A DNA stretch of 64,000 bases from Bacteroidota bacterium. Its GTDB lineage: Bacteria; Bacteroidota; Bacteroidia; Bacteroidales; NBLH01. The stretch covers positions 1 to 64,000 of the forward strand of contig JANYKN010000131.1 in NCBI GenBank assembly GCA_025361565.1. Direction: 5' to 3'. This document shows, piece after piece, positions 1-64,000 of the stretch. How positions within the stretch are numbered: the first letter of the stretch is position 1; each line of letters opens with the position of its first letter. The translations under genes were made by a program, and so were the position numbers. Under the pieces are notes generated by a model that did not search any database, was not told the DNA's origin, and worked only from the letters and a program-made list of their open reading frames with translations.

Positions 1-466
1 GTCTGCTGCACTTGGAGTATAGACTGGCAGCAATATTGTTGCATCTGAGAATGTTCCTGTGCCTGATGTGCTCCAAAGTAAAGTTGAATAGTTTGTTGCT
101 GCTACTCCATTTGCTGCAAGTAATGTATAACTCGCTGCTGATGCACATACTTCAGCATCTGTTCCTGCATTGACCGTAGGCACTTTAGTTATAGTAAGAG
201 TCATCGGATCTGTAACAAATGCACAGCTTCCGTTTCCATTGGCCTTAAGCGTCAGTACTACGCTCCCTGCTGTCTTGTCTGCTGCACTTGGAGTATAGGT
301 TGGTAGTAATATGGCATCATTAGCGAAGGTGCCTGTGCCTGAACTCGTCCACTTCAAACTCAAATAATTTGTAGCGGCTACTCCATTTGCTGCCAGTAAT
401 GTATAACTCGCTGCTGAGGCACACATCTCAGCATCTGTTCCTGCATTTGCCGTAGGAGGAGCAGTT
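1..466 (-). repeat. 276-bp tandem coding repeat (92 aa) of the secreted protein
   Basis: The segment starting at 277 (gtctgctgcacttggagtat) repeats the segment starting at 1 with a period of exactly 276 bp, keeping the reading frame. The match is strong over roughly 1-190 against 277-466. Both copies encode NAGTDAE, CASAASYTLLAANG and YTPSAAD. A more diverged relative lies at about 720-1000. The array continues out of the window, so the copy number is unknown. Confidence 0.85.
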
Positions 467-2376
467 ATTGTAACAGAAACAGGGTCAGATAATGGACTTG
501 GACAATTTAGTGGAGCAAGACCATAAACCTTTAATGTATAGCTTCCGGTTTGACTAACCTGATTAAATGTATTTGATAGATTTGTATTTAAGGTAGCAGC
601 ATTTTTATACCATTGGTAGGATGTAATTGCAGGCGGAGTCACTGGATTAGCAGTAAGAGTTACTGATGTTGCTCCGTCGAAGCAGAAAGAAAGAGAGCCG
701 GTGACAGTAATTCCTGGTTTATTAGGAATAGCTGTTATTGTCACCCTCATTTTATCCTGGTGTGCCGGACAAGTGCCCGGGCCAGTTGCTGTGAGGATAA
801 GGTCAACAAAACCTGCTGACTTATCAGCAGTTCCGGGAGTATATATTGCAGGCCATGTAGCATATGTTGGATTGGTAAAAGATCCGTCGCCGGTTGTTGT
901 CCATGTCCCATCGTTTGCAGTATGTAATATGGTTCCGGCCATTGTGGCGGTACTGTTAGCACAAATAGTCTGATTCGGACCTGCTTCAGCAATAGGACCA
1001 TCAACTATTCTTAACCGCGACATTGTAGTCACTGCATTTATGAAAGCAAATGCTGTCCCATCATAAATATTACAGGGACCCCAGTATCTCAATGTAATTT
1101 CAATTACATCCCCAACCGCATCAGGGGAGTAGTTACCTTTATGATAAATAGGATAGGTTGTTACACGCGGAGTAATAAGTGTACCATAACCTGGACCAAT
1201 TGTAGTATTGAACAGATAATTTATAACCGGTCCTTCAAATGGAATAGCATTCCCTGAATTGTCTGTTATCCAGACAGTATCTCCGGGAGCCCTGATCAAC
1301 CCGGTATTTGGAATACCTCTTGTTGCCTGCGTGGAATAAACATATTGAACATACCTTGGACGTATATTGGGCAGTTCTAATTCAATAGTGCTATTGCAAT
1401 CAAAACTAGTTGCATCCGTAAAAATGAAATTGTTTATGTCGTTCCCAATGCAGTATAATGTTGAAGGGGCATCTATTGGAGGGTTTATTCCCAATATCCC
1501 TGTACCAATAACAGGAGGACCATCATCAACTTTATAATTTGGAATTGTTTCGGTTTTTGTGCTTTGAGTTACAAACAAATATGAACCGTCAAACCCATCA
1601 ACAATATAGGGGAACATTCGAATCTTCCACGTACAGTTTGAAGTGTTGCCAGGGTATCCGGAAGGCATTCCAGCAGGTCCATCAGTCATATAAACTTTGG
1701 CATTATACGTTCCAGACCCTACGGGAGAATCTTCTATGTAATATTTCTGTGATTTTGTGGCTTCAACACCTTGTATCCATGTTAAATAAATTATAGGCGG
1801 TGTGTAATTAATACTATTTCGCAGTCGTGCTTCAACAACAATATTTTGTTCACAAACAATGTTTTGTACCGGAGCACAAATATCAAGTGGTGGAATTGCA
1901 CCATAAGATCCACTGCTTATATCGTCTGCAACTGGTCTCCAATTATTAAAAGCACTTATACCTGTAAAATCAGGTTTAGTACCATCTGACATTAAAAAAC
2001 TCCCTACTGCTTTTGAGTATGAGACTTTTACGCTGTTCTTTTCTCCAAATGCTATCGGACCGTTAAGTATTATTTGAACAGAAGATCCAGCAGAATTAAT
2101 TTGGGAGATTATTGCTGCTGTACCTGAAACAGACCACCCCACCTTACTGATATTTAGTCCGGAAGGCACCGCTTTTATAAATGTTAAAATAAGTGTTTTC
2201 TGTCCTAAATCAGTAAACGTGATAGCATAGGTATTCGTTGAAGGAACATCTCCAATAAGAAATGATTGAGAAAACAAACTCCCTAAAGGTAATGATGCAA
2301 TTGCCAGCAAAGAGATTAATTTTCTTGCTTTTATATCAATAATATTCTTGAATTCAAAAAGTGATGACGTTTCCAT
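1..2376 (-). CDS. Large secreted protein with Ig-like tandem repeats (C-terminus beyond window)
   Basis: The frame is open from an ATG at 2376 to the window edge, 792 codons without a stop, so only the N-terminal part is seen. Residues 1-38 form a signal peptide (basic stretch KARK, then a hydrophobic core ending at LGSLFSQ). The next 400 or so residues are beta-rich with no motif I can name. From about residue 459 come Ig/PKD-like domains: one with AGPNQTIC, one with the Ig-like SYQWYKN, then near-identical 92-residue repeats containing NAGTDAE and YTPSAAD. Such repeats are common in Bacteroidota cell-surface adhesins exported by the type IX system, but the C-terminal sorting domain is outside the window, so that is inference. 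The gene is visibly richer in G and C than the polysaccharide genes on its right and is separated from them by a terminator, so it is probably not part of that locus. Confidence 0.8.
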   Translation of the reverse strand, partial: METSSLFEFKNIIDIKARKLISLLAIASLPLGSLFSQSFLIGDVPSTNTYAITFTDLGQKTLILTFIKAVPSGLNISKVGWSVSGTAAIISQINSAGSSVQIILNGPIAFGEKNSVKVSYSKAVGSFLMSDGTKPDFTGISAFNNWRPVADDISSGSYGAIPPLDICAPVQNIVCEQNIVVEARLRNSINYTPPIIYLTWIQGVEATKSQKYYIEDSPVGSGTYNAKVYMTDGPAGMPSGYPGNTSNCTWKIRMFPYIVDGFDGSYLFVTQSTKTETIPNYKVDDGPPVIGTGILGINPPIDAPSTLYCIGNDINNFIFTDATSFDCNSTIELELPNIRPRYVQYVYSTQATRGIPNTGLIRAPGDTVWITDNSGNAIPFEGPVINYLFNTTIGPGYGTLITPRVTTYPIYHKGNYSPDAVGDVIEITLRYWGPCNIYDGTAFAFINAVTTMSRLRIVDGPIAEAGPNQTICANSTATMAGTILHTANDGTWTTTGDGSFTNPTYATWPAIYTPGTADKSAGFVDLILTATGPGTCPAHQDKMRVTITAIPNKPGITVTGSLSFCFDGATSVTLTANPVTPPAITSYQWYKNAATLNTNLSNTFNQVSQTGSYTLKVYGLAPLNCPSPLSDPVSVTITAPPTANAGTDAEMCASAASYTLLAANGVAATNYLSLKWTSSGTGTFANDAILLPTYTPSAADKTAGSVVLTLKANGNGSCAFVTDPMTLTITKVPTVNAGTDAEVCASAASYTLLAANGVAATNYSTLLWSTSGTGTFSDATILLPVYTPSAAD

Positions 2377-2440
2377 GTCAGGTCGTTTTAGTACGAATAC
2401 AAAATGAAGCCACATTGGCTAAAAGTATGACTTAAAGATA

Positions 2441-2474
2441 AGAAAAAAGGTTGCATCTTCTAATGAGCAACCTT
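2441..2474 (-). terminator. Intrinsic terminator closing the polysaccharide operon
   Basis: A perfect 8-bp inverted repeat, AAGGTTGC at 2447-2454 and GCAACCTT at 2467-2474, encloses a 12-nt loop. On the minus strand it is followed by a T-rich run reading TTTTTTCT over 2448-2441. It lies about 70 bp past the stop codon of the leftmost polysaccharide gene (2545) and about 65 bp before the start of the secreted-repeat gene (2376), the expected place for the end of a leftward operon. Confidence 0.75.
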
Positions 2475-2544
2475 CCTTAAAAGTTATGGGTTGTTTTTAT
2501 GAATTACTTGGTCTTAATAGATATTAATTGGGGTGAATTTTTTG

Positions 2545-3303
2545 TTATTGACAACTATACCCACCATCAATTACTAGGTTTGACCCAGTGATCCACTTTG
2601 CCTCATCTGAAAGAAGAAAGATACAGGCATTAGCAATATCCTGAGGAGTGCCAAATCCTAGAGGATGTTTTGATTTTATTATATCTACAGCCCCTTCGGG
2701 TAATTCTGAAAATAACTTTTCTACAAGTTCTGTTTGGATAATGGCGGGACTTATACAGTTAACTCTAATCTTTTTTGCTGCAAGTTCAAGCGCCATAGAG
2801 CGACAACCTGCCAATAATGCTCCTTTACTGGCGCTATATGCTGTTTTAGCGGATTCCCCAACAATTCCCATCACTGAAGAAATGAAAATGTAACTTGATC
2901 CATTTGTGGCGGAATACTGTTTTTTTGATAATATTCTGGCAATCTCAAAACCACTTATAACGTTTGTATCGAATACTACCTGATAATCTGACTTCCGCAA
3001 AGCATTCAATGGACGGGTAATATCAATTCCTGCACAATGGATTAAACCATGAATTTTCCCATATCTGCTTAAGGGTTCTTCTAATTCTTTTTCTATTCCT
3101 TCAATATTCAATAAATCGAAAGATATAACAGAATGATTTCCTGGCTTAAGCTGCTTAAGTGTCTGTAAAAGGTTATTCTGATTACGACCCATTAATATCA
3201 AATTGGCGCCTGACTCTGAGCAAATCTGGCTGCAACTAGCGCCAATACCAGAAGAGGCTCCGGTTATCAGAATGGTTTTATCAATTAAAGAGAATGGGAT
3301 CAT
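2545..3303 (-). CDS. SDR-family ketoreductase (FabG-like)
   Basis: A 252-residue classical short-chain dehydrogenase. It has the NAD(P) motif TGASSGIG (residues 14-21), an N-terminal-half NAG-like element (HCAG, 89-92), catalytic Ser142/143 and YSASK with Tyr156 and Lys160, and the family C-terminus ending in VIDGGYS. It follows an acyl carrier protein and a KASIII-like protein with gaps of 4 and 10 bp. The simplest reading is a 3-oxoacyl-ACP reductase that, with those two, makes a 3-hydroxyacyl group for decorating a sugar. A direct sugar oxidoreductase is the alternative. It is the last gene before the terminator at 2441-2474. Confidence 0.8.
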   Translation of the reverse strand: MIPFSLIDKTILITGASSGIGASCSQICSESGANLILMGRNQNNLLQTLKQLKPGNHSVISFDLLNIEGIEKELEEPLSRYGKIHGLIHCAGIDITRPLNALRKSDYQVVFDTNVISGFEIARILSKKQYSATNGSSYIFISSVMGIVGESAKTAYSASKGALLAGCRSMALELAAKKIRVNCISPAIIQTELVEKLFSELPEGAVDIIKSKHPLGFGTPQDIANACIFLLSDEAKWITGSNLVIDGGYSCQ

Positions 3304-3307
3304 TTAC

Positions 3308-3529
3308 TTAATCTATTTTGTCTTTACCAATAAGCTCCATTAATTTCCTTACGCTCTCAATTCCTATCAAATCTTTTACTTTTACTCTGATTCCAAAATG
3401 TTCATCAAGGAATGACATTAATGTTAACGTCTGTAGAGAGGTAATATGCAGAGGACTACTTTCATCAATTTCACTTTCTTCCAATTCAAGTTCAGCTAAC
3501 AACTTCTTAAAAAAAACTACTTTTTCCAT
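3308..3529 (-). CDS. Acyl carrier protein
   Basis: A 73-residue acidic, helical protein of acyl-carrier-protein size. The segment ITSLQTLTLMSFLDEHFGI matches the helix II region of ACPs. Ser31, in TSL, aligns with the phosphopantetheine serine of the usual DSL; the preceding Asp is replaced by Thr. It sits between a KASIII homologue and a FabG-like reductase, which marks it as a dedicated carrier for a short acyl chain used in glycan decoration rather than the housekeeping ACP. Modification would need a phosphopantetheinyl transferase encoded elsewhere. Confidence 0.75.
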   Translation of the reverse strand: MEKVVFFKKLLAELELEESEIDESSPLHITSLQTLTLMSFLDEHFGIRVKVKDLIGIESVRKLMELIGKDKID

Positions 3530-3539
3530 TTTATATTCG

Positions 3540-4511
3540 TTAAATTAAAATAATTGTAGCTCCCCATGAATAACCCACCCCAAATCCCACTAACAAAACT
3601 TTATACCCTGTTTTGACTAGACCTGTTTCAAGGCAATCCTTTAAAGCAATAGGAATGGTTGCTGATACAGTATTCCCGGTTTCTAGCATATTTAAATAAA
3701 ACTTTGCCGGATCGACTTTCATTTTCTTTCTTAAATATTCAAGCATAAATTTATTGGCCTGGTGGAAAATACAAAAATCGATGGAATCTAATGACTCATT
3801 GTTTTTCAATAAAACCTTTTGGACTAGATCCGGGACAATATCCAGTGTGAAATTAAAAATCTCCGGTCCATTCATAAACAAATAGTTTTCAGGTAAATCC
3901 TGATTACTAAATTCAATATTTCGCATTCCGCCCCTTTTCACAATAAGATTATCCTTTCCGCTGCCATCTGTTCCTAATTCAAATTTATGGATATTCTCAA
4001 TGGAAGAAAAAGAAATTAATGTTGCAGCGGCCCCGTCTCCAAATATACTCCGGTTTGATTTATCAGATGGATGAATATGTTTTGAATATGTTTCAGCCAT
4101 TATTAAAAGTACATTTGAAGCTATATGAGAATTAATCAGGCCCTTAGCAAAGGCCAATCCATAAATGTACCCGGAACAACCAAGATTAAAATCAAATGCC
4201 CCGATATCTTTACGGAGCCCAAGCCTGTCCTGTAAGATACATGCTCCGGTTGGTAAAAAATAGTCTGGACTTTGGGTGCAAAGTATTACAAAATCAACTA
4301 GCTTTTTGTCAAAACCCTCCAGAAGCTTGTTTGCAGCATTGAAAGCTAAGTCGAGTGCTGTCTCGTTTCTTGAAGTAATATGGCGACTCCTGATACCGAT
4401 TTTTTCTTCAATCTTATCTGCTTCCCATTCAGGAAATTCCTGTGACAATTTAGCATTAGATAAAGTGCTTGTTGGTAAATAGTATTCGATTGAATGAATG
4501 TAAGAGCCCAT
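3540..4511 (-). CDS. 3-oxoacyl-ACP synthase III (KASIII/FabH-like)
   Basis: At 323 residues it has normal FabH length. The catalytic triad is visible: Cys112 in NLGCSGYIYG, His250 in FHQANKF and Asn280 in GNTVSATIP, each at nearly the E. coli FabH position. The family reaction is decarboxylative condensation of an acyl-CoA with malonyl-ACP. The ACP and reductase genes directly downstream point to a mini-pathway to an acyl or 3-hydroxyacyl-ACP for transfer to a sugar amine, a known theme in bacterial O-antigen clusters. The acyltransferase gene follows on the other side, at 4521. Confidence 0.85.
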   Translation of the reverse strand: MGSYIHSIEYYLPTSTLSNAKLSQEFPEWEADKIEEKIGIRSRHITSRNETALDLAFNAANKLLEGFDKKLVDFVILCTQSPDYFLPTGACILQDRLGLRKDIGAFDFNLGCSGYIYGLAFAKGLINSHIASNVLLIMAETYSKHIHPSDKSNRSIFGDGAAATLISFSSIENIHKFELGTDGSGKDNLIVKRGGMRNIEFSNQDLPENYLFMNGPEIFNFTLDIVPDLVQKVLLKNNESLDSIDFCIFHQANKFMLEYLRKKMKVDPAKFYLNMLETGNTVSATIPIALKDCLETGLVKTGYKVLLVGFGVGYSWGATIILI

Positions 4512-4520
4512 ATTATATAA

Positions 4521-5078
4521 TTAAGTAATTGGCAATTTTTCTGCTACTATGCTGGCTGGATTTCCTGAAACAATTGAGCATGCAGGAACGTCACTTGCCA
4601 CCGTCGAACCGGCAGATACAATTGCATTTTCCCCGATCGTAACACCTGGAAGAATAAGCGAACGAACACAAATCCAGGCACCTTGCTTAATTATTACAGG
4701 CGATACCCGGGCAGGCGTAACATTCCGAAAATGTCCATAAGGATTTGAGTGCGCAATTATAAAACATTCCGCGGTAATAGACGCATTATCTTCAATATAT
4801 ATAAATTCCGGATAAGCATTATCTATAGTACATTGCATTCCGATGAAAACGTTTTTACCTATGTTGACTCCCCTCCACTTATGAAATTTTATCCGTAAAC
4901 TGTTAAGAGGACAAAAAAACGTAATCCGAAATAGGCAAATATTTACTACTTTTTTCAACAGAAAAACCAATGTGCTCATTCCGCGTCTTCTGGCTGAGTT
5001 CCGGATTGTTTTAAGTAAACTCCCGGAATGATCAAAATACGGAATCTCAATTGCAGGCCTGATTTTAAATTGAGTCAT
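4521..5078 (-). CDS. Hexapeptide-repeat (left-handed beta helix) acyltransferase
   Basis: A 185-residue protein with imperfect hexapeptide repeats (INIGKNVFIG-like, then IEDNASITAEC, LPGVTIGENAIVSAGS) and a closing VSGNPASIVAEK, typical of the maltose/galactoside O-acetyltransferase (WcaF-like) group. The catalytic-type His lies in IIAHSNPYGH. The N-terminal 60 residues are basic and hydrophobic, suggesting membrane association. Its start overlaps the stop of the upstream deacetylase by ATGA (5075-5078), so the two are translationally coupled. It could transfer acetyl or the acyl group made by the KASIII/ACP/SDR trio just downstream; the sequence does not decide this. Confidence 0.75.
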   Translation of the reverse strand: MTQFKIRPAIEIPYFDHSGSLLKTIRNSARRRGMSTLVFLLKKVVNICLFRITFFCPLNSLRIKFHKWRGVNIGKNVFIGMQCTIDNAYPEFIYIEDNASITAECFIIAHSNPYGHFRNVTPARVSPVIIKQGAWICVRSLILPGVTIGENAIVSAGSTVASDVPACSIVSGNPASIVAEKLPIT

Positions 5079-6004
5079 AAAATCAGTTTTGATGAGTAAT
5101 CCCTAATCGTAGTAAAGCAATACTGATTCTTGAAATAGAAATCAAGAAAATCAGTATATAGTGGCAACGCCCTGGCTCCAAGATTTTTTACTTTTAAGTG
5201 ACTACGTAATAAGTCAGCAAAAAAAAATGATATAAAATTACTTGTTCTTCTCTCAATGGTTCTTGGAACTGAGGACTCGTCGATAAATTCATTCGGATGA
5301 ATATCAAAAACCAAAGGTTTATGTGTAGTCTTCGTCTCTATGTGCAATAAATAACGCTGCACTTTTGTTAGCCCCGGGGTTAACCTGAGAGTTGTACCCA
5401 TATATGGTAAAAGAGTCGCGGATAAAGGTATTTCTAAAATTGCCCCTGTGCCTTTTTTTGTAAGATCATTTTGATCAGTCCTGTATGGTTTTCTTGGTGA
5501 CAAGATCCATTTAAATTTGTTAGCGGCCCCAAAGCTAAGAAAAAAATCAAACCTCTGGGAAGGTACCGAGGAATCAATCCTGTAACCGGCTTCTAATAAT
5601 GCTAATGGAGTAAATTTATTGATTCTCAATGCGGGTGCTCTAAAACTTATTACCTCCTGACCTGAAAGATCTTCAAGTATCTTCTTGGAGAGAATAAGAT
5701 GTTGCAATTGTTTGGTATATCCCATAGAATCGAATGTTTCATTTACTTCATGACTATAGCCATGCGAAGCCACCTCATGACCATAAGGAATAACCATTTT
5801 TACAACTTCAGGGTATAATTTTACAATATCGATACAAAAGAAAAATGTGGTTTTTATTTTGTACTTCTCATATATATCAAGCAAAATAGGCATTCCTTCC
5901 TTCCAGACTTTATACCCTGTTTCCGGCCTTAGTTTATTGAAGTATATTGATGTAGTCTCTACATCATTTGTGATTAAGCAATAATTATTCACTAATCTAT
6001 TCAA
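5075..6004 (-). CDS. Polysaccharide deacetylase-like protein (NodB fold)
   Basis: A 309-residue carbohydrate-esterase-4-like protein. Asp14 in TNDVETTS, the metal-ligand pair His81/His85 in SHGYSHE, SFRAPALRIN (motif 3) and DIHPNEF (late His motif) are in order. This is the subgroup without a signal peptide found in polysaccharide clusters, acting on lipid-linked intermediates or nucleotide sugars in the cytoplasm. Coupled by a 4-bp overlap to a hexapeptide acyltransferase, it suggests replacement of an N-acetyl by another acyl group. A 91-bp gap with no recognised signal separates it from the gene upstream. Confidence 0.75.
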   Translation of the reverse strand: MNRLVNNYCLITNDVETTSIYFNKLRPETGYKVWKEGMPILLDIYEKYKIKTTFFFCIDIVKLYPEVVKMVIPYGHEVASHGYSHEVNETFDSMGYTKQLQHLILSKKILEDLSGQEVISFRAPALRINKFTPLALLEAGYRIDSSVPSQRFDFFLSFGAANKFKWILSPRKPYRTDQNDLTKKGTGAILEIPLSATLLPYMGTTLRLTPGLTKVQRYLLHIETKTTHKPLVFDIHPNEFIDESSVPRTIERRTSNFISFFFADLLRSHLKVKNLGARALPLYTDFLDFYFKNQYCFTTIRDYSSKLIL

Positions 6005-6095
6005 AATTTAAACCGTTTTTAATAATTCTTACGGAAAGACATTCGATCAGAAAATGCACTGACAACTACTTACGAATCCAATTTGGATCAGGGCT

Positions 6096-7169
6096 TTACT
6101 TAAATCTAAGCTGACAATCAGGATTTCCCTTCATTTCTGTAAAACTGACTGGATAGTTTTCCACAAACCAGACCAAAAATTTAGTTGGATCTATTGTCTC
6201 CATTTCAATTTGTTTTCTAATTTCAGCAGGGCAAGCTTTATTATCATAGTCTGCTTCTAACTTAATTAATAATTGATCTGCATGACATTGATGTGCATGA
6301 GGATATTTTAGGCATTGTTCGTTTATATTTCCAACCTTCAGAGGATTAATGTAGTAATATCTGATCCCAAGTATACCAGCTTCTGAAGCCATAGTTGCTC
6401 CCTCAGATATCAAAACAGATGCATTTCTAATTAACTCATGTATATCTTCAGGTTTCATATTTGCTTTATATTGATCTAAATAACTATCATTTAAATCATC
6501 CTCAGTAGAAATTAATACCTTACCCTTCTCCGTTAACTTTTTAACTATCTCTCTTTTCTCGCTTAAGGTAATTCTGTTTTTTACATGACTATCATGGTTT
6601 GCCGAATAAGAGATGAAACGAATCAAGGCATATGATCCTCGAGTCAAACTATTTATACCATGATTATTATCAATGGTGTCAAAATAATTTGAATTTAAAT
6701 ATAGTTGCTCAACATAGGCCTTAAAGCTTACCTGCTTTTTGCCCATTTTCTTTTTAAAGTAAAATGGAGTTAAAATAGCAGAACAGAAATTTTTATATAA
6801 AAAATGGTTCGTACTATTATGTTCGGTATCATCAATTATTATCGAAGGGGCACGATAAATGAATGATAAAAATGAACATGGAACTGATGCAAACCCGAGA
6901 AAAATATCAATTTTTCTAAATCTTAAAGCTTTGAAAATTAAGAAAATCGCGTATAATAAATACATAACAGAACGGAAGGCACTGCTTTTCTTAGGTCTTT
7001 TGTTGCGTAAAATATGGGTTATTTTGTATGTGTCTAATAAATCATTAATAATTTTTTGATCACGATTTGTAACTATGAATTGATGTCCTTTCCCCTCCAT
7101 TATTTTAATAAAGTTTTTAAAATAATGAACATGTGCAGGATGGTTAATGTCAATAAATATTGTAATGAT
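6096..7169 (-). CDS. DUF354-family putative glycosyltransferase, apparently with a non-ATG start
   Basis: The body matches the DUF354 family (GT-B-like): GHQFIVTNRD near the N-terminus, IIIDDTEH in the middle and LISEGATMASEAGILG plus a PHAHQ segment towards the end. The first ATG is at 7100, giving 334 residues, but that cuts off the family's conserved N-terminus. In the same frame, codons from 7169 read IITIFIDINHPAHVHYFKNF directly before it. An in-frame TAG sits at 7170-7172, and no ATG, GTG or TTG lies between it and 7100. I therefore place the start at ATC 7169 or ATT 7166, giving 356-357 residues. The asparagine synthase stop is then only 8 to 11 bp upstream. Confidence 0.7.
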   Translation of the reverse strand: MITIFIDINHPAHVHYFKNFIKIMEGKGHQFIVTNRDQKIINDLLDTYKITHILRNKRPKKSSAFRSVMYLLYAIFLIFKALRFRKIDIFLGFASVPCSFLSFIYRAPSIIIDDTEHNSTNHFLYKNFCSAILTPFYFKKKMGKKQVSFKAYVEQLYLNSNYFDTIDNNHGINSLTRGSYALIRFISYSANHDSHVKNRITLSEKREIVKKLTEKGKVLISTEDDLNDSYLDQYKANMKPEDIHELIRNASVLISEGATMASEAGILGIRYYYINPLKVGNINEQCLKYPHAHQCHADQLLIKLEADYDNKACPAEIRKQIEMETIDPTKFLVWFVENYPVSFTEMKGNPDCQLRFK

Positions 7170-7177
7170 CTATTTTT

Positions 7178-9025
7178 TTAGTCAATAAACTCTCTAAACC
7201 ACAATTCCAGATGTATCCACTTCCAGATTTCCTGGGAATAATTATTCTTGCCAAGTAAATGCTTGTTATATTTAATAATGGCAGCTTCAGGGTTAATAAG
7301 TTTCCTCTCTCTAAACGATTTACTTAATAGAATTTCTTCAATAATATTCTTCCAAACAGGTGTCCTGAACCACTCATCCTGAGGGGTTCCAAAACCAACC
7401 TTATCCCGGCGTAATCTAATCTTTTCCGGAACAATACCTTTCATTGCTTCCCTGAGGATTTGTTTTGTCATTCCTCGATTTATAATTAGATCACTTCGGG
7501 TAGCCAGAACCTTCTCTACTAACCTATAATCAAGAAAAGGGACCCTTGCTTCGATAGAAAAGCACATTGAATTTCGATCTTCCCATTTTAACAAATGTTC
7601 CAATTTGAATTCAAAATGATCCATCAGGGCTTCTTTTAGACTATTTGAGCCATACAAATTAGTTGATATATTACTCTTTTTCTTGAATTGTTTTTTAAAG
7701 CCTGGATTTAGTGTCCCATTATCAATAAGGCGAACGCTTGTTCTCAGTCTCTCAGGAAGTATTAAGTAGGAAAATGATTTAATCCCATAGAAACTTCTGT
7801 GTATTATCATATACCTGAGCATTTCTGATAATAATTTACCAATTTTCAGGTTTCGTATCAGATCTTTAAAGAAAAACCCAAAAAAATATTTATAGCCTGC
7901 CAGTTGCTCGTCTGCACCTTGTCCATCTAATGTGACAACTACCTTACCCTTAGCTAATTCCATAACTTTGTACTGTGCATAAGGAGAAGTACTTGGGAAT
8001 GGCTCGCCATGAACTTTAACAAATCGCTTTAAATCCCTTGCTAATGCTTCTGAATTTGGGTTGGTATGGTACATATTACTGAAGGAACCTTTATACTGAT
8101 CTATAAATTCGCTTTCATCTCCAATTTGTCCCTTATCATACACAGCAGAAAAGGTGCTTACCTCAATATGAAGTTTATTTGATATAACTGAAACAATTGT
8201 AGACGAATCTAATCCCCCACTCAGGCAAACTCCCACAGGTACATCACTTCTTAAATGAAGATCCAGTGCTGATGTAAGCATATTTCTAAAATCATCTGGA
8301 CTTTTAAATCCCTCTGCTTTTGAAACTCTTTCTTTTAAATAGTACCATTTTTCGCCACCATTCAACTTTTCTAATAAAGGGGCGCCGGAATGTATCAGAA
8401 ATTTATGACCATGCTGTAACTTCTTTATTTCACTGAAAAATGTACTCTCTGTCTGGTCTGTTCTGTTGAAGATTAAAAAATCAAAAATTGTCTGCTTATC
8501 CGGGGTAGGCTTAATATCAAGCAAGGATAAAAGTGGGGGGATTTCTGAACAAAATGCAAAGTAGTCAGCTGTCTGTAAGTAATAAAATGGTTTAATCCCG
8601 TATCTATCTCTTGCAATGAATATTGTTTTCTTACTTCTGTCAAATATAGCCAGAGCCCACATTCCATTAAATCTGTGCATACAGGCTTCTCCCCAATGAA
8701 TATAAGCATTTAACAGAACTTCGGTGTCACTCTGAGAATAAAATACAATTCCTTCATTTTGAAGCTCTTCACGTAATTCTATATAATTATATATTTCCCC
8801 ATTAAAGACTATAACGTAACGATCATCAGCAGAAATTCGGGGTTGATGTCCCGCACTCGTCAAATCAATAATACTAAGACGTACGAAGCCAAAACCCACG
8901 TTGTTTTCAAGAAAGACACCATCATCGTCAGGTCCGCGATGTTTCATTATTCTCATCATTTCGCGAATAGGCGCTTCTTTTACTATCCTATCGTCAAACC
9001 TTATTATACCACAAATACCGCACAT
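7178..9025 (-). CDS. asnB: Asparagine synthase (glutamine-hydrolysing), polysaccharide-locus type
   Basis: A 615-residue two-domain amidotransferase. Cys2 of MCGICGII is the glutaminase nucleophile; RGPDDDG and FNGEIYNY are glutaminase-domain motifs. The synthetase domain has the PP-loop SGGLDSS (269-275), GQGADE, and the late SIEARVPFLD and KVGFGTP motifs. All key residues are present. In polysaccharide loci such enzymes are thought to amidate sugar-acid or amino-acid substituents instead of making free asparagine. The neighbouring ATP-grasp gene fits an amide-forming decoration pathway, but the substrate is not evident. Confidence 0.85.
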   Translation of the reverse strand: MCGICGIIRFDDRIVKEAPIREMMRIMKHRGPDDDGVFLENNVGFGFVRLSIIDLTSAGHQPRISADDRYVIVFNGEIYNYIELREELQNEGIVFYSQSDTEVLLNAYIHWGEACMHRFNGMWALAIFDRSKKTIFIARDRYGIKPFYYLQTADYFAFCSEIPPLLSLLDIKPTPDKQTIFDFLIFNRTDQTESTFFSEIKKLQHGHKFLIHSGAPLLEKLNGGEKWYYLKERVSKAEGFKSPDDFRNMLTSALDLHLRSDVPVGVCLSGGLDSSTIVSVISNKLHIEVSTFSAVYDKGQIGDESEFIDQYKGSFSNMYHTNPNSEALARDLKRFVKVHGEPFPSTSPYAQYKVMELAKGKVVVTLDGQGADEQLAGYKYFFGFFFKDLIRNLKIGKLLSEMLRYMIIHRSFYGIKSFSYLILPERLRTSVRLIDNGTLNPGFKKQFKKKSNISTNLYGSNSLKEALMDHFEFKLEHLLKWEDRNSMCFSIEARVPFLDYRLVEKVLATRSDLIINRGMTKQILREAMKGIVPEKIRLRRDKVGFGTPQDEWFRTPVWKNIIEEILLSKSFRERKLINPEAAIIKYNKHLLGKNNYSQEIWKWIHLELWFREFID

Positions 9026-9079
9026 CGATTTATAACGAAAAATTTGTAACCCTGTAAAGACAATTAAATATTTGCTTAA

Positions 9080-10033
9080 CTAAGAACTTGAATTCTTTTT
9101 TAATACTTTTTTATAAACTTCGACTATCCTTGATGCCACTGTTTCAGAATCAAGACCCAAGTCAATTATTCGATCTCGCCCAGCAGTAAAAATAGATTTT
9201 TCACGGTATTCAATAGCGAGTTCTATTTTTTTCGTAATATCCTCAGGTTTGAAGTTTGTGATAAAACATCCTCTTGTCTCTCCCAGCACCCATTCTACAT
9301 CTCCAACATTCGTAGTCACAATTGGACAACCACATGCCATAGCTTCTTTAACTACATTTGGGGAGCCTTCATGTAAACTACAAAGAATCACCGTGTCCGA
9401 TGCATTAAGGTAAATTTTAACATCACTATTAGGTACATTTTTAAGAAAATGCAGAATATACTTTTCATGATTCCCCAATAACGAAATTGACAATTGGGCT
9501 AATCTATAATTCTTTTCAGAACGCTCCGGGTCAGCCGGAAAAAGAATATGTTTCTTCTCACTATTCCAATTTAAAATTTTTTGACATTCAAGTCTACTTA
9601 AGTATCCCATCATATTGATATTAACTCCGTTCGGAATTACTTCAACGTCATGCAGCCGCAATCTTTGATTCATTTCCAGTGACTTAACAATAGTTTGCGT
9701 CCAAAAATGTTTGTAAAAAAAAGAAATAAAAAATCTTGAGAATTTATCAGAGATAACATCACTCCCCATTAAGGATACGACTAGTGGACCAGCTCCTGCA
9801 AGAGCTGCAACGTATGAAGAGTAAGAGTAGTGTGAATGAACAATATCAAAGTTGTTTCTTTTAAGAAACTTCCGTAGAATCCAAACATGTTTAATGTACG
9901 ACCAGGGTCCTTTTCCCTTAATTAAAAAAAACTCTATAACAGCTCCCTTAACTTCTAATGACTGACTCTGATTTAGAACAATCGGGCTAATCCCTTCTTT
10001 GGCATTTCCACTACATACAAAAAGTACTTTCAT
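9080..10033 (-). CDS. Glycosyltransferase, GT4 family
   Basis: A 317-residue GT-B glycosyltransferase. The N-terminal domain holds NNFDIVHSHYSYSSYVAA, the C-terminal nucleotide-sugar site LHEGSPNVVKEAMACGCPIV with the family's two Glu residues seven apart, and TNVGDVEWV after it. It is shorter than usual GT4 enzymes (about 370-400 residues). The gene overlaps the upstream ATP-grasp gene by 23 bp, indicating coupled translation. Donor and acceptor cannot be told from the sequence. Confidence 0.8.
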   Translation of the reverse strand: MKVLFVCSGNAKEGISPIVLNQSQSLEVKGAVIEFFLIKGKGPWSYIKHVWILRKFLKRNNFDIVHSHYSYSSYVAALAGAGPLVVSLMGSDVISDKFSRFFISFFYKHFWTQTIVKSLEMNQRLRLHDVEVIPNGVNINMMGYLSRLECQKILNWNSEKKHILFPADPERSEKNYRLAQLSISLLGNHEKYILHFLKNVPNSDVKIYLNASDTVILCSLHEGSPNVVKEAMACGCPIVTTNVGDVEWVLGETRGCFITNFKPEDITKKIELAIEYREKSIFTAGRDRIIDLGLDSETVASRIVEVYKKVLKKNSSS

Positions 10034-11051
10034 CTTGAATACAACGATTTACGATAGAGCGGGCATATTCTTCCTCTAAGACACTCTTCCCTTCTACCAA
10101 TTCAAACTTATTATGTTTAGTTCTAAGCCAATAAAAATCCGAATAAGTAAGTGTAAAGCTCCCAAAATAGAGACATTGAAATTCAATCAGAAAGAAAGAT
10201 TTCCCATTATATCCTATGTCAAGGCTTGCATTAGGTACATCCAAAATATTGATGCACAAATTAGCATATTCCAGAATCCCTTCCGGAATTTCCCTGGAAA
10301 AAACTCTTATTCCACTACCGCTCGCTCTAAAATCACCTTTTCTTGTCCCACGCTTTAATACATAATATTTATCTCCAAATATCAATACCTTAAAATCCCC
10401 ATTCAAACCTTCAATATATTGTTGAACTAAAAACTTCTTTCTATGCCTACTCTCTCTTATATATCCTTTATATTTTAAGCTTCGACCATATTCCCAAAAC
10501 TCACGTAATAAATTAGGAGTTTTAGATATTTTTTTGATCTTTCGCGCAAGGTTTACTTGGTTTATTATAATACCAACTCCCCGGCTCATTGCCCCGGCAG
10601 CTCTTTTGTAAACTAAAGGAAAGTTTAACTCAGACCTTATCTTCTTAATTTCTTCATAGGACCCATAAATGGTAGTTGGTAAATCAATTGCTTCTGAGTT
10701 AAATTGATGGCGCACCAATTCCATAAAAACTTTATTATTGTTTGCTCTTAAATATTTATATGAAGGAATTACTTTAGCCCTGGATAATTCTAAATGGAAT
10801 ATAATGTCCTCAATAAAACTCTTATAATAATATCCGGTGTCTTCTGAAGAAGTATAAATGACAATTTTATCTGGCCAAAAAGCATTGGGATAATTAATTA
10901 CATCCGAGAATTTTACAAACATTATTTCAAACCCAAACCCTGAAAAATACTTCTTTAACAGATCTTTGTCCATTCCGGAATTATAAGGTACAGCATTATA
11001 TTTCGATTCAAAATTTCCTTTATAATCTGTCAAAGCGTAAATAGTTGTCAT
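10011..11051 (-). CDS. ATP-grasp family ligase
   Basis: A 346-residue protein with ATP-grasp hallmarks: LNFPLVYKRAAGAMSRGVG (nucleotide-binding beta strand and glycine-rich loop), FLVQQYIEGLNGDFKVLIFG (central domain) and ASLDIGYNGKSFFLIEFQ (metal-binding acidic and Gln residues). The family joins a carboxylate to an amine or similar nucleophile with ATP hydrolysis. Beside an asparagine synthase, a DUF362 protein and a glycosyltransferase, a role in attaching an amino acid or another acid to a sugar is plausible but unproven. The closest relatives would be RimK-like or YheCD-like proteins. Confidence 0.7.
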   Translation of the reverse strand: MTTIYALTDYKGNFESKYNAVPYNSGMDKDLLKKYFSGFGFEIMFVKFSDVINYPNAFWPDKIVIYTSSEDTGYYYKSFIEDIIFHLELSRAKVIPSYKYLRANNNKVFMELVRHQFNSEAIDLPTTIYGSYEEIKKIRSELNFPLVYKRAAGAMSRGVGIIINQVNLARKIKKISKTPNLLREFWEYGRSLKYKGYIRESRHRKKFLVQQYIEGLNGDFKVLIFGDKYYVLKRGTRKGDFRASGSGIRVFSREIPEGILEYANLCINILDVPNASLDIGYNGKSFFLIEFQCLYFGSFTLTYSDFYWLRTKHNKFELVEGKSVLEEEYARSIVNRCIQDESTFCM

Positions 11052-11107
11052 AAAGTTTAATTTACTGCAATATGGAACAAGGTAAACTTACCACTTATTG
11101 TAAACTT

Positions 11108-12637
11108 TCAAATATTATTTTTTTCAAGCTCTTTTATTTCAATATGGTTTAGCCATCCTGGGGCTGGGGTAAATTTTAGATTCGGCAGATCATCGAAGGA
11201 AATTTGCTCATATCCTGAGACATCAATATTTTGTAATAAGTTGAAATCCTCGAAATTCCCATTAAAACTAAAAAACTCATTCAAGAACACCGAGTTTTTC
11301 AATTGAGGAATACCTCCCCATTCAAATCCCATTATTCTAGCCGTACAAATATCATTTAGAACCGGATTTTGTGATAATGTAATTAAGCCTGCAGCTTTGG
11401 GGATGGGATTTAAAGGACCATCTCCTTCCCCTGCAATTATTCCATCACCTATGCAAATATATTTTCTTACCCGCGATTTTACTTCTACGCCCCCTTTAGT
11501 AAAAAGCAATAAATAATTTAGATCTAATATTGACCGCCAAAGCGTATCGTTTCCGAACCAATCGCCATTGACCAGAAATAAAGCCTTTCTTTCAGATTCA
11601 TTTAAACCTGAATTTAGTTTAAAATCTTTCCGAAAGAACCTTTTAATAAGCAACGAATTGATAGATTTTCCAATATTCCATAATAATTTTGATCTACCCT
11701 GTAGAAATACATTTGCTCTGGTTGAAATAGTCTTCAAGAAGATATCTTTATCATCAAATTCGTCTCCACCGGATTTTATTGATCCCCGTCGAAAGTGTGG
11801 TATCCACGCTTTTTCGCCATTAATCCCAATCAGATTTTTCATAGCTATGCTTATCCCTGCTTTTTTATGCGTTTTAATCTTAGGGATATTAATAAAAAGA
11901 TCTGATTGTAAAACTGTGTTAGGAATGTGGTAATAATGATTGCCTGTTTTACTTATTTGGGCGGATGTCTCATTAATTCCATAACCGGGAGCCCCAAATT
12001 TTTTAAAATCCTTTGCGATTGCCTGAAGAAAACTTCTATTTAAATGTAGTTTGGAATAACCTGATGGGTCCCCGGTACTTGAAACGGTGGAAAAGAATCC
12101 ATTACCTTTTTGAACAGCAATTTTATGTCTTAAATCAATAATTTCAAGGTTAAGAGAGTAGTTTCTGATATAGAAGTCATCTAATGCTTTTAATCCGGTT
12201 TGTTCTAGTATTTCATCAAATATAGCACCTTGAATAGGGATATCTGCAATTACAATTCTGAATTTAATTTTATCCTTTATCTGCAATAGAAATAAATAGT
12301 CAATTATTGGCCTTATAATACTCCCATGTGTCATCAGACAGGATTTATTTAAAAATCTATTTGTTTCCTGGTAAACCAGGTTTGGCTTAATTAAGGCAAT
12401 CTGACCTTCGCTAATTAAACCCCTGAATGGATTCCATTGAGCTGTTCCGATATTTGCATTATCATAACCTGAACTTATAAACAGATTCCTTATCTTTTTG
12501 TAAACACTATTAGCTGGGTCCAACTTGTCAAATAATCCACAAAACTCCGGATAGTTATTGTCAGGATGAAATGGAGCATCCGGATATTTTGAAAAGTTAT
12601 CGATGTTAAACGCAAAATCTATTTTATCTGATTTCAT
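11108..12637 (-). CDS. DUF362 domain protein
   Basis: A 509-residue protein with the DUF362 signature elements ALIKPNLVYQE, DLFINIPKIKTHKKAG and ISIAMKNLIGINGEKAW, and later CIGDGIIAGEGDGPLNP. No Cys-rich ferredoxin motif is visible. DUF362 proteins have no generally established reaction. Members recur in surface-polysaccharide loci, and a second, shorter one lies at 41262-42248 here. The partner genes (ATP-grasp, AsnB-like, GT4) read in the same direction downstream with short gaps, so a shared decoration step is likely. It has no signal peptide or membrane segment. Confidence 0.7.
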   Translation of the reverse strand: MKSDKIDFAFNIDNFSKYPDAPFHPDNNYPEFCGLFDKLDPANSVYKKIRNLFISSGYDNANIGTAQWNPFRGLISEGQIALIKPNLVYQETNRFLNKSCLMTHGSIIRPIIDYLFLLQIKDKIKFRIVIADIPIQGAIFDEILEQTGLKALDDFYIRNYSLNLEIIDLRHKIAVQKGNGFFSTVSSTGDPSGYSKLHLNRSFLQAIAKDFKKFGAPGYGINETSAQISKTGNHYYHIPNTVLQSDLFINIPKIKTHKKAGISIAMKNLIGINGEKAWIPHFRRGSIKSGGDEFDDKDIFLKTISTRANVFLQGRSKLLWNIGKSINSLLIKRFFRKDFKLNSGLNESERKALFLVNGDWFGNDTLWRSILDLNYLLLFTKGGVEVKSRVRKYICIGDGIIAGEGDGPLNPIPKAAGLITLSQNPVLNDICTARIMGFEWGGIPQLKNSVFLNEFFSFNGNFEDFNLLQNIDVSGYEQISFDDLPNLKFTPAPGWLNHIEIKELEKNNI

Positions 12638-12651
12638 CTTTAGAATTCTAT

Positions 12652-13884
12652 TTACCTGTGAGTCAAAGCCAGGTTATTCAGAAACCTGGATATTAAGGGA
12701 GCAACTTTAATATAATTCGTGTTTTGCTCCATCCAATTGTATCCATTCTCGGAAATCCGGTCAGCTAATTCTTTATTATTAAGCAAAAGCTCAAAACCTG
12801 ATACCATGCTATTTATATTCTCCGGTTCAACAATTATGGCATGTTCTTCATTTTTAAAGTGTTTTGGAATGTCTCCTGTGCTTGTTAACAAGACTGGTTT
12901 CTTACACGCAAAGTACTCACTTAGCTTGGTAGGAAATCCTGCTTCAGCAAAGATCCCATTTGGTCTTGTCAAAGCAAGTATCTGGCAAGAATTAAGTAGA
13001 TCGGGTATTCTGGTATGAGAGACTAAGCCTGTAAAGGAGATGTTTTCCAGCACACCTTCATTAAGAGCAAATTCCTTTAGCGATGGAATTAGTGATTTGT
13101 TATTTGTAAGATCCCCTATTATTAACAAGTGAATATTTTTATGGGTCCTGCATAAAATACTGAAACTTTTTATCAAATCCAGAACCCCATCTTTTTTTGT
13201 TGGGGTACCTGTATAGCCGATAGTAATTTTGTTTATAATGTATGGCGTAACATTGTGACTTTCAAATTTTTTAGGGTCAATTAAATTAGGTACTATTAAT
13301 ATCCCTTTAATAATCTTTAGCTTATCTGTTAAATAAACCTTCATATAATTCGTAAGTACAATGTACCCATCAGCATATTTTACTAAATATTTTAACCCAT
13401 AATAGAAACTGTACCACTTTATTAAGGATAACGAAATGAATCTTGTTTTTGGTTTTTCGTAGAACTCCGGAAGTATAATTATAAGCTTTTTTTGAAAAAC
13501 ACTTTTAGTGATAACATACAATAGCGTTTTTACAAAATCCGGATCACAAATTATAATGTTATCGAGGTCATTTTTGAGAGCTTTTTTAATAAGAAGAATT
13601 AATGGCAATATCAACCCACTTATATTATCGATAATTTTGCCAATATAGCTTTTTGGGTGATTAATATATCCAAGATGTCTATAATGAACTCCGTTTATAA
13701 TTCCTCTTCTGGATAAATTAAAATCAATTCCATTTCCGTATGAATTACCTGTTGGTAATACTACTTCTATGTTATGATTATAAATAGCTAAACCACTTAC
13801 GAGGTTTCGGGAGAAATTCGCCATTGCCCCACCGAATGGGAAATTAGAGTACGAGATAAATATTGTTTTACGAATTTCGCCCAT
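12652..13884 (-). CDS. Glycosyltransferase, GT4 family
   Basis: A 410-residue GT-B protein. The N-terminus has the acceptor-domain loop FPFGGAMANF. The C-terminal domain shows GYTGTPTKKDGV, LLIIGD and GFPTKLSEYFACKKPVLLTS, which aligns with the donor-binding E(x7)E region, with Glu retained in KLSEYF. A hydrophobic stretch around LILPLILLIKK suggests membrane contact. It lies 14 bp upstream of the DUF362 gene. An 88-bp gap precedes it, holding an 8-bp inverted repeat (13939-13946 with 13966-13973) of unclear meaning. Confidence 0.8.
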   Translation of the reverse strand: MGEIRKTIFISYSNFPFGGAMANFSRNLVSGLAIYNHNIEVVLPTGNSYGNGIDFNLSRRGIINGVHYRHLGYINHPKSYIGKIIDNISGLILPLILLIKKALKNDLDNIIICDPDFVKTLLYVITKSVFQKKLIIILPEFYEKPKTRFISLSLIKWYSFYYGLKYLVKYADGYIVLTNYMKVYLTDKLKIIKGILIVPNLIDPKKFESHNVTPYIINKITIGYTGTPTKKDGVLDLIKSFSILCRTHKNIHLLIIGDLTNNKSLIPSLKEFALNEGVLENISFTGLVSHTRIPDLLNSCQILALTRPNGIFAEAGFPTKLSEYFACKKPVLLTSTGDIPKHFKNEEHAIIVEPENINSMVSGFELLLNNKELADRISENGYNWMEQNTNYIKVAPLISRFLNNLALTHR

Positions 13885-13972
13885 CTCTTCTACTTCACAA
13901 ACAAGAATACGATATTACATCAGACATATTAAATAACCGGCTTAATTTGCAACATAGAATTTGGCATTAAGC

Positions 13973-15229
13973 CTAGGTATTTGGTCTTAGATAATTGTTT
14001 AGCTGCCACTCTACGAAAGCTTTTTTATTGTCTGAAACATTAAGATATATATAGTAATAGAAGAAAACGGCAAAAATAATATACCTCATAATATATGGGT
14101 TTGAATACAATCCCGTGCAAAAAGAAGCTGTTAGTAAAATTGAAACAAAAACTTGCTTTGTAAAGAAATAGACAACTTTTGCACTTGCAAAAAGAAAGAA
14201 AAACATTCCGACCCAACCCCATTGCATAAGTATCATTGAAAGAGAATTTGGTCCGACTGCATACCCATGTCTTTGAATTCTGTACTCACTGTTCAAAACA
14301 CCATTACCAAACGGCCAATTAAATGATTGCTCAAGGCCCCTGTTAAATTCCTCAACTCTGTTTATTCTCTCTAATCCTGTTACCAGTGTATATTCTTTAT
14401 CCTTTTCATCTATGTTTCGATTTATTTTAGACTCCATAAAATCAGAAGTAAAATAAAAGTTTATACAAAGTGCAACAACTAAAAAAATAGTGGCTGTGTA
14501 AAATGGATTTATCACTTTACTTTTTCTGTAAAGAAAAAAAGAAATCATTATTAGAAACAGGGCAAGGAACCCACTCGTGGAAAAAGTGGATATAATCGAC
14601 ATTACAAGAACAATGATATATCTGTCTATTTTAAATTTATTCCGAAACAACTGAAAGCACAAAACAAATATTAATATACATGAAAATGCTCCCGGTTCCC
14701 ACATAAATCCACAATTTCTATTTCCTGCCCAACCACTAAACATATAAACAAATATATACCAGCCTCCTGCTTCATACTGCTCATCCTGTGTCATAAAATC
14801 TAATTTGTCGGATATTGAAAAAAACAATCCCGGGAAAAGTAGCTGAATACTGAAGAAAATAAGCCCGATTATGGATAAGACGTAAACGTATTTAACAATT
14901 TTATCAAAGAAGTGTATCCCTATAATCTTCACTATAAGGTAGGGCATAAGGATTCTTATTGTTACACCTGTTAATGTAATAAAAGAAATGTTTTGTTTTG
15001 TATTGACAGCCCAGGCAGACATGAAGTTTATTGCAAACCAGACTATTAAAACATAGAATAGAAAAGGGTCCAATTTATTCCTCCTAATAAAAAACAGGAC
15101 TAAGAGAAATAGAAAAACCACTGAGGTGAAAGTATCGTTTTGGGTAAAAATAGAAGAAGAACTTAGATAAAGAATAAAAATAGAGATACAAATAAACGAA
15201 ATACCTGAACTTTTAATCCACTTGAGCAT
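13973..15229 (-). CDS. O-antigen polymerase-like membrane protein (Wzy type)
   Basis: A 418-residue protein with about ten to eleven hydrophobic segments and a long periplasmic loop near the middle (roughly residues 145-175) containing GNRNCGFMWEPGAFS. This loop pattern, with an NRxxGxxxEPG-like element, is common in Wzy/EpsK-type polymerases of Bacteroidota. The predicted role is joining lipid-linked repeat units on the periplasmic face. It lies among glycosyltransferases (15250-17588 upstream, 12652 downstream). It is one of three polymerase- or ligase-like proteins in the window. Confidence 0.65.
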   Translation of the reverse strand: MLKWIKSSGISFICISIFILYLSSSSIFTQNDTFTSVVFLFLLVLFFIRRNKLDPFLFYVLIVWFAINFMSAWAVNTKQNISFITLTGVTIRILMPYLIVKIIGIHFFDKIVKYVYVLSIIGLIFFSIQLLFPGLFFSISDKLDFMTQDEQYEAGGWYIFVYMFSGWAGNRNCGFMWEPGAFSCILIFVLCFQLFRNKFKIDRYIIVLVMSIISTFSTSGFLALFLIMISFFLYRKSKVINPFYTATIFLVVALCINFYFTSDFMESKINRNIDEKDKEYTLVTGLERINRVEEFNRGLEQSFNWPFGNGVLNSEYRIQRHGYAVGPNSLSMILMQWGWVGMFFFLFASAKVVYFFTKQVFVSILLTASFCTGLYSNPYIMRYIIFAVFFYYYIYLNVSDNKKAFVEWQLNNYLRPNT

Positions 15230-15249
15230 TCTCTAAACTTTTTTAAATT

Positions 15250-16446
15250 TTATACAAGTTCTTTGTAACAATCAAGATATTTTTCAGCAACAAACACAGG
15301 GTCATTTCTCTTTATTGCTACTTCCCTGGCGGAAAAACTTATGCGAGATTGTTCTTCTGATTCTGATAGAATTTTTGCGATACAGTTTCCAAGTTCAATA
15401 ATATTTCCTTCATCAACCAGAAATCCAGTCACTCCATTATTAATCAAAGATGATATGCCACCTGTTGAATAAGCAACGGTTGGAACGCCAACAGCCATGG
15501 CCTCACACAAGGAGTTAGGACTGTTGTCCGAATAAGAAGGTAATACATATACTGATGTATGTTGCAAAAGAACAGCAATTTGTTGGGAATTTAAATTTCC
15601 TAACCAATTAATATTATTTTCTAATCCCAGTTGAATTATCAGCACCTTGATTTTAGCAATATAGTCAGAATCACCAGTTCCGATAAGATTCAATTTTGTA
15701 TTTGGAAATTTATTATTAACAAGCTTGAATGCTTTTATCAGGTCAGTAACCCCTTTCCTCTGCATTATTGACCCAATGAAAGTTACGGATTCAGTGCCAA
15801 CTCCTTCCCACACAGTATCAAAAAAACATCTTCCAATAGCCTCAGGCAAATAAAATATTTTTGCCTCTGGATTAGTTGAGCTTACAAATGATCTATCCCA
15901 ATCTGTTCTACAACCAAAATTCAGTCCGTTTTTTACTGAACTCTTTTCCACGTACTTTTGTAAATAAAAATAGAAACTAGGTGTGAACTTAACCAGGTCA
16001 TTAATGATTCCCTGGATACTTATTATTGAAGGACATTTTTTATAGCGATTGGCGACTAACGAATAACAGTTCTCAGTACCATGAGCATGAACTATATCGG
16101 GATTTATATCATTCAAGAGATTTAAAATTCTCCCAACAAGAGGAAAATACCAAAATAACACATCGATTCTAAATATAGATGGAAACCCCTTTTTTATAAA
16201 TGGAATTTGATATTTAAGTATATGAAATTTGATTCCATTGTCTGATATTTGAATATTCTTGTTAATCTGAGCCGTATAAGTAACTATATGGAAATCAAGA
16301 TCACTTCTCTTTCTTAACTCATTAGCTAGGTTTACTAACCAGAGTCCGTTTCCTTTAACTTTTCGGTTTAACTTAATACCGTTAATGTGATCAAGAGGAT
16401 AGGGACACAACCAAACTAATTTCATTTTAACCATACTTTCAATCAT
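15250..16446 (-). CDS. Glycosyltransferase, GT4 family
   Basis: A 398-residue GT-B enzyme. It shows VHAHGTENCYSLVA in the acceptor domain, VTFIGSIMQRKGVTDLIKAF at the start of the donor domain, LIGTGDSDY, and SYSDNSPNSLCEAMAVGVPTVAYSTGG with the characteristic acidic pair around the donor ribose. The reading frame starts MIESMVKMKLVWLCPY; Met8 is a likely alternative start because the family usually begins at KLVWL. It lies 20 bp upstream of the Wzy-like gene. Specificity is unknown. Confidence 0.85.
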   Translation of the reverse strand: MIESMVKMKLVWLCPYPLDHINGIKLNRKVKGNGLWLVNLANELRKRSDLDFHIVTYTAQINKNIQISDNGIKFHILKYQIPFIKKGFPSIFRIDVLFWYFPLVGRILNLLNDINPDIVHAHGTENCYSLVANRYKKCPSIISIQGIINDLVKFTPSFYFYLQKYVEKSSVKNGLNFGCRTDWDRSFVSSTNPEAKIFYLPEAIGRCFFDTVWEGVGTESVTFIGSIMQRKGVTDLIKAFKLVNNKFPNTKLNLIGTGDSDYIAKIKVLIIQLGLENNINWLGNLNSQQIAVLLQHTSVYVLPSYSDNSPNSLCEAMAVGVPTVAYSTGGISSLINNGVTGFLVDEGNIIELGNCIAKILSESEEQSRISFSAREVAIKRNDPVFVAEKYLDCYKELV

Positions 16447-16487
16447 TCTAACTATCCGACTCTTTTGCTATGGTTCTTTAACAGAAT

Positions 16488-17588
16488 TCATAGTGATTGA
16501 AAGAACGTATTATATTGTACATCAAACCTATAATTTTCATTTACTGCCACGCAATGTGACGAAATTTCTTCATAATTACTCTTTAATTTGTTTAAGATTC
16601 CGGGGATTTCCATCCAATGGTTAAAAACAATTCCTGCCTGAGAAATCAACTCTTTCATCCCTGGTGTATTGTAAGCAACGACTGGTTTCCCTGATTGTAA
16701 GAAGTCGTATAACTTCCCGGCTGAACCAGCAGCATATTTTAAATTATTATTAATCGGCATAAAACCTACAAATCCAATATCGCATGACTGAAATGGAATG
16801 ATTTTATCTTTATTGTTGAAAAGCTTTTCAGAAATAAATATTCTTCCCGGGAGAGTATTTTGCTTGTCTAACACATATTTTCTGATATCATTGTGTGGAA
16901 ACCAGCCATGTAAAACCAAAATAAAATCGTCAGCCCACTTATCTACGGAATTTACCAATTCAATCACCCAGTGTTCTTTAATTAAAGATCCAACACATAG
17001 AACAATTTTTTTAGATTTTGGGATATTGAAAGTCTCCCTGAAATAATCTTTATGTTCAACCGTGGCTTGCGAAAGTGGTGAATTATATACTATTCTAAAT
17101 TTCGCATGATTTTGTTTTAAATCCAACGCCAAATAATCTCTTCTGAAAAGATCCTGGGTGAAAATATATTTAGCTTTTGTGGAAAAACAGCGCTCAAGGA
17201 ATTTCATCACAAGATCCTTTATCCTTCCTTTCTTCGGTTCAAAAAATTCGAGCGAGTGGTAAATTAATTTCCCGGAAGTAAAAAGGCAGGTTATTCCACC
17301 TCTGATTAAACCAGAATAATCAAACCCGATTATCCAGTCGTACTTTAAATTTCGAAAAAATGTCTTTCGAAAAACAATATCATCTATTACCTTTTTCCTG
17401 TTAATTTCAGTAATAATGAAAGTTATATTGTATCCCGAAAAATCAGGCAAAGGAAATCTTATCTGATCTGGTTTTTCTAAATAAAGGTCCACAGAATATC
17501 CTTTAGACTCCCAAAACAAAGCTGAATTTATAACACTTGTTGATATGCCTACCCAGCTGAATTTGCAAATAATTGCAATTGATCTCAA
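16488..17588 (-). CDS. Glycosyltransferase, GT4-like GT-B protein
   Basis: A 366-residue protein. The donor-domain motifs KIVLCVGSLIKEHWV, FILVLHGWF and AGSAGKLYDFLQSGKPVVAYNTPG are clear, while the N-terminal half is divergent. The usual second glutamate region reads KLYDFLQSGKP, as in glycosyltransferases of the YpjH/Cap1-like type. The gene sits 4 bp after the DegT aminotransferase and 41 bp before the next GT4, so it belongs to the same transcript. I cannot name the sugar transferred. Confidence 0.7.
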   Translation of the reverse strand: MRSIAIICKFSWVGISTSVINSALFWESKGYSVDLYLEKPDQIRFPLPDFSGYNITFIITEINRKKVIDDIVFRKTFFRNLKYDWIIGFDYSGLIRGGITCLFTSGKLIYHSLEFFEPKKGRIKDLVMKFLERCFSTKAKYIFTQDLFRRDYLALDLKQNHAKFRIVYNSPLSQATVEHKDYFRETFNIPKSKKIVLCVGSLIKEHWVIELVNSVDKWADDFILVLHGWFPHNDIRKYVLDKQNTLPGRIFISEKLFNNKDKIIPFQSCDIGFVGFMPINNNLKYAAGSAGKLYDFLQSGKPVVAYNTPGMKELISQAGIVFNHWMEIPGILNKLKSNYEEISSHCVAVNENYRFDVQYNTFFQSL

Positions 17589-17592
17589 CTTC

Positions 17593-18708
17593 CTAACAAC
17601 TACTTAATTCGTTAAGCTTACTGATTATATACTCAGATGACTCTTTGCTCAATCCCAATCCGCTGGGTAAGTAAAACCCATTCCGTGACAACTTTTCTGC
17701 TATTGGATATCTCTCACCTATAAACATACCCATATTTTTAAAAACAGGTTGTTCATGCATACACCAGAAAAAAGGTCTGGTTGCTATAGCGGCGACATTT
17801 AATTCATTAACAACATTTTCACACAATATTGGGGTCTCTGCAACAAGTCCAAATACCCAATGGATATTTTCAGCAAATTCAGTTTTTCTTAATGGAAGCT
17901 GAAATCCTTTTATCCCTTTCAATCCTACCTCATATGCTCTTCCTATTTCTCTCTTTTTAATAATATGTTCATCTATCCTCTCAAGCTGAGCCAGTCCTAG
18001 TGCTGCCTGCATGTTCGTCATACGATAGTTCCATCCTAATTCATAATGGATGAATCGTCTTCCGGAGGGTTCAAATGCCAGGTTTCGAAGTTTACGGCAA
18101 CGTTCAGCAAGTATCGGGTCGTCAACCATAACCATTCCTCCTTCGCCTGTTGTTATATGTTTATTCGGATAAAAGCTGAATGTACTTATGTCTCCAAATG
18201 AACCACATTTCTTTCCTTTATATGTTTGCCCATGCATCTCTGCAGCATCTTCAATGAGTAAAAGTTTATTTTTTTTGCATAGTTCAAGAACCGGATCCAT
18301 GTCAACAGGTAACCCATATATATGAACTATCAATATTGCTTTTGTTTTGGAGGTGATCTTTTCTTCTATCCTGGTTACATCCATGTTCCATGTTACAGGA
18401 TCGCTATCTACTAACACAGGCATAGCTCCAGCCCGAACAACTGATTGTGCCGGAGAAATAATTGTAAAAGTGGGCATTATTACCTCATCTCCCGGGCCAA
18501 TCCTCAGAGCTTGAACGGCTATATCAAGTGCTCCCGAACCATTTGCCACAGCAATCCCTTCTTTACGGCCAATATAATCTGCAAATTTTTCTTCAAATTG
18601 CTTAATGAAAGGTCCTTCGGATGAAATCCAGCCGGTACGGATACATTCTAACAGATACTTCTCTTCATTGCCATCAAGAAGAGGGGTGTTTACCGGGATG
18701 AAATTCAT
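17593..18708 (-). CDS. PLP-dependent sugar aminotransferase (DegT/DnrJ), GDP-perosamine synthase-like
   Basis: A 371-residue DegT/DnrJ/EryC1 aminotransferase. Lys183 in FSFYPNKHITTGEGG is the PLP Schiff-base lysine, with LIEDAAEMHG before it and GWNYRMTNMQAALGLAQL after it. The N-terminus IPVNTPLLDGNEEKYLLECI and the DSDPVTWNMD segment resemble GDP-perosamine synthases, which aminate C4 of GDP-4-keto-6-deoxymannose. Gmd, encoded at 31271-32335, would supply that substrate. Other 4-aminotransferases such as those for Qui4N or Fuc4N remain possible. It precedes two glycosyltransferases on the same strand. Confidence 0.65.
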   Translation of the reverse strand: MNFIPVNTPLLDGNEEKYLLECIRTGWISSEGPFIKQFEEKFADYIGRKEGIAVANGSGALDIAVQALRIGPGDEVIMPTFTIISPAQSVVRAGAMPVLVDSDPVTWNMDVTRIEEKITSKTKAILIVHIYGLPVDMDPVLELCKKNKLLLIEDAAEMHGQTYKGKKCGSFGDISTFSFYPNKHITTGEGGMVMVDDPILAERCRKLRNLAFEPSGRRFIHYELGWNYRMTNMQAALGLAQLERIDEHIIKKREIGRAYEVGLKGIKGFQLPLRKTEFAENIHWVFGLVAETPILCENVVNELNVAAIATRPFFWCMHEQPVFKNMGMFIGERYPIAEKLSRNGFYLPSGLGLSKESSEYIISKLNELSSC

Positions 18709-18749
18709 TGTCTGATGTTTCTGAGTAATTGATGATTAATCTAAGCAAT

Positions 18750-18824
18750 GAGCGGAGAACGGAGAGCGTAGAGAAAGTAGTCTTTCAGATCACTTTACGC
18801 TCTACGCTCTACGCTGTTGATGCT
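18750..18824. repeat. GAGCGTAGAG-type inverted repeat cluster, copy without a gene
   Basis: GAGCGTAGAG at 18764-18773 is matched by CTCTACGCTC at 18800-18809, and degenerate relatives flank both (GAGCGGAGAACGGAG on the left, ACGCTCTACGCT on the right). The same words flank the four-helix-bundle gene about 0.9 kb away. They are not seen elsewhere in the window. The spacing allows a hairpin with a 26-nt loop. Confidence 0.75.
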
Positions 18825-18835
18825 TTCAAATAGCT

Positions 18836-19585
18836 TTAGCCTATTTTCTTTAGTATGAAATTTACTCCCCACGTATTTTCTGAAGGTTCAAGCCCTGTTA
18901 AAAATTCTTCGGCTTTTAACATTTCAAAGCCGGTAAGTTTTGCCAATAACTCAATTTCAGGTATTGAAAAGTGACGCATGGGGTGTTTTTCCTGAAATTC
19001 ATTCCACTTATCTGAGTTTTTTTCACTTACCAGGATGGTGTAATTTACATCCACTACATTTTTATTAGTGTGCATTTCCGGTTCTGCAATGCGGACAACA
19101 CTTATATCTTTATTTTCAACTTTTTTAATCCGTGTTTCAGGTTTAAGATGGTACACAGCAGGTGAATACCAAACATCGAATATAAAAAGTCCACCCGAAT
19201 TTAAATTTTTTGAGGCATTTCTGAAAACCATTTCTAGAGAGGCATTTTCGATTATATAGCTTATAACGTGAAATAAAGATATCACCACATCGAACTTTCG
19301 ATCCATCTCGAAATCTATAATATCAGCCTGTTCGCACTTTAAACCACGAAGTTGTGCCTCCATGACCATTTGTTCACTTCTTTCAAGCCCATAAATATCG
19401 TACCCTAGTTTTTGTAGTATCAATCCATGCATGCCTGTACCTGAACCAAATTCCAGTATAGTTTTAGCTTCTGCAGAATATTTTTGAATACAATCAGACA
19501 CATAGTTGGCTTCCTCATTATAATCTTTGTTGCCATAAAGCAGATCGTAATATTTGCTGTAGAGATTGAAATTGTAATCCATCAT
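18836..19585 (-). CDS. Class I SAM-dependent methyltransferase
   Basis: A 249-residue methyltransferase. Motif I is ILEFGSGTGMHG, followed by YDIYGLERSEQMVMEA, then FDVVISLFHVISYI (motif II) and GGLFIFDVWYSPAV (motif III). This subgroup recurs next to cupin and perosamine-type aminotransferase genes in O-antigen loci and presumably N- or O-methylates a nucleotide sugar or glycan. Both of its flanks carry GAGCGTAGAG repeats (18750-18824 and 19633-19668), so it is bracketed by them as well. The product is soluble, with no membrane segment. Confidence 0.75.
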   Translation of the reverse strand: MMDYNFNLYSKYYDLLYGNKDYNEEANYVSDCIQKYSAEAKTILEFGSGTGMHGLILQKLGYDIYGLERSEQMVMEAQLRGLKCEQADIIDFEMDRKFDVVISLFHVISYIIENASLEMVFRNASKNLNSGGLFIFDVWYSPAVYHLKPETRIKKVENKDISVVRIAEPEMHTNKNVVDVNYTILVSEKNSDKWNEFQEKHPMRHFSIPEIELLAKLTGFEMLKAEEFLTGLEPSENTWGVNFILKKIG

Positions 19586-19632
19586 TTAGATTAAGGCTGA
19601 GGTTCTGGAATAAAATAAAAGTCACAAGATTT

Positions 19633-20106
19633 AGAGCAGAGAGCGTTGAACGGAGAGCGTAGAGTTAGCTACTAAAGGCACCATTTGTCAGAATTGTTAA
19701 TCATTGATATCAGCATTTTACGAACTTCACCATATTCGTTCAAAAGAGTTTCATGTGTCTCTTTTTGAAGGTATTTGCAGTCTTTGGAATAGTCGAGCCA
19801 GGTCTCTGTTTCATTCTCTTCACCTAATGAGTCTGTCAGCTTACTAACAAATGATTTCTCATATCTCCTTCTTGCCCACGATTCCGCAATATTTGATGTT
19901 ACAGATCGTGATGAACGACGCATCTGGTCAGTTAAAGAATATTTTTCTTCCTTTGGAAAACTTTTTGATATTTCAAAAATCTCCATAGCCAGTTTATATG
20001 CTTTCTGATATACAATTAAATCTTTAAAACTCTCTATCTTACTCATTCCTGATCCTTCTAACTATACTTCTCTCTCTACGCTCAATGCTTTACGCTCTAC
20101 GCTTTA
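19633..20106. repeat. Putative mobile cassette: four-helix-bundle gene between inverted GAGCGTAGAG repeats
   Basis: The left end (19633-19668) contains GAGCGTTGAACGGAGAGCG followed by TAGAG, including GAGCGTAGAG at 19655-19664. The right end (20070-20106) contains CTCTACGCTC at 20074-20083 and again GCTTTACGCTCTACGCTT. The two ends are inverted relative to each other and enclose only the four-helix-bundle gene. This looks like a small repeat-bounded insertion in the intergenic space between the cupin and the methyltransferase. No transposase is encoded inside, so mobility is inference. Confidence 0.5.
19672..20046 (-). CDS. Four-helix-bundle protein (23S rRNA intervening-sequence family)
   Basis: A 124-residue helical protein of the S23/IVP family: FKDLIVYQKAYKLAMEIFEI at the N-terminus, FPKEEKYSLTDQMRRSSRSV in the middle and SNIAESWARR, the family's most conserved block. 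Family members are encoded inside 23S rRNA inserts or, as here, as orphans between genes. Their function is not established. The related Avd protein assists diversity-generating retroelements, but no reverse transcriptase or template repeat is visible here. The gene interrupts the polysaccharide genes and is flanked by inverted GAGCGTAGAG repeats. Confidence 0.85.
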   Translation of the reverse strand: MSKIESFKDLIVYQKAYKLAMEIFEISKSFPKEEKYSLTDQMRRSSRSVTSNIAESWARRRYEKSFVSKLTDSLGEENETETWLDYSKDCKYLQKETHETLLNEYGEVRKMLISMINNSDKWCL

Positions 20107-20147
20107 ATCTCCTGGTCTCTCAATTTACCTTAGATCCCTTTCAGCTT

Positions 20148-20555
20148 CTAAATTTTACCTTCAAACCTCGTTTTATCCTTTTCTCCACAGTAAGGCCCTT
20201 GTTTTATTTCTATCATTTCAGTTTCTTCCAATATTTCAAATCCGTGTCCGCCTTCTGATAATAATATTACATCTCCCGTTACGAGAGTGTAACTTTCAAC
20301 GAATTTTTGTTGGTTTGAATAAAAATCGACCCTGATTTTGCCTTTTCTGATAAATAATGCTTCCTTGGTAAAATGCACTTCTCGTTTAACACTATTGTGA
20401 ACATGTGGTTGAATAATCTTCCCTGCGAGGTGCTTCATGAAAGCCATTTGTTGCGAAAAATCGTCAGGAGTGAAGAAATGAATGCCTGGCTCAGAATAGC
20501 TATTTGAAATAATTATTGCAAGCAGCTGACTATCGTGTTTTATCTCCTTTACCAT
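20148..20555 (-). CDS. Cupin-fold protein of polysaccharide loci
   Basis: A 135-residue single-domain cupin. The first motif has QPHVHNSVKREVHF with metal-ligand-type His residues, and the second has LSEGGHGFEILEETEMIEI. Such small cupins (WxcM- or FdtA-like, or epimerase-like folds) are frequent next to sugar aminotransferases and methyltransferases, where some act as keto-isomerases. This one lacks the full FdtA pattern, so I do not assign a reaction. A weak promoter candidate lies about 150 bp upstream, in the 317-bp gap. Confidence 0.6.
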   Translation of the reverse strand: MVKEIKHDSQLLAIIISNSYSEPGIHFFTPDDFSQQMAFMKHLAGKIIQPHVHNSVKREVHFTKEALFIRKGKIRVDFYSNQQKFVESYTLVTGDVILLSEGGHGFEILEETEMIEIKQGPYCGEKDKTRFEGKI

Positions 20556-20872
20556 TAAATTTTTCTTATTTTCATGATATGATCAAAATCGTTATGAAAC
20601 ATCAATTTAAGCCAATCTTTAAGCACCGTTTTACCTGGATTGTACCCCAATTACTTTTAAAATCTGGTACAATCGAACCGAAAGAAATCAACTTCTCTGG
20701 GACAAAAATATTCCTGGTAGATTCCGACTAAAAATTCTTTCTATTATTGGACCTCTTTCCTTCTGCCACGAATATTTGCCTGCCTGTAATGTATTTAATA
20801 TGAGCTTTTTCATTGAATCAGACCCTTAATTTTTTATGGCGTTAATACATTATCTGTAAATAGAAGAAACGA
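20556..20872. other. 317-bp intergenic stretch without a convincing gene
   Basis: No initiated open frame of useful length fits either strand. On the minus strand an uninitiated frame encodes about 41 codons, including FVPEKLISFGSIVPDF and WGTIQVKR, between an upstream TAG and a TGA. That could be the remnant of a decayed gene, but I recognise no family. A TAnnTTTG promoter candidate lies inside it (20703-20710). The 71-codon plus-strand frame that overlaps the cupin gene looks spurious. Confidence 0.5.
20703..20732 (-). promoter_or_regulatory. Candidate Bacteroidota-type promoter for the cupin gene
   Basis: On the minus strand TATTTTTG (20710-20703) matches the -7 consensus TAnnTTTG. An imperfect -33 element, TTTA instead of TTTG, lies 18 nt upstream. 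It points leftward at the cupin gene starting at 20555, leaving a leader of about 140 nt. The match is short and the region is AT-rich, so chance is a real possibility. Confidence 0.3.
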
Positions 20873-21919
20873 TTAAAGCTCCGGAAGCCGATAATCAAAA
20901 TAATTTTCTTTCAAGACCCATTTCAACAACGTCGGTGATTTCTTAACTATTCCCTGGTGAAAGTTGTATCCGGCTCTTTCCATAGCCTGAAATCTCGTGT
21001 AAAGCATTTCCTTCTCAATATTTGATTCTCGTTGAATAAATACTTCGTTTTTTTTAAAAATAGTACTATAAAGGAGCTGAATAAAATGTTTAGTCTTTCG
21101 TTTAATGTCAGCACTGCCTAATCTGGTTTTGATCCCGCTATTTCTTCTTATTTCAGAGTAAGAATTACAAATACCCTGATAGAAATATCGTTTATCAAAA
21201 TATCCCAGCGTCATTCTTTCAGCTGGTACATCATGGTAAACCAAAGCTTTTGGATTATATAAAGCTTTATAACCCTTCTCAATTGCTTTTAGAGACAAAC
21301 CAGTTTCTCCATCTCCCTGAAACATTTGTAAGTGAGCCGGAATGCAGTCTGGATGAAAACCACCCAATTCTAAAAAGACTGATTTACGGATTGAAAAATT
21401 AAGCCCCCAAACATAGATTGGATCAATTTCTATAATGTTATTACCTAAATCAAGTAAGCTCAAACAGCTACACTCCTTTCCTCCATAAGGAGTTCCATTC
21501 CAAAAATAGGAAACCCATTCTGGAGGATCTTTTTCGTATCTAGGCATATTCGGACCCGTCATTAATGATATATCAGGTCTTGAAGACATAGTTTCAAATA
21601 CTGCTTTCAACCACGTATCAGATAGTTCCACATCATCATCTAAAAAAGATAATATTTCGCCTGAAGCCTCCTCTGCACCCTTATGGCGCCCAGTTAGCAG
21701 GCCTGGAACAGAATCATAATAGTATTTAAAATGAGCCCTATTTGTTTCCCAGTATTTGCAGATTTTATTTGTTTCGTCTATTGATCCATTATCAACTACA
21801 ATTATTTCAAAATCGATATTGGATTTTTGGTTAAAAATCGATTCCAATGCTTTTGATAAAACAGGAGCTCTATTTAATGTAGGGATTATTATTGAAATTT
21901 TTAAGGTTTCCTTAACCAT
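20873..21919 (-). CDS. Glycosyltransferase, GT2 family
   Basis: A 348-residue GT-A enzyme. It begins ISIIIPTLNRAPVLSKALES, has IIVVDNGSIDET (nucleotide site), SFLDDDVELSDTW with the DxD-type metal motif, and GGFHPD plus GDGETGLSLKAIEKGYK in the acceptor region. The C-terminal 80 residues are basic and may contact the membrane. The start overlaps the upstream methyltransferase by 19 bp. Typical role: transfer of one hexose to a lipid-linked glycan on the cytoplasmic face. Confidence 0.85.
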   Translation of the reverse strand: MVKETLKISIIIPTLNRAPVLSKALESIFNQKSNIDFEIIVVDNGSIDETNKICKYWETNRAHFKYYYDSVPGLLTGRHKGAEEASGEILSFLDDDVELSDTWLKAVFETMSSRPDISLMTGPNMPRYEKDPPEWVSYFWNGTPYGGKECSCLSLLDLGNNIIEIDPIYVWGLNFSIRKSVFLELGGFHPDCIPAHLQMFQGDGETGLSLKAIEKGYKALYNPKALVYHDVPAERMTLGYFDKRYFYQGICNSYSEIRRNSGIKTRLGSADIKRKTKHFIQLLYSTIFKKNEVFIQRESNIEKEMLYTRFQAMERAGYNFHQGIVKKSPTLLKWVLKENYFDYRLPEL

Positions 21920-22626
21920 TCAGTGATCTTTTTTTGGATAGAACTTTTAAAATCTTGTTTAATAATATGATCGGAATTTCTTGTTTTTAAAGTGTTTACA
22001 TACCAGTTAAATAGTTCTGGATGTATATATTCATTCCCATTATAAAGATTAATATTGACTGGAATCTTAACTGTGTTTTTTATGAACAAAAACATATTTT
22101 GTTTATACCACCATTCTATTTCAGAATTATTCCAAAATTTATCTCTAAAAATATCACAACAGATATAATTCAACTTTTCAAATTTATTAAACCAGTATTT
22201 AAAAGGCTGTTCATTTAAATGGTTTTCACCGGTCTGACCTGGAACAGCTGCAGAAAATACTATTATATCCGACACTAATGTTAGGTTAAAGATAAACTTT
22301 TCAGCATTTTGTTCTGAAATGTGTTCAGCTACTTCGAGACAGACACAAAGATCAAAATTTCTATTTGATAGCCTTTCTGTTGTTTCCAAATTTATCGCAC
22401 TAAAATGTTCTTCTTTAAATAATAAATCGGTTCTTTTTATATGGGGACCGTCCAATCCTTTTATATCATTTATGTCGTATTCCTCAAAAATGTTTAACCA
22501 GGTACCTATTCCACATCCTACATCTATAACCGATTTAGGTTTTAATAAATTGATAATAAATGGGACCAGGATTTTAGCTGACTTTGTGTTAAATTCTGAA
22601 CCATAATGATGTAACAATCTATTCAT
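21901..22626 (-). CDS. Class I SAM-dependent methyltransferase
   Basis: Motif I SVIDVGCGIGTWL, the acidic loop at IKGLDGPHI and LCVCLEVAEHI (the motif II position) identify a methyltransferase. The longest frame starts at 22734 but would overlap the upstream acyltransferase by 74 bp. The family's usual N-terminus fits the Met at 22626 (MNRLLHHYGSEFNTKSAKI), leaving a 34-bp gap, so I chose that start (241 residues). It is coupled to the GT2 gene that follows. Target: probably a glycan or nucleotide-sugar hydroxyl group. Confidence 0.7.
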   Translation of the reverse strand: MNRLLHHYGSEFNTKSAKILVPFIINLLKPKSVIDVGCGIGTWLNIFEEYDINDIKGLDGPHIKRTDLLFKEEHFSAINLETTERLSNRNFDLCVCLEVAEHISEQNAEKFIFNLTLVSDIIVFSAAVPGQTGENHLNEQPFKYWFNKFEKLNYICCDIFRDKFWNNSEIEWWYKQNMFLFIKNTVKIPVNINLYNGNEYIHPELFNWYVNTLKTRNSDHIIKQDFKSSIQKKITEWLRKP

Positions 22627-22660
22627 CGAAGTCTCAAAATTGAAGATAAAAATTTGCTTT

Positions 22661-23833
22661 TTATGAATATTTTTTAAAGTAATTCCCAACTCCATTTGCA
22701 TAGTAAATGCTCCTTTTATCAATGTATTTAGCAAATAAAAAGGAGAAAAAGATAATTACAATAAGTGTTGTAAGCGTAGCGAATATCTTTCCTTGAAGTG
22801 TATTATTATGTAATACTAAAAAAGATGTCAAAGAACATAGTATTGGCAGATGAATTAAATATGAACTAAATGAAATATCTCCTAACCAGAAAGGAATTTT
22901 AGATGCAAAAATTTTTTTATAATATTCATTCCTCAAAGTGATATATATAATAAAACTGCTTAAAACTAAGTTGTGATATATTGCGGGAACTAACATGAAA
23001 CTTAATATAACTCTACTGTAAACGATTATTAATAAACTCAAAATCAATATTAAGAGTTTGAAATTGTGAACTCCGACTTCGAATTTTTTAAGTTTATTTA
23101 TAATACTGTTACTATTTGTTGAAAAATCAAAATCGCATAGGACATGACCTATAACAAAAGCACACAACCACAAAATCTTTAACTTAAGTAAAATAATGAT
23201 TATGATAAAATATAATAAATATCTCCGTGAATTATGCCGAATAATACCAAAAATGCTGAAGGTAAAAAGCGAGCCTAAGAATTCATTTTGAATTGTCCAT
23301 AACACATCATTATAAGAACTAACAGATTTATATCTAAAGAATGAATCATATAAAGCTGATTTGATCGCTTTGATAAAGTTAGGTTCAAATGTATAAAAAG
23401 AATTTAGCCAACTATTAGAATCCGAATATGGACTTCCAAGAGTAAGTGCCAATTTATGACTATTAATTAATCCAAATTTCAATAAAAAGTATGCTAACAA
23501 CACTGAAAATAATACTGGAATAGCTAACCGGAAATATCTTTTTGAGAAATAGCCTATTAAAATTTTATCATAATTTTCGCCCTTTTTAAAAAATAAAATT
23601 GAAATAACATAAGAACTTAGTAACCAAAAGATCCAAACAGCTAATTCTCCATCTAGAAGTTTATCTATTGAATTAATGATAAAAGACTTAACTATTCCAC
23701 TTACTGCTAACTTATTAATTTCTAAATACAAATGTTGTTGTTGAATTAAAAAACAAGTAGCATTTAGATGACAAAATATAACAATTAAAGCGGCAATACC
23801 CCGTAAGCCTTCTAGATATTTTATTTTATGCAT
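22661..23833 (-). CDS. Acyltransferase 3 family membrane protein (OafA/NolL-like)
   Basis: A 390-residue polytopic protein with about ten membrane spans. It starts KIKYLEGLRGIAALIVIFCH, the conserved EGLRG..A...H block of acyltransferase-3 proteins. It later has the LGDISFSSYLIHLPIL block typical of helix 9-10. These enzymes O-acetylate surface sugars, taking acetyl groups across the membrane. No SGNH periplasmic domain is fused. It probably decorates the polymer built by the adjacent CgeB-like transferase and GT2. Confidence 0.85.
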   Translation of the reverse strand: MHKIKYLEGLRGIAALIVIFCHLNATCFLIQQQHLYLEINKLAVSGIVKSFIINSIDKLLDGELAVWIFWLLSSYVISILFFKKGENYDKILIGYFSKRYFRLAIPVLFSVLLAYFLLKFGLINSHKLALTLGSPYSDSNSWLNSFYTFEPNFIKAIKSALYDSFFRYKSVSSYNDVLWTIQNEFLGSLFTFSIFGIIRHNSRRYLLYFIIIIILLKLKILWLCAFVIGHVLCDFDFSTNSNSIINKLKKFEVGVHNFKLLILILSLLIIVYSRVILSFMLVPAIYHNLVLSSFIIYITLRNEYYKKIFASKIPFWLGDISFSSYLIHLPILCSLTSFLVLHNNTLQGKIFATLTTLIVIIFFSFLFAKYIDKRSIYYANGVGNYFKKYS

Positions 23834-23881
23834 TATTTGAATAAATCAATTCTTGGTTGATGCTAAATTTAAATTTGGATT

Positions 23882-25147
23882 TTATAAGAAAAAGAATTGA
23901 TAACTAAATATGGATTTTATTGACAAGGTCCTGACGGCCCTCTTAATCAATGAAATTAACATTCTACGAGTTTTTAACTTTTGTAAAAAAATATTCGTCC
24001 GTGAGACATATCTGTATGCAGTTTTAAATTCTTCCTGCCAGTTTTTTTTTGACAATCCTTCCTTTTTCAATATTCTAGCCCACCTAAGATGAAAATCAGA
24101 ATGAGCTTTTCTAATACTTATTGGAATTTGATTAACATAAAATCTAGTTAATAATCGCTCTGTGTTAAACTTCGTTTCTGTTTCAATTTCAGCAAAAACT
24201 TTTTTTAATAGAATGTGTTGGGCGAGATAATGTGTAGCCCTAATTCTCCCCGCAACGGCAATTTCTAAACGTTTATTTTCATAGTCTAAATAATAAGCTA
24301 TCTTCTGTAAAGCTTCATCATAGGTATTAAAACACTCTATTTCTTTTCCAACTTCAAAAAAATCTTCGATCCCATTAACATATTCACAAAGCAAAAAACC
24401 ACCATTCATTGTTATATCAAATATTTTTCCCTTAAGTTGATTCCCTTTTCCATCATACGATTTTGTGAAACATATATTTATCTTACTAGAACGAAATATT
24501 TGTGCCATTTCATCGTCTGAGACAAATCCATTTCCCCATCCATTGCCAAATGCTGTAATAGCGATGCCATCTTTGAGCAAACGATTTACTAAAACATCTC
24601 TGTCTGCAACATTTTTTGAGCCTACAAAACTCACCTCGTAGGATGAATTTGTTGGAGATATTTTAAAGTCCTCGGGTTCGCAAGTAACAAGTACTTGATA
24701 GGCAGTTGTCCCAAGCTCTCGATATATTGGGACCGAAGCCTTATCAACAGTAAAAATATAATCCATATAGGGAATCCACCATCGAGAATAATTTTCAAAC
24801 CTACATTCATCATCAAAGAACCAGCCAATTACATATGCTCCTAAATTTCTTATTTCCTGAAAAGTTTCCTCTAATATTTCATACGTCATTGTTGGCCATA
24901 GAACATACTTGGGAGAATGCTCCTTTACTATCTCAATTATTCTTCTATTAGTTTGAATCACCCCTATTTCAACATATGCTTCTGCAACATTAAACCTGAT
25001 TACCTTATTAAAAGTTTTGTCCAAAGGTAAGGCAAAATGAATTTCCTGATCAAAGAATATACACATACCAAGTTCCTGTGCAAAAGGTAAAAGTTTAACG
25101 TTTGCACATCCTTTTTGCATTAATAGTAGAATTGTTTGATCAATCAT
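23882..25147 (-). CDS. CgeB-like glycosyltransferase
   Basis: A 421-residue protein. Residues 1-180 form a Rossmann-like domain (EHSPKYVLWPTMTYEI, IGWFFDDECRFENYSRWW, MDYIFTVDK). The C-terminal domain has VSFVGSKNVADRDVLVNRL, INICFTKSYDGKGNQLKGKIFDITMNGG and LLCEYVNGIEDFF. This is the pattern of CgeB/DUF3880-type glycosyltransferases, in which KxRxFEI is normally the donor site; here it reads KGKIFDI. It overlaps the upstream Nudix gene by 4 bp, tying it to the GDP-sugar genes. Confidence 0.7.
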   Translation of the reverse strand: MIDQTILLLMQKGCANVKLLPFAQELGMCIFFDQEIHFALPLDKTFNKVIRFNVAEAYVEIGVIQTNRRIIEIVKEHSPKYVLWPTMTYEILEETFQEIRNLGAYVIGWFFDDECRFENYSRWWIPYMDYIFTVDKASVPIYRELGTTAYQVLVTCEPEDFKISPTNSSYEVSFVGSKNVADRDVLVNRLLKDGIAITAFGNGWGNGFVSDDEMAQIFRSSKINICFTKSYDGKGNQLKGKIFDITMNGGFLLCEYVNGIEDFFEVGKEIECFNTYDEALQKIAYYLDYENKRLEIAVAGRIRATHYLAQHILLKKVFAEIETETKFNTERLLTRFYVNQIPISIRKAHSDFHLRWARILKKEGLSKKNWQEEFKTAYRYVSRTNIFLQKLKTRRMLISLIKRAVRTLSIKSIFSYQFFFL

Positions 25148-25641
25148 TTGTGACTGTTTTTAATCAAAGACTCATCTACGTCGAAGCCCATTAAAATCAG
25201 AGGATGATTTATTGCTTTATGATATGAGTTATTTAATTTGTTAACCCACCTATATTCGCTATGATATCTATCAAATTGGATTGGCTCTACGTTTTCTGAG
25301 ACCAAATGACAACAGATATTAATTGTATGAATAACTGTTTCCATAAATTCATTTTTTTCAAAAATTGTTTCTTCGACTGATATAATTTTCACAAAATAAC
25401 AATCAAGATTTGTTTCTTCTTTCGCTTTTCTTATTGCTGCCGCTTCAATGGTTTCCATCTTATGAATTCTTCCACCAGGAAACCAAAATTGCCCTTTGGC
25501 AGGCTCATTTTCCCTTTTAAGCAACAGACATTTGTTGTTATGTATGATTAGCAAGTCGACACAAGCTATTGGTACAGACCTTAATATATTCTTATACTCC
25601 TTCTCGGGAATATACATATCAGAAGACTTTTGTGATAACAC
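25144..25641 (-). CDS. Nudix hydrolase, GDP-mannose mannosyl hydrolase-like
   Basis: A 165-residue Nudix protein. The helix reads GGRIHKMETIEAAAIRKAKE, then ETNL. Compared with GX5EX7REUXEEXGU the Glu after Arg is Lys and the late Gly is Asn. The segment LRSVPIACVDLLI upstream and KGQFWFPGGR resemble E. coli Gmm (GDP-mannose mannosyl hydrolase), which also departs from the consensus after the Arg. With Gmd, GMER-like and ColD-like genes next to it, hydrolysis of a GDP-sugar, perhaps to limit or recycle an intermediate, is reasonable. It overlaps the ColD-like gene upstream by 23 bp. Confidence 0.75.
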   Translation of the reverse strand: MLSQKSSDMYIPEKEYKNILRSVPIACVDLLIIHNNKCLLLKRENEPAKGQFWFPGGRIHKMETIEAAAIRKAKEETNLDCYFVKIISVEETIFEKNEFMETVIHTINICCHLVSENVEPIQFDRYHSEYRWVNKLNNSYHKAINHPLILMGFDVDESLIKNSHK

Positions 25642-26770
25642 TATTTAAAAATTCAAGACGTTCATCATTAACAAATTGATTATTACCAATATAAAATCCA
25701 TTTTCATGAACAATCTGAGCATTTTTGAAATCATTTGCATTTCCAAATTTCGCAAAGCAAGGCTGGTTTAATAAATTACCACTTATTATAGGGCGTATTT
25801 CTATTTCTGCATCGTGAAATGCTTTTCTTAATTTGTTTTTATCACTGGTGGATTTAAAGATAAATGGTAAACAAAAAGATGAAATTCCATTATTATCAAC
25901 TAGGAAAACCTTATCTGTGATTTTTGAGATTATCTTTAAATATTCTCTGTGATTTTCATTCCTGATTTTTATATATCTGTCCAGATGTTTTATTTGTTCA
26001 ATGCCAATAACAGCATGTAATTCAGTATTTCTAAAGTTGTACCCATGGGTTAAAAACAGAAAGTTAAAGTCAATTTCCGGATATTTGTCTCTATAATATT
26101 GATGTTTAGAAGGGCTCAATTCTCTTGCTAATCCATGTGAACGTTTTAGAACAAACAGATCATTTAGTTCTTCATTTTTAGTACAGATCATTCCTCCTTC
26201 AACAGTTGTGATATGATGTCCCCAGTAAAAACTAAAAGTACTTGCAATCCCAAAGTTTCCAACCTTTTCAGTTCTATAAGTTGCTCCATGAGATTCGCAA
26301 CAATCCTCCAGTAATATTAAATTATATTTTTCAGAAATAGCACTTAACCTTTCTATATTTGCTGGTATTCCAATCAAATGAGTTACAAGAATAATTCTGG
26401 TTTTAGATGTTATAGCCCTTTCAAGTTTTTCATAATCAAATGAAAGATCGTCTAAGTTAATATCGACAAAAACCGGACTCATTTTTGTTTGAATTACCGA
26501 AGTAATGTTAGTGGTCCAAGTAACTACCGGTACTAATACTTCAGCGCCATCGTCAATTTTATAAAACTCTTTTACAGCATCAAGCATAACTAAATCGGCG
26601 GAGCTTCCCGAATTTACAAAAGTAGAATAAGATGTATTTTGCCATACTGACCAGGCTCGCTCAAACTCCTTTACCTTTTCAAATTGTGTAAATCTTTCCG
26701 TACTCCGGATAAACTCCGCAAGGTGCTCCCTGTCTTTTAGCTCCAGTATGTTTTCCTGTAATTTCCACAT
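25619..26770 (-). CDS. colD: GDP-4-keto-6-deoxymannose 3-dehydratase-like enzyme (ColD type)
   Basis: A DegT-fold PLP protein in which the Schiff-base lysine is replaced by histidine: FSFYWGHHITTVEGG, where the perosamine-synthase-like paralogue at 17593 has FSFYPNKHITTGEGG. This His is the hallmark of 3-dehydratases that remove the C3 hydroxyl, ColD for GDP sugars and DdhC for CDP sugars. LLEDCCESHGATY and RPIISGNLL resemble ColD, and Gmd and a GMER-like enzyme are nearby, so GDP-4-keto-6-deoxymannose is the likely substrate. The frame extends to 26812, but the Met at 26770 sits 1 bp after the preceding stop and fits the family start (383 residues). Confidence 0.75.
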   Translation of the reverse strand: MWKLQENILELKDREHLAEFIRSTERFTQFEKVKEFERAWSVWQNTSYSTFVNSGSSADLVMLDAVKEFYKIDDGAEVLVPVVTWTTNITSVIQTKMSPVFVDINLDDLSFDYEKLERAITSKTRIILVTHLIGIPANIERLSAISEKYNLILLEDCCESHGATYRTEKVGNFGIASTFSFYWGHHITTVEGGMICTKNEELNDLFVLKRSHGLARELSPSKHQYYRDKYPEIDFNFLFLTHGYNFRNTELHAVIGIEQIKHLDRYIKIRNENHREYLKIISKITDKVFLVDNNGISSFCLPFIFKSTSDKNKLRKAFHDAEIEIRPIISGNLLNQPCFAKFGNANDFKNAQIVHENGFYIGNNQFVNDERLEFLNSVITKVF

Positions 26771-26771
26771 A

Positions 26772-27716
26772 TTATTGAGTAATATATTTATTGTAATTTG
26801 TAACAAAGTCAAGGTAAGATTTATGCAGATCCGTCTTCAAATTGCATTTGGAACTCCAGCCAAGTTTATCGGCTCTTGAAACATCCAATAGCTTCTTTGG
26901 AGTGCCATCGGGTTTCGAAGAATCAAACTTTATAATACCATGATAATTTGTTATTTCTCTGATAATACCGGCAATCTCTGAAATTGTGAAATCTTTACCA
27001 ACACCTATATTAATAATATCGTTACCGTTGTAATTATTCATGAAAAAGAGACAGGCTCCAGCCAGCTCGTCGGAACATAGTATTTCCCTTTGTGGAGTAC
27101 CTGTACCCCATAATTCTACAAAAGGTGCATTGGAAATCTTTGCTTCGTGGAATTTCCTGATTAAGGCAGCAACCAGATGAGAATTGATTGGATTATAGTT
27201 ATCATTAATTCCAAAAATATTTGTTGGTATCAGACAAATATTGTTCATACCAAATTGCCGGTTAAAGGAGAGACACATTTCTATTCCGGCAATTTTTGCT
27301 ATTGCATACGGTTTATTTGTCTCTTCTATCTCTCCGGATAACAGATATTCTTCTTTTATTGGCTGTGCTGAGTTTCTTGGATAAATACAACTGCTCCCGA
27401 GGTAGAGGAATTTCTTTACTTTATTTATTTTCGCTGCCTGTAATGTGTTGGAAATCATTGACAGATTATTATAAATAAAATCTCCGGGGTAAGTTTTGTT
27501 GGCCATAATTCCACCTACTGTACCAGCTGCGAAAAAAACATATTCGGGCTTCTCTTCTGAAAAAAAAGAGAATACTTCCTTCTGATTTCGTAAATCAAAC
27601 TCAAGGGAGGTTCGAATAACAATTTCGCTGTAACCTTCGGATTTTAAGAGTCTGAATATCGCTGATCCAACCAGTCCATTATGCCCTGCGACGAATATTC
27701 TGGAATTCGTGTTCAT
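26772..27716 (-). CDS. fcl: GDP-L-fucose synthase / GDP-L-colitose synthase-like epimerase-reductase
   Basis: A 314-residue extended SDR of the GMER group. It has FVAGHNGLVGSAIFRLL (NADP motif), GGIMAN, LGSSCIYPRNSAQP with Ser and Cys, and the catalytic YAIAKIAGIEMC, then PTNIFGINDNYNPINSHLV. All of these are GMER signatures. Fucose synthases epimerise C3 and C5 and reduce C4; the related ColC epimerises C5 and reduces C4 of the 3-deoxy intermediate. A ColD-like gene follows 1 bp downstream, so a ColC-like role is at least as likely as fucose synthesis. It overlaps the upstream SDR by 4 bp. Confidence 0.8.
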   Translation of the reverse strand: MNTNSRIFVAGHNGLVGSAIFRLLKSEGYSEIVIRTSLEFDLRNQKEVFSFFSEEKPEYVFFAAGTVGGIMANKTYPGDFIYNNLSMISNTLQAAKINKVKKFLYLGSSCIYPRNSAQPIKEEYLLSGEIEETNKPYAIAKIAGIEMCLSFNRQFGMNNICLIPTNIFGINDNYNPINSHLVAALIRKFHEAKISNAPFVELWGTGTPQREILCSDELAGACLFFMNNYNGNDIINIGVGKDFTISEIAGIIREITNYHGIIKFDSSKPDGTPKKLLDVSRADKLGWSSKCNLKTDLHKSYLDFVTNYNKYITQ

Positions 27717-28756
27717 TTAATGTTGCATTTTTTTAATTGCCTGAACCATTCGATAGTATTTGAAAGACCATCATGTAAATCGGTAAATCTGGATTTACCC
27801 GATTCTGAAAGAACTCTGCTAAGGTCCATTTTAACATATTCAGGAGCTCCGGGAATACCGGAATTTTTTTCAGGATAATTTACAGGAACATTTAATAATT
27901 CCCCTGTTAAATTTGCCAGATCTCTGATATTTATGGTTTTTTCTCCACCAATATTATAAATAGCGTGCCTGCCATGAAGTAAAGTGAACCACATTAGTTC
28001 AATTGCATCAGATATATAGCAAAATGTTCTTGTAGCATCGCCGGAATCAAGTAAATCAATCTTCCCCATCAAGCCCATCCGGATAAAAGATGGCAATACT
28101 CTATTGTCATTAAAAGACAGACCCGGTCCGTATGTCAATGAAAGTCTTACTGAGATAGCTTTTACTCCCATTTCCTGATAAAGATGGCAAATAGTTTCTC
28201 CTGTCCTTTTACCTTCAATATAACAAGCCCTGGGATGATCAGTATTTGTTGAACCAATCTGGCCTTCTGAAAATATGCCTGCTTCTAACCCGTTATATAA
28301 ATCGCTACTGCTGATAAACAGAAACTTGCCATTAGATTTCAGTCTTTCAAGTAATTTAAATGTAGTAAGAGTATTAATTTTTAAAGTGTCTAATTTATTT
28401 TTCAGAAAACGAGCCGGAATACCAAAACCGGCTGTATGAATAATGATATCTGCACCAGGTAGTGTTTTAGTGAAGTTTTCATCGGTTAAATCTCCTTCTA
28501 AAACGGTAACATTTTTCATTTCCAAAAATGGCAATAAAAACTTAGAAGGAGATGAATGTAAAACTACATATATTGAAATTCCGGATACTTTAGTTGCAAC
28601 TTGAACAACCGATACTAAAAAGTTAATACCAATGAGTCCGTTCGCACCGGTAATCATTATACTTTTATTGGTTAAATCCCTGCAATCCACTGCAGAAACT
28701 ACCCTTTTTGCGTCTCTGGTTAATATTTCTGTTAATATATTTATTGTCGTATCCAT
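27713..28756 (-). CDS. NAD-dependent sugar epimerase/dehydratase (extended SDR)
   Basis: A 347-residue extended SDR. The N-terminal motif is ITGANGLIGINFLV; ISSSDLYN marks the Ser region and YIEGKRTGE carries the Tyr and Lys of the active site. RTFCYISDAIELMW and YNIGGEKTINIRDLA are C-terminal family motifs. It resembles the dTDP-glucose dehydratase/UDP-glucuronate decarboxylase branch. Lying between the split TPP enzyme and the GMER-like gene, it may reduce or epimerise the product of the carbon-carbon bond-forming step; this is inference. About 40 extra residues precede the nucleotide-binding fold. Confidence 0.75.
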   Translation of the reverse strand: MDTTINILTEILTRDAKRVVSAVDCRDLTNKSIMITGANGLIGINFLVSVVQVATKVSGISIYVVLHSSPSKFLLPFLEMKNVTVLEGDLTDENFTKTLPGADIIIHTAGFGIPARFLKNKLDTLKINTLTTFKLLERLKSNGKFLFISSSDLYNGLEAGIFSEGQIGSTNTDHPRACYIEGKRTGETICHLYQEMGVKAISVRLSLTYGPGLSFNDNRVLPSFIRMGLMGKIDLLDSGDATRTFCYISDAIELMWFTLLHGRHAIYNIGGEKTINIRDLANLTGELLNVPVNYPEKNSGIPGAPEYVKMDLSRVLSESGKSRFTDLHDGLSNTIEWFRQLKKCNIK

Positions 28757-28770
28757 AAGTATTCAATTAC

Positions 28771-29307
28771 TTACTTCTCATTGTAATAATCTCCATACTC
28801 AACTAGTATAGTGGAGCATCCATCTTTGCGCAAATATGCTTTCTGAAATGCAGGAAATATCTGCTCAGGTTCATCTAAAACTATGACTTCAACATTTTTC
28901 AGCATAAGTTTAAATGCTTCTGAAAAATCTCCGGTGTGCTGAACCTGAGGATTAATTGGCCTCTCAGAACCAATACTTGTCCGAATAATTACTTTTGGCT
29001 TATATTCACCGTTGGAATAAACAGGTAGTTTATCAAGATGATTTACGAGCTGGTTTGCAGCCAATAATAGAAAGTTCCATCTGGGAAAAATACTTACCGG
29101 AACAGTACCATTAATTGCCATTCCAACTGAAATTCCCATCTGCATTTCTTCCGTAACAGGCATCTCAATAAGTTTGTTTTTATCCACTCCTGACAATGTA
29201 TTTGTCATTGCAGTTCCAGGATATTCAACAGCTTGACCTAAAAAACACACTTCCGGGTTTTCAGCCAGCCATTCCATGGATCTTTTTAATTCATCAAAAT
29301 ACTTCAT
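28771..29307 (-). CDS. TPP-dependent enzyme, pyrimidine-binding (E1 beta-like) subunit, short form
   Basis: A 178-residue protein like the pyrimidine-binding domain of pyruvate dehydrogenase E1 beta or transketolase. MPVTEEMQMGISVGMAINGT holds the Glu that activates thiamine diphosphate, and VQHTGDFSEAFKLM resembles the following substrate-side loop. The C-terminal transketolase_C domain of normal E1 beta (about 325 residues) is absent. It sits 12 bp after its partner at 29320. Because it lies within GDP-sugar genes and there is no E2 or E3 gene, a stand-alone carboligase making a branched sugar is more likely than oxidative decarboxylation. Confidence 0.75.
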   Translation of the reverse strand: MKYFDELKRSMEWLAENPEVCFLGQAVEYPGTAMTNTLSGVDKNKLIEMPVTEEMQMGISVGMAINGTVPVSIFPRWNFLLLAANQLVNHLDKLPVYSNGEYKPKVIIRTSIGSERPINPQVQHTGDFSEAFKLMLKNVEVIVLDEPEQIFPAFQKAYLRKDGCSTILVEYGDYYNEK

Positions 29308-29319
29308 AACAGATTGATG

Positions 29320-29934
29320 TTAGAATTGAATTCTTTTACCACTACCAGCATGTGGATATTTTGCTGAATTGTACCTATAATAAGTAATGTAATCATCATT
29401 TGTATTCTCATAAGTCAGTCTATCTAATCCCCATGTTTTTTTTGTATCAGTGCAAACAGACAAAGAGTTGTCTTCAATAATAAAATGAATTGGAAGTTTA
29501 TGATTTTGACTATATTTAATGCACTCATGTACAATTCCTGTCTCTGAAGTCATATCTCCCATAAAACAATAAACCTTATTGACTTCGTTTTTCCTCTTAA
29601 TATCAAATGCTATTCCTAAGGCAATTGGAACTACGCCTGTTACAATACCGGATGAAAGTATTTTATATTCCGAATAGCAAAGGGAAATTGACCGCCCTTC
29701 TAAAATGTCTTTTTTTAATTTATCAGGAGGAACACCTTTTAAAAGACATTGATAATGACTTCTCCATGAGCATAAGACCCAATCGTTTTCATTAATTTTT
29801 TCGAAAACCTTAATGATATTTTCTTCATTACCATTATACAAATGAATTGGAGCTTTGATCATTGCTTTATTAAAACAATTTGCAATATCTTCTTCAAACG
29901 ATATTAGCTCTTCTTTCGACAGTAAGTGCGTCAT
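29320..29934 (-). CDS. TPP-dependent enzyme, diphosphate-binding (E1 alpha-like) subunit, short form
   Basis: A 204-residue protein covering the PP domain of E1 alpha. SSGIVTGVVPIALGIA precedes the TPP motif, which begins CFMGDMTSETGIVHECIKYS and ends about 27 residues on in IIEDNSLSVCTDT, giving Gly-Asp and Asn ligands for Mg and the diphosphate. It is roughly two-thirds the length of usual E1 alpha. With the 178-residue subunit it would form one alpha2beta2-like active site. Pairs of E1-like subunits in antibiotic clusters such as avilamycin attach two-carbon ketols to sugars, which is the model I favour. It follows Wzt by 18 bp. Confidence 0.75.
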   Translation of the reverse strand: MTHLLSKEELISFEEDIANCFNKAMIKAPIHLYNGNEENIIKVFEKINENDWVLCSWRSHYQCLLKGVPPDKLKKDILEGRSISLCYSEYKILSSGIVTGVVPIALGIAFDIKRKNEVNKVYCFMGDMTSETGIVHECIKYSQNHKLPIHFIIEDNSLSVCTDTKKTWGLDRLTYENTNDDYITYYRYNSAKYPHAGSGKRIQF

Positions 29935-29952
29935 AAGTTTTTTCTGTTTTAT

Positions 29953-31263
29953 CTATATCTTAGGAGGAACAAACCATTCAATTACAGGAGCAACCACTCC
30001 ATATCTTTTTTCGGTCCATAATGGAGAATCACTTAAATTTCCCTGGATAGTAATATGTATAAATGGGGAATTTTTATTGGGATCAAACAAATAAGCTCTA
30101 TTGTGAAGCCCGGCAAGTAGTCCAATTCTATAAGTTCCTTCGTTAAACAATCTTTTTGGTAGCTTACTTCTGAGAGAACAGTCACCAATTTGAATTTTAG
30201 GCCATCTTTCCTCCTCTGAATCAGTATCTAATGACCAATAAACGATTTGAGAATCTTCATTATAAATTGAATAACCAATGTTTAATGCAGGATCGATATT
30301 TAATACTTGCAAATCGATATTAAAGTAAATATCCTCATTATTAGAAACTGTGTTTCCCATTTTTTTTCCATTTTGGTCACATAGAAACATCCTCAATGGG
30401 ATAAAATATTCATTTCCGCAAGTCCTTTGATTCTGATTTATCCATTCGTGTACAGAATTCTTGTCGTTCCCAAAAAGGTATTCATTAATAAGTCCACGAA
30501 CATCATTTGTGTTTTTAACAATTATTCCATTGTCTAATAGCAAACATTTATTACATAATCTTTCAACTAAATTCATGCTATGACTTACAAAAAGAATAGT
30601 TCTTCCCTCCTTCGTACTTACATCCTGCATTTTTCCAAGACATTTTTTTTGAAAATCGGAATCACCTACAGCTAAAACTTCATCTACTATTAAAATTTCA
30701 CTCTCAAGGTGAGCTGCTACCGCAAACGCAAGACGGACATACATTCCACTGCTATAGCGTTTTACAGGAGTATCTACATAACGTTCAACACCGCTAAAAT
30801 CAATAATTTCTTCCAACTTACTTGTAATCTCCTTTTTGCGCATCCCAAGGATTGCTCCGTTCAGATAAATATTTTCACGACCGGTTAACTCAGGATGGAA
30901 ACCGGTACCAACTTCTAAAAGACTTGCCACCCTACCATTGATACTTATTTTGCCAGTCGTTGGACTAGTAATCCTGGAAATAATTTTTAGCAGGGTGCTT
31001 TTACCAGCTCCATTCTTACCAATAATACCAAGTGCCTCACCCTGCAGAACCTCGAAATTGATATCTCTGAGACTATAGACTATTTCACTGTCACCCTTTT
31101 TGTTACGCTCATTTGTTTCCCCAATTTTTAAAAATGGGTCAGCCTGTCCACGAATTCTCATCTTGTACCAGCGTTCGAGGTCGCGGCTAATGGTGCCGGT
31201 TCCTATTTCGCCCAGGCGATATAGTTTCGATAGATTTTCAACGTTAATAACAGTCTGAGACAT
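29953..31263 (-). CDS. wzt: Polysaccharide ABC exporter ATPase with C-terminal glycan-binding domain (Wzt)
   Basis: A 436-residue protein. The N-terminal ATPase domain has Walker A GIIGKNGAGKST (79-90), signature YSSGMYVRLAFA and Walker B ILIVDEVLAVGD. The additional domain from about residue 265 to the end, with YSIYNEDSQIVYWSLDTDSE and GTYRIGLLAGLHNRAY, is the beta-sandwich Wzt C-terminal domain that recognises the terminus of finished O-polysaccharide in E. coli O8/O9-type systems. It pairs with Wzm (32406), with Gmd between them. The implied export substrate is a full-length polymer on undecaprenyl diphosphate. Confidence 0.9.
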   Translation of the reverse strand: MSQTVINVENLSKLYRLGEIGTGTISRDLERWYKMRIRGQADPFLKIGETNERNKKGDSEIVYSLRDINFEVLQGEALGIIGKNGAGKSTLLKIISRITSPTTGKISINGRVASLLEVGTGFHPELTGRENIYLNGAILGMRKKEITSKLEEIIDFSGVERYVDTPVKRYSSGMYVRLAFAVAAHLESEILIVDEVLAVGDSDFQKKCLGKMQDVSTKEGRTILFVSHSMNLVERLCNKCLLLDNGIIVKNTNDVRGLINEYLFGNDKNSVHEWINQNQRTCGNEYFIPLRMFLCDQNGKKMGNTVSNNEDIYFNIDLQVLNIDPALNIGYSIYNEDSQIVYWSLDTDSEEERWPKIQIGDCSLRSKLPKRLFNEGTYRIGLLAGLHNRAYLFDPNKNSPFIHITIQGNLSDSPLWTEKRYGVVAPVIEWFVPPKI

Positions 31264-31270
31264 TTAACTT

Positions 31271-32335
31271 CTAGCGCTTTTGGAAACTTAACTTATGATT
31301 CTCCTGCTGTACATATTCAAGATCAGCGTCAATCATTGTTTTTACCAGCCCTTCGAAATCAACTTTGGGAGACCATCCAAGAATTTTTTTTGCTTTTCCT
31401 GCATCACCTAACAAATAGTCGACTTCAGAAGGTCTGAAATATGCCGGATTAACTTCCACAACTACTCTCCCTGATTGTTTATCAATCCCTTTTTCATCAA
31501 TTCCTTCCCCGGTCCAAATCAGTTCAATTTCAAGGCATGAGGTGGCTACATTAATAAAATCCCGGACAGTATGAGTCTCTCCGGTTGCAATTACATAATC
31601 ATCAGGTTTTTCCTGTTGCAGCATCAACCACATTGCCTCTACATAATCGCCGGCAAAACCCCAGTCGCGTGAAGCATCCAGGTTCCCTAGTTGTAAAGAA
31701 TCCTGCAACCCGGCTTTGATTAGTGCAAGTGACAATGTAATCTTTCGGGTTACAAAGTTTTCTCCCCGTCTTGGCGATTCATGATTAAAAAGGATCCCAT
31801 TACAGGCAAACAGATGGTATGCCTCCCGGTAATTCTTGGTTAAATAAAATGCATATGCTTTGGAACAGGCATATGGACTTTGAGGATTAAAGGGAGTAGT
31901 TTCGGTTTGAGGAGTCTCTAATACCTTACCATATAATTCAGAACTTGAAGCCTGATAGAATTTTGCAGGAATACCTGTTTCCCTTATAGCCTCCAAAATG
32001 CGGGTTACACCAAGTCCATTTACATCACCGGTATATTCCGGAATTTCAAAAGATATTCCTACATGGCTCTGTGCACCCAGATTATATATTTCTACAGGCT
32101 CAATTTTCTCAACCAGGCGGTTAATTGATGATGAATCTGCCAGGTCACCATAATGCATATAAAACCTTTCCCTGAATTCTGAATTATTTCCCAAATAGAG
32201 CTTTTCAACACGTCCTCTGTTAAACATACTGGAACGGCGAACAATTCCATGTACCTCATATCCTTTTTCCAATAATAATTCAGCGAGGTATGAACCATCC
32301 TGTCCTGTTATACCTGTTATTAAGGCATTTTTCAT
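31271..32335 (-). CDS. gmd: GDP-mannose 4,6-dehydratase
   Basis: A 354-residue extended SDR with the Gmd hallmarks: [60 protein letters not shown], the catalytic YACSKAYAF and [20 protein letters not shown]. It converts GDP-D-mannose to GDP-4-keto-6-deoxy-D-mannose, the branch point for the GMER-like (26772), ColD-like (25619) and perosamine-synthase-like (17593) enzymes in this window. It lies between Wzm and Wzt, 7 bp before Wzt. No mannose-1-phosphate guanylyltransferase is visible, so GDP-mannose must come from elsewhere. Confidence 0.95.
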
Positions 32336-32405
32336 ATTTAAAGTAGGAATAAAATGTTATTTACGCTATTAAAAAGATGTTACGCAATTGCACGATTACA
32401 TTAAA

Positions 32406-33263
32406 CTAAACTGTGTCTACAAACGTTTTCTCTGTTTTATTAAAGACTATTATACCAATAAACAGAGCAATTATTGTAACAATCGCCGAATAACCGACGC
32501 TCCAGGTGCTGAATTCCCCTTTACCTAAAAAGCTGTAACGGAAAGCTTCGATAATACCTGTCATCGGATTGAGTTCTATGAGATGTTTGTATTTTTCGGG
32601 AGCTGCGCTAAGTGGGTAAATAACTGTAGTGGCATACATTAATAATTGAACTCCAAAAGTCACCAGGAAGGCAAGATCGCGGTATTTGGTGGTCATTGCA
32701 GTAATAATGAGGCCAAGACCAAGACCAAGAAGAGCCATCATAAGAACCAGTACAGGAAACATAAGCAGGGCCCAGCCTGAAGAAATAACCGTGCCGGACC
32801 AATAATAATAAGCTATCATACTGAGGAAGAGCAGCATTTGCACGGCGAACCTGACAAGATTGCTGGCGACTATACTTAATGGTAAGATAAGTCGTGGGAA
32901 GTAGACTTTGCCAAAAATATTCGAATTATCCCTGAAAACTGTACTTGTTTTAGTAATACAGTCTGCAAAGTAATTCCATGCGGTTATCCCTGCCAGATAG
33001 AACAAAGGTTGAGGTAATCCATCGGTGCTGATATGTGCCAGGCCACCAAAAACAAATGTGTAAATTATGGTAGTAAAAAGAGGCTGAATAAAAAACCAGA
33101 GCGGACCAAGAATTGTTTGTTTATAAAAGCTTACAAAATCGCGTTTTACAAACATCAGGAGTAAATCGCGATAGCGCCATACGTCTCTGAATTTGAGATC
33201 GAAAAGGGACGAAGTACCTTCGATAATAAGATCCCACCCAACCTCCGGCTTTTTGTTATCCAT
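32406..33263 (-). CDS. wzm: Polysaccharide ABC exporter permease (Wzm)
   Basis: A 285-residue ABC-2 type permease with six predicted membrane spans after a soluble N-terminus. The segment FRDVWRYRDLLLMFVKRDFV followed by YKQTILGPLWFFIQPL is the typical amphipathic and first-span region of Wzm/KpsM proteins. PLSAAPEKYKHLIELNPMTG, then IIEAFRYSFLG, is the conserved late loop. It works with the Wzt ATPase at 29953. It is the first gene of the exporter block, just downstream of the IS200-like insertion, so its promoter region may have been altered by that insertion. Confidence 0.9.
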   Translation of the reverse strand: MDNKKPEVGWDLIIEGTSSLFDLKFRDVWRYRDLLLMFVKRDFVSFYKQTILGPLWFFIQPLFTTIIYTFVFGGLAHISTDGLPQPLFYLAGITAWNYFADCITKTSTVFRDNSNIFGKVYFPRLILPLSIVASNLVRFAVQMLLFLSMIAYYYWSGTVISSGWALLMFPVLVLMMALLGLGLGLIITAMTTKYRDLAFLVTFGVQLLMYATTVIYPLSAAPEKYKHLIELNPMTGIIEAFRYSFLGKGEFSTWSVGYSAIVTIIALFIGIIVFNKTEKTFVDTV

Positions 33264-33360
33264 TTATTATGATTTGATATTCCAGGTTTCTTTATTTAGA
33301 TACAGGAGAGATTGTAAGAATATTGTTCTCAGGTAATTAATTGTTCTACAGGGTTTTTAA

Positions 33361-33905
33361 TGAAACTCCCCGCGGCAAGCAGCGGGGTATCTTAAAACAA
33401 AACCAACTGTTTACTTTGATGCAAAACAACGTATTCTTTCTCAAGCCCTTGGTCTCGAAAATATTTCGAGATACTCGTCTCATCTCCAAATTTGCTAACC
33501 GTATTCACATAATATCCATCCGTCCAAAATTCTCCACCCCACAGTTTCTCTTTTACCTCAGGATGCTTCTTAAATACTTCTCGTGCAATTATGCTCTTTA
33601 TCATCCTGATTATCTCACTCGCACTCATTTTGGGAACAGATTGGACCAAAAAATGAACATGATCTTTGTCCGTCCCTATCTCAAGAAAATGAATCTCATA
33701 TCGCTTCTCGATCTCAAGACATATTTCTTTCATCGTTATATCAACTGCTTTACTGATTACAACCCTTCGATATTTCGCTGGACAAACAAAATGATACAAC
33801 AAGATAGATACGTTATGCGATTTGTGTATGTACTCACTTTCGCTCATACATACAAAGGTATTACTTTTACGCAGCAAGCTGCGGGGAACAAACCCCGAAA
33901 GGGAT
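33361..33905 (-). mobile_element. IS200/IS605-type insertion sequence
   Basis: A single transposase gene is bounded by potential hairpins instead of terminal inverted repeats. On one side CCCCGC (33368-33373) pairs with GCGGGG (33382-33387). On the other GCAG/CTGC (33871-33882) is followed by CGGGG (33882-33886) with CCCCG (33893-33897). Subterminal hairpins and a Y1 transposase are the defining layout of this family. It fills the space between wzm and the SDR gene at 33913. Exact ends cannot be fixed without an empty-site comparison. Confidence 0.75.
33392..33847 (-). CDS. tnpA: IS200/IS605 family transposase TnpA (Y1 HUH)
   Basis: The protein has IGTDKDHVHFLVQSVP with the HUH pair (His-Val-His), the LWGGEFWTDGYYVNTV block, and SISKYFRDQG, whose Tyr is the predicted nucleophile for single-strand DNA transfer. 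The start was set at the ATG at 33847 (151 residues, MSESEYIHKSHN), which fits the family length. An upstream in-frame TTG at 33877 lies inside the end hairpin and is unlikely. No TnpB gene accompanies it. The gene appears intact. Confidence 0.85.
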   Translation of the reverse strand: MSESEYIHKSHNVSILLYHFVCPAKYRRVVISKAVDITMKEICLEIEKRYEIHFLEIGTDKDHVHFLVQSVPKMSASEIIRMIKSIIAREVFKKHPEVKEKLWGGEFWTDGYYVNTVSKFGDETSISKYFRDQGLEKEYVVLHQSKQLVLF

Positions 33906-33912
33906 TAGATTC

Positions 33913-34800
33913 TCAATTGCTTTTTTTGATTTTTTTGTTGATTCTATATGCTTCAACCATATCTCTTAATCCTTCTTCTGCAGAGAATTGAGGCTTGAAA
34001 GATAATTTTTCAAGAGTTTTTTGATTGTCAAATACCAATGAACCAAATAGTCGCATAAAAATAGATGGGAAAATCAATTTTGCAATTTTCAATAAAAATA
34101 TTGGAAGTCTAATTAAAATAACTTTTTTATTCAAATAACTAGAAATATGCATAACTAATTCGGTTGTAGATAATGATGTTTGATCAATGGCAATAAAAGT
34201 ACCTGAACTTTTTAATTCAATAATTCGATCAATAAAACCAACTAGGTTTTTTACAAACGTCATACTCCTTTTATTTTCAATATCTCTAAAAGGCAATATT
34301 GGAAATTTTTCAACTAGCTTAATTAAATTGAGCATATTTGCTTTCACTCCATCCCCATAAACTAGAGGCGTACGGATAATGGAAACAATAAATTTGTCGG
34401 TTTCCAGTAATCTTAACCCCGTCTCCGCTTCAAATTTGCTCTTACCGTAAGAATCAGTTGGATGGCAAGGAGATTCTTCAGTTATTATACCTGAGTTATA
34501 ATCTTGATCTCCATAAACTTTAACAGAACTTAGAAAAATAAATTGTCTTACACCAGATTTCTTGGCATTTTCTGCAACTTTAAGACAAAGATCTCTATTT
34601 ATTCTGAAATACAGAAACTCAGGAGTTTTTTTTGACTGATGTACTAAAGCTGCTAAGTGAATAACGACATCAAACCTACTAAAATTTACATCTTCAGGTT
34701 TATTTTCAATCAGGGACACTTCATCAATTTGGTTGAATCTTGAATGACGAATAAAATTTCTTCCTAGAAAACTGTTAGCTCCTGTAATTAAAATCTTCAT
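33913..34800 (-). CDS. NAD-dependent epimerase/reductase (extended SDR, WbpV-like)
   Basis: A 295-residue extended SDR: ILITGANSFLGRNFI, DVVIHLAALVHQS, FIFLSSVKVYGDQDY and the active-site DSYGKSKFEAE, then IRTPLVYGDGVKANM. In many O-antigen loci this subtype acts with an initiating sugar-phosphate transferase as a UDP-4-keto-6-deoxy-HexNAc reductase (WbpV type, making QuiNAc or FucNAc). The initiating transferase is not in the window. The IS200-like element abuts its 3' end. It follows the polymerase-like gene by 21 bp. Confidence 0.7.
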   Translation of the reverse strand: MKILITGANSFLGRNFIRHSRFNQIDEVSLIENKPEDVNFSRFDVVIHLAALVHQSKKTPEFLYFRINRDLCLKVAENAKKSGVRQFIFLSSVKVYGDQDYNSGIITEESPCHPTDSYGKSKFEAETGLRLLETDKFIVSIIRTPLVYGDGVKANMLNLIKLVEKFPILPFRDIENKRSMTFVKNLVGFIDRIIELKSSGTFIAIDQTSLSTTELVMHISSYLNKKVILIRLPIFLLKIAKLIFPSIFMRLFGSLVFDNQKTLEKLSFKPQFSAEEGLRDMVEAYRINKKIKKSN

Positions 34801-34821
34801 TACACTTACAATAAAATTACT

Positions 34822-37245
34822 TCAATCAATTTGTTTATTTGTATGAATAAAAAAAACGTAAAAAGGCATCATCACAAAAAAACCCATAATTGGAGGATCG
34901 AATGGACTACTACCACTAAAAAATGAAAAAAAGAATGCAATAAGAAAACAGATTAAAAGATCATCATATTTTTTCCGAAAGGAAATATAAATATAGAATG
35001 CTTTATAAAGTAACCAAATATAGATTGATAATCCAGATATTCCTGAATATAACAATATTGTAATAAATGGGTTATGCGGATAATCGCCTCCAGAGGAGTC
35101 AGTTTTGAATTTTTTCATAAACCAGTCATAAAAACTAAATCCATGTCCTAAAATCTTATTATACCATTTATATTCAGATTTCCACAATTCTCTAGCATAT
35201 AGCCAACGAGATATTCTACCTGCAAAGATTGTTTCAAGTAATTTACCATTATGCACTAAAGAATCTGTTTTTGTTTTTTCAGGTTTAATCTGAAAAGGTT
35301 TTGGATGATACTGAACTTGAGTAAGGTTAACAATGCTAATATCAGCTATGTAGAATTGTGAGTTATTTTTTTGTGAATTTATTGGAAAAACCAAATTTGA
35401 CTGATTATTTTTAAAAGTATAATTTGCTTTTACATTTAGCCATCCATTGCCAATAGTATCAATGTGGGGTTTGAGATTAATCTGATATCCTTCTCCTTCG
35501 TTTACCCAGAACCCAATATAAAATGGGATAGTTTTAGGGGCAATTGGTTTCAGTTTAAAAGCTATCTGATATTCATTATTTGCTTTAAACTCAATATTTC
35601 GACCAACATAATATAATGACCAGTTGTCATTGTCACCATTGCCACGTCGGATATTTGCACATTTAATTCCATCTATCCATTCAATTTTAATTTCCAAAGA
35701 ATCAGAACTATAAGCCCAAAAGCCAAGGTTATTGTCAAAATTTCCATTGCTTATTAAGTTTAGATCATTAAAAGATTCCGGATTAACAACATTTAACCAA
35801 TTAAATATTTTCTTTGAATTTACCACTTTTTCAGGATACTTTTCAATGGAGCTATCATGATTAAGATCAGTAATCACAACCTCAGAAATATTAAAGTCTA
35901 ATTTTTCATTATTAGAACTAATAAAGAAAATTATCCCGAATTGATTTTCAATAAAAGTATATTTTGCAGAAATTGAGTACCAATTGTTTCCTAATGGGCT
36001 AATTTCTTTGTTAGTTGAAAACGTACTCAGATTTCCGTTATTCAAATCATCCACCCACCAACCCAAATTCAGAGAATAGATATTACCTTGTATAAGCTGG
36101 GCTTTGAAAGAAATTTCATATGTATGATTAGCAAAATATGGTAGTGCCGGAGTTTCTGTATAAATACTTAGTTCACTCCGATTTAAACTTTCATAAGTTA
36201 TTCTTGTTCCATCTCCATAAGCCGTAGCAATTTTTCTAATATTTGTACCAACATTTTTCGATCTCCATGATTTATTATCAAATTTTACAGAATCAAAATT
36301 AAGATATGGAATTGACTTTGACGAAAGATTGTTTCTAGGCTCCCATAATTTATCATTAATATAATTAAAATCATTTATCCCAATAAAGGTTGCATAGCGG
36401 AAAATCATTATTGAAATTCTATCACGAGGTATTCTATGAAAAATAATAATTCCACTAAATATTAGAATTATTAAAGTTGAAATTAAAATTATTGAATTTC
36501 TAATGAGCTTTTTGCCTATAATTAAATATTTTATTTTATTAAGATTATAAGCAAAATAGGTAACAATCAAAATCAAAAATACAAATATACCCCTTCTAGA
36601 ACCAGACAAGATGATATTTACAGTAAATAAAAAAACAAAAATACTATACACTAACCTAGAGTACTTTCCATGAATTATTAAGTTTTTATTGTAAATGAGA
36701 ACTACAAGTCCAAGAATAATAAATATACTGTAAAAGTTATAATCAAAAGCAAGAGAATTACCCTGAGATATGTGAAATTTGTCAAGGAGGGTTGAAGAAA
36801 TGTGGTCACTATAAAGCAGCTTTAATAAATTTAAAAGTGATATACCCAAAGTTGTAAAAACAATACAATAAAGTATAAAGACTTTTGGTATTTCAATGTT
36901 CAATGAATCATTTATAATATATAAAAAGTAAAAAAATGAAAATACAATTAGTATCAGCAGCAGATCCTTTTGTAAAATAGAATTCGCAAGCTCACCATTG
37001 ATTATAACTAAGAGAAGATAAACTCCAGCAAGAATTGATGGAAGTAGAAAGATTTTTAGAAATGAAAATAATTTAAAATTCCAATCGAATCTGAATATAA
37101 ATAAAATTAGAAATATTGTATAACAACCTACAAATAAATACGTAAGTGGCCAAAATGCGGTTTTAAAATAATAAAATACAATTGATAAAGCAAGAAATCT
37201 AGCAATAAAATAATCAGCTTTATTAGTTAAAACTTCAGAACTCAT
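34822..37245 (-). CDS. O-antigen polymerase/ligase-like protein with duplicated extracytoplasmic insertion
   Basis: At 807 residues it is about twice the usual Wzy/WaaL size. Residues 15-290 hold about nine membrane spans with SGSRRGI at 214-220. Residues about 680-807 hold the Wzy_C-like end (ILGHGFSFYDWF, then GGDYPHNPFITILLYSG) and the last spans. Between them, residues about 295-670 form a large hydrophilic loop made of two related beta-rich modules, about 320-465 and 495-645. Each has LNLGWWVDD or YIGFWVNEG, then NNWYSISAKYTF or NGWLNVKANYTF, then a VVITDL or ISIVNL end. They look like carbohydrate-binding-module sandwiches. The likely role is polymerisation or ligation with substrate binding in the loop. 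Confidence 0.7.
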   Translation of the reverse strand: MSSEVLTNKADYFIARFLALSIVFYYFKTAFWPLTYLFVGCYTIFLILFIFRFDWNFKLFSFLKIFLLPSILAGVYLLLVIINGELANSILQKDLLLILIVFSFFYFLYIINDSLNIEIPKVFILYCIVFTTLGISLLNLLKLLYSDHISSTLLDKFHISQGNSLAFDYNFYSIFIILGLVVLIYNKNLIIHGKYSRLVYSIFVFLFTVNIILSGSRRGIFVFLILIVTYFAYNLNKIKYLIIGKKLIRNSIILISTLIILIFSGIIIFHRIPRDRISIMIFRYATFIGINDFNYINDKLWEPRNNLSSKSIPYLNFDSVKFDNKSWRSKNVGTNIRKIATAYGDGTRITYESLNRSELSIYTETPALPYFANHTYEISFKAQLIQGNIYSLNLGWWVDDLNNGNLSTFSTNKEISPLGNNWYSISAKYTFIENQFGIIFFISSNNEKLDFNISEVVITDLNHDSSIEKYPEKVVNSKKIFNWLNVVNPESFNDLNLISNGNFDNNLGFWAYSSDSLEIKIEWIDGIKCANIRRGNGDNDNWSLYYVGRNIEFKANNEYQIAFKLKPIAPKTIPFYIGFWVNEGEGYQINLKPHIDTIGNGWLNVKANYTFKNNQSNLVFPINSQKNNSQFYIADISIVNLTQVQYHPKPFQIKPEKTKTDSLVHNGKLLETIFAGRISRWLYARELWKSEYKWYNKILGHGFSFYDWFMKKFKTDSSGGDYPHNPFITILLYSGISGLSIYIWLLYKAFYIYISFRKKYDDLLICFLIAFFFSFFSGSSPFDPPIMGFFVMMPFYVFFIHTNKQID

Positions 37246-37267
37246 AAAAAATTACAATAAAATTCAA

Positions 37268-38485
37268 TTAAGAATAACAAGGTTTAATCAAATCCACAAC
37301 ATTATCGATCAATACCTTACGATCAAAATTCAAATGATAAAACTCCTTTCCTGATAATGCCATAGAATCTAATCTCTCTTTTGGCATATTGTACATCTCA
37401 ATAACTTTTTCAGCTAGTTTTTCATATTCTCCCGCATTTATTGCAAAACCTGCCTTTGATTCATTAATTATGTCTGCACCATCACCATTTATCATAGCTA
37501 AAATTGGCTTGCCACATGCCAAATATGATTGGATTTTTGCAGGTACCGTCATAGAAAATATTTTTTCATTTTTTAAGGTAACTAAAAGTATATCTGCTTC
37601 TCTGAAAAAATTCGGCATTTTTTCCATTGGATATCTTCCTATTAAATGCAAATTCTCTAATTTCATTTCATTTTTTTGTTGTTCGACCCATGTTTTCTTC
37701 CGACCATCTCCTACAATTATCCAGTGAATGTTTTTATAATGTTTTGTCAGTTCAACTGCTTTAACTATTGAGTCGAAATCCTGCGCATCTCCAACATTTC
37801 CTGCAAACAATATATAAAATCCTCCCACAGGAAACAATTTACAGATGTCTAAATCTTTATCCGCGACACTATTGAAAATATTCTCCGCCCAGTTAGGAAG
37901 ATATACAATTTTATTACTATTAATACCTTTTTCAACAATCGACTGCCTGAATGATTTAGATGAAATTAAAATAATATCAGAGTGCTTGTAAATATATTTT
38001 ACTAAAGATTCAATTAGGTTCAACACTACACTTGAATTTATATTACCAGCAGCAGTAAGACTCTCCGGCCACAAATCCTGTACCCAAAAAATCAATGGCG
38101 CTTTTGAAAAAAACTTATAGAATACAGCGGGAAGACCTACTGTAATCGGAGAGGGTTCGTATACAAAGATCACATCATTTTTTTTTTGCAGCCTAAAAAC
38201 TGCACTGAATGAGGCAAAAAAAGCAAAAGAAAAATAGTTAAGGAATAAGCGCAGTCCACTTCCACTTCCTCTTCTTATTAATGGTGATCTAACGATTTTT
38301 ATACCATTATAATACTCAATTCTCTTATTGAAAAAAGTATACCCTGGGAAAAAAATCCCGGCAGGATAATTTGGCTTACCTGTTAGAACTGTAACTTCAT
38401 GACCTCTTTCTTTCAAACCAATCGCCAAATCGGTTATTTTAAAGATCTCAGGCCAGAAATACTGAGAAATAATGAGTATTTTCAT
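37268..38485 (-). CDS. Glycosyltransferase, GT4 family (WbuB-like)
   Basis: A 405-residue enzyme beginning MKILIISQYFWPEIFKI, then GHEVTVLTGKPNYPAGIFFP and FVYEPSPITVGLPAV and the LIFWVQDLWPESL block, all typical of WbuB/WcaI-like transferases. The donor half has ILFAGNVGDAQDFDSIV and TVPAKIQSYLACGKPILAMI. WbuB-type enzymes transfer L-FucNAc or its acetamidino form in E. coli O-antigens. The WbuX/HisH/HisF genes directly upstream make that donor attractive here. It ends 22 bp before the polymerase-like gene. Confidence 0.8.
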   Translation of the reverse strand: MKILIISQYFWPEIFKITDLAIGLKERGHEVTVLTGKPNYPAGIFFPGYTFFNKRIEYYNGIKIVRSPLIRRGSGSGLRLFLNYFSFAFFASFSAVFRLQKKNDVIFVYEPSPITVGLPAVFYKFFSKAPLIFWVQDLWPESLTAAGNINSSVVLNLIESLVKYIYKHSDIILISSKSFRQSIVEKGINSNKIVYLPNWAENIFNSVADKDLDICKLFPVGGFYILFAGNVGDAQDFDSIVKAVELTKHYKNIHWIIVGDGRKKTWVEQQKNEMKLENLHLIGRYPMEKMPNFFREADILLVTLKNEKIFSMTVPAKIQSYLACGKPILAMINGDGADIINESKAGFAINAGEYEKLAEKVIEMYNMPKERLDSMALSGKEFYHLNFDRKVLIDNVVDLIKPCYS

Positions 38486-38576
38486 ATGAAGTTAAGAGTA
38501 ATCTGAATTTAGCTGAAGCCTAGATATTTCAAAGAATTAAAAGAATAGAAAAGAAGAATTGATTTAATGAAGGCAA

Positions 38577-39359
38577 TTATTTTAAACAGAAATTATCCCT
38601 TATTAATTTGTCCTTTTCAATCCTGTTCGGGTAATTAATAAGAACTGCTCTGTATACACCTTTAAATACAAAAAGACTTCCTGCAGCTGCACCAATCGTA
38701 CCAAATTTACTAATTAAAAGCCCTATATCCTGAAGAGATCCAGCTCCTCCTAATACTGTCAATGGAACATTAATAGATTTTCTGATCAAATCGACAAGGT
38801 TAAGATCATATCCTTTCATTAATCCATCCCCATCTATAGAATTGATAACAATTTCCCCAACTCCAAGTTTCTCCATTTTTACTGCAAAATCAAGTGGACT
38901 TATTCCTGTATTCTTAGTACCATTATGTATCCAAACTTCATATTTACCATCTTTAATATTTTTTTTAACATCTAGTACCACTATAACGCTTTGATTTCCA
39001 ACCTTCTCAGCTGAAAAAGATACGATTTCAGGATTTATAATAGCAGCTGAACTTAAAGCTACTTTTTCAACCCCTAAGCCAATAATTCTTGCAACCTGTT
39101 CGCTTGTATTAACACCGCCTCCATAACAAAGGGGCATTCTACACTCTGCAGCAAGGTGCTCGATCATTTTATAGTCAGGTTCCCTTTTTTCAATTGTTGC
39201 ATCAATATCAAGAACGGTAAGTTCATCAACTTCCTTTTCATTGAAAATTCGAACAGCATTAATCGGATCACCAACGTATTTTGGATTTTTAAAATTAACA
39301 GTTTTAACAAGCCCTTGATTTTTAACAAGTAAGCATGCAATAATTCTTGGTCTTAACAT
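38577..39359 (-). CDS. hisF: HisF paralogue of a sugar amidotransferase system
   Basis: A 260-residue (beta-alpha)8 protein of the HisF family: MLRPRIIACLLVKNQGLVKT, MPLCYGGGVNT, KNTGISPLDF, NSIDGDGLMKGYD and VLGGAGSLQD. At the position of catalytic Asp11 of imidazole glycerol phosphate synthase (IIACLDVK) it has Leu (IIACLLVK), whereas the Asp130 region (VLDVKKN) is kept. Loss of Asp11 argues against histidine biosynthesis. With HisH and WbuX it should channel ammonia to an N-acetyl sugar to form an acetamidino group, as for P. aeruginosa WbpG/HisH2/HisF2. It is 2 bp from hisH. Confidence 0.85.
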   Translation of the reverse strand: MLRPRIIACLLVKNQGLVKTVNFKNPKYVGDPINAVRIFNEKEVDELTVLDIDATIEKREPDYKMIEHLAAECRMPLCYGGGVNTSEQVARIIGLGVEKVALSSAAIINPEIVSFSAEKVGNQSVIVVLDVKKNIKDGKYEVWIHNGTKNTGISPLDFAVKMEKLGVGEIVINSIDGDGLMKGYDLNLVDLIRKSINVPLTVLGGAGSLQDIGLLISKFGTIGAAAGSLFVFKGVYRAVLINYPNRIEKDKLIRDNFCLK

Positions 39360-39361
39360 AT

Positions 39362-39976
39362 TTATAATTCAGCAAAGTTTTTAAGAAGTTGGACTCCCCA
39401 TTGATGGCTTTTTTCTGGATGGAATTGAACTCCATAAATATTTTTTGAATTCACAGCACATTCAAATTGAAATCCATAATCGGTTGTTGCAAGAACATCC
39501 TCTTTTCGATTGGTTTTAAAGTAATATGAATGTAGAAAATAGAATCTGGAATCAATATCAATATTTCTAAATAAATCATTATTCCTTACAGGGAGTACGT
39601 CGTTCCAACCCATATGTGGAAGAAGAGTATTATTCTTTAATTGTGATGGGGCAAATTTCTTAACTTCTCCATCAATCCATCCAAGTCCGGGAAGTTTTCC
39701 CTCCTCGCTGGAATTAGCAAGCATTTGCATTCCCACGCATACTCCCAATAATGGCAAATGATCCTGAAGGACAAGTTTCTCTATTGAATTCCGCATGCCA
39801 GAATTTTCAAGTCGTTGCATGGCAAAATCAAATGCCCCTACTCCTGGTAAAATAATTTTTGTTACATTCTCAAAATCATTTGCAGTTGATGCAATTGCAA
39901 CAGGAATATTAAGTTTGTTAAAAACATTAACAAAGGCTTTTACATTGCCCAAACCATAGTCAATTATAGCAATCAT
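39362..39976 (-). CDS. hisH: HisH-type glutamine amidotransferase paralogue
   Basis: A 204-residue class I glutaminase. Cys80 in LLGVCVGMQML is the nucleophile; His186 and Glu188 in VQFHPEKSHQ complete the triad. IIDYGLGNV at the start is the HisH signature. It supplies ammonia from glutamine to the HisF-like partner. The start overlaps the stop of the wbuX-like gene by 4 bp (ATGA at 39973-39976), and the next gene starts 2 bp on, so the three are made together. No other histidine genes are in the window. Confidence 0.9.
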   Translation of the reverse strand: MIAIIDYGLGNVKAFVNVFNKLNIPVAIASTANDFENVTKIILPGVGAFDFAMQRLENSGMRNSIEKLVLQDHLPLLGVCVGMQMLANSSEEGKLPGLGWIDGEVKKFAPSQLKNNTLLPHMGWNDVLPVRNNDLFRNIDIDSRFYFLHSYYFKTNRKEDVLATTDYGFQFECAVNSKNIYGVQFHPEKSHQWGVQLLKNFAEL

Positions 39977-41115
39977 CTAACTACTCTTTTTTCGAGACCC
40001 AGAATTTGCATTATTTTTGTACCCATATTAATCAGTTTCATATTGTTTTTATAATCCCGATAGGTTTTGTTTTTACCATCAAAAATATTTTGAAATTCAG
40101 CAATTGTTAAATCAAGTTTTTTTGCAACATATTCAAAATCCTGAGTCATTGTCAAATCATCTATCTCTGGTTTAGCAACCCGAGCAAGGGCTTCATCCTT
40201 TGTCATCTGATGTGTTAAAATAAGACTGGACAGGTGAGCTTTTCGTCTTTCAAATCCAAACTTCTTAGGCAGCCAATAGCATTCAACAAATCTGGTAAAA
40301 CGAGATTCATGATGCTTTTGAACATATTTTTGCCAACCAAAACGATCCGATAATTCTCGTATTGCATCTTCTTTTATATAGGGAACACTATTTAGAGGTT
40401 TTACTACCTTGATGCCTTTAATATATCGATAGTAAAGCTTATAAGTAAAAATATTTGAAGTTGGAAATGTCTTTAAAGCTATTTTCCCAAACCGTTTGTG
40501 TATATCATTTACAAATTTCAAATCTGTTGGATAGTAGGCACCCCACTCATTTGGTTCACGAACGCATTCTGTAGAAAAGTTAGCTCCTGTTAAAATGTAT
40601 TTATATCCATTCTTAACAGCATAATTATATAAAGAAGAGAAAAAAGCCAAATCTTGAGGAATGTCTATATTTGCTACCTGGGCCTTAAAAAAGGAGAGTT
40701 GCAAATCTTTCATTTCAGGCCAGTTTATTACTTCAGTTACAAGGTCAAGACCAAGTCCGTCTATAATCCGCTGAATATTATTCACTGAAACTTCCGAATT
40801 CCATCCAGCATCAACATGATATAAAAGAGGCCTTAAGCCAAGTTTTTCCTTTGCAATGTAGGCAACATATGAACTGTCAACTCCCCCGCTAATTCCAATT
40901 AAGCAATCATGATTAAGGTTTCTACCATCCTTTTTTATTTTTCGGACTATCGCATCCAACTCCTTTTCACCTTGTTCACCTGGATGCCAATTGGGCTTGA
41001 TATTTTGGTCAAAATTGCGGCAATAGTCGCAAACCCCATTCTCATCAAATGTGATATCCGGATCTGTAGTATCCATTATACATCTGGAACATATCTGATA
41101 TTTTTCGTGACTCAT
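39973..41115 (-). CDS. wbuX: N-acetyl sugar amidotransferase (WbuX/WbpG family)
   Basis: A 380-residue PP-loop amidotransferase. Two CxxC pairs (Cys9/Cys12 and Cys29/Cys32, in ICSRCIMDTTDPD and VCDYC) form a zinc-ribbon start. The PP-loop is SGGVDSS (76-82). FSTECVREPNEWG and LNSVPYIKEDAIREL are further family blocks. With HisH and HisF it converts a sugar N-acetyl group into an acetamidino group. Candidate products are L-FucNAm, ManNAc3NAmA-type sugars, or a 5-N-acetimidoyl legionaminic acid, since a legionaminate pathway lies 8 kb upstream. A promoter candidate lies 62 bp before the start. Confidence 0.85.
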   Translation of the reverse strand: MSHEKYQICSRCIMDTTDPDITFDENGVCDYCRNFDQNIKPNWHPGEQGEKELDAIVRKIKKDGRNLNHDCLIGISGGVDSSYVAYIAKEKLGLRPLLYHVDAGWNSEVSVNNIQRIIDGLGLDLVTEVINWPEMKDLQLSFFKAQVANIDIPQDLAFFSSLYNYAVKNGYKYILTGANFSTECVREPNEWGAYYPTDLKFVNDIHKRFGKIALKTFPTSNIFTYKLYYRYIKGIKVVKPLNSVPYIKEDAIRELSDRFGWQKYVQKHHESRFTRFVECYWLPKKFGFERRKAHLSSLILTHQMTKDEALARVAKPEIDDLTMTQDFEYVAKKLDLTIAEFQNIFDGKNKTYRDYKNNMKLINMGTKIMQILGLEKRVVR

Positions 41116-41176
41116 TTTTCAATTACTTTTTAAACGTTAATATTAGTCATTCAATTTTATTTTAGCTACCCATCAG

Positions 41177-41184
41177 CAAAATTA
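41177..41184 (-). promoter_or_regulatory. Candidate -7 element for the wbuX-hisH-hisF unit
   Basis: The minus strand reads TAATTTTG (41184-41177), matching TAnnTTTG, 62 bp before the wbuX start, in a 146-bp gap. No exact TTTG lies at the -33 distance; an imperfect TTTA is 16 nt upstream. Support is weak in such AT-rich DNA. Confidence 0.25.
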
Positions 41185-41261
41185 TATGCATTAAAATCAA
41201 TAAAAACTATAAGTTGAGGATTGTTGTACTTTTTAAATTTATAAAAATAATAAAGTCAATT

Positions 41262-42248
41262 TTACTCACTAATCGGTCTTTTTCTTATAGAATACATTAT
41301 ATCATGAAGTAATTTCGCCAAAACCGAAAAATAAAAAAGATGTGTTAGGTTCTTCGAATGAAAGGCAATTAGGGCTGGATAATTCCAGACATTTCGTCTG
41401 AGAGTGAACTTATGTTTGAGTTTATCCATATTACCAATAATTTTAATTGAATTCCTTTTTGGCATAAAACCGAACTTTTCTGCTTTTTTCAAATGACCTA
41501 CGGTTTTCCAGTCAAAACCCATCATCTCTGAAATTATCATATCAATTGCTCCTAGAGAGTTTGAGGCTGCAAACCAATTTACCTCAATCGGTACTCCGTT
41601 CATCGGACCGTTATCATCTAGTCCAAATTTTCCATCTAAAAACGCATACCTGAATTTAAGTTTCTCACAAACCTGATTGATTATTTCATTAAAAACATAA
41701 TGGTTTTTAAGCCTCATTGTATCAGGCAGACAGCCCCATTGGTTTTTAAGTGAAAGAGTTATCTTGGTCATGCAGTGCACCTTGGGTACAGGACATGAAA
41801 TAGAGAAATCAATTTCATTAAAGAAAAATGCAGGTAGTTCAATATAGTAAGGCTTATTTTTAGCCATTATCTCAACTGTAACACGTGGCACTGCAGATAA
41901 ATTTATGATCTCTACATTTGGGTATTTAGATGCCATTTCATTAAACCCCATTTCTCGAAGAGCTTCAGTCATTGAAAAGCTGTTATATCCTCCTTCTCCT
42001 TCACCAATATATATTTTGGTTGTGGAATTTATCTTCCTAAGTGCTGCGACAAGGCTCTCAACAAATTCGAGTCGAGTTGTAACTCCCTCCTTAAATTTAG
42101 GATAGGTCAAATTAGGTTTGATAAATACTGCCTTTGCATTCGCAAATGCTTCATCCAATGATAATTCTTTTATACATAAAGCAAATTGTTCCAACATAGG
42201 ATTAAATCCTTCTGCACTTTTATCAACAATAACAATCGGTTTCACCAT
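41262..42248 (-). CDS. DUF362 domain protein (short form)
   Basis: A 328-residue DUF362 protein: AKAVFIKPNLTYPKFKEGV, then IYIGEGEGGYNSFSM, FSISCPVPKVHCMTKITLSL and NQWGCLPDTMR, and later AIDMIISEMMGFDW. The order matches the 509-residue paralogue at 11108 (IKPNL, IPKIKTH, MKNLIG), with shorter loops. The reaction is unknown. Here it precedes the amidotransferase trio with a 146-bp gap and stands apart from the GT4 gene upstream by 173 bp, so it may be expressed separately. No signal peptide is evident; a short hydrophobic stretch occurs near the C-terminus (LFYFSVLAKLL). Confidence 0.7.
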   Translation of the reverse strand: MVKPIVIVDKSAEGFNPMLEQFALCIKELSLDEAFANAKAVFIKPNLTYPKFKEGVTTRLEFVESLVAALRKINSTTKIYIGEGEGGYNSFSMTEALREMGFNEMASKYPNVEIINLSAVPRVTVEIMAKNKPYYIELPAFFFNEIDFSISCPVPKVHCMTKITLSLKNQWGCLPDTMRLKNHYVFNEIINQVCEKLKFRYAFLDGKFGLDDNGPMNGVPIEVNWFAASNSLGAIDMIISEMMGFDWKTVGHLKKAEKFGFMPKRNSIKIIGNMDKLKHKFTLRRNVWNYPALIAFHSKNLTHLFYFSVLAKLLHDIMYSIRKRPISE

Positions 42249-42264
42249 AATAATATTTCGTTTA

Positions 42265-42298
42265 CAAAATTAAGGATTTAACTGTATCATTCCGTAAA
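42265..42298 (-). promoter_or_regulatory. Candidate Bacteroidota-type promoter for the DUF362 gene
   Basis: In the 173-bp gap the minus strand has TAATTTTG (42272-42265), matching TAnnTTTG. A near -33 element, TTTA, lies 22 nt upstream. The start codon at 42248 is only 17 bp away, implying a very short leader. The remaining gap is AT-rich without other recognisable signals. Confidence 0.3.
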
Positions 42299-42421
42299 GT
42301 TAGTCAAGTGACATTTTACTGTTTTTATTCAAAAATTATTCATTTTTGTTCAGAATGAAAATCAAATGCGGGTTAATATTGAGTTAATTTTCGAAAATTT
42401 AGATTAATCAGAGTTTTGACA

Positions 42422-43660
42422 CTATTTTCTATGTATCTGTTTAATAAAGAGTTGCCTGTTTTCCTCCATCACCACAGGGTCAGACAATCTTTCTAAGGCC
42501 ATTTCTTTTATCGATTTACGATTTGGCAAAAAACCACTAAGCTTAGCAGTTGCAAGGTTTTCAATTTTTTCTTTGAAAGGTTCAATATTCTGCAAATTCA
42601 AATCCCATCCTAATCCATCTTTCACCATATTTCTCCAAGGCGTTTCTGTGCTAATTAAAACTGGTGTCCCTGCAAGCAGGCACTCAGCAATTACGTGACC
42701 AAATGCTTCACCTCCGGTTGGAAAAAGAAATAAATCATAATTACTGAAAATAGAAACAACTTTGTCAGCATCTACGCTTCCCAGATAATTTACTTTCACA
42801 TTATCAGGCAAATTTTCAATTATATCCTGACATTCTTTCCAATATTCTTGGTTTTCTGCTGGCCCGTATATATCAAATATGACCTTAGCCTGTATACCAC
42901 TTAAAACTTCTAACGCGAAATCCAAATTTTTCTCACGTGCGATCCTCGAAAGAAATACAATTTTCAGGCGAATTTCTTTTACAGGATCAACTTTCCCAAT
43001 ATCGGATTCACATATTTGATTGTTCTTAATTGGAAAGTCACTTACAATATAAATTTCATCCGGTTTGGTTTTTAGGTATTTAATAATATCTTGCTTTTCA
43101 TATTTACTTGAAGCACGCCACACAACGTTTTTATATAAACCGATAAGTCTGGCTAATTTAATAAAAATGATTTTCTTAACAAATTTTTGCTTCAGGGAAG
43201 CCCAACCAAATTCACCCCAAGGAGCAACTATTACTTTTCGAAATCCTCTAGCATGGAAAAGCCTGATTATTAATACTTTAATCGTGAGTGAATCAAAGTA
43301 GCTATTAAGGTATAAAACATGATGTTCTGTTTTCTTAATTAAAGTTGAAATATGTTTGATACTACTCGACTTCTCAGATAAATAATACACCTCCGCGTTT
43401 TCAACTTTTTGCCATTCATCTAACCTGACACCGTAATAAGGTTTAGCATCACCAAGATCCCTATCTCTGGTTACGATTTTAAAATCAAATTCTTCATGCA
43501 AATGGTCAACAGTATTAATTGTAGTACGCAGAATTCCACCTGCTTTATAACCTGGCAAGTAATTTCCAATGAAAGTTAGTACAATTAATTTCTCTGAAGA
43601 ATTTTTCACTTTTTTAATATATCTATTAACATGTAAATTTTCAAAATCATTCACAATCAC
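42422..43660 (-). CDS. Glycosyltransferase, GT4 family
   Basis: A 412-residue GT-B enzyme. YLPGYKAGGILRTTINTVDHL is the acceptor-side glycine loop, FRKVIVAPWGEFG and WRASSKYEKQDI follow, and the donor domain has IVFLSRIAREKNLDFALEVL, FDIYGPAENQEYW and LFLFPTGGEAFGHVIAECLLAGTPVL with the EAFGHVIAE pair. This subtype (GT4 with the APWGEF-like motif) is common in Bacteroides capsule loci. The N-terminal 25 residues may be extra. Specificity is unknown. Confidence 0.85.
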   Translation of the reverse strand: MIVNDFENLHVNRYIKKVKNSSEKLIVLTFIGNYLPGYKAGGILRTTINTVDHLHEEFDFKIVTRDRDLGDAKPYYGVRLDEWQKVENAEVYYLSEKSSSIKHISTLIKKTEHHVLYLNSYFDSLTIKVLIIRLFHARGFRKVIVAPWGEFGWASLKQKFVKKIIFIKLARLIGLYKNVVWRASSKYEKQDIIKYLKTKPDEIYIVSDFPIKNNQICESDIGKVDPVKEIRLKIVFLSRIAREKNLDFALEVLSGIQAKVIFDIYGPAENQEYWKECQDIIENLPDNVKVNYLGSVDADKVVSIFSNYDLFLFPTGGEAFGHVIAECLLAGTPVLISTETPWRNMVKDGLGWDLNLQNIEPFKEKIENLATAKLSGFLPNRKSIKEMALERLSDPVVMEENRQLFIKQIHRK

Positions 43661-43683
43661 AATTTACTAATTCTTTAGGTTTC

Positions 43684-44913
43684 TTAATTTTCAGATTTGG
43701 TAATAATAAGTACCTGTTCAAATCTTTTTGTACAATCATTTCGTGAAAAATTATTCTCAGCAAATTTTTTTGCCCTGTCCCCCATTTGAATTCTTATTTC
43801 AGGATTTTCATACAGTTCAAGGACAGCGTTAGTAAAAGCAGTAATATCACCTGGAGCAACAGAAATCCCACAATTTGCTTGTTTGATTATTTGAGCAGCA
43901 TCTCCATTCTTATTCACTGATGCGATCAGAGGTTTCCCTGAGGCCATAATATCAGAAAGTTTACCTGGAACTGTTTCGTGTGGAATAAGAGGACTTAAAG
44001 TAATCAGACAAACATCCGAATCAAAAAGAAACTGGATATATTTATTTTTAGGCATGACAGTGCGAAAAAGAACATTTTGAATTTTTTTTTCACTTGCCAT
44101 CTCCTGCAATCTAATCTTCGACAATCCTTCACCTGCTATAATAAATACAATATTTGAGTACTGCCTTAATAAGTCAGCTGATTCAATAATTATCTCAAGT
44201 CCCTGATCCGGTTGCATAGTTCCGGCATATGTAAGAACAAATTTGTCTCGCAGAAAGTCTTCATTATGGAAACGTGTTTCTTTATCAAATAACTTATACG
44301 CTGCAGTGTCAACCCAATTAGGAATAATATGTATTGGATTAACTACACCTCTCCGTTCAAGATAGTCTTTGTTTCCTTGTGAATATACAATAAAAGAAGA
44401 TGCATTATTAACACAAATCTTCTCCATTTGAGACAACACATAAATCAGAAATCTGTTTTTTATTACTCCCGACTCAATTAACACTTTTGGATGAATATCC
44501 TGCATATTAACTACAAAGCGGGTTCCTTTAAACCATCCGACTAAATATGCTGACACGCCCATAAATATGGGAGGAGAGTACACAAGCATAACGTCCGGTT
44601 GACTAATAAAACAACTCCGAAAAAAGTATGATATAAAGGAAATAAAGAATCTCAATGCTTTTCCACCAGGAATCTTTAACAAAAAAGATAATGAAGATAA
44701 CCTATATATAGTCAACTTCCTTTCATTATCTTGTTGTTTCTGTTTAGAATAATACTCATGCGATTTATCAACTGGACTATCAGGTGCCGGATGTTCAGTA
44801 ATGACAATTACATCATGCCCCATATCACTTAGATCTTCTGCCAATTGAGAATAGAGTCGAGCGGCAGAATCCATAATTGGAAGATAATTAGAGACCAAAA
44901 TCAGTATTTTCAT
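43684..44913 (-). CDS. Glycosyltransferase, GT4 family (WbuB-like)
   Basis: A 409-residue enzyme. It starts MKILILVSNYLPIMDSAARL, has GHDVIVITEHP, VMLVYSPPIFMGVSAYLVG and NMQDIHPKVLIESG, and a donor half with FVLTYAGTMQPDQGLEIII and TVPGKLSDIMASGKPLIASV. These match the WbuB/WcaI-like group also represented at 37268. It lies 23 bp upstream of the previous GT4 gene. The 110-bp gap before it contains no promoter I can support. Confidence 0.8.
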   Translation of the reverse strand: MKILILVSNYLPIMDSAARLYSQLAEDLSDMGHDVIVITEHPAPDSPVDKSHEYYSKQKQQDNERKLTIYRLSSLSFLLKIPGGKALRFFISFISYFFRSCFISQPDVMLVYSPPIFMGVSAYLVGWFKGTRFVVNMQDIHPKVLIESGVIKNRFLIYVLSQMEKICVNNASSFIVYSQGNKDYLERRGVVNPIHIIPNWVDTAAYKLFDKETRFHNEDFLRDKFVLTYAGTMQPDQGLEIIIESADLLRQYSNIVFIIAGEGLSKIRLQEMASEKKIQNVLFRTVMPKNKYIQFLFDSDVCLITLSPLIPHETVPGKLSDIMASGKPLIASVNKNGDAAQIIKQANCGISVAPGDITAFTNAVLELYENPEIRIQMGDRAKKFAENNFSRNDCTKRFEQVLIITKSEN

Positions 44914-45023
44914 TAATTGTTAAAATTATGATCTAATCTGACTAGGAGAATCAAATCAAGTTGAAAAATTATATAAAAAAGTATATTTTGATTGACTTAC
45001 AGAATCAATAATAAGCTAATTCA

Positions 45024-46307
45024 TTATAAAACTTCATGTTGCACTGTTGGATTTTGGTATTTCATAGTAGTTCTTAAGTAAATATGAATTGGAATCAAAA
45101 GTAGACCTGGTATTATTATTCCTCCCAAAAATGAATAAAAAATGGCTAACAAAGGAATTTGTATTAATAGTATTAGATAAAACAAGTTTATAATTGAAAT
45201 TTCTCTTTTCTTAGGTTTCAGCCTTCTTACAATGGAGTAGTAGATTAGAGAAACAAGAATGGAAATAGTGTAACCATAATCGTAGATCATGTAAGCTACT
45301 AAACCATTAAATTTATCCCAATGATGCGGCCATAAACTTTTTCTAAGTTTGGCATAGTCTTTGGCACTATATTTTATAAAATTATATTGAGCTAACAGAC
45401 TTATTATTGGTTGAAATGTAGCCTGACTTTTAAAAGTTTTAAAATCATATGTGTTAAGTACATACATACTATTATGATACCATTGTGATAAATAGTCAAA
45501 ATAGCTATATACTACAGGATCTTGTATACGAGACTTTTGCGAGATAGTTTTCTCATAAAGATGATCTCCAACAAATCTTTCTTTCGTAAGATTTATAAAA
45601 TATATAGAAAAAAACACTCCAATAACTATAATTGCTATTTTTATATACCTTTTTATCTGAATATCAAGGGTGTCATATAATAGAAAAAGAAAGGCAATAT
45701 ACATTAAGGAGTATTGAACAAATATAGCACGCGAGAAAAAAGTCAGCCCAAATAGAACAATATTAAGTGAACCTATAAAACAAAAAACAGACATTTTAAA
45801 ATTTCGCTTTCCGAGGTAATAAAAGTGTAATGGTATAAGAAAGTAACTTAGATAATATAAATAATTTGCCAGGATAATTGCTTTAATATTAATTGGCAAA
45901 CTATAATAAAATTTTGTTGAAACACCTATACCATATCTGAAATTATTAATATCCTCTACCAAAAGGAATACAAAAATGACTGTAGCTAGTAAAGTAATAA
46001 ATGTGAATAGAGAAATAAAGAGCAAAACATCTGTAAGTTTTTTTAGCTTTAGTTCATTTCGAAAGGTAATATTCTGGATTTTGTTAAATTTTCTCCAGGG
46101 AGAAATTATTAAGGTTAAGATTAATCCAGTTAAGAATACGTTGAACCATTTGAAAACTGTATCAATTTGGTAATCTAATCCAACATAAAGAGCTCCTGAC
46201 AAAGATAAAATCTGGATTAGTATCAAAAAGAGTGAAACAGATTTGATGGTTCTGTTCAGAATAACGAAAAGCAGCAAAAGAAGAATGAAATACACCAATA
46301 AAACCAT
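45024..46307 (-). CDS. wzy: Oligosaccharide repeat-unit polymerase-like membrane protein (Wzy)
   Basis: A 427-residue protein with about eleven hydrophobic segments and a hydrophilic loop at about residues 245-310 (RFVGDHLYEKTISQKSRI, SQWYHNSMYVLNTY, RKSLWPHHWDKF), typical of O-antigen polymerases of the EpsG/OTnv type. It is flanked by two GT4 genes downstream and by a sialyltransferase-like protein and Wzx upstream, so it is the natural Wzy partner of Wzx. Polymerases diverge strongly, so the call rests on topology and neighbours. Confidence 0.65.
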   Translation of the reverse strand: MVLLVYFILLLLLFVILNRTIKSVSLFLILIQILSLSGALYVGLDYQIDTVFKWFNVFLTGLILTLIISPWRKFNKIQNITFRNELKLKKLTDVLLFISLFTFITLLATVIFVFLLVEDINNFRYGIGVSTKFYYSLPINIKAIILANYLYYLSYFLIPLHFYYLGKRNFKMSVFCFIGSLNIVLFGLTFFSRAIFVQYSLMYIAFLFLLYDTLDIQIKRYIKIAIIVIGVFFSIYFINLTKERFVGDHLYEKTISQKSRIQDPVVYSYFDYLSQWYHNSMYVLNTYDFKTFKSQATFQPIISLLAQYNFIKYSAKDYAKLRKSLWPHHWDKFNGLVAYMIYDYGYTISILVSLIYYSIVRRLKPKKREISIINLFYLILLIQIPLLAIFYSFLGGIIIPGLLLIPIHIYLRTTMKYQNPTVQHEVL

Positions 46308-46434
46308 TGTCCTTGTTTTATATAATCACTATCAAAAAAATCGACTTTAAATGGCTGTTAATATCTAGAAAAATCATTTTAGGAATCAGAAAATATTTTA
46401 CTTATTTATTTCTTCCTGATATAGGCAAAAAAAA

Positions 46435-47772
46435 TCATCCCAGAACATCTAACAATTTGTCATCCGATTTCACTAACCTGGCTTTACCATTTCTAATAAG
46501 TGAACTCGCTATCTCAACTCCGGGCAAATCGAGCAACAATACTTTGCAACCAAAGTATGATGCTTCGAACAGAGCAGTTGAAAAAACACCAATAACGTAT
46601 TGTGATTCAGCAAATAACTGATATATTGATGTTGTATTATTAACAAATGCTAAATTTTCATATTGCGAAAATTGATTTTCATTCTTATCCGAGAAATAGG
46701 ATAAATTCTCGCTGGGATGAATCTTATATACAATATTCCAGCTTTCCATTGAATCTAGATTATTCATAACAAACTTAAGAATTTCCTGTGAACAATAAGG
46801 CTGCGATATTATCAAAATCTGATTTAATTTTCGCTTATATTGACTACTTTGTTTAAGCATATATTCCAGATGCCTGTTTGTGAACCCCACAATATTATTT
46901 TGTGAAACAGGTAGTTTGCTTGTCCACATATTGAGTTCTTTCCAGACGAAAAATTTATCAGGAAAATATGCCAGACTATCCTCAATAACGTCAGGAAAAT
47001 GACTAATCAGGCCCTCTTTTACTATTAATCCATGTTGAAGCTCATTAACCTCTATATTATTGTCTTTAGCAGCTTTAATAAGGGGAGATTTATCTCCGGA
47101 ACTAGTTAAATAAATATTTTTAGGATTCTTCCTTTTAAAAAGCTTGTTATATAATATATATTCCGATTTAAATCGCTTTATTTCAGAGTGTAACACAGAT
47201 TCCAAATCAATATTAATATTCAGAAGCTGCTCAATTTCATTTTCAAGGATTTTTATCCTGACTGAATTATCTTTGTCAATTCTTATGCTGATAAAATTCG
47301 ATATTATTCTGGATGCGATTGAGATAAAATCAGTGTGCTTATTTTTCATGGATCGCCTTGTCAGATGATCATAAACGTAATTAGTTTCATACTTACAAAA
47401 TGTAACTTTTTCATTATAGAAATCTTCAAGAATATAATCTGTGTAAATATCAATGTAACTGTCATCAACAAGATATTTCCTGCCACTTTCAAAAATAAGT
47501 ATATCTGACTTAGAAAAATCAAGGAATGGATTATAGATTAAGGAATTGATAAAAATCCGCTTTAAGAGAATCTTAAATCTCTCAATTTTAGGAATTTCAG
47601 ATGGTACTATGTTGTTGGGTATCAACAAATCAAGAATTGTTACATAAATATTTACTCTGGCAGACTGCCAAACGTATACATTGTTTATTTTCCAATCAAA
47701 CAAGTTATGCTTCTTCTCCAGATCAGTAATTACCTTAACAATTTTTGCTATACTGGTATAATTATACGCCAT
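46435..47772 (-). CDS. Sialyltransferase-like GT-B protein (candidate nonulosonate transferase)
   Basis: A 445-residue protein with no membrane span. The N-terminal half is unfamiliar. The C-terminal half has VNELQHGLIVKEG, KFFVWKELN, WNIVYKIHPSENLS and VIGVFSTALFEASYFGCKVL. A His-Pro pair followed later by a Ser/Thr-Ala-Leu-Glu block resembles the HP and S-S/T motifs that bind CMP-sialic acid in bacterial sialyltransferases and capsule enzymes. Because CMP-legionaminate genes lie just upstream, transfer of that sugar is the obvious hypothesis. It overlaps wzx by 11 bp. Other capsule synthesis roles are possible. Confidence 0.55.
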   Translation of the reverse strand: MAYNYTSIAKIVKVITDLEKKHNLFDWKINNVYVWQSARVNIYVTILDLLIPNNIVPSEIPKIERFKILLKRIFINSLIYNPFLDFSKSDILIFESGRKYLVDDSYIDIYTDYILEDFYNEKVTFCKYETNYVYDHLTRRSMKNKHTDFISIASRIISNFISIRIDKDNSVRIKILENEIEQLLNINIDLESVLHSEIKRFKSEYILYNKLFKRKNPKNIYLTSSGDKSPLIKAAKDNNIEVNELQHGLIVKEGLISHFPDVIEDSLAYFPDKFFVWKELNMWTSKLPVSQNNIVGFTNRHLEYMLKQSSQYKRKLNQILIISQPYCSQEILKFVMNNLDSMESWNIVYKIHPSENLSYFSDKNENQFSQYENLAFVNNTTSIYQLFAESQYVIGVFSTALFEASYFGCKVLLLDLPGVEIASSLIRNGKARLVKSDDKLLDVLG

Positions 47773-49039
47773 CAGCCACTAAATTATCATCATTTTTATG
47801 GGTAGCAATATAAGTCAAAGTGATTCCTGACATAAGATTTATAAAATGAGCCAGACAAACGCCATAAGCAACCCCTTCAATTTTATCAGGAAATAAGTTA
47901 ATCCCTATAAATGGCAGGATAATTAATAAAACTGAAAAGAATACCTGATAAATAATCATGTACTTCCAACTCTTAAGACTCCACAAGGCATTTACACCAA
48001 CCACGCTTCCCCTAAATACACCTGCAAACAATAGTATCTGCATTACAAGGATACTTTGAACATATTTAGGGAAAAAATTTTCAACAATTACCGGGACAGC
48101 ATAATAACCGAAAATGGCAAGAGGCAACTGTATACTGATGAGAATAATTGTAATCTTCTTTGAATATTTCCAAAGAAGCAGCTTATCATTATTTTTACCG
48201 TAATTATATGACATTCTTGGATAAATATAGCTTGCAACCGAACTCGAAAACAATGTGAAAGTTGTTAAGGAATAAAATCCAAATGTATATAATCCTACAT
48301 TTGCAAGATCTGAATACTTGAGCAAAAGTAATTTATCAACTGTTGAAGATACTGACTCCACATATGCCAATCCAAAAATTGGAAGTCCGATTTTTAATAA
48401 CTTGATCAGTGATTTCTTATCCCATGACAAGCCTACTTTAATAGGTCTTAGTATATGAAGAAGAATGACATAAATGAGTAGAACAAGGACAGCTTTTATA
48501 ATTAATCCATAGTAAGAATAATATACAACCAATACTAAGGTAACCAGATTAACAAATGCATCAACAATTTGAACAACTGACAACTTAATAAATGAGTTCT
48601 TTGAACGAAAAGTTGACATTAGGTAGTTCTGGTAATAACTAAGCATAATGAAAATAGTTATAGCCAAAACTCCGTACTGAATTTTTAAATCATGTTCTGC
48701 ACCGAATTTAAAATAAGCAATACCAATTATAAGGACTAGAAAAGAGGAAACAACAGTAAAAAATTGCACTGTACCAGCCATCCTTTCAGCCTGATTTACC
48801 TCACCTCTCCCATAAGCATAAGGTAATTCCAGATTTAATCCATTTATTAAACCAGCCTGAAGAAAAACAGAATATGTAACCGCAAGATTTATTGTTGTCC
48901 ATATCCCAAGATCAACCGGTGAAACATATCTTGCAATAACAAAACCGACGATCATCTGGGCAAATGCCTTAGTAAGTGACCCTCCTGAATATAGCAGAGG
49001 AGTTTTATATGATGATAAAAATTGTGTTACTTTTCCCAA
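47762..49039 (-). CDS. wzx: Lipid-linked oligosaccharide flippase (Wzx)
   Basis: A 425-residue polytopic protein of the MOP/MATE superfamily with about twelve spans. The first span region GGSLTKAFAQMIVGFVIARY followed by VSPVDLGIWTTIN is the polysaccharide-transport signature. It would flip undecaprenyl-diphosphate-linked repeat units to the periplasm for the Wzy at 45024. Its presence beside a Wzm/Wzt exporter 15 kb away shows that two export modes are encoded in the window. A 111-bp gap separates it from the nonulosonate genes upstream. Confidence 0.85.
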   Translation of the reverse strand: MGKVTQFLSSYKTPLLYSGGSLTKAFAQMIVGFVIARYVSPVDLGIWTTINLAVTYSVFLQAGLINGLNLELPYAYGRGEVNQAERMAGTVQFFTVVSSFLVLIIGIAYFKFGAEHDLKIQYGVLAITIFIMLSYYQNYLMSTFRSKNSFIKLSVVQIVDAFVNLVTLVLVVYYSYYGLIIKAVLVLLIYVILLHILRPIKVGLSWDKKSLIKLLKIGLPIFGLAYVESVSSTVDKLLLLKYSDLANVGLYTFGFYSLTTFTLFSSSVASYIYPRMSYNYGKNNDKLLLWKYSKKITIILISIQLPLAIFGYYAVPVIVENFFPKYVQSILVMQILLFAGVFRGSVVGVNALWSLKSWKYMIIYQVFFSVLLIILPFIGINLFPDKIEGVAYGVCLAHFINLMSGITLTYIATHKNDDNLVADGV

Positions 49040-49150
49040 TGAGATATACTTATTACAAATTATTGCTGCACATTGTCATTCAACAAAAAAATATGATTTT
49101 TACACTTATTACATATAATAACATAATAGAAAGTGTAACACCACATCATT

Positions 49151-49894
49151 TCAGATGCATGTCCAGCCTCCATCCACGATAAGATTGTGCCCTGTGATGT
49201 ATTTTGATTCATCACTTAATAGAAAAGATACTGCAGGTGCAATATCATCAGGTTTTCCCAACCTGCCCATTGGAACCCTAGACTCATATTTTTGAATAAA
49301 TGATGAGTGTTGCTGATCAATAATTCCGCCAGGAGACACACAATTTACCCTGATCCCTTTCCGGCCATAATAAGATGCAATATACCTGGTGAAATTTATC
49401 ACGCCACCTTTTATTGCAGAATATGCGGCAGGAGATGTTCCTCCGTATTCTTCGTATAGTGTAAAGTCGTTCCCTACGACTCCGTAAATAGAAGCGATGT
49501 TTACTATCGAACCTCGTTTCAGAGGTTCCATAACCTTAAGTACTTTCTGGCAACATATAAAACAACTGTTAAGCTGCAAATCAACATTGGTACGCCAGGA
49601 TTCAGCCGGAACATCCTCAAACCTGGTTCCCCAGTCCTTAGTTCTTGGATACGCGTTATTAACCCATCCATCTATTCTCCCAAATTCCTTTCCGATCAGG
49701 TCAATTCCATACTGAACTGAACTGTCATCAGAAATATTCAAATTTAATGTCCCTGAATTCAAGTTAGTTTCAACTTCAATATCAGCGTTGATGGCGATGC
49801 CTCCTTTGCGTATTATATCAGCTACGATTTCTTTTCCGATTAAACCTGATCCGCCTGTAACCACTATTATTTTTTCACTTAGTACCATTTTCAT
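49151..49894 (-). CDS. ptmA: PtmA-like SDR of legionaminic acid loci
   Basis: A 247-residue SDR with VVTGGSGLIGKEIVADI, WVNNAYPRTKDWGTRFEDV, the active-site SIYGV...YSAIKGG region and LSDESKYITGHNLIVDGGW. The VNNAYPR block and EEYGGTSPAAY match Campylobacter jejuni PtmA, which is genetically tied to legionaminic acid synthesis and the supply of GDP-GlcNAc. Its precise reaction is uncertain. It is the last gene of the leg set and overlaps the upstream oxidoreductase by 20 bp. Met3 is an alternative start. Confidence 0.75.
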   Translation of the reverse strand: MKMVLSEKIIVVTGGSGLIGKEIVADIIRKGGIAINADIEVETNLNSGTLNLNISDDSSVQYGIDLIGKEFGRIDGWVNNAYPRTKDWGTRFEDVPAESWRTNVDLQLNSCFICCQKVLKVMEPLKRGSIVNIASIYGVVGNDFTLYEEYGGTSPAAYSAIKGGVINFTRYIASYYGRKGIRVNCVSPGGIIDQQHSSFIQKYESRVPMGRLGKPDDIAPAVSFLLSDESKYITGHNLIVDGGWTCI

Positions 49895-50804
49895 CTAAAC
49901 AAATTTTAAGTACATTATATCCGTCAGAAATTGTATTAAATGATTGAATTTTATTTTTGACACAATTGATAAAATACTCCATTTGTTTATCATATGTATC
50001 ACTTATTTTTTGATCAGAGTAGAACAGGATTCCTTCTTTTCCTGTTATCTGATTCTTTAATAAATCAACATTCCATGTATCATCCTGGAAGACTACTTCA
50101 AAACTTCGCTTATTATCTCTTCTATAATAATTAAGAACTACGGATGCGCAAAAGCCTCCAAAGTCAAGAATATAATTGGCATAATCGATAGCTGTTATAG
50201 AAAGTGTTGAATTTCTTTTAAATTTCCTATTAACTTCTATCGGCATTCCAAAAATCCAGTACAGATAATCCAATTCATGTATCAAATCAATATGAACCCC
50301 GCCTCCTAGTTCAGGAATAGCTGAATAAACTTTTCTGAAGTCGACATTTGGTCGCCATTCTGGCAGGTATGACCCACAATACACATTTAATTCATTAATT
50401 TTTCTATTCTGGTTCTGCACGATAGTATTCCGAATATAAATCATGCAATCAAGGAACCTGAGATTACAGGCGACATATGTCATGATACTTCTCTTTTCTA
50501 CAGAGTGAATCATATTTTCAACATCAAGAGAAATATAGAGTGGCTTTTCGATAAACAAAGGTATGTTATACTCCAAAAGTTTTGATATTGTGTTTTTATG
50601 TTCTGAGGTAGGGTTAGAAATCAGGGCAAAATCAAAATCATGTAATGAAACCTCACTAAGAGTATAAATATTTCGTACACCATGTAAATTTTCGCTATCT
50701 ATTTTTGAACGAATTGCAAATATCTCAGCCGATGGTATTATCTTTAAAATTGAATTAACATGTTTTCTGCCAACAGACCCTAATCCTGCGATCAATATTT
50801 TCAT
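49875..50804 (-). CDS. Gfo/Idh/MocA-family oxidoreductase
   Basis: A 309-residue NAD(P)-dependent oxidoreductase. The N-terminal Rossmann motif is LIAGLGSVGRKHVNSI, the conserved EKP motif is PLFIEKPLYI (the catalytic-type Lys), and GGGVHIDLIHELDYLYWIFG is the active-site His region. Related genes are often found with ptmA, ptmE and legF homologues in nonulosonate loci; the role is not established, probably in precursor supply or modification. It overlaps both neighbours (4 bp with legF, 20 bp with ptmA). Confidence 0.75.
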   Translation of the reverse strand: MKILIAGLGSVGRKHVNSILKIIPSAEIFAIRSKIDSENLHGVRNIYTLSEVSLHDFDFALISNPTSEHKNTISKLLEYNIPLFIEKPLYISLDVENMIHSVEKRSIMTYVACNLRFLDCMIYIRNTIVQNQNRKINELNVYCGSYLPEWRPNVDFRKVYSAIPELGGGVHIDLIHELDYLYWIFGMPIEVNRKFKRNSTLSITAIDYANYILDFGGFCASVVLNYYRRDNKRSFEVVFQDDTWNVDLLKNQITGKEGILFYSDQKISDTYDKQMEYFINCVKNKIQSFNTISDGYNVLKICLDENGTK

Positions 50805-51523
50805 AATTCAAAATCAAGTTTCTTATTTTCAATAAGATATGTTATAATATCAAAATCGATAGGATGATCCAGATCGAAACAGACGTGAGGTATCTTGTAA
50901 ATAATGGATTTATCTGTTATCACACTTGTATAGGCCCTGTTAAAAAATTCCCGTTTATAAAAATAAAAAGAAGCATTCATATCATAAACTTCAGGGGCAT
51001 TTTGTCGTGTAAGGACAGTATTCACAGTTTTTTTAACCTGCGCATAAAAACCATTTTCTTTTTGCTCAACCATATTGAAATAAGGGCTTCTGCCAGCAGG
51101 GCTTACAGAGAACAGATTGATAGCTTCTTCATTATCCCTGAGTAGTTTGAAAGATTCAGTAAGATCATGAAGGTTCCTTAATGGAGAAGTAACATCAAGG
51201 TCCAGAACAAAGTCAAATAAACAGATATCATGATTTTCCTTCCAAAATAAAACATCTTTAATCGCATCTACTTTCCCGACATTATCACCAGCGAGAAATT
51301 CTGGTCTCCGGTATTCTGTTTTTAAGCCAAATATCTCGGCTGTATTTACTATTTCAGCTGAATCTGTTGAAAGGACAATGTCGACCCCTCCAATAAATTT
51401 CTGAAATTGTCTTGCTACATCGATGGAATAACTGATTAAAGGTTTTCCGTTTAAATTTTTAATATTTTTCCCGGGTATACCTTTGGAACCACCCCTGGCA
51501 CATATTGTAATTAAGATTTTCAT
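50801..51523 (-). CDS. legF: CMP-legionaminate/CMP-nonulosonate synthetase (LegF/NeuA)
   Basis: A 240-residue cytidylyltransferase. ICARGGSKGIPGKNIKNLNG is the CTP-binding signature, VLSTDSAEIVNTAEIFG and RRPEFLAGD follow, and DFVLDLDVTSPLR carries the metal-site Asp residues. It activates the nonulosonic acid with CTP for transfer by a sialyltransferase-like enzyme, for which 46435 is the nearest candidate. It is normal length for NeuA catalytic domains. It follows the ptmE-like gene by 8 bp. Confidence 0.85.
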   Translation of the reverse strand: MKILITICARGGSKGIPGKNIKNLNGKPLISYSIDVARQFQKFIGGVDIVLSTDSAEIVNTAEIFGLKTEYRRPEFLAGDNVGKVDAIKDVLFWKENHDICLFDFVLDLDVTSPLRNLHDLTESFKLLRDNEEAINLFSVSPAGRSPYFNMVEQKENGFYAQVKKTVNTVLTRQNAPEVYDMNASFYFYKREFFNRAYTSVITDKSIIYKIPHVCFDLDHPIDFDIITYLIENKKLDFEL

Positions 51524-51531
51524 TCTGATTT

Positions 51532-52578
51532 CTAACCCTTGATATGTTTAGCAAATTCCTGTACTTTTTTAAAATCTTCTGGTTTACCAATATCTATCCA
51601 GTATCCAATTAAAGGGAACCTTATGACTTTGTACCCCTTAGAAATAAGTAATTCAATAAAATCTGTTGCATCAAAAAAAGTTTCAAAAGGGATGAGGTCC
51701 AGAAGACTCCGTTTGATTAGATAAATTCCTCCATTCGCATAATAATTATACGTAGGCTTTTCACGTAATCCTAAAACTGTATTCTCTTTCAGCTCAAAAA
51801 TCCCATATGGTATTGAAACAGAGTATGGAATAGCCGCAATCGCCATATCAGCATCGCTTTTAATAAATGAATCAAAGAATTCTTCAAAATCAATGTTTGT
51901 GAAAAGATCCGAATTCATCACGAGTATAGTTTTGTTATGAAATTCAGAGACAAATTTCACTGAACCAATTGTGCCTAAATACTTTGGTTCTTTAACACAT
52001 ATTACTCTGATACCATCGATGTCCTCAGAAAAATGATCTTCTATCTGTTCAGCAAGATAATTTACTGTTACATGAATGTGTTCAACACCATAACTCAAAA
52101 GCCTTTCAATATTATAATCAATAATTGTTTTTTCACCGATTTTAAGCAAGGGTTTTGGGGTGTTTTCCGTCAATGGTCTAAGTCTTACTCCTTGTCCTCC
52201 AGCCATTAATACAGCATCAATCGGCAGAATAGACAGTTTTTCTTTAAGGTTATATACTTTACTTATTCTGCCAGAACTATCAAGATATGGTAATAGTTTT
52301 ATACCTCTCATGCGGGAATTTCTTACTTCAGAAAGAGAAACATCAGCCATATTTAACTTTTCGAAGTCCTTTTTCATTGCTGAGGATATCGAATCTGAAA
52401 GCTCTATTCCTGAGATCAGAGCTCTTCTTATATCTCCATCTGTTAATGTCCCAACAAGTTTTTGGTCTTCGTCAATAACAAACAAGCAAAGAATTTCATC
52501 CGTAAGTTGGTTTATCGCAATAAGCCCTTCTTTAAGTGATGAAGAAGTGCTTATCAGATGGCTTTTATAATTTTTCAT
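51532..52578 (-). CDS. ptmE: PtmE-like nucleotidyltransferase with N-terminal CBS pair
   Basis: A 348-residue fusion. Residues 1 to about 115 hold two CBS motifs (FVIDEDQKLVGTLTDGDIRR and LLPYLDSSGRISKVYNLKE). Residues 117-348 hold a sugar-nucleotidyltransferase domain with VLMAGGQGVRLRPLTENTPK, VMNSDLFTNID and YWIDIGKPEDF. C. jejuni PtmE has the same build and makes GDP-GlcNAc, the entry point of the legionaminate pathway there. The CBS pair may sense an adenine nucleotide. It overlaps legG by 14 bp. Confidence 0.8.
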   Translation of the reverse strand: MKNYKSHLISTSSSLKEGLIAINQLTDEILCLFVIDEDQKLVGTLTDGDIRRALISGIELSDSISSAMKKDFEKLNMADVSLSEVRNSRMRGIKLLPYLDSSGRISKVYNLKEKLSILPIDAVLMAGGQGVRLRPLTENTPKPLLKIGEKTIIDYNIERLLSYGVEHIHVTVNYLAEQIEDHFSEDIDGIRVICVKEPKYLGTIGSVKFVSEFHNKTILVMNSDLFTNIDFEEFFDSFIKSDADMAIAAIPYSVSIPYGIFELKENTVLGLREKPTYNYYANGGIYLIKRSLLDLIPFETFFDATDFIELLISKGYKVIRFPLIGYWIDIGKPEDFKKVQEFAKHIKG

Positions 52579-53734
52579 ACTTAAGGTTATGGAATCTTTT
52601 TTGAATAATGTTTTTCAGGTCGGTTTTTTTAATTACAGAAAGTATATTCTCCGCAGTATTGGTCTTTTCGTATGGATTAATATTATTCCTGCATGCTTTT
52701 CTGAATTCGGGTGTCAATATTTCTCTTATCTTTTCTTTAATTTTTACCTCTTCAGGGTCACAATCCATTACTGTTAATCCTTTTATTCTTCCTCTCTGAC
52801 GGCTACCTATATTCAGACTTGGAATGCCGAAGCAGGGTACCTCAATAATACCACTTGAGGAATTGCCGATAACAGCAATAACAAACTGGAGAATAGATAA
52901 ATACCTAATATTTCCAAGCGATGTTACCGCCAAAGATCTTTCCTGGTTATTTTCAACAAATTCATTAATCAACTGCCGGATAATACTTCCGTCAGTATCA
53001 GAATTAGGCATAGTAAAAACTATTCTTTGATCGCTGAATGAATCAAGAGCTATAAGGAGGTTCTTAATCTGCGCTTCCGAAGTGTTTTTTTCTAAGGTAA
53101 CCGGGTGAAAAGTAACGAGAATACAGTTTTTACCTAACTTAAATCCAATACTTTCCTCCAGTTTTGCCTTCGATAAAAGTTTCTGATTTCTAATATTATC
53201 AATACCAATTGCTCCGACATTAAAAACCCTGTTTGGCTCTTCTCCCAATTGAATAATCCTGTTCCGATATTCCTCTGTTGATGCAAAATGCAAATGACTC
53301 ATTTTTGTAATGGAATGTCTTATAGCATCATCATATGCCCCTTCGGTTATTTCACCACCGTGAATATGAGCAACCGGGATCTTAAAAATAAGAGCAGCAC
53401 TTACTGCAGCCAGAATCTCAGATCTGTCGCCAAGGACAAGTAGCAAATCAGGTTTTAGCTCATTAAAGGCATCTGCAAAACCTATAAGTGCCAAACCTAC
53501 TGATTTGACAGTTGCAATTTCTGTATCAGAGGAGATCAGCATATCAACTTTCTTGTCTATACGGAAACCGTCTTTCTCAATTTCCTTATATGTGTAACCA
53601 AATTCTGGTGATAAATGCATATTAGTTGCAATGATCTGCAGAGTTAATTCAGTATCTATCTGAATTAATTTCATCAAACTACTGAGCAAACCATATTCTG
53701 CTCTGCTTCCGGTAACAATGCAGATTTTTTTCAT
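52565..53734 (-). CDS. legG: Hydrolysing nucleotide-diacetamido-sugar 2-epimerase (LegG/NeuC)
   Basis: A 389-residue protein of the UDP-GlcNAc 2-epimerase family: CIVTGSRAEYGLLSSLMKLI at the start, LLVLGDRSEILAAVSAALIF, then HIHGGEITEGAYDDAIRHSI with active-site acidic and His residues, and GNSSSGIIEVPCFGIPSLNI with the nucleotide-binding Ser cluster. It releases the nucleotide while inverting C2 to give 2,4-diacetamido-2,4,6-trideoxymannose for LegI. It overlaps legI by 2 to 4 bp. Confidence 0.85.
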   Translation of the reverse strand: MKKICIVTGSRAEYGLLSSLMKLIQIDTELTLQIIATNMHLSPEFGYTYKEIEKDGFRIDKKVDMLISSDTEIATVKSVGLALIGFADAFNELKPDLLLVLGDRSEILAAVSAALIFKIPVAHIHGGEITEGAYDDAIRHSITKMSHLHFASTEEYRNRIIQLGEEPNRVFNVGAIGIDNIRNQKLLSKAKLEESIGFKLGKNCILVTFHPVTLEKNTSEAQIKNLLIALDSFSDQRIVFTMPNSDTDGSIIRQLINEFVENNQERSLAVTSLGNIRYLSILQFVIAVIGNSSSGIIEVPCFGIPSLNIGSRQRGRIKGLTVMDCDPEEVKIKEKIREILTPEFRKACRNNINPYEKTNTAENILSVIKKTDLKNIIQKRFHNLKYEKL

Positions 53735-54732
53735 TGTTTTATTTGTTCGTCTTTTTGGTAATCCTTGTTCGCCTTAACACCTAACATTTGCTCCCAAAGC
53801 ATTGGGGATAATCCGTCGCCGGGCCTTTTTGCAGTCATATTCTTTTCGGAGAAAAAATCACCTTTTTTTATTTTTTCGGAGGCAACAAGGCTTTTTCTGG
53901 CGGTAATTTTATTCTTAATTTCACCAGTTGCTGGTGTTTTTATCCCATCTCCAAGTGCTTTTTCAATATTTCGAATTCCTTCTATCATTTTTTTCAGCTC
54001 TTCGGGTTGAAGAGATGCTATATGATCAGGCCCTGTCATATTCCTGTCAAGGGTAAAATGTTTTTCAATAACAGATGCACCCATTGCTACTGCAGCCAAT
54101 GGTATCTCAATTCCTTCGCTATGGTCACTATAGCCATATCTAACCTTGAAAGCTTCACCAAGTGTGACCATTGCCCTCAAATTAATATCCTGCATCGGAG
54201 CAGGATATTCAGTTGTACAATGCAATATTATAATATTGTTACGATGTGTACCGGATTTATCGAGCAGATTTACCGCGTCCTCAACTTCACCTAAAGTCGC
54301 CATACCTGTAGACAATAAAACCGGTTTTTTTTGCAATCCGATTTTTTTTATATAGGGATAGTTTGTTATCTCTCCGGATGGAATCTTCCAGATCGGGAGG
54401 TCCAATTCAATCAATAAATCTATACTTTCAAGATCAAATGCTGTAGAAAAGAATGAAATGTTGTACTTCTTGCAACATTTTAATAATTCAAAATGGTCTT
54501 CATAAGACAACTCAAGTTTTTTTAGCATTTCGAACTGACTAGTTACAGTACCAATGTTTTTGCTCTGATAATCAGCTTGTTTGGCATTTCTTGAAACAAG
54601 CTTGTCCGTATTAAATGTCTGAAATTTAATAAAATCAGCCCCTGCTTCTGATGCTTTTGCAACGAGTTCTTCAGCAATCCTGATAGAACCGTTATGATTG
54701 ACTCCGGCTTCTGCAATAACGATTGTCTTCAT
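53731..54732 (-). CDS. legI: N,N'-diacetyllegionaminate synthase (LegI/NeuB)
   Basis: A NeuB-family synthase: IVIAEAGVNHNGSIRIAEEL at the start, DFIKFQTFNTDKLVS, IPSGEITNYPYIKKIG, VLLSTGMATLGEVEDAV, ILHCTTEYPAP, and GYSDHSEGIEIPLAAVAMGA plus VIEKHFTLDRNMTGPDHIAS, all active-site blocks. The C-terminal SAF (antifreeze-like) domain begins near RKSLVAS. It condenses phosphoenolpyruvate with the 6-deoxymannosamine product of LegG. The frame runs to 54801, but Met24 (54732), 2 bp after the previous stop, fits the family start, giving 333 residues. Confidence 0.9.
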   Translation of the reverse strand: MKTIVIAEAGVNHNGSIRIAEELVAKASEAGADFIKFQTFNTDKLVSRNAKQADYQSKNIGTVTSQFEMLKKLELSYEDHFELLKCCKKYNISFFSTAFDLESIDLLIELDLPIWKIPSGEITNYPYIKKIGLQKKPVLLSTGMATLGEVEDAVNLLDKSGTHRNNIIILHCTTEYPAPMQDINLRAMVTLGEAFKVRYGYSDHSEGIEIPLAAVAMGASVIEKHFTLDRNMTGPDHIASLQPEELKKMIEGIRNIEKALGDGIKTPATGEIKNKITARKSLVASEKIKKGDFFSEKNMTAKRPGDGLSPMLWEQMLGVKANKDYQKDEQIKQ

Positions 54733-54734
54733 GC

Positions 54735-55373
54735 TTAAATTATTTTTTTTGCTGGATTTCCAATATAGGTTCCAGTTTGTATTGGTGACTTTAAAATACA
54801 AGTTCCGGCAGCAACAACTATTTTATCAGGAAGTGTGACATTATTAGCTATAACTGAATTACTTCCTAAAAAAGATTCATTGCCAACATTTACCTGCCCG
54901 TTAACCACTCCCTGTGTTGAAATATGACAAAAATCCCCAATAACCACTTCATGCTCAATCAGAGCTCCGGTATTAATTATACAATTCTTCCCGATAACAG
55001 CATTTGCATTTATTAATGCCTTATGCATTATAATTGTTCCCTCACTAATCTGAGCACTTTTGCTAACATAGGCATCAGGACTAATTATCACCGGCAAATT
55101 GCCTCCATTTTTCTTAACATAATTATAAATGGATATTCTTTTTTCAGGAGATTTAATTTGTCCAACAGTAATAAGAAAATTTCTGAATCTGGAGCATAAA
55201 TCCGGAATATCATCATCTGATCCTATTACTTTAAATCCAGAAATTGATGTGCCTTTTTTGGATTTTAAATCCAGAATTCCTGCAATTTCAAACTTATTTT
55301 CAGCAAGTATGACATCTATACATGAAATGCAATGCCCTCCTCCCCCTATCAATATAATTGGTTCCATACTCAA
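54735..55373 (-). CDS. legH: Sugar N-acetyltransferase (LegH/NeuD/PglD-like)
   Basis: A 212-residue two-part protein. The N-terminal small Rossmann-like domain has PIILIGGGGHCISCIDVIL (PglD-type). The C-terminal left-handed beta helix has INANAVIGKNCIINTGALIE, HISTQGVVNG and GSNSVIANNVTLPDKIVVAA and ends TYIGNPAKKI. The catalytic-type His precedes the repeats (EHEVVIGDFCHIS). It acetylates the 4-amino group introduced by LegC. It overlaps legC by 4 bp. Confidence 0.85.
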   Translation of the reverse strand: MSMEPIILIGGGGHCISCIDVILAENKFEIAGILDLKSKKGTSISGFKVIGSDDDIPDLCSRFRNFLITVGQIKSPEKRISIYNYVKKNGGNLPVIISPDAYVSKSAQISEGTIIMHKALINANAVIGKNCIINTGALIEHEVVIGDFCHISTQGVVNGQVNVGNESFLGSNSVIANNVTLPDKIVVAAGTCILKSPIQTGTYIGNPAKKII

Positions 55374-56518
55374 ATCCTCACACTACTTGGAATATTGACA
55401 ATTCTTTTTTCCAGCCAGTTTGAATTGGATAATTCGCCGCTTTGGCAGCCAATAAACATAGGCAATTTATTCATCAATCTCCATACAGGCCTTGTCATTA
55501 TACCCTGGCTATTTGATTCAGTTAAAAAAAGATCACGCTCAATTTCAGATCCCAATATGATTACATTCAACCAATAATTTGAATAGGAATATTTTGGTTC
55601 CTGAAAAAAATCAATATTAACTTTCTTAAAGAATTTGTTGTATTCTTCTGATAATTCTCTTTTTTTCCTGATAAATAAAGGAAGACTTTCCATCTGAGCC
55701 ACTCCAAGGGCTGCATTGATATTCGGCATTCTGTAGTTAAATCCGATTTCATCATGAACAAATTCCCATTTATGCGGAACCTTTGCCTGAGTTGAAAGAT
55801 GCTTGGCTTTTTTTGCAAGATTTTCATCATTAAAAAGTAACATTCCTCCGCCGCCAGTTGTAATAGTCTTGTTTCCGTTAAAACTAAGTACTCCAATTTT
55901 CCCAAATGTTCCCGTATGCCTGCCTTTATAAAAACTTCCTATACTTTCAGCGGCATCTTCAATAAGCTCAATAGAATATTTCTCGCACACAATTGAAATT
56001 TCATCAATCCTGCAGGGATGTCCAAAAGTATGCATGGGAACGCACGCTTTAATCCTTCTTCCCGTAGTTTTATTATAGCACACTCCATCCCTGATGATAG
56101 ATTCTGTTGATAAAAATGCTTCCAGTGCTATCGGATCTAATCCTAATGTAGTCTTTTCAACATCGATAAATATAGCTTTTGCACAACAATAACTTATAGC
56201 ATTTGCAGTAGCTATAAATGTAAGTGGCTGAGTTATCACTTCATCAGAAGTTTCTACCCCTGCTAGTTTTAATGCAAGATATAAAGCACTTGTTCCATTA
56301 ACACAAACAACTGCTTTATTAGCTCCTGTGTATGCAGCTACTTTCCCCTCAAACAGATCAACAAATTTTCCGACACTCGAGACATAGGTTGAATCTATAC
56401 ATTCAGCAAGGTACTTTTTTTCGTTTCCAATGAAAACAGGTGAATGGAGCGAAATATTATCTCTCGGCTCATTATAAAGTTCCCTAATTTTATCAAAAAC
56501 AAGTTGATATTTTGCCAT
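55370..56518 (-). CDS. legC: UDP/GDP-4-keto-6-deoxy-GlcNAc aminotransferase (LegC)
   Basis: A 382-residue DegT/DnrJ aminotransferase. Lys217 in LSFNGNKTITTGGGG is the PLP lysine, and ELIEDAAESIGSFYKGRHTG precedes it. PVFIGNEKKYLAECIDSTYV and QPLTFIATANAISYC, with the GHPCRIDEI block, are characteristic of the LegC branch. It transfers an amino group to C4 of the LegB product. It lies 2 bp after legB and is coupled to legH by a 4-bp overlap. Confidence 0.9.
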   Translation of the reverse strand: MAKYQLVFDKIRELYNEPRDNISLHSPVFIGNEKKYLAECIDSTYVSSVGKFVDLFEGKVAAYTGANKAVVCVNGTSALYLALKLAGVETSDEVITQPLTFIATANAISYCCAKAIFIDVEKTTLGLDPIALEAFLSTESIIRDGVCYNKTTGRRIKACVPMHTFGHPCRIDEISIVCEKYSIELIEDAAESIGSFYKGRHTGTFGKIGVLSFNGNKTITTGGGGMLLFNDENLAKKAKHLSTQAKVPHKWEFVHDEIGFNYRMPNINAALGVAQMESLPLFIRKKRELSEEYNKFFKKVNIDFFQEPKYSYSNYWLNVIILGSEIERDLFLTESNSQGIMTRPVWRLMNKLPMFIGCQSGELSNSNWLEKRIVNIPSSVRI

Positions 56519-56520
56519 GT

Positions 56521-57513
56521 CTAAAGGTTATAGATATCCGGTTTGTACTTCGCAAGATTTTCTTTGCTTGAGAACCATTCACAAGTGAGTTGAAGTCCTT
56601 CTCTCAAACTATATTCTGGCGTATAGGCTGTTAATTCTTTTATCAAGCTATTATCTCCCAATAGTCTAAAAACTTCAGAATTTTGAGGTCTTAATCTTTG
56701 AACATCCGAGATGAATTTAACATCTGAATGCATTATTTCTTTAATTAAATCCAGCGTACTTTGCATGGACACTTCGGTACTTGAACAGATGTTTATTTCT
56801 TTACCTATTGAGGATGGACACTCGCTCAAAGCAATGAATCCGTTACAGGTATCCTTAACAAAATTAAAATCACGTGTTGGTGTCAGATCTCCAAGCTTAA
56901 TTGATTTAATTCCAGAAGAAATTTGTGAAATAATTGTTGGAATAATTGCTCTTGCTGACTGGCGTGGCCCATAGGTATTGAATGGACGTGCTATAGTAAC
57001 AGGCAATCCGAATGAGTTATAATAGCTCATTGCAATTGCATCAGCTCCAATTTTAGAAGCAGAATAAGGAGACTGAGGTTGTTTTGGATGTTTTTCATCA
57101 ATGGGGACATATTGGGCAGTACCATAAACTTCAGAAGTCGATGTATGTATTACACGAACATTTCCATTTTCTTTTGCTGCCTGACATATATTAAGAGTAC
57201 CTTTTACATTTGTATCCACATAACTGGCAGGTGCTACGTATGAATATGGAATAGCAATCAAAGCTGCAAGATGAAATATTATGTCAGTGCCTTTTGAAAC
57301 TTCCTTACAAAAAAAAGGGTCTCGTATATCACCACTTACCACTTCAAGGAACTGATTTGCAGGTATATCTTCAAGCCATCCCCAATAATTGAAAGAATTA
57401 TATTGCGAGAGTGCTCTTACACTGTATCCTTTATCTAGTAAAGATTCTACGAGGTGGGAGCCAATGAATCCATCGGCGCCGGTAACCAAAATATTTATTT
57501 TATTAGAGCTCAT
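56521..57513 (-). CDS. legB: Nucleotide-GlcNAc 4,6-dehydratase (LegB)
   Basis: An extended SDR: INILVTGADGFIGSHLVESL, the LegB-typical ALSQYNSFNYWGWLEDIP, TSTSEVYGTAQYVPIDEKHP, the active-site YSASKIGADAIA and NTYGPRQSARAIIPTII. It starts the nonulosonate pathway by forming the 4-keto-6-deoxy intermediate. PtmE in the same set suggests a GDP-linked substrate. The frame extends to 57537, but Met9 (57513) is closer to the fold and leaves a 7-bp gap to the upstream gene instead of a 17-bp overlap, giving 330 residues. Confidence 0.9.
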   Translation of the reverse strand: MSSNKINILVTGADGFIGSHLVESLLDKGYSVRALSQYNSFNYWGWLEDIPANQFLEVVSGDIRDPFFCKEVSKGTDIIFHLAALIAIPYSYVAPASYVDTNVKGTLNICQAAKENGNVRVIHTSTSEVYGTAQYVPIDEKHPKQPQSPYSASKIGADAIAMSYYNSFGLPVTIARPFNTYGPRQSARAIIPTIISQISSGIKSIKLGDLTPTRDFNFVKDTCNGFIALSECPSSIGKEINICSSTEVSMQSTLDLIKEIMHSDVKFISDVQRLRPQNSEVFRLLGDNSLIKELTAYTPEYSLREGLQLTCEWFSSKENLAKYKPDIYNL

Positions 57514-57520
57514 TTTGTAA

Positions 57521-59473
57521 TTAAGTTGAGACAACAAAAACAGTAATAAATTTACCTTCGATACTAACCTTTGATTTTAGCCACGAATTTATTCTTTTCA
57601 TGTCACGGTCCATGACAATAATATGTGACCATTTGTTTTCTTTCACTATTTTTTCGCAATCCTGAAATGGAATTTCTTCAAAAACACATTTTCGATATAT
57701 CGAGAAACGTCTGTCCTCGTCTTCTAAATTGTTAAGGACTTCAGGTTTTAGACTTCTGATGAATTTTGAATAACCAGCCTCAAAATCTTCTTGCTTGGGA
57801 GTTTTAGTTATATAATCAGGAATAAAACCTTGCTGGCTAATAAATTTTGCCGCTAAAGTCCAATAATTATTTACAGAAGGAGACCGGGAATTTTCATTCC
57901 AGATTCTTTTTCCAATAAAGCCTGAAAAACAAAAGGAGTCCTCAGCGTCCTGTTTTGGCACAGCAATTAATGCCTGATTCGGTATTTCATTTGAAAGTGA
58001 TATAAATTCCTCGATTTCTTTCTGCGGATAAATATATCTTGAATCACCTGAAATTCTGAAATTTTTCAAATTAAACTCAAGAGGGGTAAACCCCTTAAAA
58101 TATCCCAAATCTTGAAAGATTAATACAAAAAAAGCGCATAAGAGATAAGAATAAACATATTGTTTGAGTAACTCTTTAAGAGAAGAGTAAGCTAAAAACA
58201 ACATATTACATATTAAGGCATTAAAAGCAAAATACAGATCTGACCCACCAACGTGGCGAACAAAAAAATAGAATAAAAGATTTAAAATACTGCAGACAAT
58301 AAATTCCCATTTGAATTTATTAAGTTCATTACGTTTAATGATCAGAAGAACCAAGAGCGGTCCATAAATCCCAATAAAAGGATAAATAGGATTCCACGAT
58401 TCAAAAGCTAAAAAATCCCTTGCTTCAATACCTGGAACTAGTCCATATGAATTCTTAGATGAAAAAATGAAAAACATAAACAGGGAGAAAATTGGGATTT
58501 GAAGAAAGCCAGCAACTGTTTTTCTATGTTTTTTAAGCTGGTCAAATTCATATATCCTATTCTTAAAGAAATAAACAAGAAAAAATCCTAATTCTAGGCC
58601 AATAAGAACCATTAAATTAGAAATTTTTGAAAAACCTGTAATAGAAACAATAATAAAATAGTAAAAACTTGTTTTAATAGGCAGTCTGTCTTCTTCCCTC
58701 TCTTCATTTATCTTAATGATCAAATAAACAGATGCTAAAAGTAAGGGTAAAGACCAGAAAAAAGTGGATGCCGCTGAACCAGTCATATGTCCACCTAGTG
58801 AAGAATATACTTGCCATTTAGAGCATAAGGAAAAAAAGAAAATCAGAACAAATAAAACAAGACTTTCAAAAAATCTTTTTCTTATCGTCAATGACATAAT
58901 AGTAAAAATTGCGATTGAATTTATGAGATAACCGCATTTCAGAACAGTTTTGACGATATTTAATCCCGCAAAATTAGATATCCCGGCAAATCCCATATTT
59001 GCCAGATAATGATATATAAATACACCGTCAGTCTTCCAAACAGGATAAGTTGGAGGAAAATGATTCTTCAATTCACCAACTATGCCTAAATTCCATACTA
59101 CATCAGCATATATTCTTCCTTCCATATAAAACTGATAAAAAAACACATACCAGTAGACCGATCCGAACAATATGCCATAGATCAAAGGTTTAACAGATAA
59201 TTTTATATCTTCAATAGTGTAAAATTTTCTCCAAAATGGGTTAATGAAACTTACTAATATTATTAGTAAAAGTGGAGTTAAAAATTGCAAATAAGAGCCC
59301 TGGAAATTTAAAACAACATTTACACTGTTTAAGATCGCAATCAAAACCGGAGAAAAAGCTACCGAGATAATTAGATTTAGGTATATGTTTGCTTCCTTTT
59401 TTGCTAAAAAGAAAAATATTGGCAAAAAACCTATTAAAAAATAGATGCAAGAATATTTTATTAAGTCAATCAT
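57521..59473 (-). CDS. Large polytopic membrane protein, GT-C-like
   Basis: A 650-residue protein. Residues 1 to about 470 contain about twelve to thirteen hydrophobic segments; a loop after the third or fourth holds MEGRIYADVVWNLGIVGELK and DGVFIYHYLANMGFAG, and another GGHMTGSAASTFFWSLP. The last 175 residues are soluble (DSRYIYPQKEIEEFISLSNE, PNYWT-like segments, CEKIVKENKWSHIIVMDRDM). An acidic first loop and a soluble C-terminal domain are seen in GT-C glycosyltransferases that use lipid-linked sugars. I do not recognise the exact family. It lies between the Gtr-like module and legB. Confidence 0.6.
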   Translation of the reverse strand: MIDLIKYSCIYFLIGFLPIFFFLAKKEANIYLNLIISVAFSPVLIAILNSVNVVLNFQGSYLQFLTPLLLIILVSFINPFWRKFYTIEDIKLSVKPLIYGILFGSVYWYVFFYQFYMEGRIYADVVWNLGIVGELKNHFPPTYPVWKTDGVFIYHYLANMGFAGISNFAGLNIVKTVLKCGYLINSIAIFTIMSLTIRKRFFESLVLFVLIFFFSLCSKWQVYSSLGGHMTGSAASTFFWSLPLLLASVYLIIKINEEREEDRLPIKTSFYYFIIVSITGFSKISNLMVLIGLELGFFLVYFFKNRIYEFDQLKKHRKTVAGFLQIPIFSLFMFFIFSSKNSYGLVPGIEARDFLAFESWNPIYPFIGIYGPLLVLLIIKRNELNKFKWEFIVCSILNLLFYFFVRHVGGSDLYFAFNALICNMLFLAYSSLKELLKQYVYSYLLCAFFVLIFQDLGYFKGFTPLEFNLKNFRISGDSRYIYPQKEIEEFISLSNEIPNQALIAVPKQDAEDSFCFSGFIGKRIWNENSRSPSVNNYWTLAAKFISQQGFIPDYITKTPKQEDFEAGYSKFIRSLKPEVLNNLEDEDRRFSIYRKCVFEEIPFQDCEKIVKENKWSHIIVMDRDMKRINSWLKSKVSIEGKFITVFVVST

Positions 59474-59565
59474 GAATCCTGGAAAATGCCTTATAGATTA
59501 CGAGAGCAAGAAATAAGTAATTGATATTTTCAAAACCCTCCACAGCTTCTTAGCAGTAACTTTTC

Positions 59566-61176
59566 TTAATTATTAAGTATAACCTTCAATTCCAATATCT
59601 TACCAACTGAAGTATCAAAATCATTCTTGCTAAAATAATATTGATACAACATTACAAGATTTTGCTTATTCGAAAGCAATAAACTTCCTTTATTAATTAA
59701 TACAATATATTTAAACGTAGAAATATCTCTGCAATCTTTCATGTTATGATAAGCAGACTTAACTATACTGGCAGAATTTTTATCTGAAAACTCTTCAGTT
59801 ATATCATTAGAATTAATAGCAAATCTGGTTTGCGTACCAAATGTTTTCTTAAGTATCCCCGTATAACAGTAAAACCTATAGCCCTCATTATATTCGTTAT
59901 ACTCCAACGTATTATCGATAATTTTGAAATTTATTCCCTCATCTAGGACTTTTTCTTTTGCAAATAATTTTTCAAGTGCAAGCTGTTTAAACCAACTTTT
60001 TTGATGCTGAAGCTGACATGTAATTGTAGAAACAATAAATAAAGAAATTATTATAGCAATGAAAATATTCTGAGCTTTCTCTGAAATAATAAAAGTAGCA
60101 AGATAAAACAGAAGTAATGAAGAACCGAACCCAAGAAGTATTTGATGACGTGAACTAAATCCATCAAAAGTGGGTTGAAGTCCAACCATTACATATGCAA
60201 AGGCCCCTGCGACAAAAAGATACAGCCCAATAATAAGTGATCTTTTCCTGTTAATTACAGGTTCTAATCTGAAGTTTTTTAGTATGATGAGCAGTAAAAT
60301 AAAGATTGCAACAAAAACAAAAATGAAGATATTTGATATTTTGAGTGAATTTGTTACAGTTCCGAGTCCCAAAAAATTCTGAATAAATGTCAGGAAGATA
60401 TTTACAGGGGTCAATAAAACAGAACTTATAGAGAATTCCCGATAGCCTTCAGACTCATAAACACCTGTAGGTTTAAGAAAGAAGGCTCGGAAAACCCAGA
60501 ACACAAAGGGTAAAATAAAAAAATCAAACCAGGTAAATACCTTTTTAAGTAATACACTGAAATAGTTCTTATTAAACTTTACATTAATATTCAGATCATA
60601 AATTGCCAAGAACAATAAAACTGCCAGAGACAAAACAAGTGTTGAAGGCAGAAATGTAAAGGAGATTAAGAAAAATATAAGAGAAAAAATTCTGACAACA
60701 ATAATCTTATTGATTCTAAAATAAATAAAAAGATAAATTGCACTTAGGAAAAAAAATAGTCCGGCAATATACATAAAGCAAGCTAAGGTAATTTTTGCCT
60801 GATTATATGGTATTAGAGCAAAAAACAAACTAATTAAAAATGCATGTGTTTGTTTTATATTAAGCAGGCATAAGCATTTATAAAACAGGAAAATGATTAA
60901 TAATCCAATCAACCCTATTAGAATATGATATAAGATTGCAGGATGGGAAGTCAAATTTATCATCCATATATGTATTGGTATCATAAATGGAATGCCAGCT
61001 CCATTGCAGATATCTCTTATTCCTTGGTCACTTGAAAGACACCAATCATCCCAGTACAATCCATTATTAAGAAATAGAAAGAAATTCGCTACCAGGTAGA
61101 GTAGAATAATTATTAGAAGGTATTTGTTCTTTATTCCACTAGTTTTCTCATGCATAATTGCATTATTTGAAAACAT
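59566..61176 (-). CDS. GT-C-like membrane glycosyltransferase of a Gtr module
   Basis: A 536-residue protein with about eleven spans. The first periplasmic loop reads NNGLYWDDWCLSSDQG, with the acidic pair after the first span that GT-C enzymes use for catalysis, and HIWMINLTSHPAI follows. The C-terminal 120 residues are extracytoplasmic. It overlaps gtrA by 14 bp, and gtrB lies just upstream, the three-gene order of serotype-conversion modules in which GtrB loads a sugar on the lipid carrier, GtrA flips it, and the third protein attaches it to the polymer outside. Confidence 0.7.
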   Translation of the reverse strand: MFSNNAIMHEKTSGIKNKYLLIIILLYLVANFFLFLNNGLYWDDWCLSSDQGIRDICNGAGIPFMIPIHIWMINLTSHPAILYHILIGLIGLLIIFLFYKCLCLLNIKQTHAFLISLFFALIPYNQAKITLACFMYIAGLFFFLSAIYLFIYFRINKIIVVRIFSLIFFLISFTFLPSTLVLSLAVLLFLAIYDLNINVKFNKNYFSVLLKKVFTWFDFFILPFVFWVFRAFFLKPTGVYESEGYREFSISSVLLTPVNIFLTFIQNFLGLGTVTNSLKISNIFIFVFVAIFILLLIILKNFRLEPVINRKRSLIIGLYLFVAGAFAYVMVGLQPTFDGFSSRHQILLGFGSSLLLFYLATFIISEKAQNIFIAIIISLFIVSTITCQLQHQKSWFKQLALEKLFAKEKVLDEGINFKIIDNTLEYNEYNEGYRFYCYTGILKKTFGTQTRFAINSNDITEEFSDKNSASIVKSAYHNMKDCRDISTFKYIVLINKGSLLLSNKQNLVMLYQYYFSKNDFDTSVGKILELKVILNN

Positions 61177-61588
61177 AAACTTTGTTCAATATAAATGTTA
61201 AGGTTCCTATTGGTATTACTAAAATTGCAGCACCAAGATATAAATTAATTCCAATTGACTTTATTACTGTTAAACTACCTAAGTTTAATAGGTATGTCAA
61301 ACCATAAATCATAATGAATTTAATAAACAAAATGTTATTGTGATTTTTAAATACCAGAATTCCTATAGTATTAAAATTGAAAAGGATGCCTGCAATTGTA
61401 CTAATGAATAATGCCAGAGGATAAGGAATATCTAAATAAATCAATAAAGCAAATAATCCATATCCAAAAATTGTATTAATTCCACTTACAATGAAAAATC
61501 GTAAAAACTTATTTTGCAGTAACCTTTTAACATAAGGAGAAAAATTAGTCATTAAAGATGATCTTAATATTCTTGAGATAATTATCAC
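61163..61588 (-). CDS. gtrA: GtrA-family flippase for lipid-linked sugar
   Basis: A 141-residue protein with four membrane spans: KFLRFFIVSGINTIFGYGLF at the first, PYPLALFISTIAGILFNFNT at the second, then two more. F..VG..NT..GY and the NF....VF block are the GtrA signature. It moves undecaprenyl-phosphate-linked hexose across the membrane. The start overlaps gtrB by 4 bp and its end overlaps the GT-C gene by 14 bp. Confidence 0.85.
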   Translation of the reverse strand: MIIISRILRSSLMTNFSPYVKRLLQNKFLRFFIVSGINTIFGYGLFALLIYLDIPYPLALFISTIAGILFNFNTIGILVFKNHNNILFIKFIMIYGLTYLLNLGSLTVIKSIGINLYLGAAILVIPIGTLTFILNKVYVFK

Positions 61589-62520
61589 TTTTCGAAATTT
61601 ATCCTTTCTTTCTCAATTACAAGTGGACGTTTCTTTACTTGTGTAAATATGACTCCGATATACTCACCGATTATTCCAAGGAAGAATAATTGCACACCAC
61701 CAAAGAAGAAGAATCCGATGACTAATGGTGCTATTCCCACTGAAAAATCACTCCAGAATATAAGTTTATAAACCAAATATATTAACGCTACAAAAAAGCT
61801 AAGGAATGAAACTCCAAAGCCTATAAAGCTTGCAAGTCGCAAAGGAACCTTAGAGTAACTAACAAATCCAAGCATCGCTATATCATAAAGTGTGTAGAAA
61901 TTATTCTTTGTCTTTCCTTTTTCACGCTTTGGCTGCTCATATGGTACCTCAACTCTTTGAAAACCGAGTTCAGAGATTAATCCCCTGAAATATGGATAAG
62001 GATCTTCCAGTGTACGAAGTATTTCAATGAATTGCCTGTCATACAATCCGAATCCTGTAAAATTTTTAATCTGGTCAGTTTCTGATATTTGAGAGATAGT
62101 ATTGTAGAATATCTTTCGTATCAGAAACATAAGTTTATTCTCCTTGCTTTTTGCTTTTGTACCAATAACAATTTTATATCCCTCCTCCCATTTTTTTAAA
62201 AAGCTAATTATAAGTTCAGGGGGATCCTGTAAATCTGCTACAACTGAAATCACAGCATCTCCTGTGCTTTGTAATATTCCATAATATGGGGATCTGATGT
62301 GACCAAAATTTCGTACATTAACAATAATTTTCAAGCGTGAATCCTTTTCAGCCAACCCTTTAAGAATTTCCACAGTTCTATCGGAAGATGAATTATCAAT
62401 AAAGATATGCTCATAATTATATTCTGGAAGTATCGCAAAAATAGCTTTCACTTTCAAGTAAAGTGCTTCAACATTTTGCTCTTCGTTGAAACAGGGGGTA
62501 ACAATGCTTATAAGCTTCAT
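61585..62520 (-). CDS. gtrB: Undecaprenyl-phosphate glycosyltransferase (GtrB-like, GT2)
   Basis: A 311-residue GT2 enzyme with two C-terminal membrane spans. It begins ISIVTPCFNEEQNVEALYLK, has HIFIDNSSSDRTVEIL, VADLQDPPELIISFLKKWEE and FRGLISELGFQRVEVPYEQP, and ends with ASFIGFGVSFLSFF and the VQLFFLGIIGEYIG block. It transfers a hexose to undecaprenyl phosphate for flipping by GtrA. It heads the Gtr module. A perfect 20-bp palindrome lies 31 bp before its start codon. Confidence 0.9.
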   Translation of the reverse strand: MKLISIVTPCFNEEQNVEALYLKVKAIFAILPEYNYEHIFIDNSSSDRTVEILKGLAEKDSRLKIIVNVRNFGHIRSPYYGILQSTGDAVISVVADLQDPPELIISFLKKWEEGYKIVIGTKAKSKENKLMFLIRKIFYNTISQISETDQIKNFTGFGLYDRQFIEILRTLEDPYPYFRGLISELGFQRVEVPYEQPKREKGKTKNNFYTLYDIAMLGFVSYSKVPLRLASFIGFGVSFLSFFVALIYLVYKLIFWSDFSVGIAPLVIGFFFFGGVQLFFLGIIGEYIGVIFTQVKKRPLVIEKERINFEK

Positions 62521-62551
62521 AATAATGTGATTTCTATTAATTTAATAATGC

Positions 62552-62571
62552 GAAATACAAATTTGTATTTC
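62552..62571. promoter_or_regulatory. Perfect 20-bp palindrome upstream of gtrB
   Basis: GAAATACAAATTTGTATTTC reads identically on both strands. It sits 31 bp before the gtrB start (62520) in the 259-bp gap to the next gene. It could be an operator or a short hairpin. There is no T-run after it on the minus strand, so it is not a standard terminator. The rest of the gap (62572-62779) is AT-rich with no gene or signal I can support. Confidence 0.4.
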
Positions 62572-62779
62572 ACTTACAATTTCGGCTATCAGAAAAATAC
62601 TTAAGGAACATGAATTAGATACCAAAACTTTAAACTTAAAGTAAGACTACATATTTGAAACAGACTGAATAGCTATCTCATATTGCCCAGTAAAAATTAA
62701 AATGCGGAATTGATAATTTTAGAAAAGTTATTTTATATTTTTTGCAGTCTGAACCCCAGAAACATTAAAGACAAGATTA

Positions 62780-63718
62780 TTATAAAGATCTAAAAAGAAA
62801 AACTGATTCATTCCTTATTGATTCAATGGAAGTATATTTAGGTGTGAATTTAAATGGCATATCAATTTTATTTTCTGAATAATACTGAAGCTTCTCACCT
62901 GTTGCTGAAGTTCCAGTGGAACTTTCAAGGATTTTATATTGTAATCCATAAATCTGTTTGTAAAAGTCGAGAATTTCCATTTTACTTACCGGCATCAGAC
63001 TCATAACGTCGAAAGCCGCATTGATCTCATCATATTCAAAAAAAGACTTAATTAATTCTGCAAGATCTTCAGGATGAATATAATCGCGAATAATATTCAC
63101 AGGTGATGTTATAAAAGTTTTATTTTCCTTTACGCATCTGATTATTTCTGTCAACAAATAATTTTTAGACAGGTCAATAAAACGGCTGAAATATCCAAAA
63201 ATCCTCAAATCAATTATGTTTCCAAAATTTACTGACCTATGTTTTATTTCCGAATTTAGTTTAACAATTCGATAAAAATCAGTACTCTGGATGTTGTTAA
63301 CTTCGAAATTAGCTATCGAATTTTTGCTTGCTGGTTCATTAAATTGAGTTCCATAAACGGCACCTGAACTCAGATTAATGTATATAGTCTTTCTGCTTTC
63401 CCTAATATAATCAATACATGTTTTATCAAAATGCTCGGTAACTTCAAAAATGTTTTCTTTATGCAAGTTCCTTTCAGTTAAATCTGTGATTCCTATGCAA
63501 TTAATTATCACATCAACTCTATCCTCCCCGAATTCATTTATTGGTTTTGCGTTGAAACCAGAATAATATAATGAATTCAAAAACTGATCAACCTTTTGAA
63601 AATTTCGTGCGTAAAAATACATTTCAATAGATTGATCGTCCTTGTATGCAAAAATTAGTCCTTTTGCAATATGGCTGGATGCTCCAAGAATAGCAATTTT
63701 TATCTTGCCTGTATTCAT
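62780..63718 (-). CDS. NAD-dependent sugar reductase/epimerase (extended SDR)
   Basis: A 312-residue extended SDR: IKIAILGASSHIAKGLIFAY (nucleotide motif), DVIINCIGITDLTERN, YINLSSGAVYGTQFNEPASK and the active-site FYRIVKLNSE with Tyr and Lys four apart, then IRDYIHPEDLAELIKSF. The GASSHIAKG loop is an unusual glycine motif. It may act on a CDP- or dTDP-linked 4-keto sugar with the epimerase gene just upstream (43-bp gap). I cannot assign its product. A 259-bp gap follows it. Confidence 0.65.
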   Translation of the reverse strand: MNTGKIKIAILGASSHIAKGLIFAYKDDQSIEMYFYARNFQKVDQFLNSLYYSGFNAKPINEFGEDRVDVIINCIGITDLTERNLHKENIFEVTEHFDKTCIDYIRESRKTIYINLSSGAVYGTQFNEPASKNSIANFEVNNIQSTDFYRIVKLNSEIKHRSVNFGNIIDLRIFGYFSRFIDLSKNYLLTEIIRCVKENKTFITSPVNIIRDYIHPEDLAELIKSFFEYDEINAAFDVMSLMPVSKMEILDFYKQIYGLQYKILESSTGTSATGEKLQYYSENKIDMPFKFTPKYTSIESIRNESVFLFRSL

Positions 63719-63761
63719 TTGTCATACAAAGTATAAAGAACCCTTTAATTCAAATGAAAAT

Positions 63762-64000
63762 TCAAAGTTTAAACCATGAAATGGCCCTTCGGATTGTCTC
63801 CTCAACATCATAATTTATTTTTAGCCCCAAATCATTTTGACAAAGCGAGATATCTGGAACATAAAGCGATGAATCATCATTATTATACTTTATATCAATA
63901 TCAACCTTTGAATCAGTGAATTGAACAATCTTTTCAGCAACATTTTTCAAACTTATTCCATATGGACTTCCAACATTATATGACGTATTCCTTTTCCCGC
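63762..64000 (-). CDS. C-terminal part of an NAD-dependent sugar epimerase/dehydratase (N-terminus beyond window)
   Basis: The frame is open to the right edge: it reads GKRNTSYNVGSPYGISLKN before continuing VAEKIVQFTDSKVDI and ending AISWFKL. YNVGSPYGISL matches the conserved YNVGSG-S/T-xSL block near the end of extended SDRs such as UDP-glucose 4-epimerases and CDP-sugar epimerases, and ISWF at the end is typical. Only about 79 codons are visible. The TTG at 63950 that could start a 62-codon frame is internal and not a real start. Confidence 0.7.
   Translation of the reverse strand, partial: GKRNTSYNVGSPYGISLKNVAEKIVQFTDSKVDIDIKYNNDDSSLYVPDISLCQNDLGLKINYDVEETIRRAISWFKL

Follow-up and report, generated by a model that had tools for sequence, protein, structure and literature searches.

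A Wzy/WaaL-like membrane enzyme of the Bacteroidales with carbohydrate-module-like domains inserted in its catalytic loop

Enzymes of the Wzy/WaaL class have 10-14 membrane helices with large periplasmic loops, as set out in PMC12004945. It is not settled how a Wzy enzyme holds on to the growing chain or how the length of that chain is fixed, and the models considered here assign that role to a separate protein, Wzz. According to PMC10030265, Wzy and Wzz form a complex, the periplasmic part of the Wzz co-polymerase acts on Wzy and on chain length, and Wzz is proposed as a periplasmic partner that promotes Wzy processivity. A glycan-binding domain within an assembly machine is described for Wzt of the O-antigen ABC exporter, which recognises its own polymer (PMC9445017). 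Among the named fold matches to modules of the CBM4, CBM16 and CBM22 type (CBM_4_9, PF02018), many are polysaccharide-degrading enzymes, while phage tail proteins, insecticidal proteins and glycan-binding proteins also occur. Here we describe a protein in which, unlike those CBMs, a module of this type sits within a membrane enzyme of the polysaccharide-building class.

The protein is encoded in the window, by which we mean the whole 64,000-nucleotide stretch of Bacteroidota DNA analysed here (contig JANYKN010000131.1). It differs from each of the systems above. Wzz is a protein of its own, and its periplasmic domain is mainly helical, whereas here the extension belongs to the enzyme itself and its second module is predicted to be a beta-sandwich; Wzt, likened to our protein by description, is part of an ABC transporter that recognises a capped chain end. 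Among the matches listed by a literature search (titles and the starts of abstracts, most subscription papers lying outside its reach), no such module-bearing polymerase appeared, and the accessible parts of PMC12004945, PMC10920833 and PMC12419801 make no mention of one. An earlier note on this DNA had held that no described Wzy or WaaL carries such a built-in module pair, and these matches bear that out. As far as the search extended, the protein is a real, undescribed variant of the Wzy/WaaL-like enzymes, distinguished by a modular catalytic loop, and not a new kind of system.

The gene lies at 34822-37245 on the minus strand and forms one open frame of 807 residues; this frame, together with the recurrence of the same layout across many contigs, rules out an assembly artefact or frameshift. 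It is the sole whole-protein match in its own 6.76 Mb genome at E 0.001, where a profile of its C-terminal part also detects a distant relative (G000:C21, E 5.6e-6). Hydrophobic segments run until about residue 273 and resume at residue 727, with none in between. AlphaFold2, given a 63-row alignment of the window protein with translated stretches of related loci (N-terminal fragments trimmed, L087 left out, short misaligned tails remaining), produced a model with mean pLDDT 78.7 and pTM 0.70, in which nine helices precede the insertion (TM1-TM9, residues ~10-271, 36433-37218, minus strand; pLDDT blocks 68-96) and three follow it (TM10-TM12, residues 726-806, 34828-35070, minus strand; pLDDT blocks 89-95 to residue 800). 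A single-sequence model of the whole protein was set aside (pLDDT 41.8).

Comparison with the WaaL ligase (PDB 7tpg/7tpj) revealed three motifs in register: firstly, SRR (residues 216-218, 36592-36600, minus strand), at the start of the Wzy_C domain, aligns to TRG, and its S216 and R218 are kept in all aligned rows having letters there; secondly, RxxRW (residues 677-681, 35203-35217, minus strand), C-terminal to the modules, aligns to RLKIW within VRLKIW, and its R677 is invariant across 15 rows; thirdly, HN (residues 724-725 in DYPHNP, 35071-35076, minus strand), at the end of the loop and containing the catalytic-type histidine, aligns to HAHN. A pattern search of 53 family proteins found HN in 52 and PHS in one. 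The family profile detects 7tpg weakly (E 0.034), as its best solved relative, over residues 175-334 of 413, a stretch that leaves no room for such modules in the corresponding loop; phmmer of the window protein against the PDB gave no match. The match to Pfam Wzy_C (PF04932), which the insertion breaks into two stretches, scores 21.7 bits. Because this falls below the cut-off of 31.7, while the relatives L038 (42.7) and L050 (48.7) pass it, we use the label Wzy/WaaL-like. Two traits of the class recur here: conserved arginine and histidine motifs flank a large predicted periplasmic loop throughout the family, and the 12 helices predicted by the window-protein model fall within the range of 10-14. 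The motifs and the predicted helices agree with the Wzy/WaaL-like membrane body that had been proposed.

The loop between TM9 and TM10 contains two homologous modules, at residues ~320-460 and 496-639. The earlier note had described a hydrophilic insertion at about residues 295-670, built as an internal duplication of two carbohydrate-module-like domains; its borders proved close, and both the duplication and the kind of domain held up. Pfam CBM_4_9 has one match in the protein, at residues 496-626 within module 2 (34 bits, cut-off 25.9). Pfam reports no CBM_4_9 match in module 1, which was placed instead by a profile of the same module type, here called type A. Built from 15 one-module relatives with the window protein excluded, this profile detects module 1 at E 6.3e-19 (35866-36288, minus strand) and module 2 at E 6.7e-34 (35329-35760, minus strand). 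HHalign of module 1 against the type A profile gave 99.9%, a value that we did not count as independent since that version of the profile already contained the window's own modules. The two halves align with a local BLOSUM62 score of 142, as compared to a mean of 37.8 (SD 6.5, maximum 66) for 500 shuffles, none of which reached it, and the strand pairs previously quoted (LNLGWWVDD with YIGFWVNEG, WYSISAKYTF with WLNVKANYTF) are aligned as claimed. Module 1 is without the N-terminal strand, the first of the fold, and without the YxGR motif conserved in other modules; judged by these losses, it may be incapable of binding. Ten type A proteins were scanned with Pfam CBM_4_9: two passed the cut-off (the window protein and L043), five fell below it (L045, L046, L056, L069 and L073) and three had no match (L037, L040 and L041). 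A match of module 1 to NCBIfam GTA_spike_fiber (30.9, under the cut-off of 36, and unreported in 10 relatives scanned) was rejected, and we read it as a general sandwich likeness.

Structure prediction and fold searches, proposed earlier as a check for a beta-sandwich, gave such a fold for module 2, while the model of module 1 was too weak to judge. For module 2 the model reaches pLDDT 88-97 across residues 501-640. Only part of module 1 is modelled with confidence; its alignment depth is 1-2 over most of its length, and residues 304-367 are left unresolved by the model. The best Foldseek match was the CBM22 tandem 4xup (E 1.3e-6), followed by insecticidal Cry proteins, a glucosyltransferase and a Bacteroides glycan-binding protein, with CBM16 and CBM4 chains at ~1e-3. 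A second structure aligner matched module 2 to CBM4-2 of Rhodothermus (4bj0; Z 12.8, rmsd 2.7 A, 136 residues), and further to 4xuo (Z 11.8) and 3oea (Z 11.6). Sequence profiles reach the PDB less readily: the type A profile finds weak matches, led by a chain labelled GH26 (E 0.0073) and one of a hyaluronate lyase (E 0.07), and profile A2 finds none. By Pfam score and predicted fold, module 2 resembles the CBM4/CBM16/CBM22 type, and we predict it to be a CBM4-type beta-sandwich.

The insertion shares its inter-helix loop with RxxRW and HN, and we place it in the periplasm because the loop is common to the catalytic-type HN motif; the modules are accordingly predicted to be periplasmic. Short loops predicted inside average 1.7-3.5 lysines plus arginines each, and those predicted outside 0.1-2.2 (28 full rows, the long TM9-TM10 loop and the C-terminus excluded and the SRR loop counted among the outside ones), a modest positive-inside charge bias that agrees with the predicted topology. 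The main periplasmic loop of a Brucella ligase holds a conserved histidine together with an arginine that matters for ligation (PMC9938171), and by analogy that histidine would be the equivalent of H724. A cytoplasmic prediction did not occur, and the topology is consistent with the periplasmic side originally suggested.

Searching 393 genomes of the same order with a C-terminal-part profile (threshold 1e-14) revealed 20 places in 17 genomes; the loop is long at 14 of these places, spread over 14 genomes, and not at the other 6. A further 44 loci, of which 25 carry Bacteroidales or Salinivirgaceae in their titles, came from an alignment-based scan of named genome contigs, where a scan with the window protein alone had found no relative; in a survey of the phylum with the C-terminal profile at 1e-12, one of 395 genomes matched, the window's own. 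There are 71 family ORFs, 63 of them distinct and 53 classed by loop layout. The relatives, mostly from Bacteroidales MAGs, carry zero, one, two, three or four modules at one same site. These modules are of two types, A and B, with no detectable sequence kinship (HHalign 0.4%), and their strand cores are conserved. Fifteen of the 53 proteins have neither type (loops of 29-117 residues), 15 have one A (229-241), six have one B (234-331), three, including the window protein, have two A (AA, 413-445), two have two B (BB, 441-498), two have A inside B (550-570), one has three B (BBB, 588) and four have four B (BBBB, 727-728). In the two nested cases the type B profile is split around a type A module: in L073 at model positions 1-100 and then 92-149, the type A module being whole, and in L069 at 4-134 and then 96-149. 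The survey for similar insertions proposed earlier therefore shows the window protein to be no isolated oddity but a member of a polymerase-like family with a modular loop.

The remaining five proteins (L038/L087, L047/L082, L048, L085 and L086) have long loops of 343-523 residues with no recognised type A or B module; for three such loops HHalign returned a weak 26% against type A across 88 columns, and they may hold further, diverged modules. Several paralogues without modules end in a sugar transferase of the PF02397 type and are thus polymerase-like proteins fused to an initiating-type enzyme; the transferase was identified by Pfam in L047 (3944-5884), L048 (3841-5859) and L049 (3907-5688) and by similarity search in L089 (5113-7026) and L057 (11781-13496); in L047, L048 and L057 the fusion shares its locus with a long-loop paralogue.

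A quick tree of the membrane parts was built without L040, L053, L054, L055, the first ORF of L084 and L092, whose N-terminal part was missing or unrecognised, and without L051, L052 and the second ORFs of L084 and L086, judged to be distant Wzy_C proteins. The window protein (AA) grouped with eight B, BB and B-A-B proteins (SH-aLRT 97), and the other two AA proteins grouped elsewhere with 14 of the 15 A proteins (SH-aLRT 97). With the starred branches taken as given, AA needs at least two changes. Because of its long branch and the quick method, the exact place of the window protein is unsure. Over the whole tree the layouts need 12 changes, as compared to a mean of 32.4 when shuffled, and none of 200 shuffles was as low. 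At the level of sequence, these comparisons establish the module family, its position, its recurrence and the differing module sets on related bodies.

Among the genomes surveyed, the modules are nearly confined to this enzyme class. Profiles built from the modules themselves were run against 386 genomes, scoring at most ~10 candidates per genome, a design in which distant copies may be missed. Type A was found at 10 places in 8 genomes, nine in polymerase-like proteins and the tenth a marginal match (G197, E 4.8e-5); type B was found at 18 places in 8 genomes, 13 in the TM9-TM10 loop and five at a C-terminus. Thus, 27 of the 28 matches among these candidates lie within Wzy_C-class enzymes, and the idea that the modules are shared with secreted glycoside hydrolases of the surveyed genomes is unsupported (9/10 for A and 18/18 for B in Wzy_C-class or polymerase-like proteins). 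A phylum survey for type B found it in 0 of 355 genomes, a sample without a known positive and hence of little weight. Type B has sub-cut-off matches to Pfam CBM_4_9 in three proteins (E 0.013-0.089), and its profile gave no match among PDB sequences.

The five C-terminal cases (L108-L112, from four genomes) belong to a different Wzy_C subfamily, and all pass the Wzy_C cut-off (49.2-71.4 bits). All five have four hydrophobic segments between HN and the module. A comparison set of 64 proteins (63 from the family plus the second Wzy_C-like protein of the window, with few close relatives of L108-L112), counted by a hydropathy threshold and not by a topology program, has three segments after HN in 56, fewer in eight and four in none; at least one of the eight low counts comes from a misplaced motif (window 13973-15229). 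If HN is periplasmic, the extra segment would bring the C-terminal type B module to the periplasm as well.

The gene is flanked downstream by an NAD-dependent epimerase (33913-34800, minus strand; Pfam Epimerase), a homologue of which occurs in 12 of 41 related loci, and upstream by a group-1 type glycosyltransferase (37268-38485, minus strand; Pfam). A Wzx-type flippase lies in the same glycan region ~10.5 kb away (47762-49039, minus strand; Pfam Polysacc_synt_3), Wzm/Wzt-like genes lie a few genes downstream of the polymerase-like gene, and no initiating transferase of the WecA-like type was found in the window. An IS200-like Y1 transposase gene (33392-33877; PF01797) is situated between the epimerase and the Wzm-like gene, and a second Wzy_C-like protein of 418 residues is encoded at 13973-15229 (23 bits, cut-off 31.7), with no large insertion to judge by its length. 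Across the 41 related loci, which extend up to 6 kb per side, include module-free members and are in several cases cut by contig ends, a WecA-like initiating transferase is present in 11, a Wzx in 14, either in 19 and neither in 22. The presence of one or the other in 19 loci fits the Wzx/Wzy pathway.

The surroundings hold further glycan genes. The region 49151-57537 probably encodes a nonulosonic-acid pathway (NeuB, UDP-GlcNAc 2-epimerase, a cytidylyltransferase and a CBS plus nucleotidyltransferase protein, together with a PglD-like acetyltransferase, a DegT aminotransferase and a dehydratase), which we take to be of the legionaminic type. Genes at 38577-41115 encode HisF-like and glutamine amidotransferase proteins and then a protein that matches NAD synthase weakly, presumably a set as in acetamidino-sugar synthesis, and two DUF362 genes lie within the glycan region (11108-12637 and 41262-42248).

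Our preferred reading, to which we assign a probability of roughly 0.55, is that the protein is a polymerase of the Wzy type for a surface polysaccharide, and that its exchangeable modules bind the nascent glycan in the periplasm and thereby affect processivity, length or specificity. We infer that it is a polymerase rather than a ligase, that the modules bind glycan and that this influences processivity. Several observations weigh against this reading: the sub-cut-off Wzy_C score of the window protein, the patchy CBM_4_9 matches among type A proteins, the nearby Wzm/Wzt-like genes, the 22 related loci (some of them truncated) with neither initiating transferase nor Wzx, the five unrecognised long loops, the weak CBM_4_9 likeness of type B and the losses in module 1. 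The reading that best survives beside it is that of an O-antigen or other glycan ligase, WaaL-like, with modules that would bind either the completed glycan or the acceptor and assist in presenting it for transfer; we regard this as possible, though distinctly the less probable of the two. It is kept because the window has no initiating transferase, a distant Wzx, Wzm/Wzt-like genes and another Wzy_C-like protein, module-free, which could itself be the polymerase, and it agrees with WaaL 7tpg being the best solved relative and with the Pfam name of the domain, O-antigen ligase. Against it stand the 19 of 41 related loci with an initiating transferase or Wzx, and the variation of the neighbouring genes from locus to locus, which is easier to reconcile with a polymerase specific to each locus than with a ligase serving the whole strain.

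For the chain-binding polymerase, we propose the following course of events. The catalytic body would act on lipid-linked sugar units at the periplasmic face, like other Wzy/WaaL enzymes, with the two CBM4-like modules hanging in the periplasm near the active site. There they would bind the polymer that their own locus produces, so that the growing chain stays close to the active site from one round to the next, which could raise processivity or select the chain to be extended, and so shape chain length. That relatives carry zero to four modules at one site suggests an enzyme with a grip on the chain under synthesis, and variation in both number and type would be expected if each module set fits its own glycan. 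The same variability tells against a docking device, in which the ligand of the modules would be peptidoglycan, some other glycan of the envelope or a partner protein, and not the enzyme's own product, and the enzyme would thereby be kept in place within an assembly, as a general anchor would be expected to stay constant. CBM-like sandwiches can bind many ligands, type B may not have a carbohydrate-module fold, and Wzy does form a complex with Wzz, all of which favour docking; we nevertheless consider it unlikely. That the insertions are tolerated loop passengers of little function is very improbable: relatives' loops do span 29-728 residues and members without modules exist, but the strand cores are conserved, two module types have been taken up at one site, and type B has joined another Wzy_C subfamily along with an extra hydrophobic segment.

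The chain-binding reading does not make the modules a simple replacement for Wzz. As a sole explanation this was rejected, as Wzz-family genes above the cut-off coexist in 12 of the 14 genomes examined; the window's genome has three matches, none on the window's contig, and in G286 and G102 a Wzz gene lies ~9 and 15 kb, respectively, from the long-loop gene. The number and kind of modules in the catalytic loop might also decide how the nascent chain is held; module count would then be a gene-level setting for chain length or processivity, beside or above Wzz, an extension that we offer tentatively and think rather doubtful.

Related enzymes with zero to four modules at one site form a graded series, so that a chain-binding role is testable by removal or exchange of modules. 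The family may also offer a handle for glycan engineering and for linking genes to polymers.
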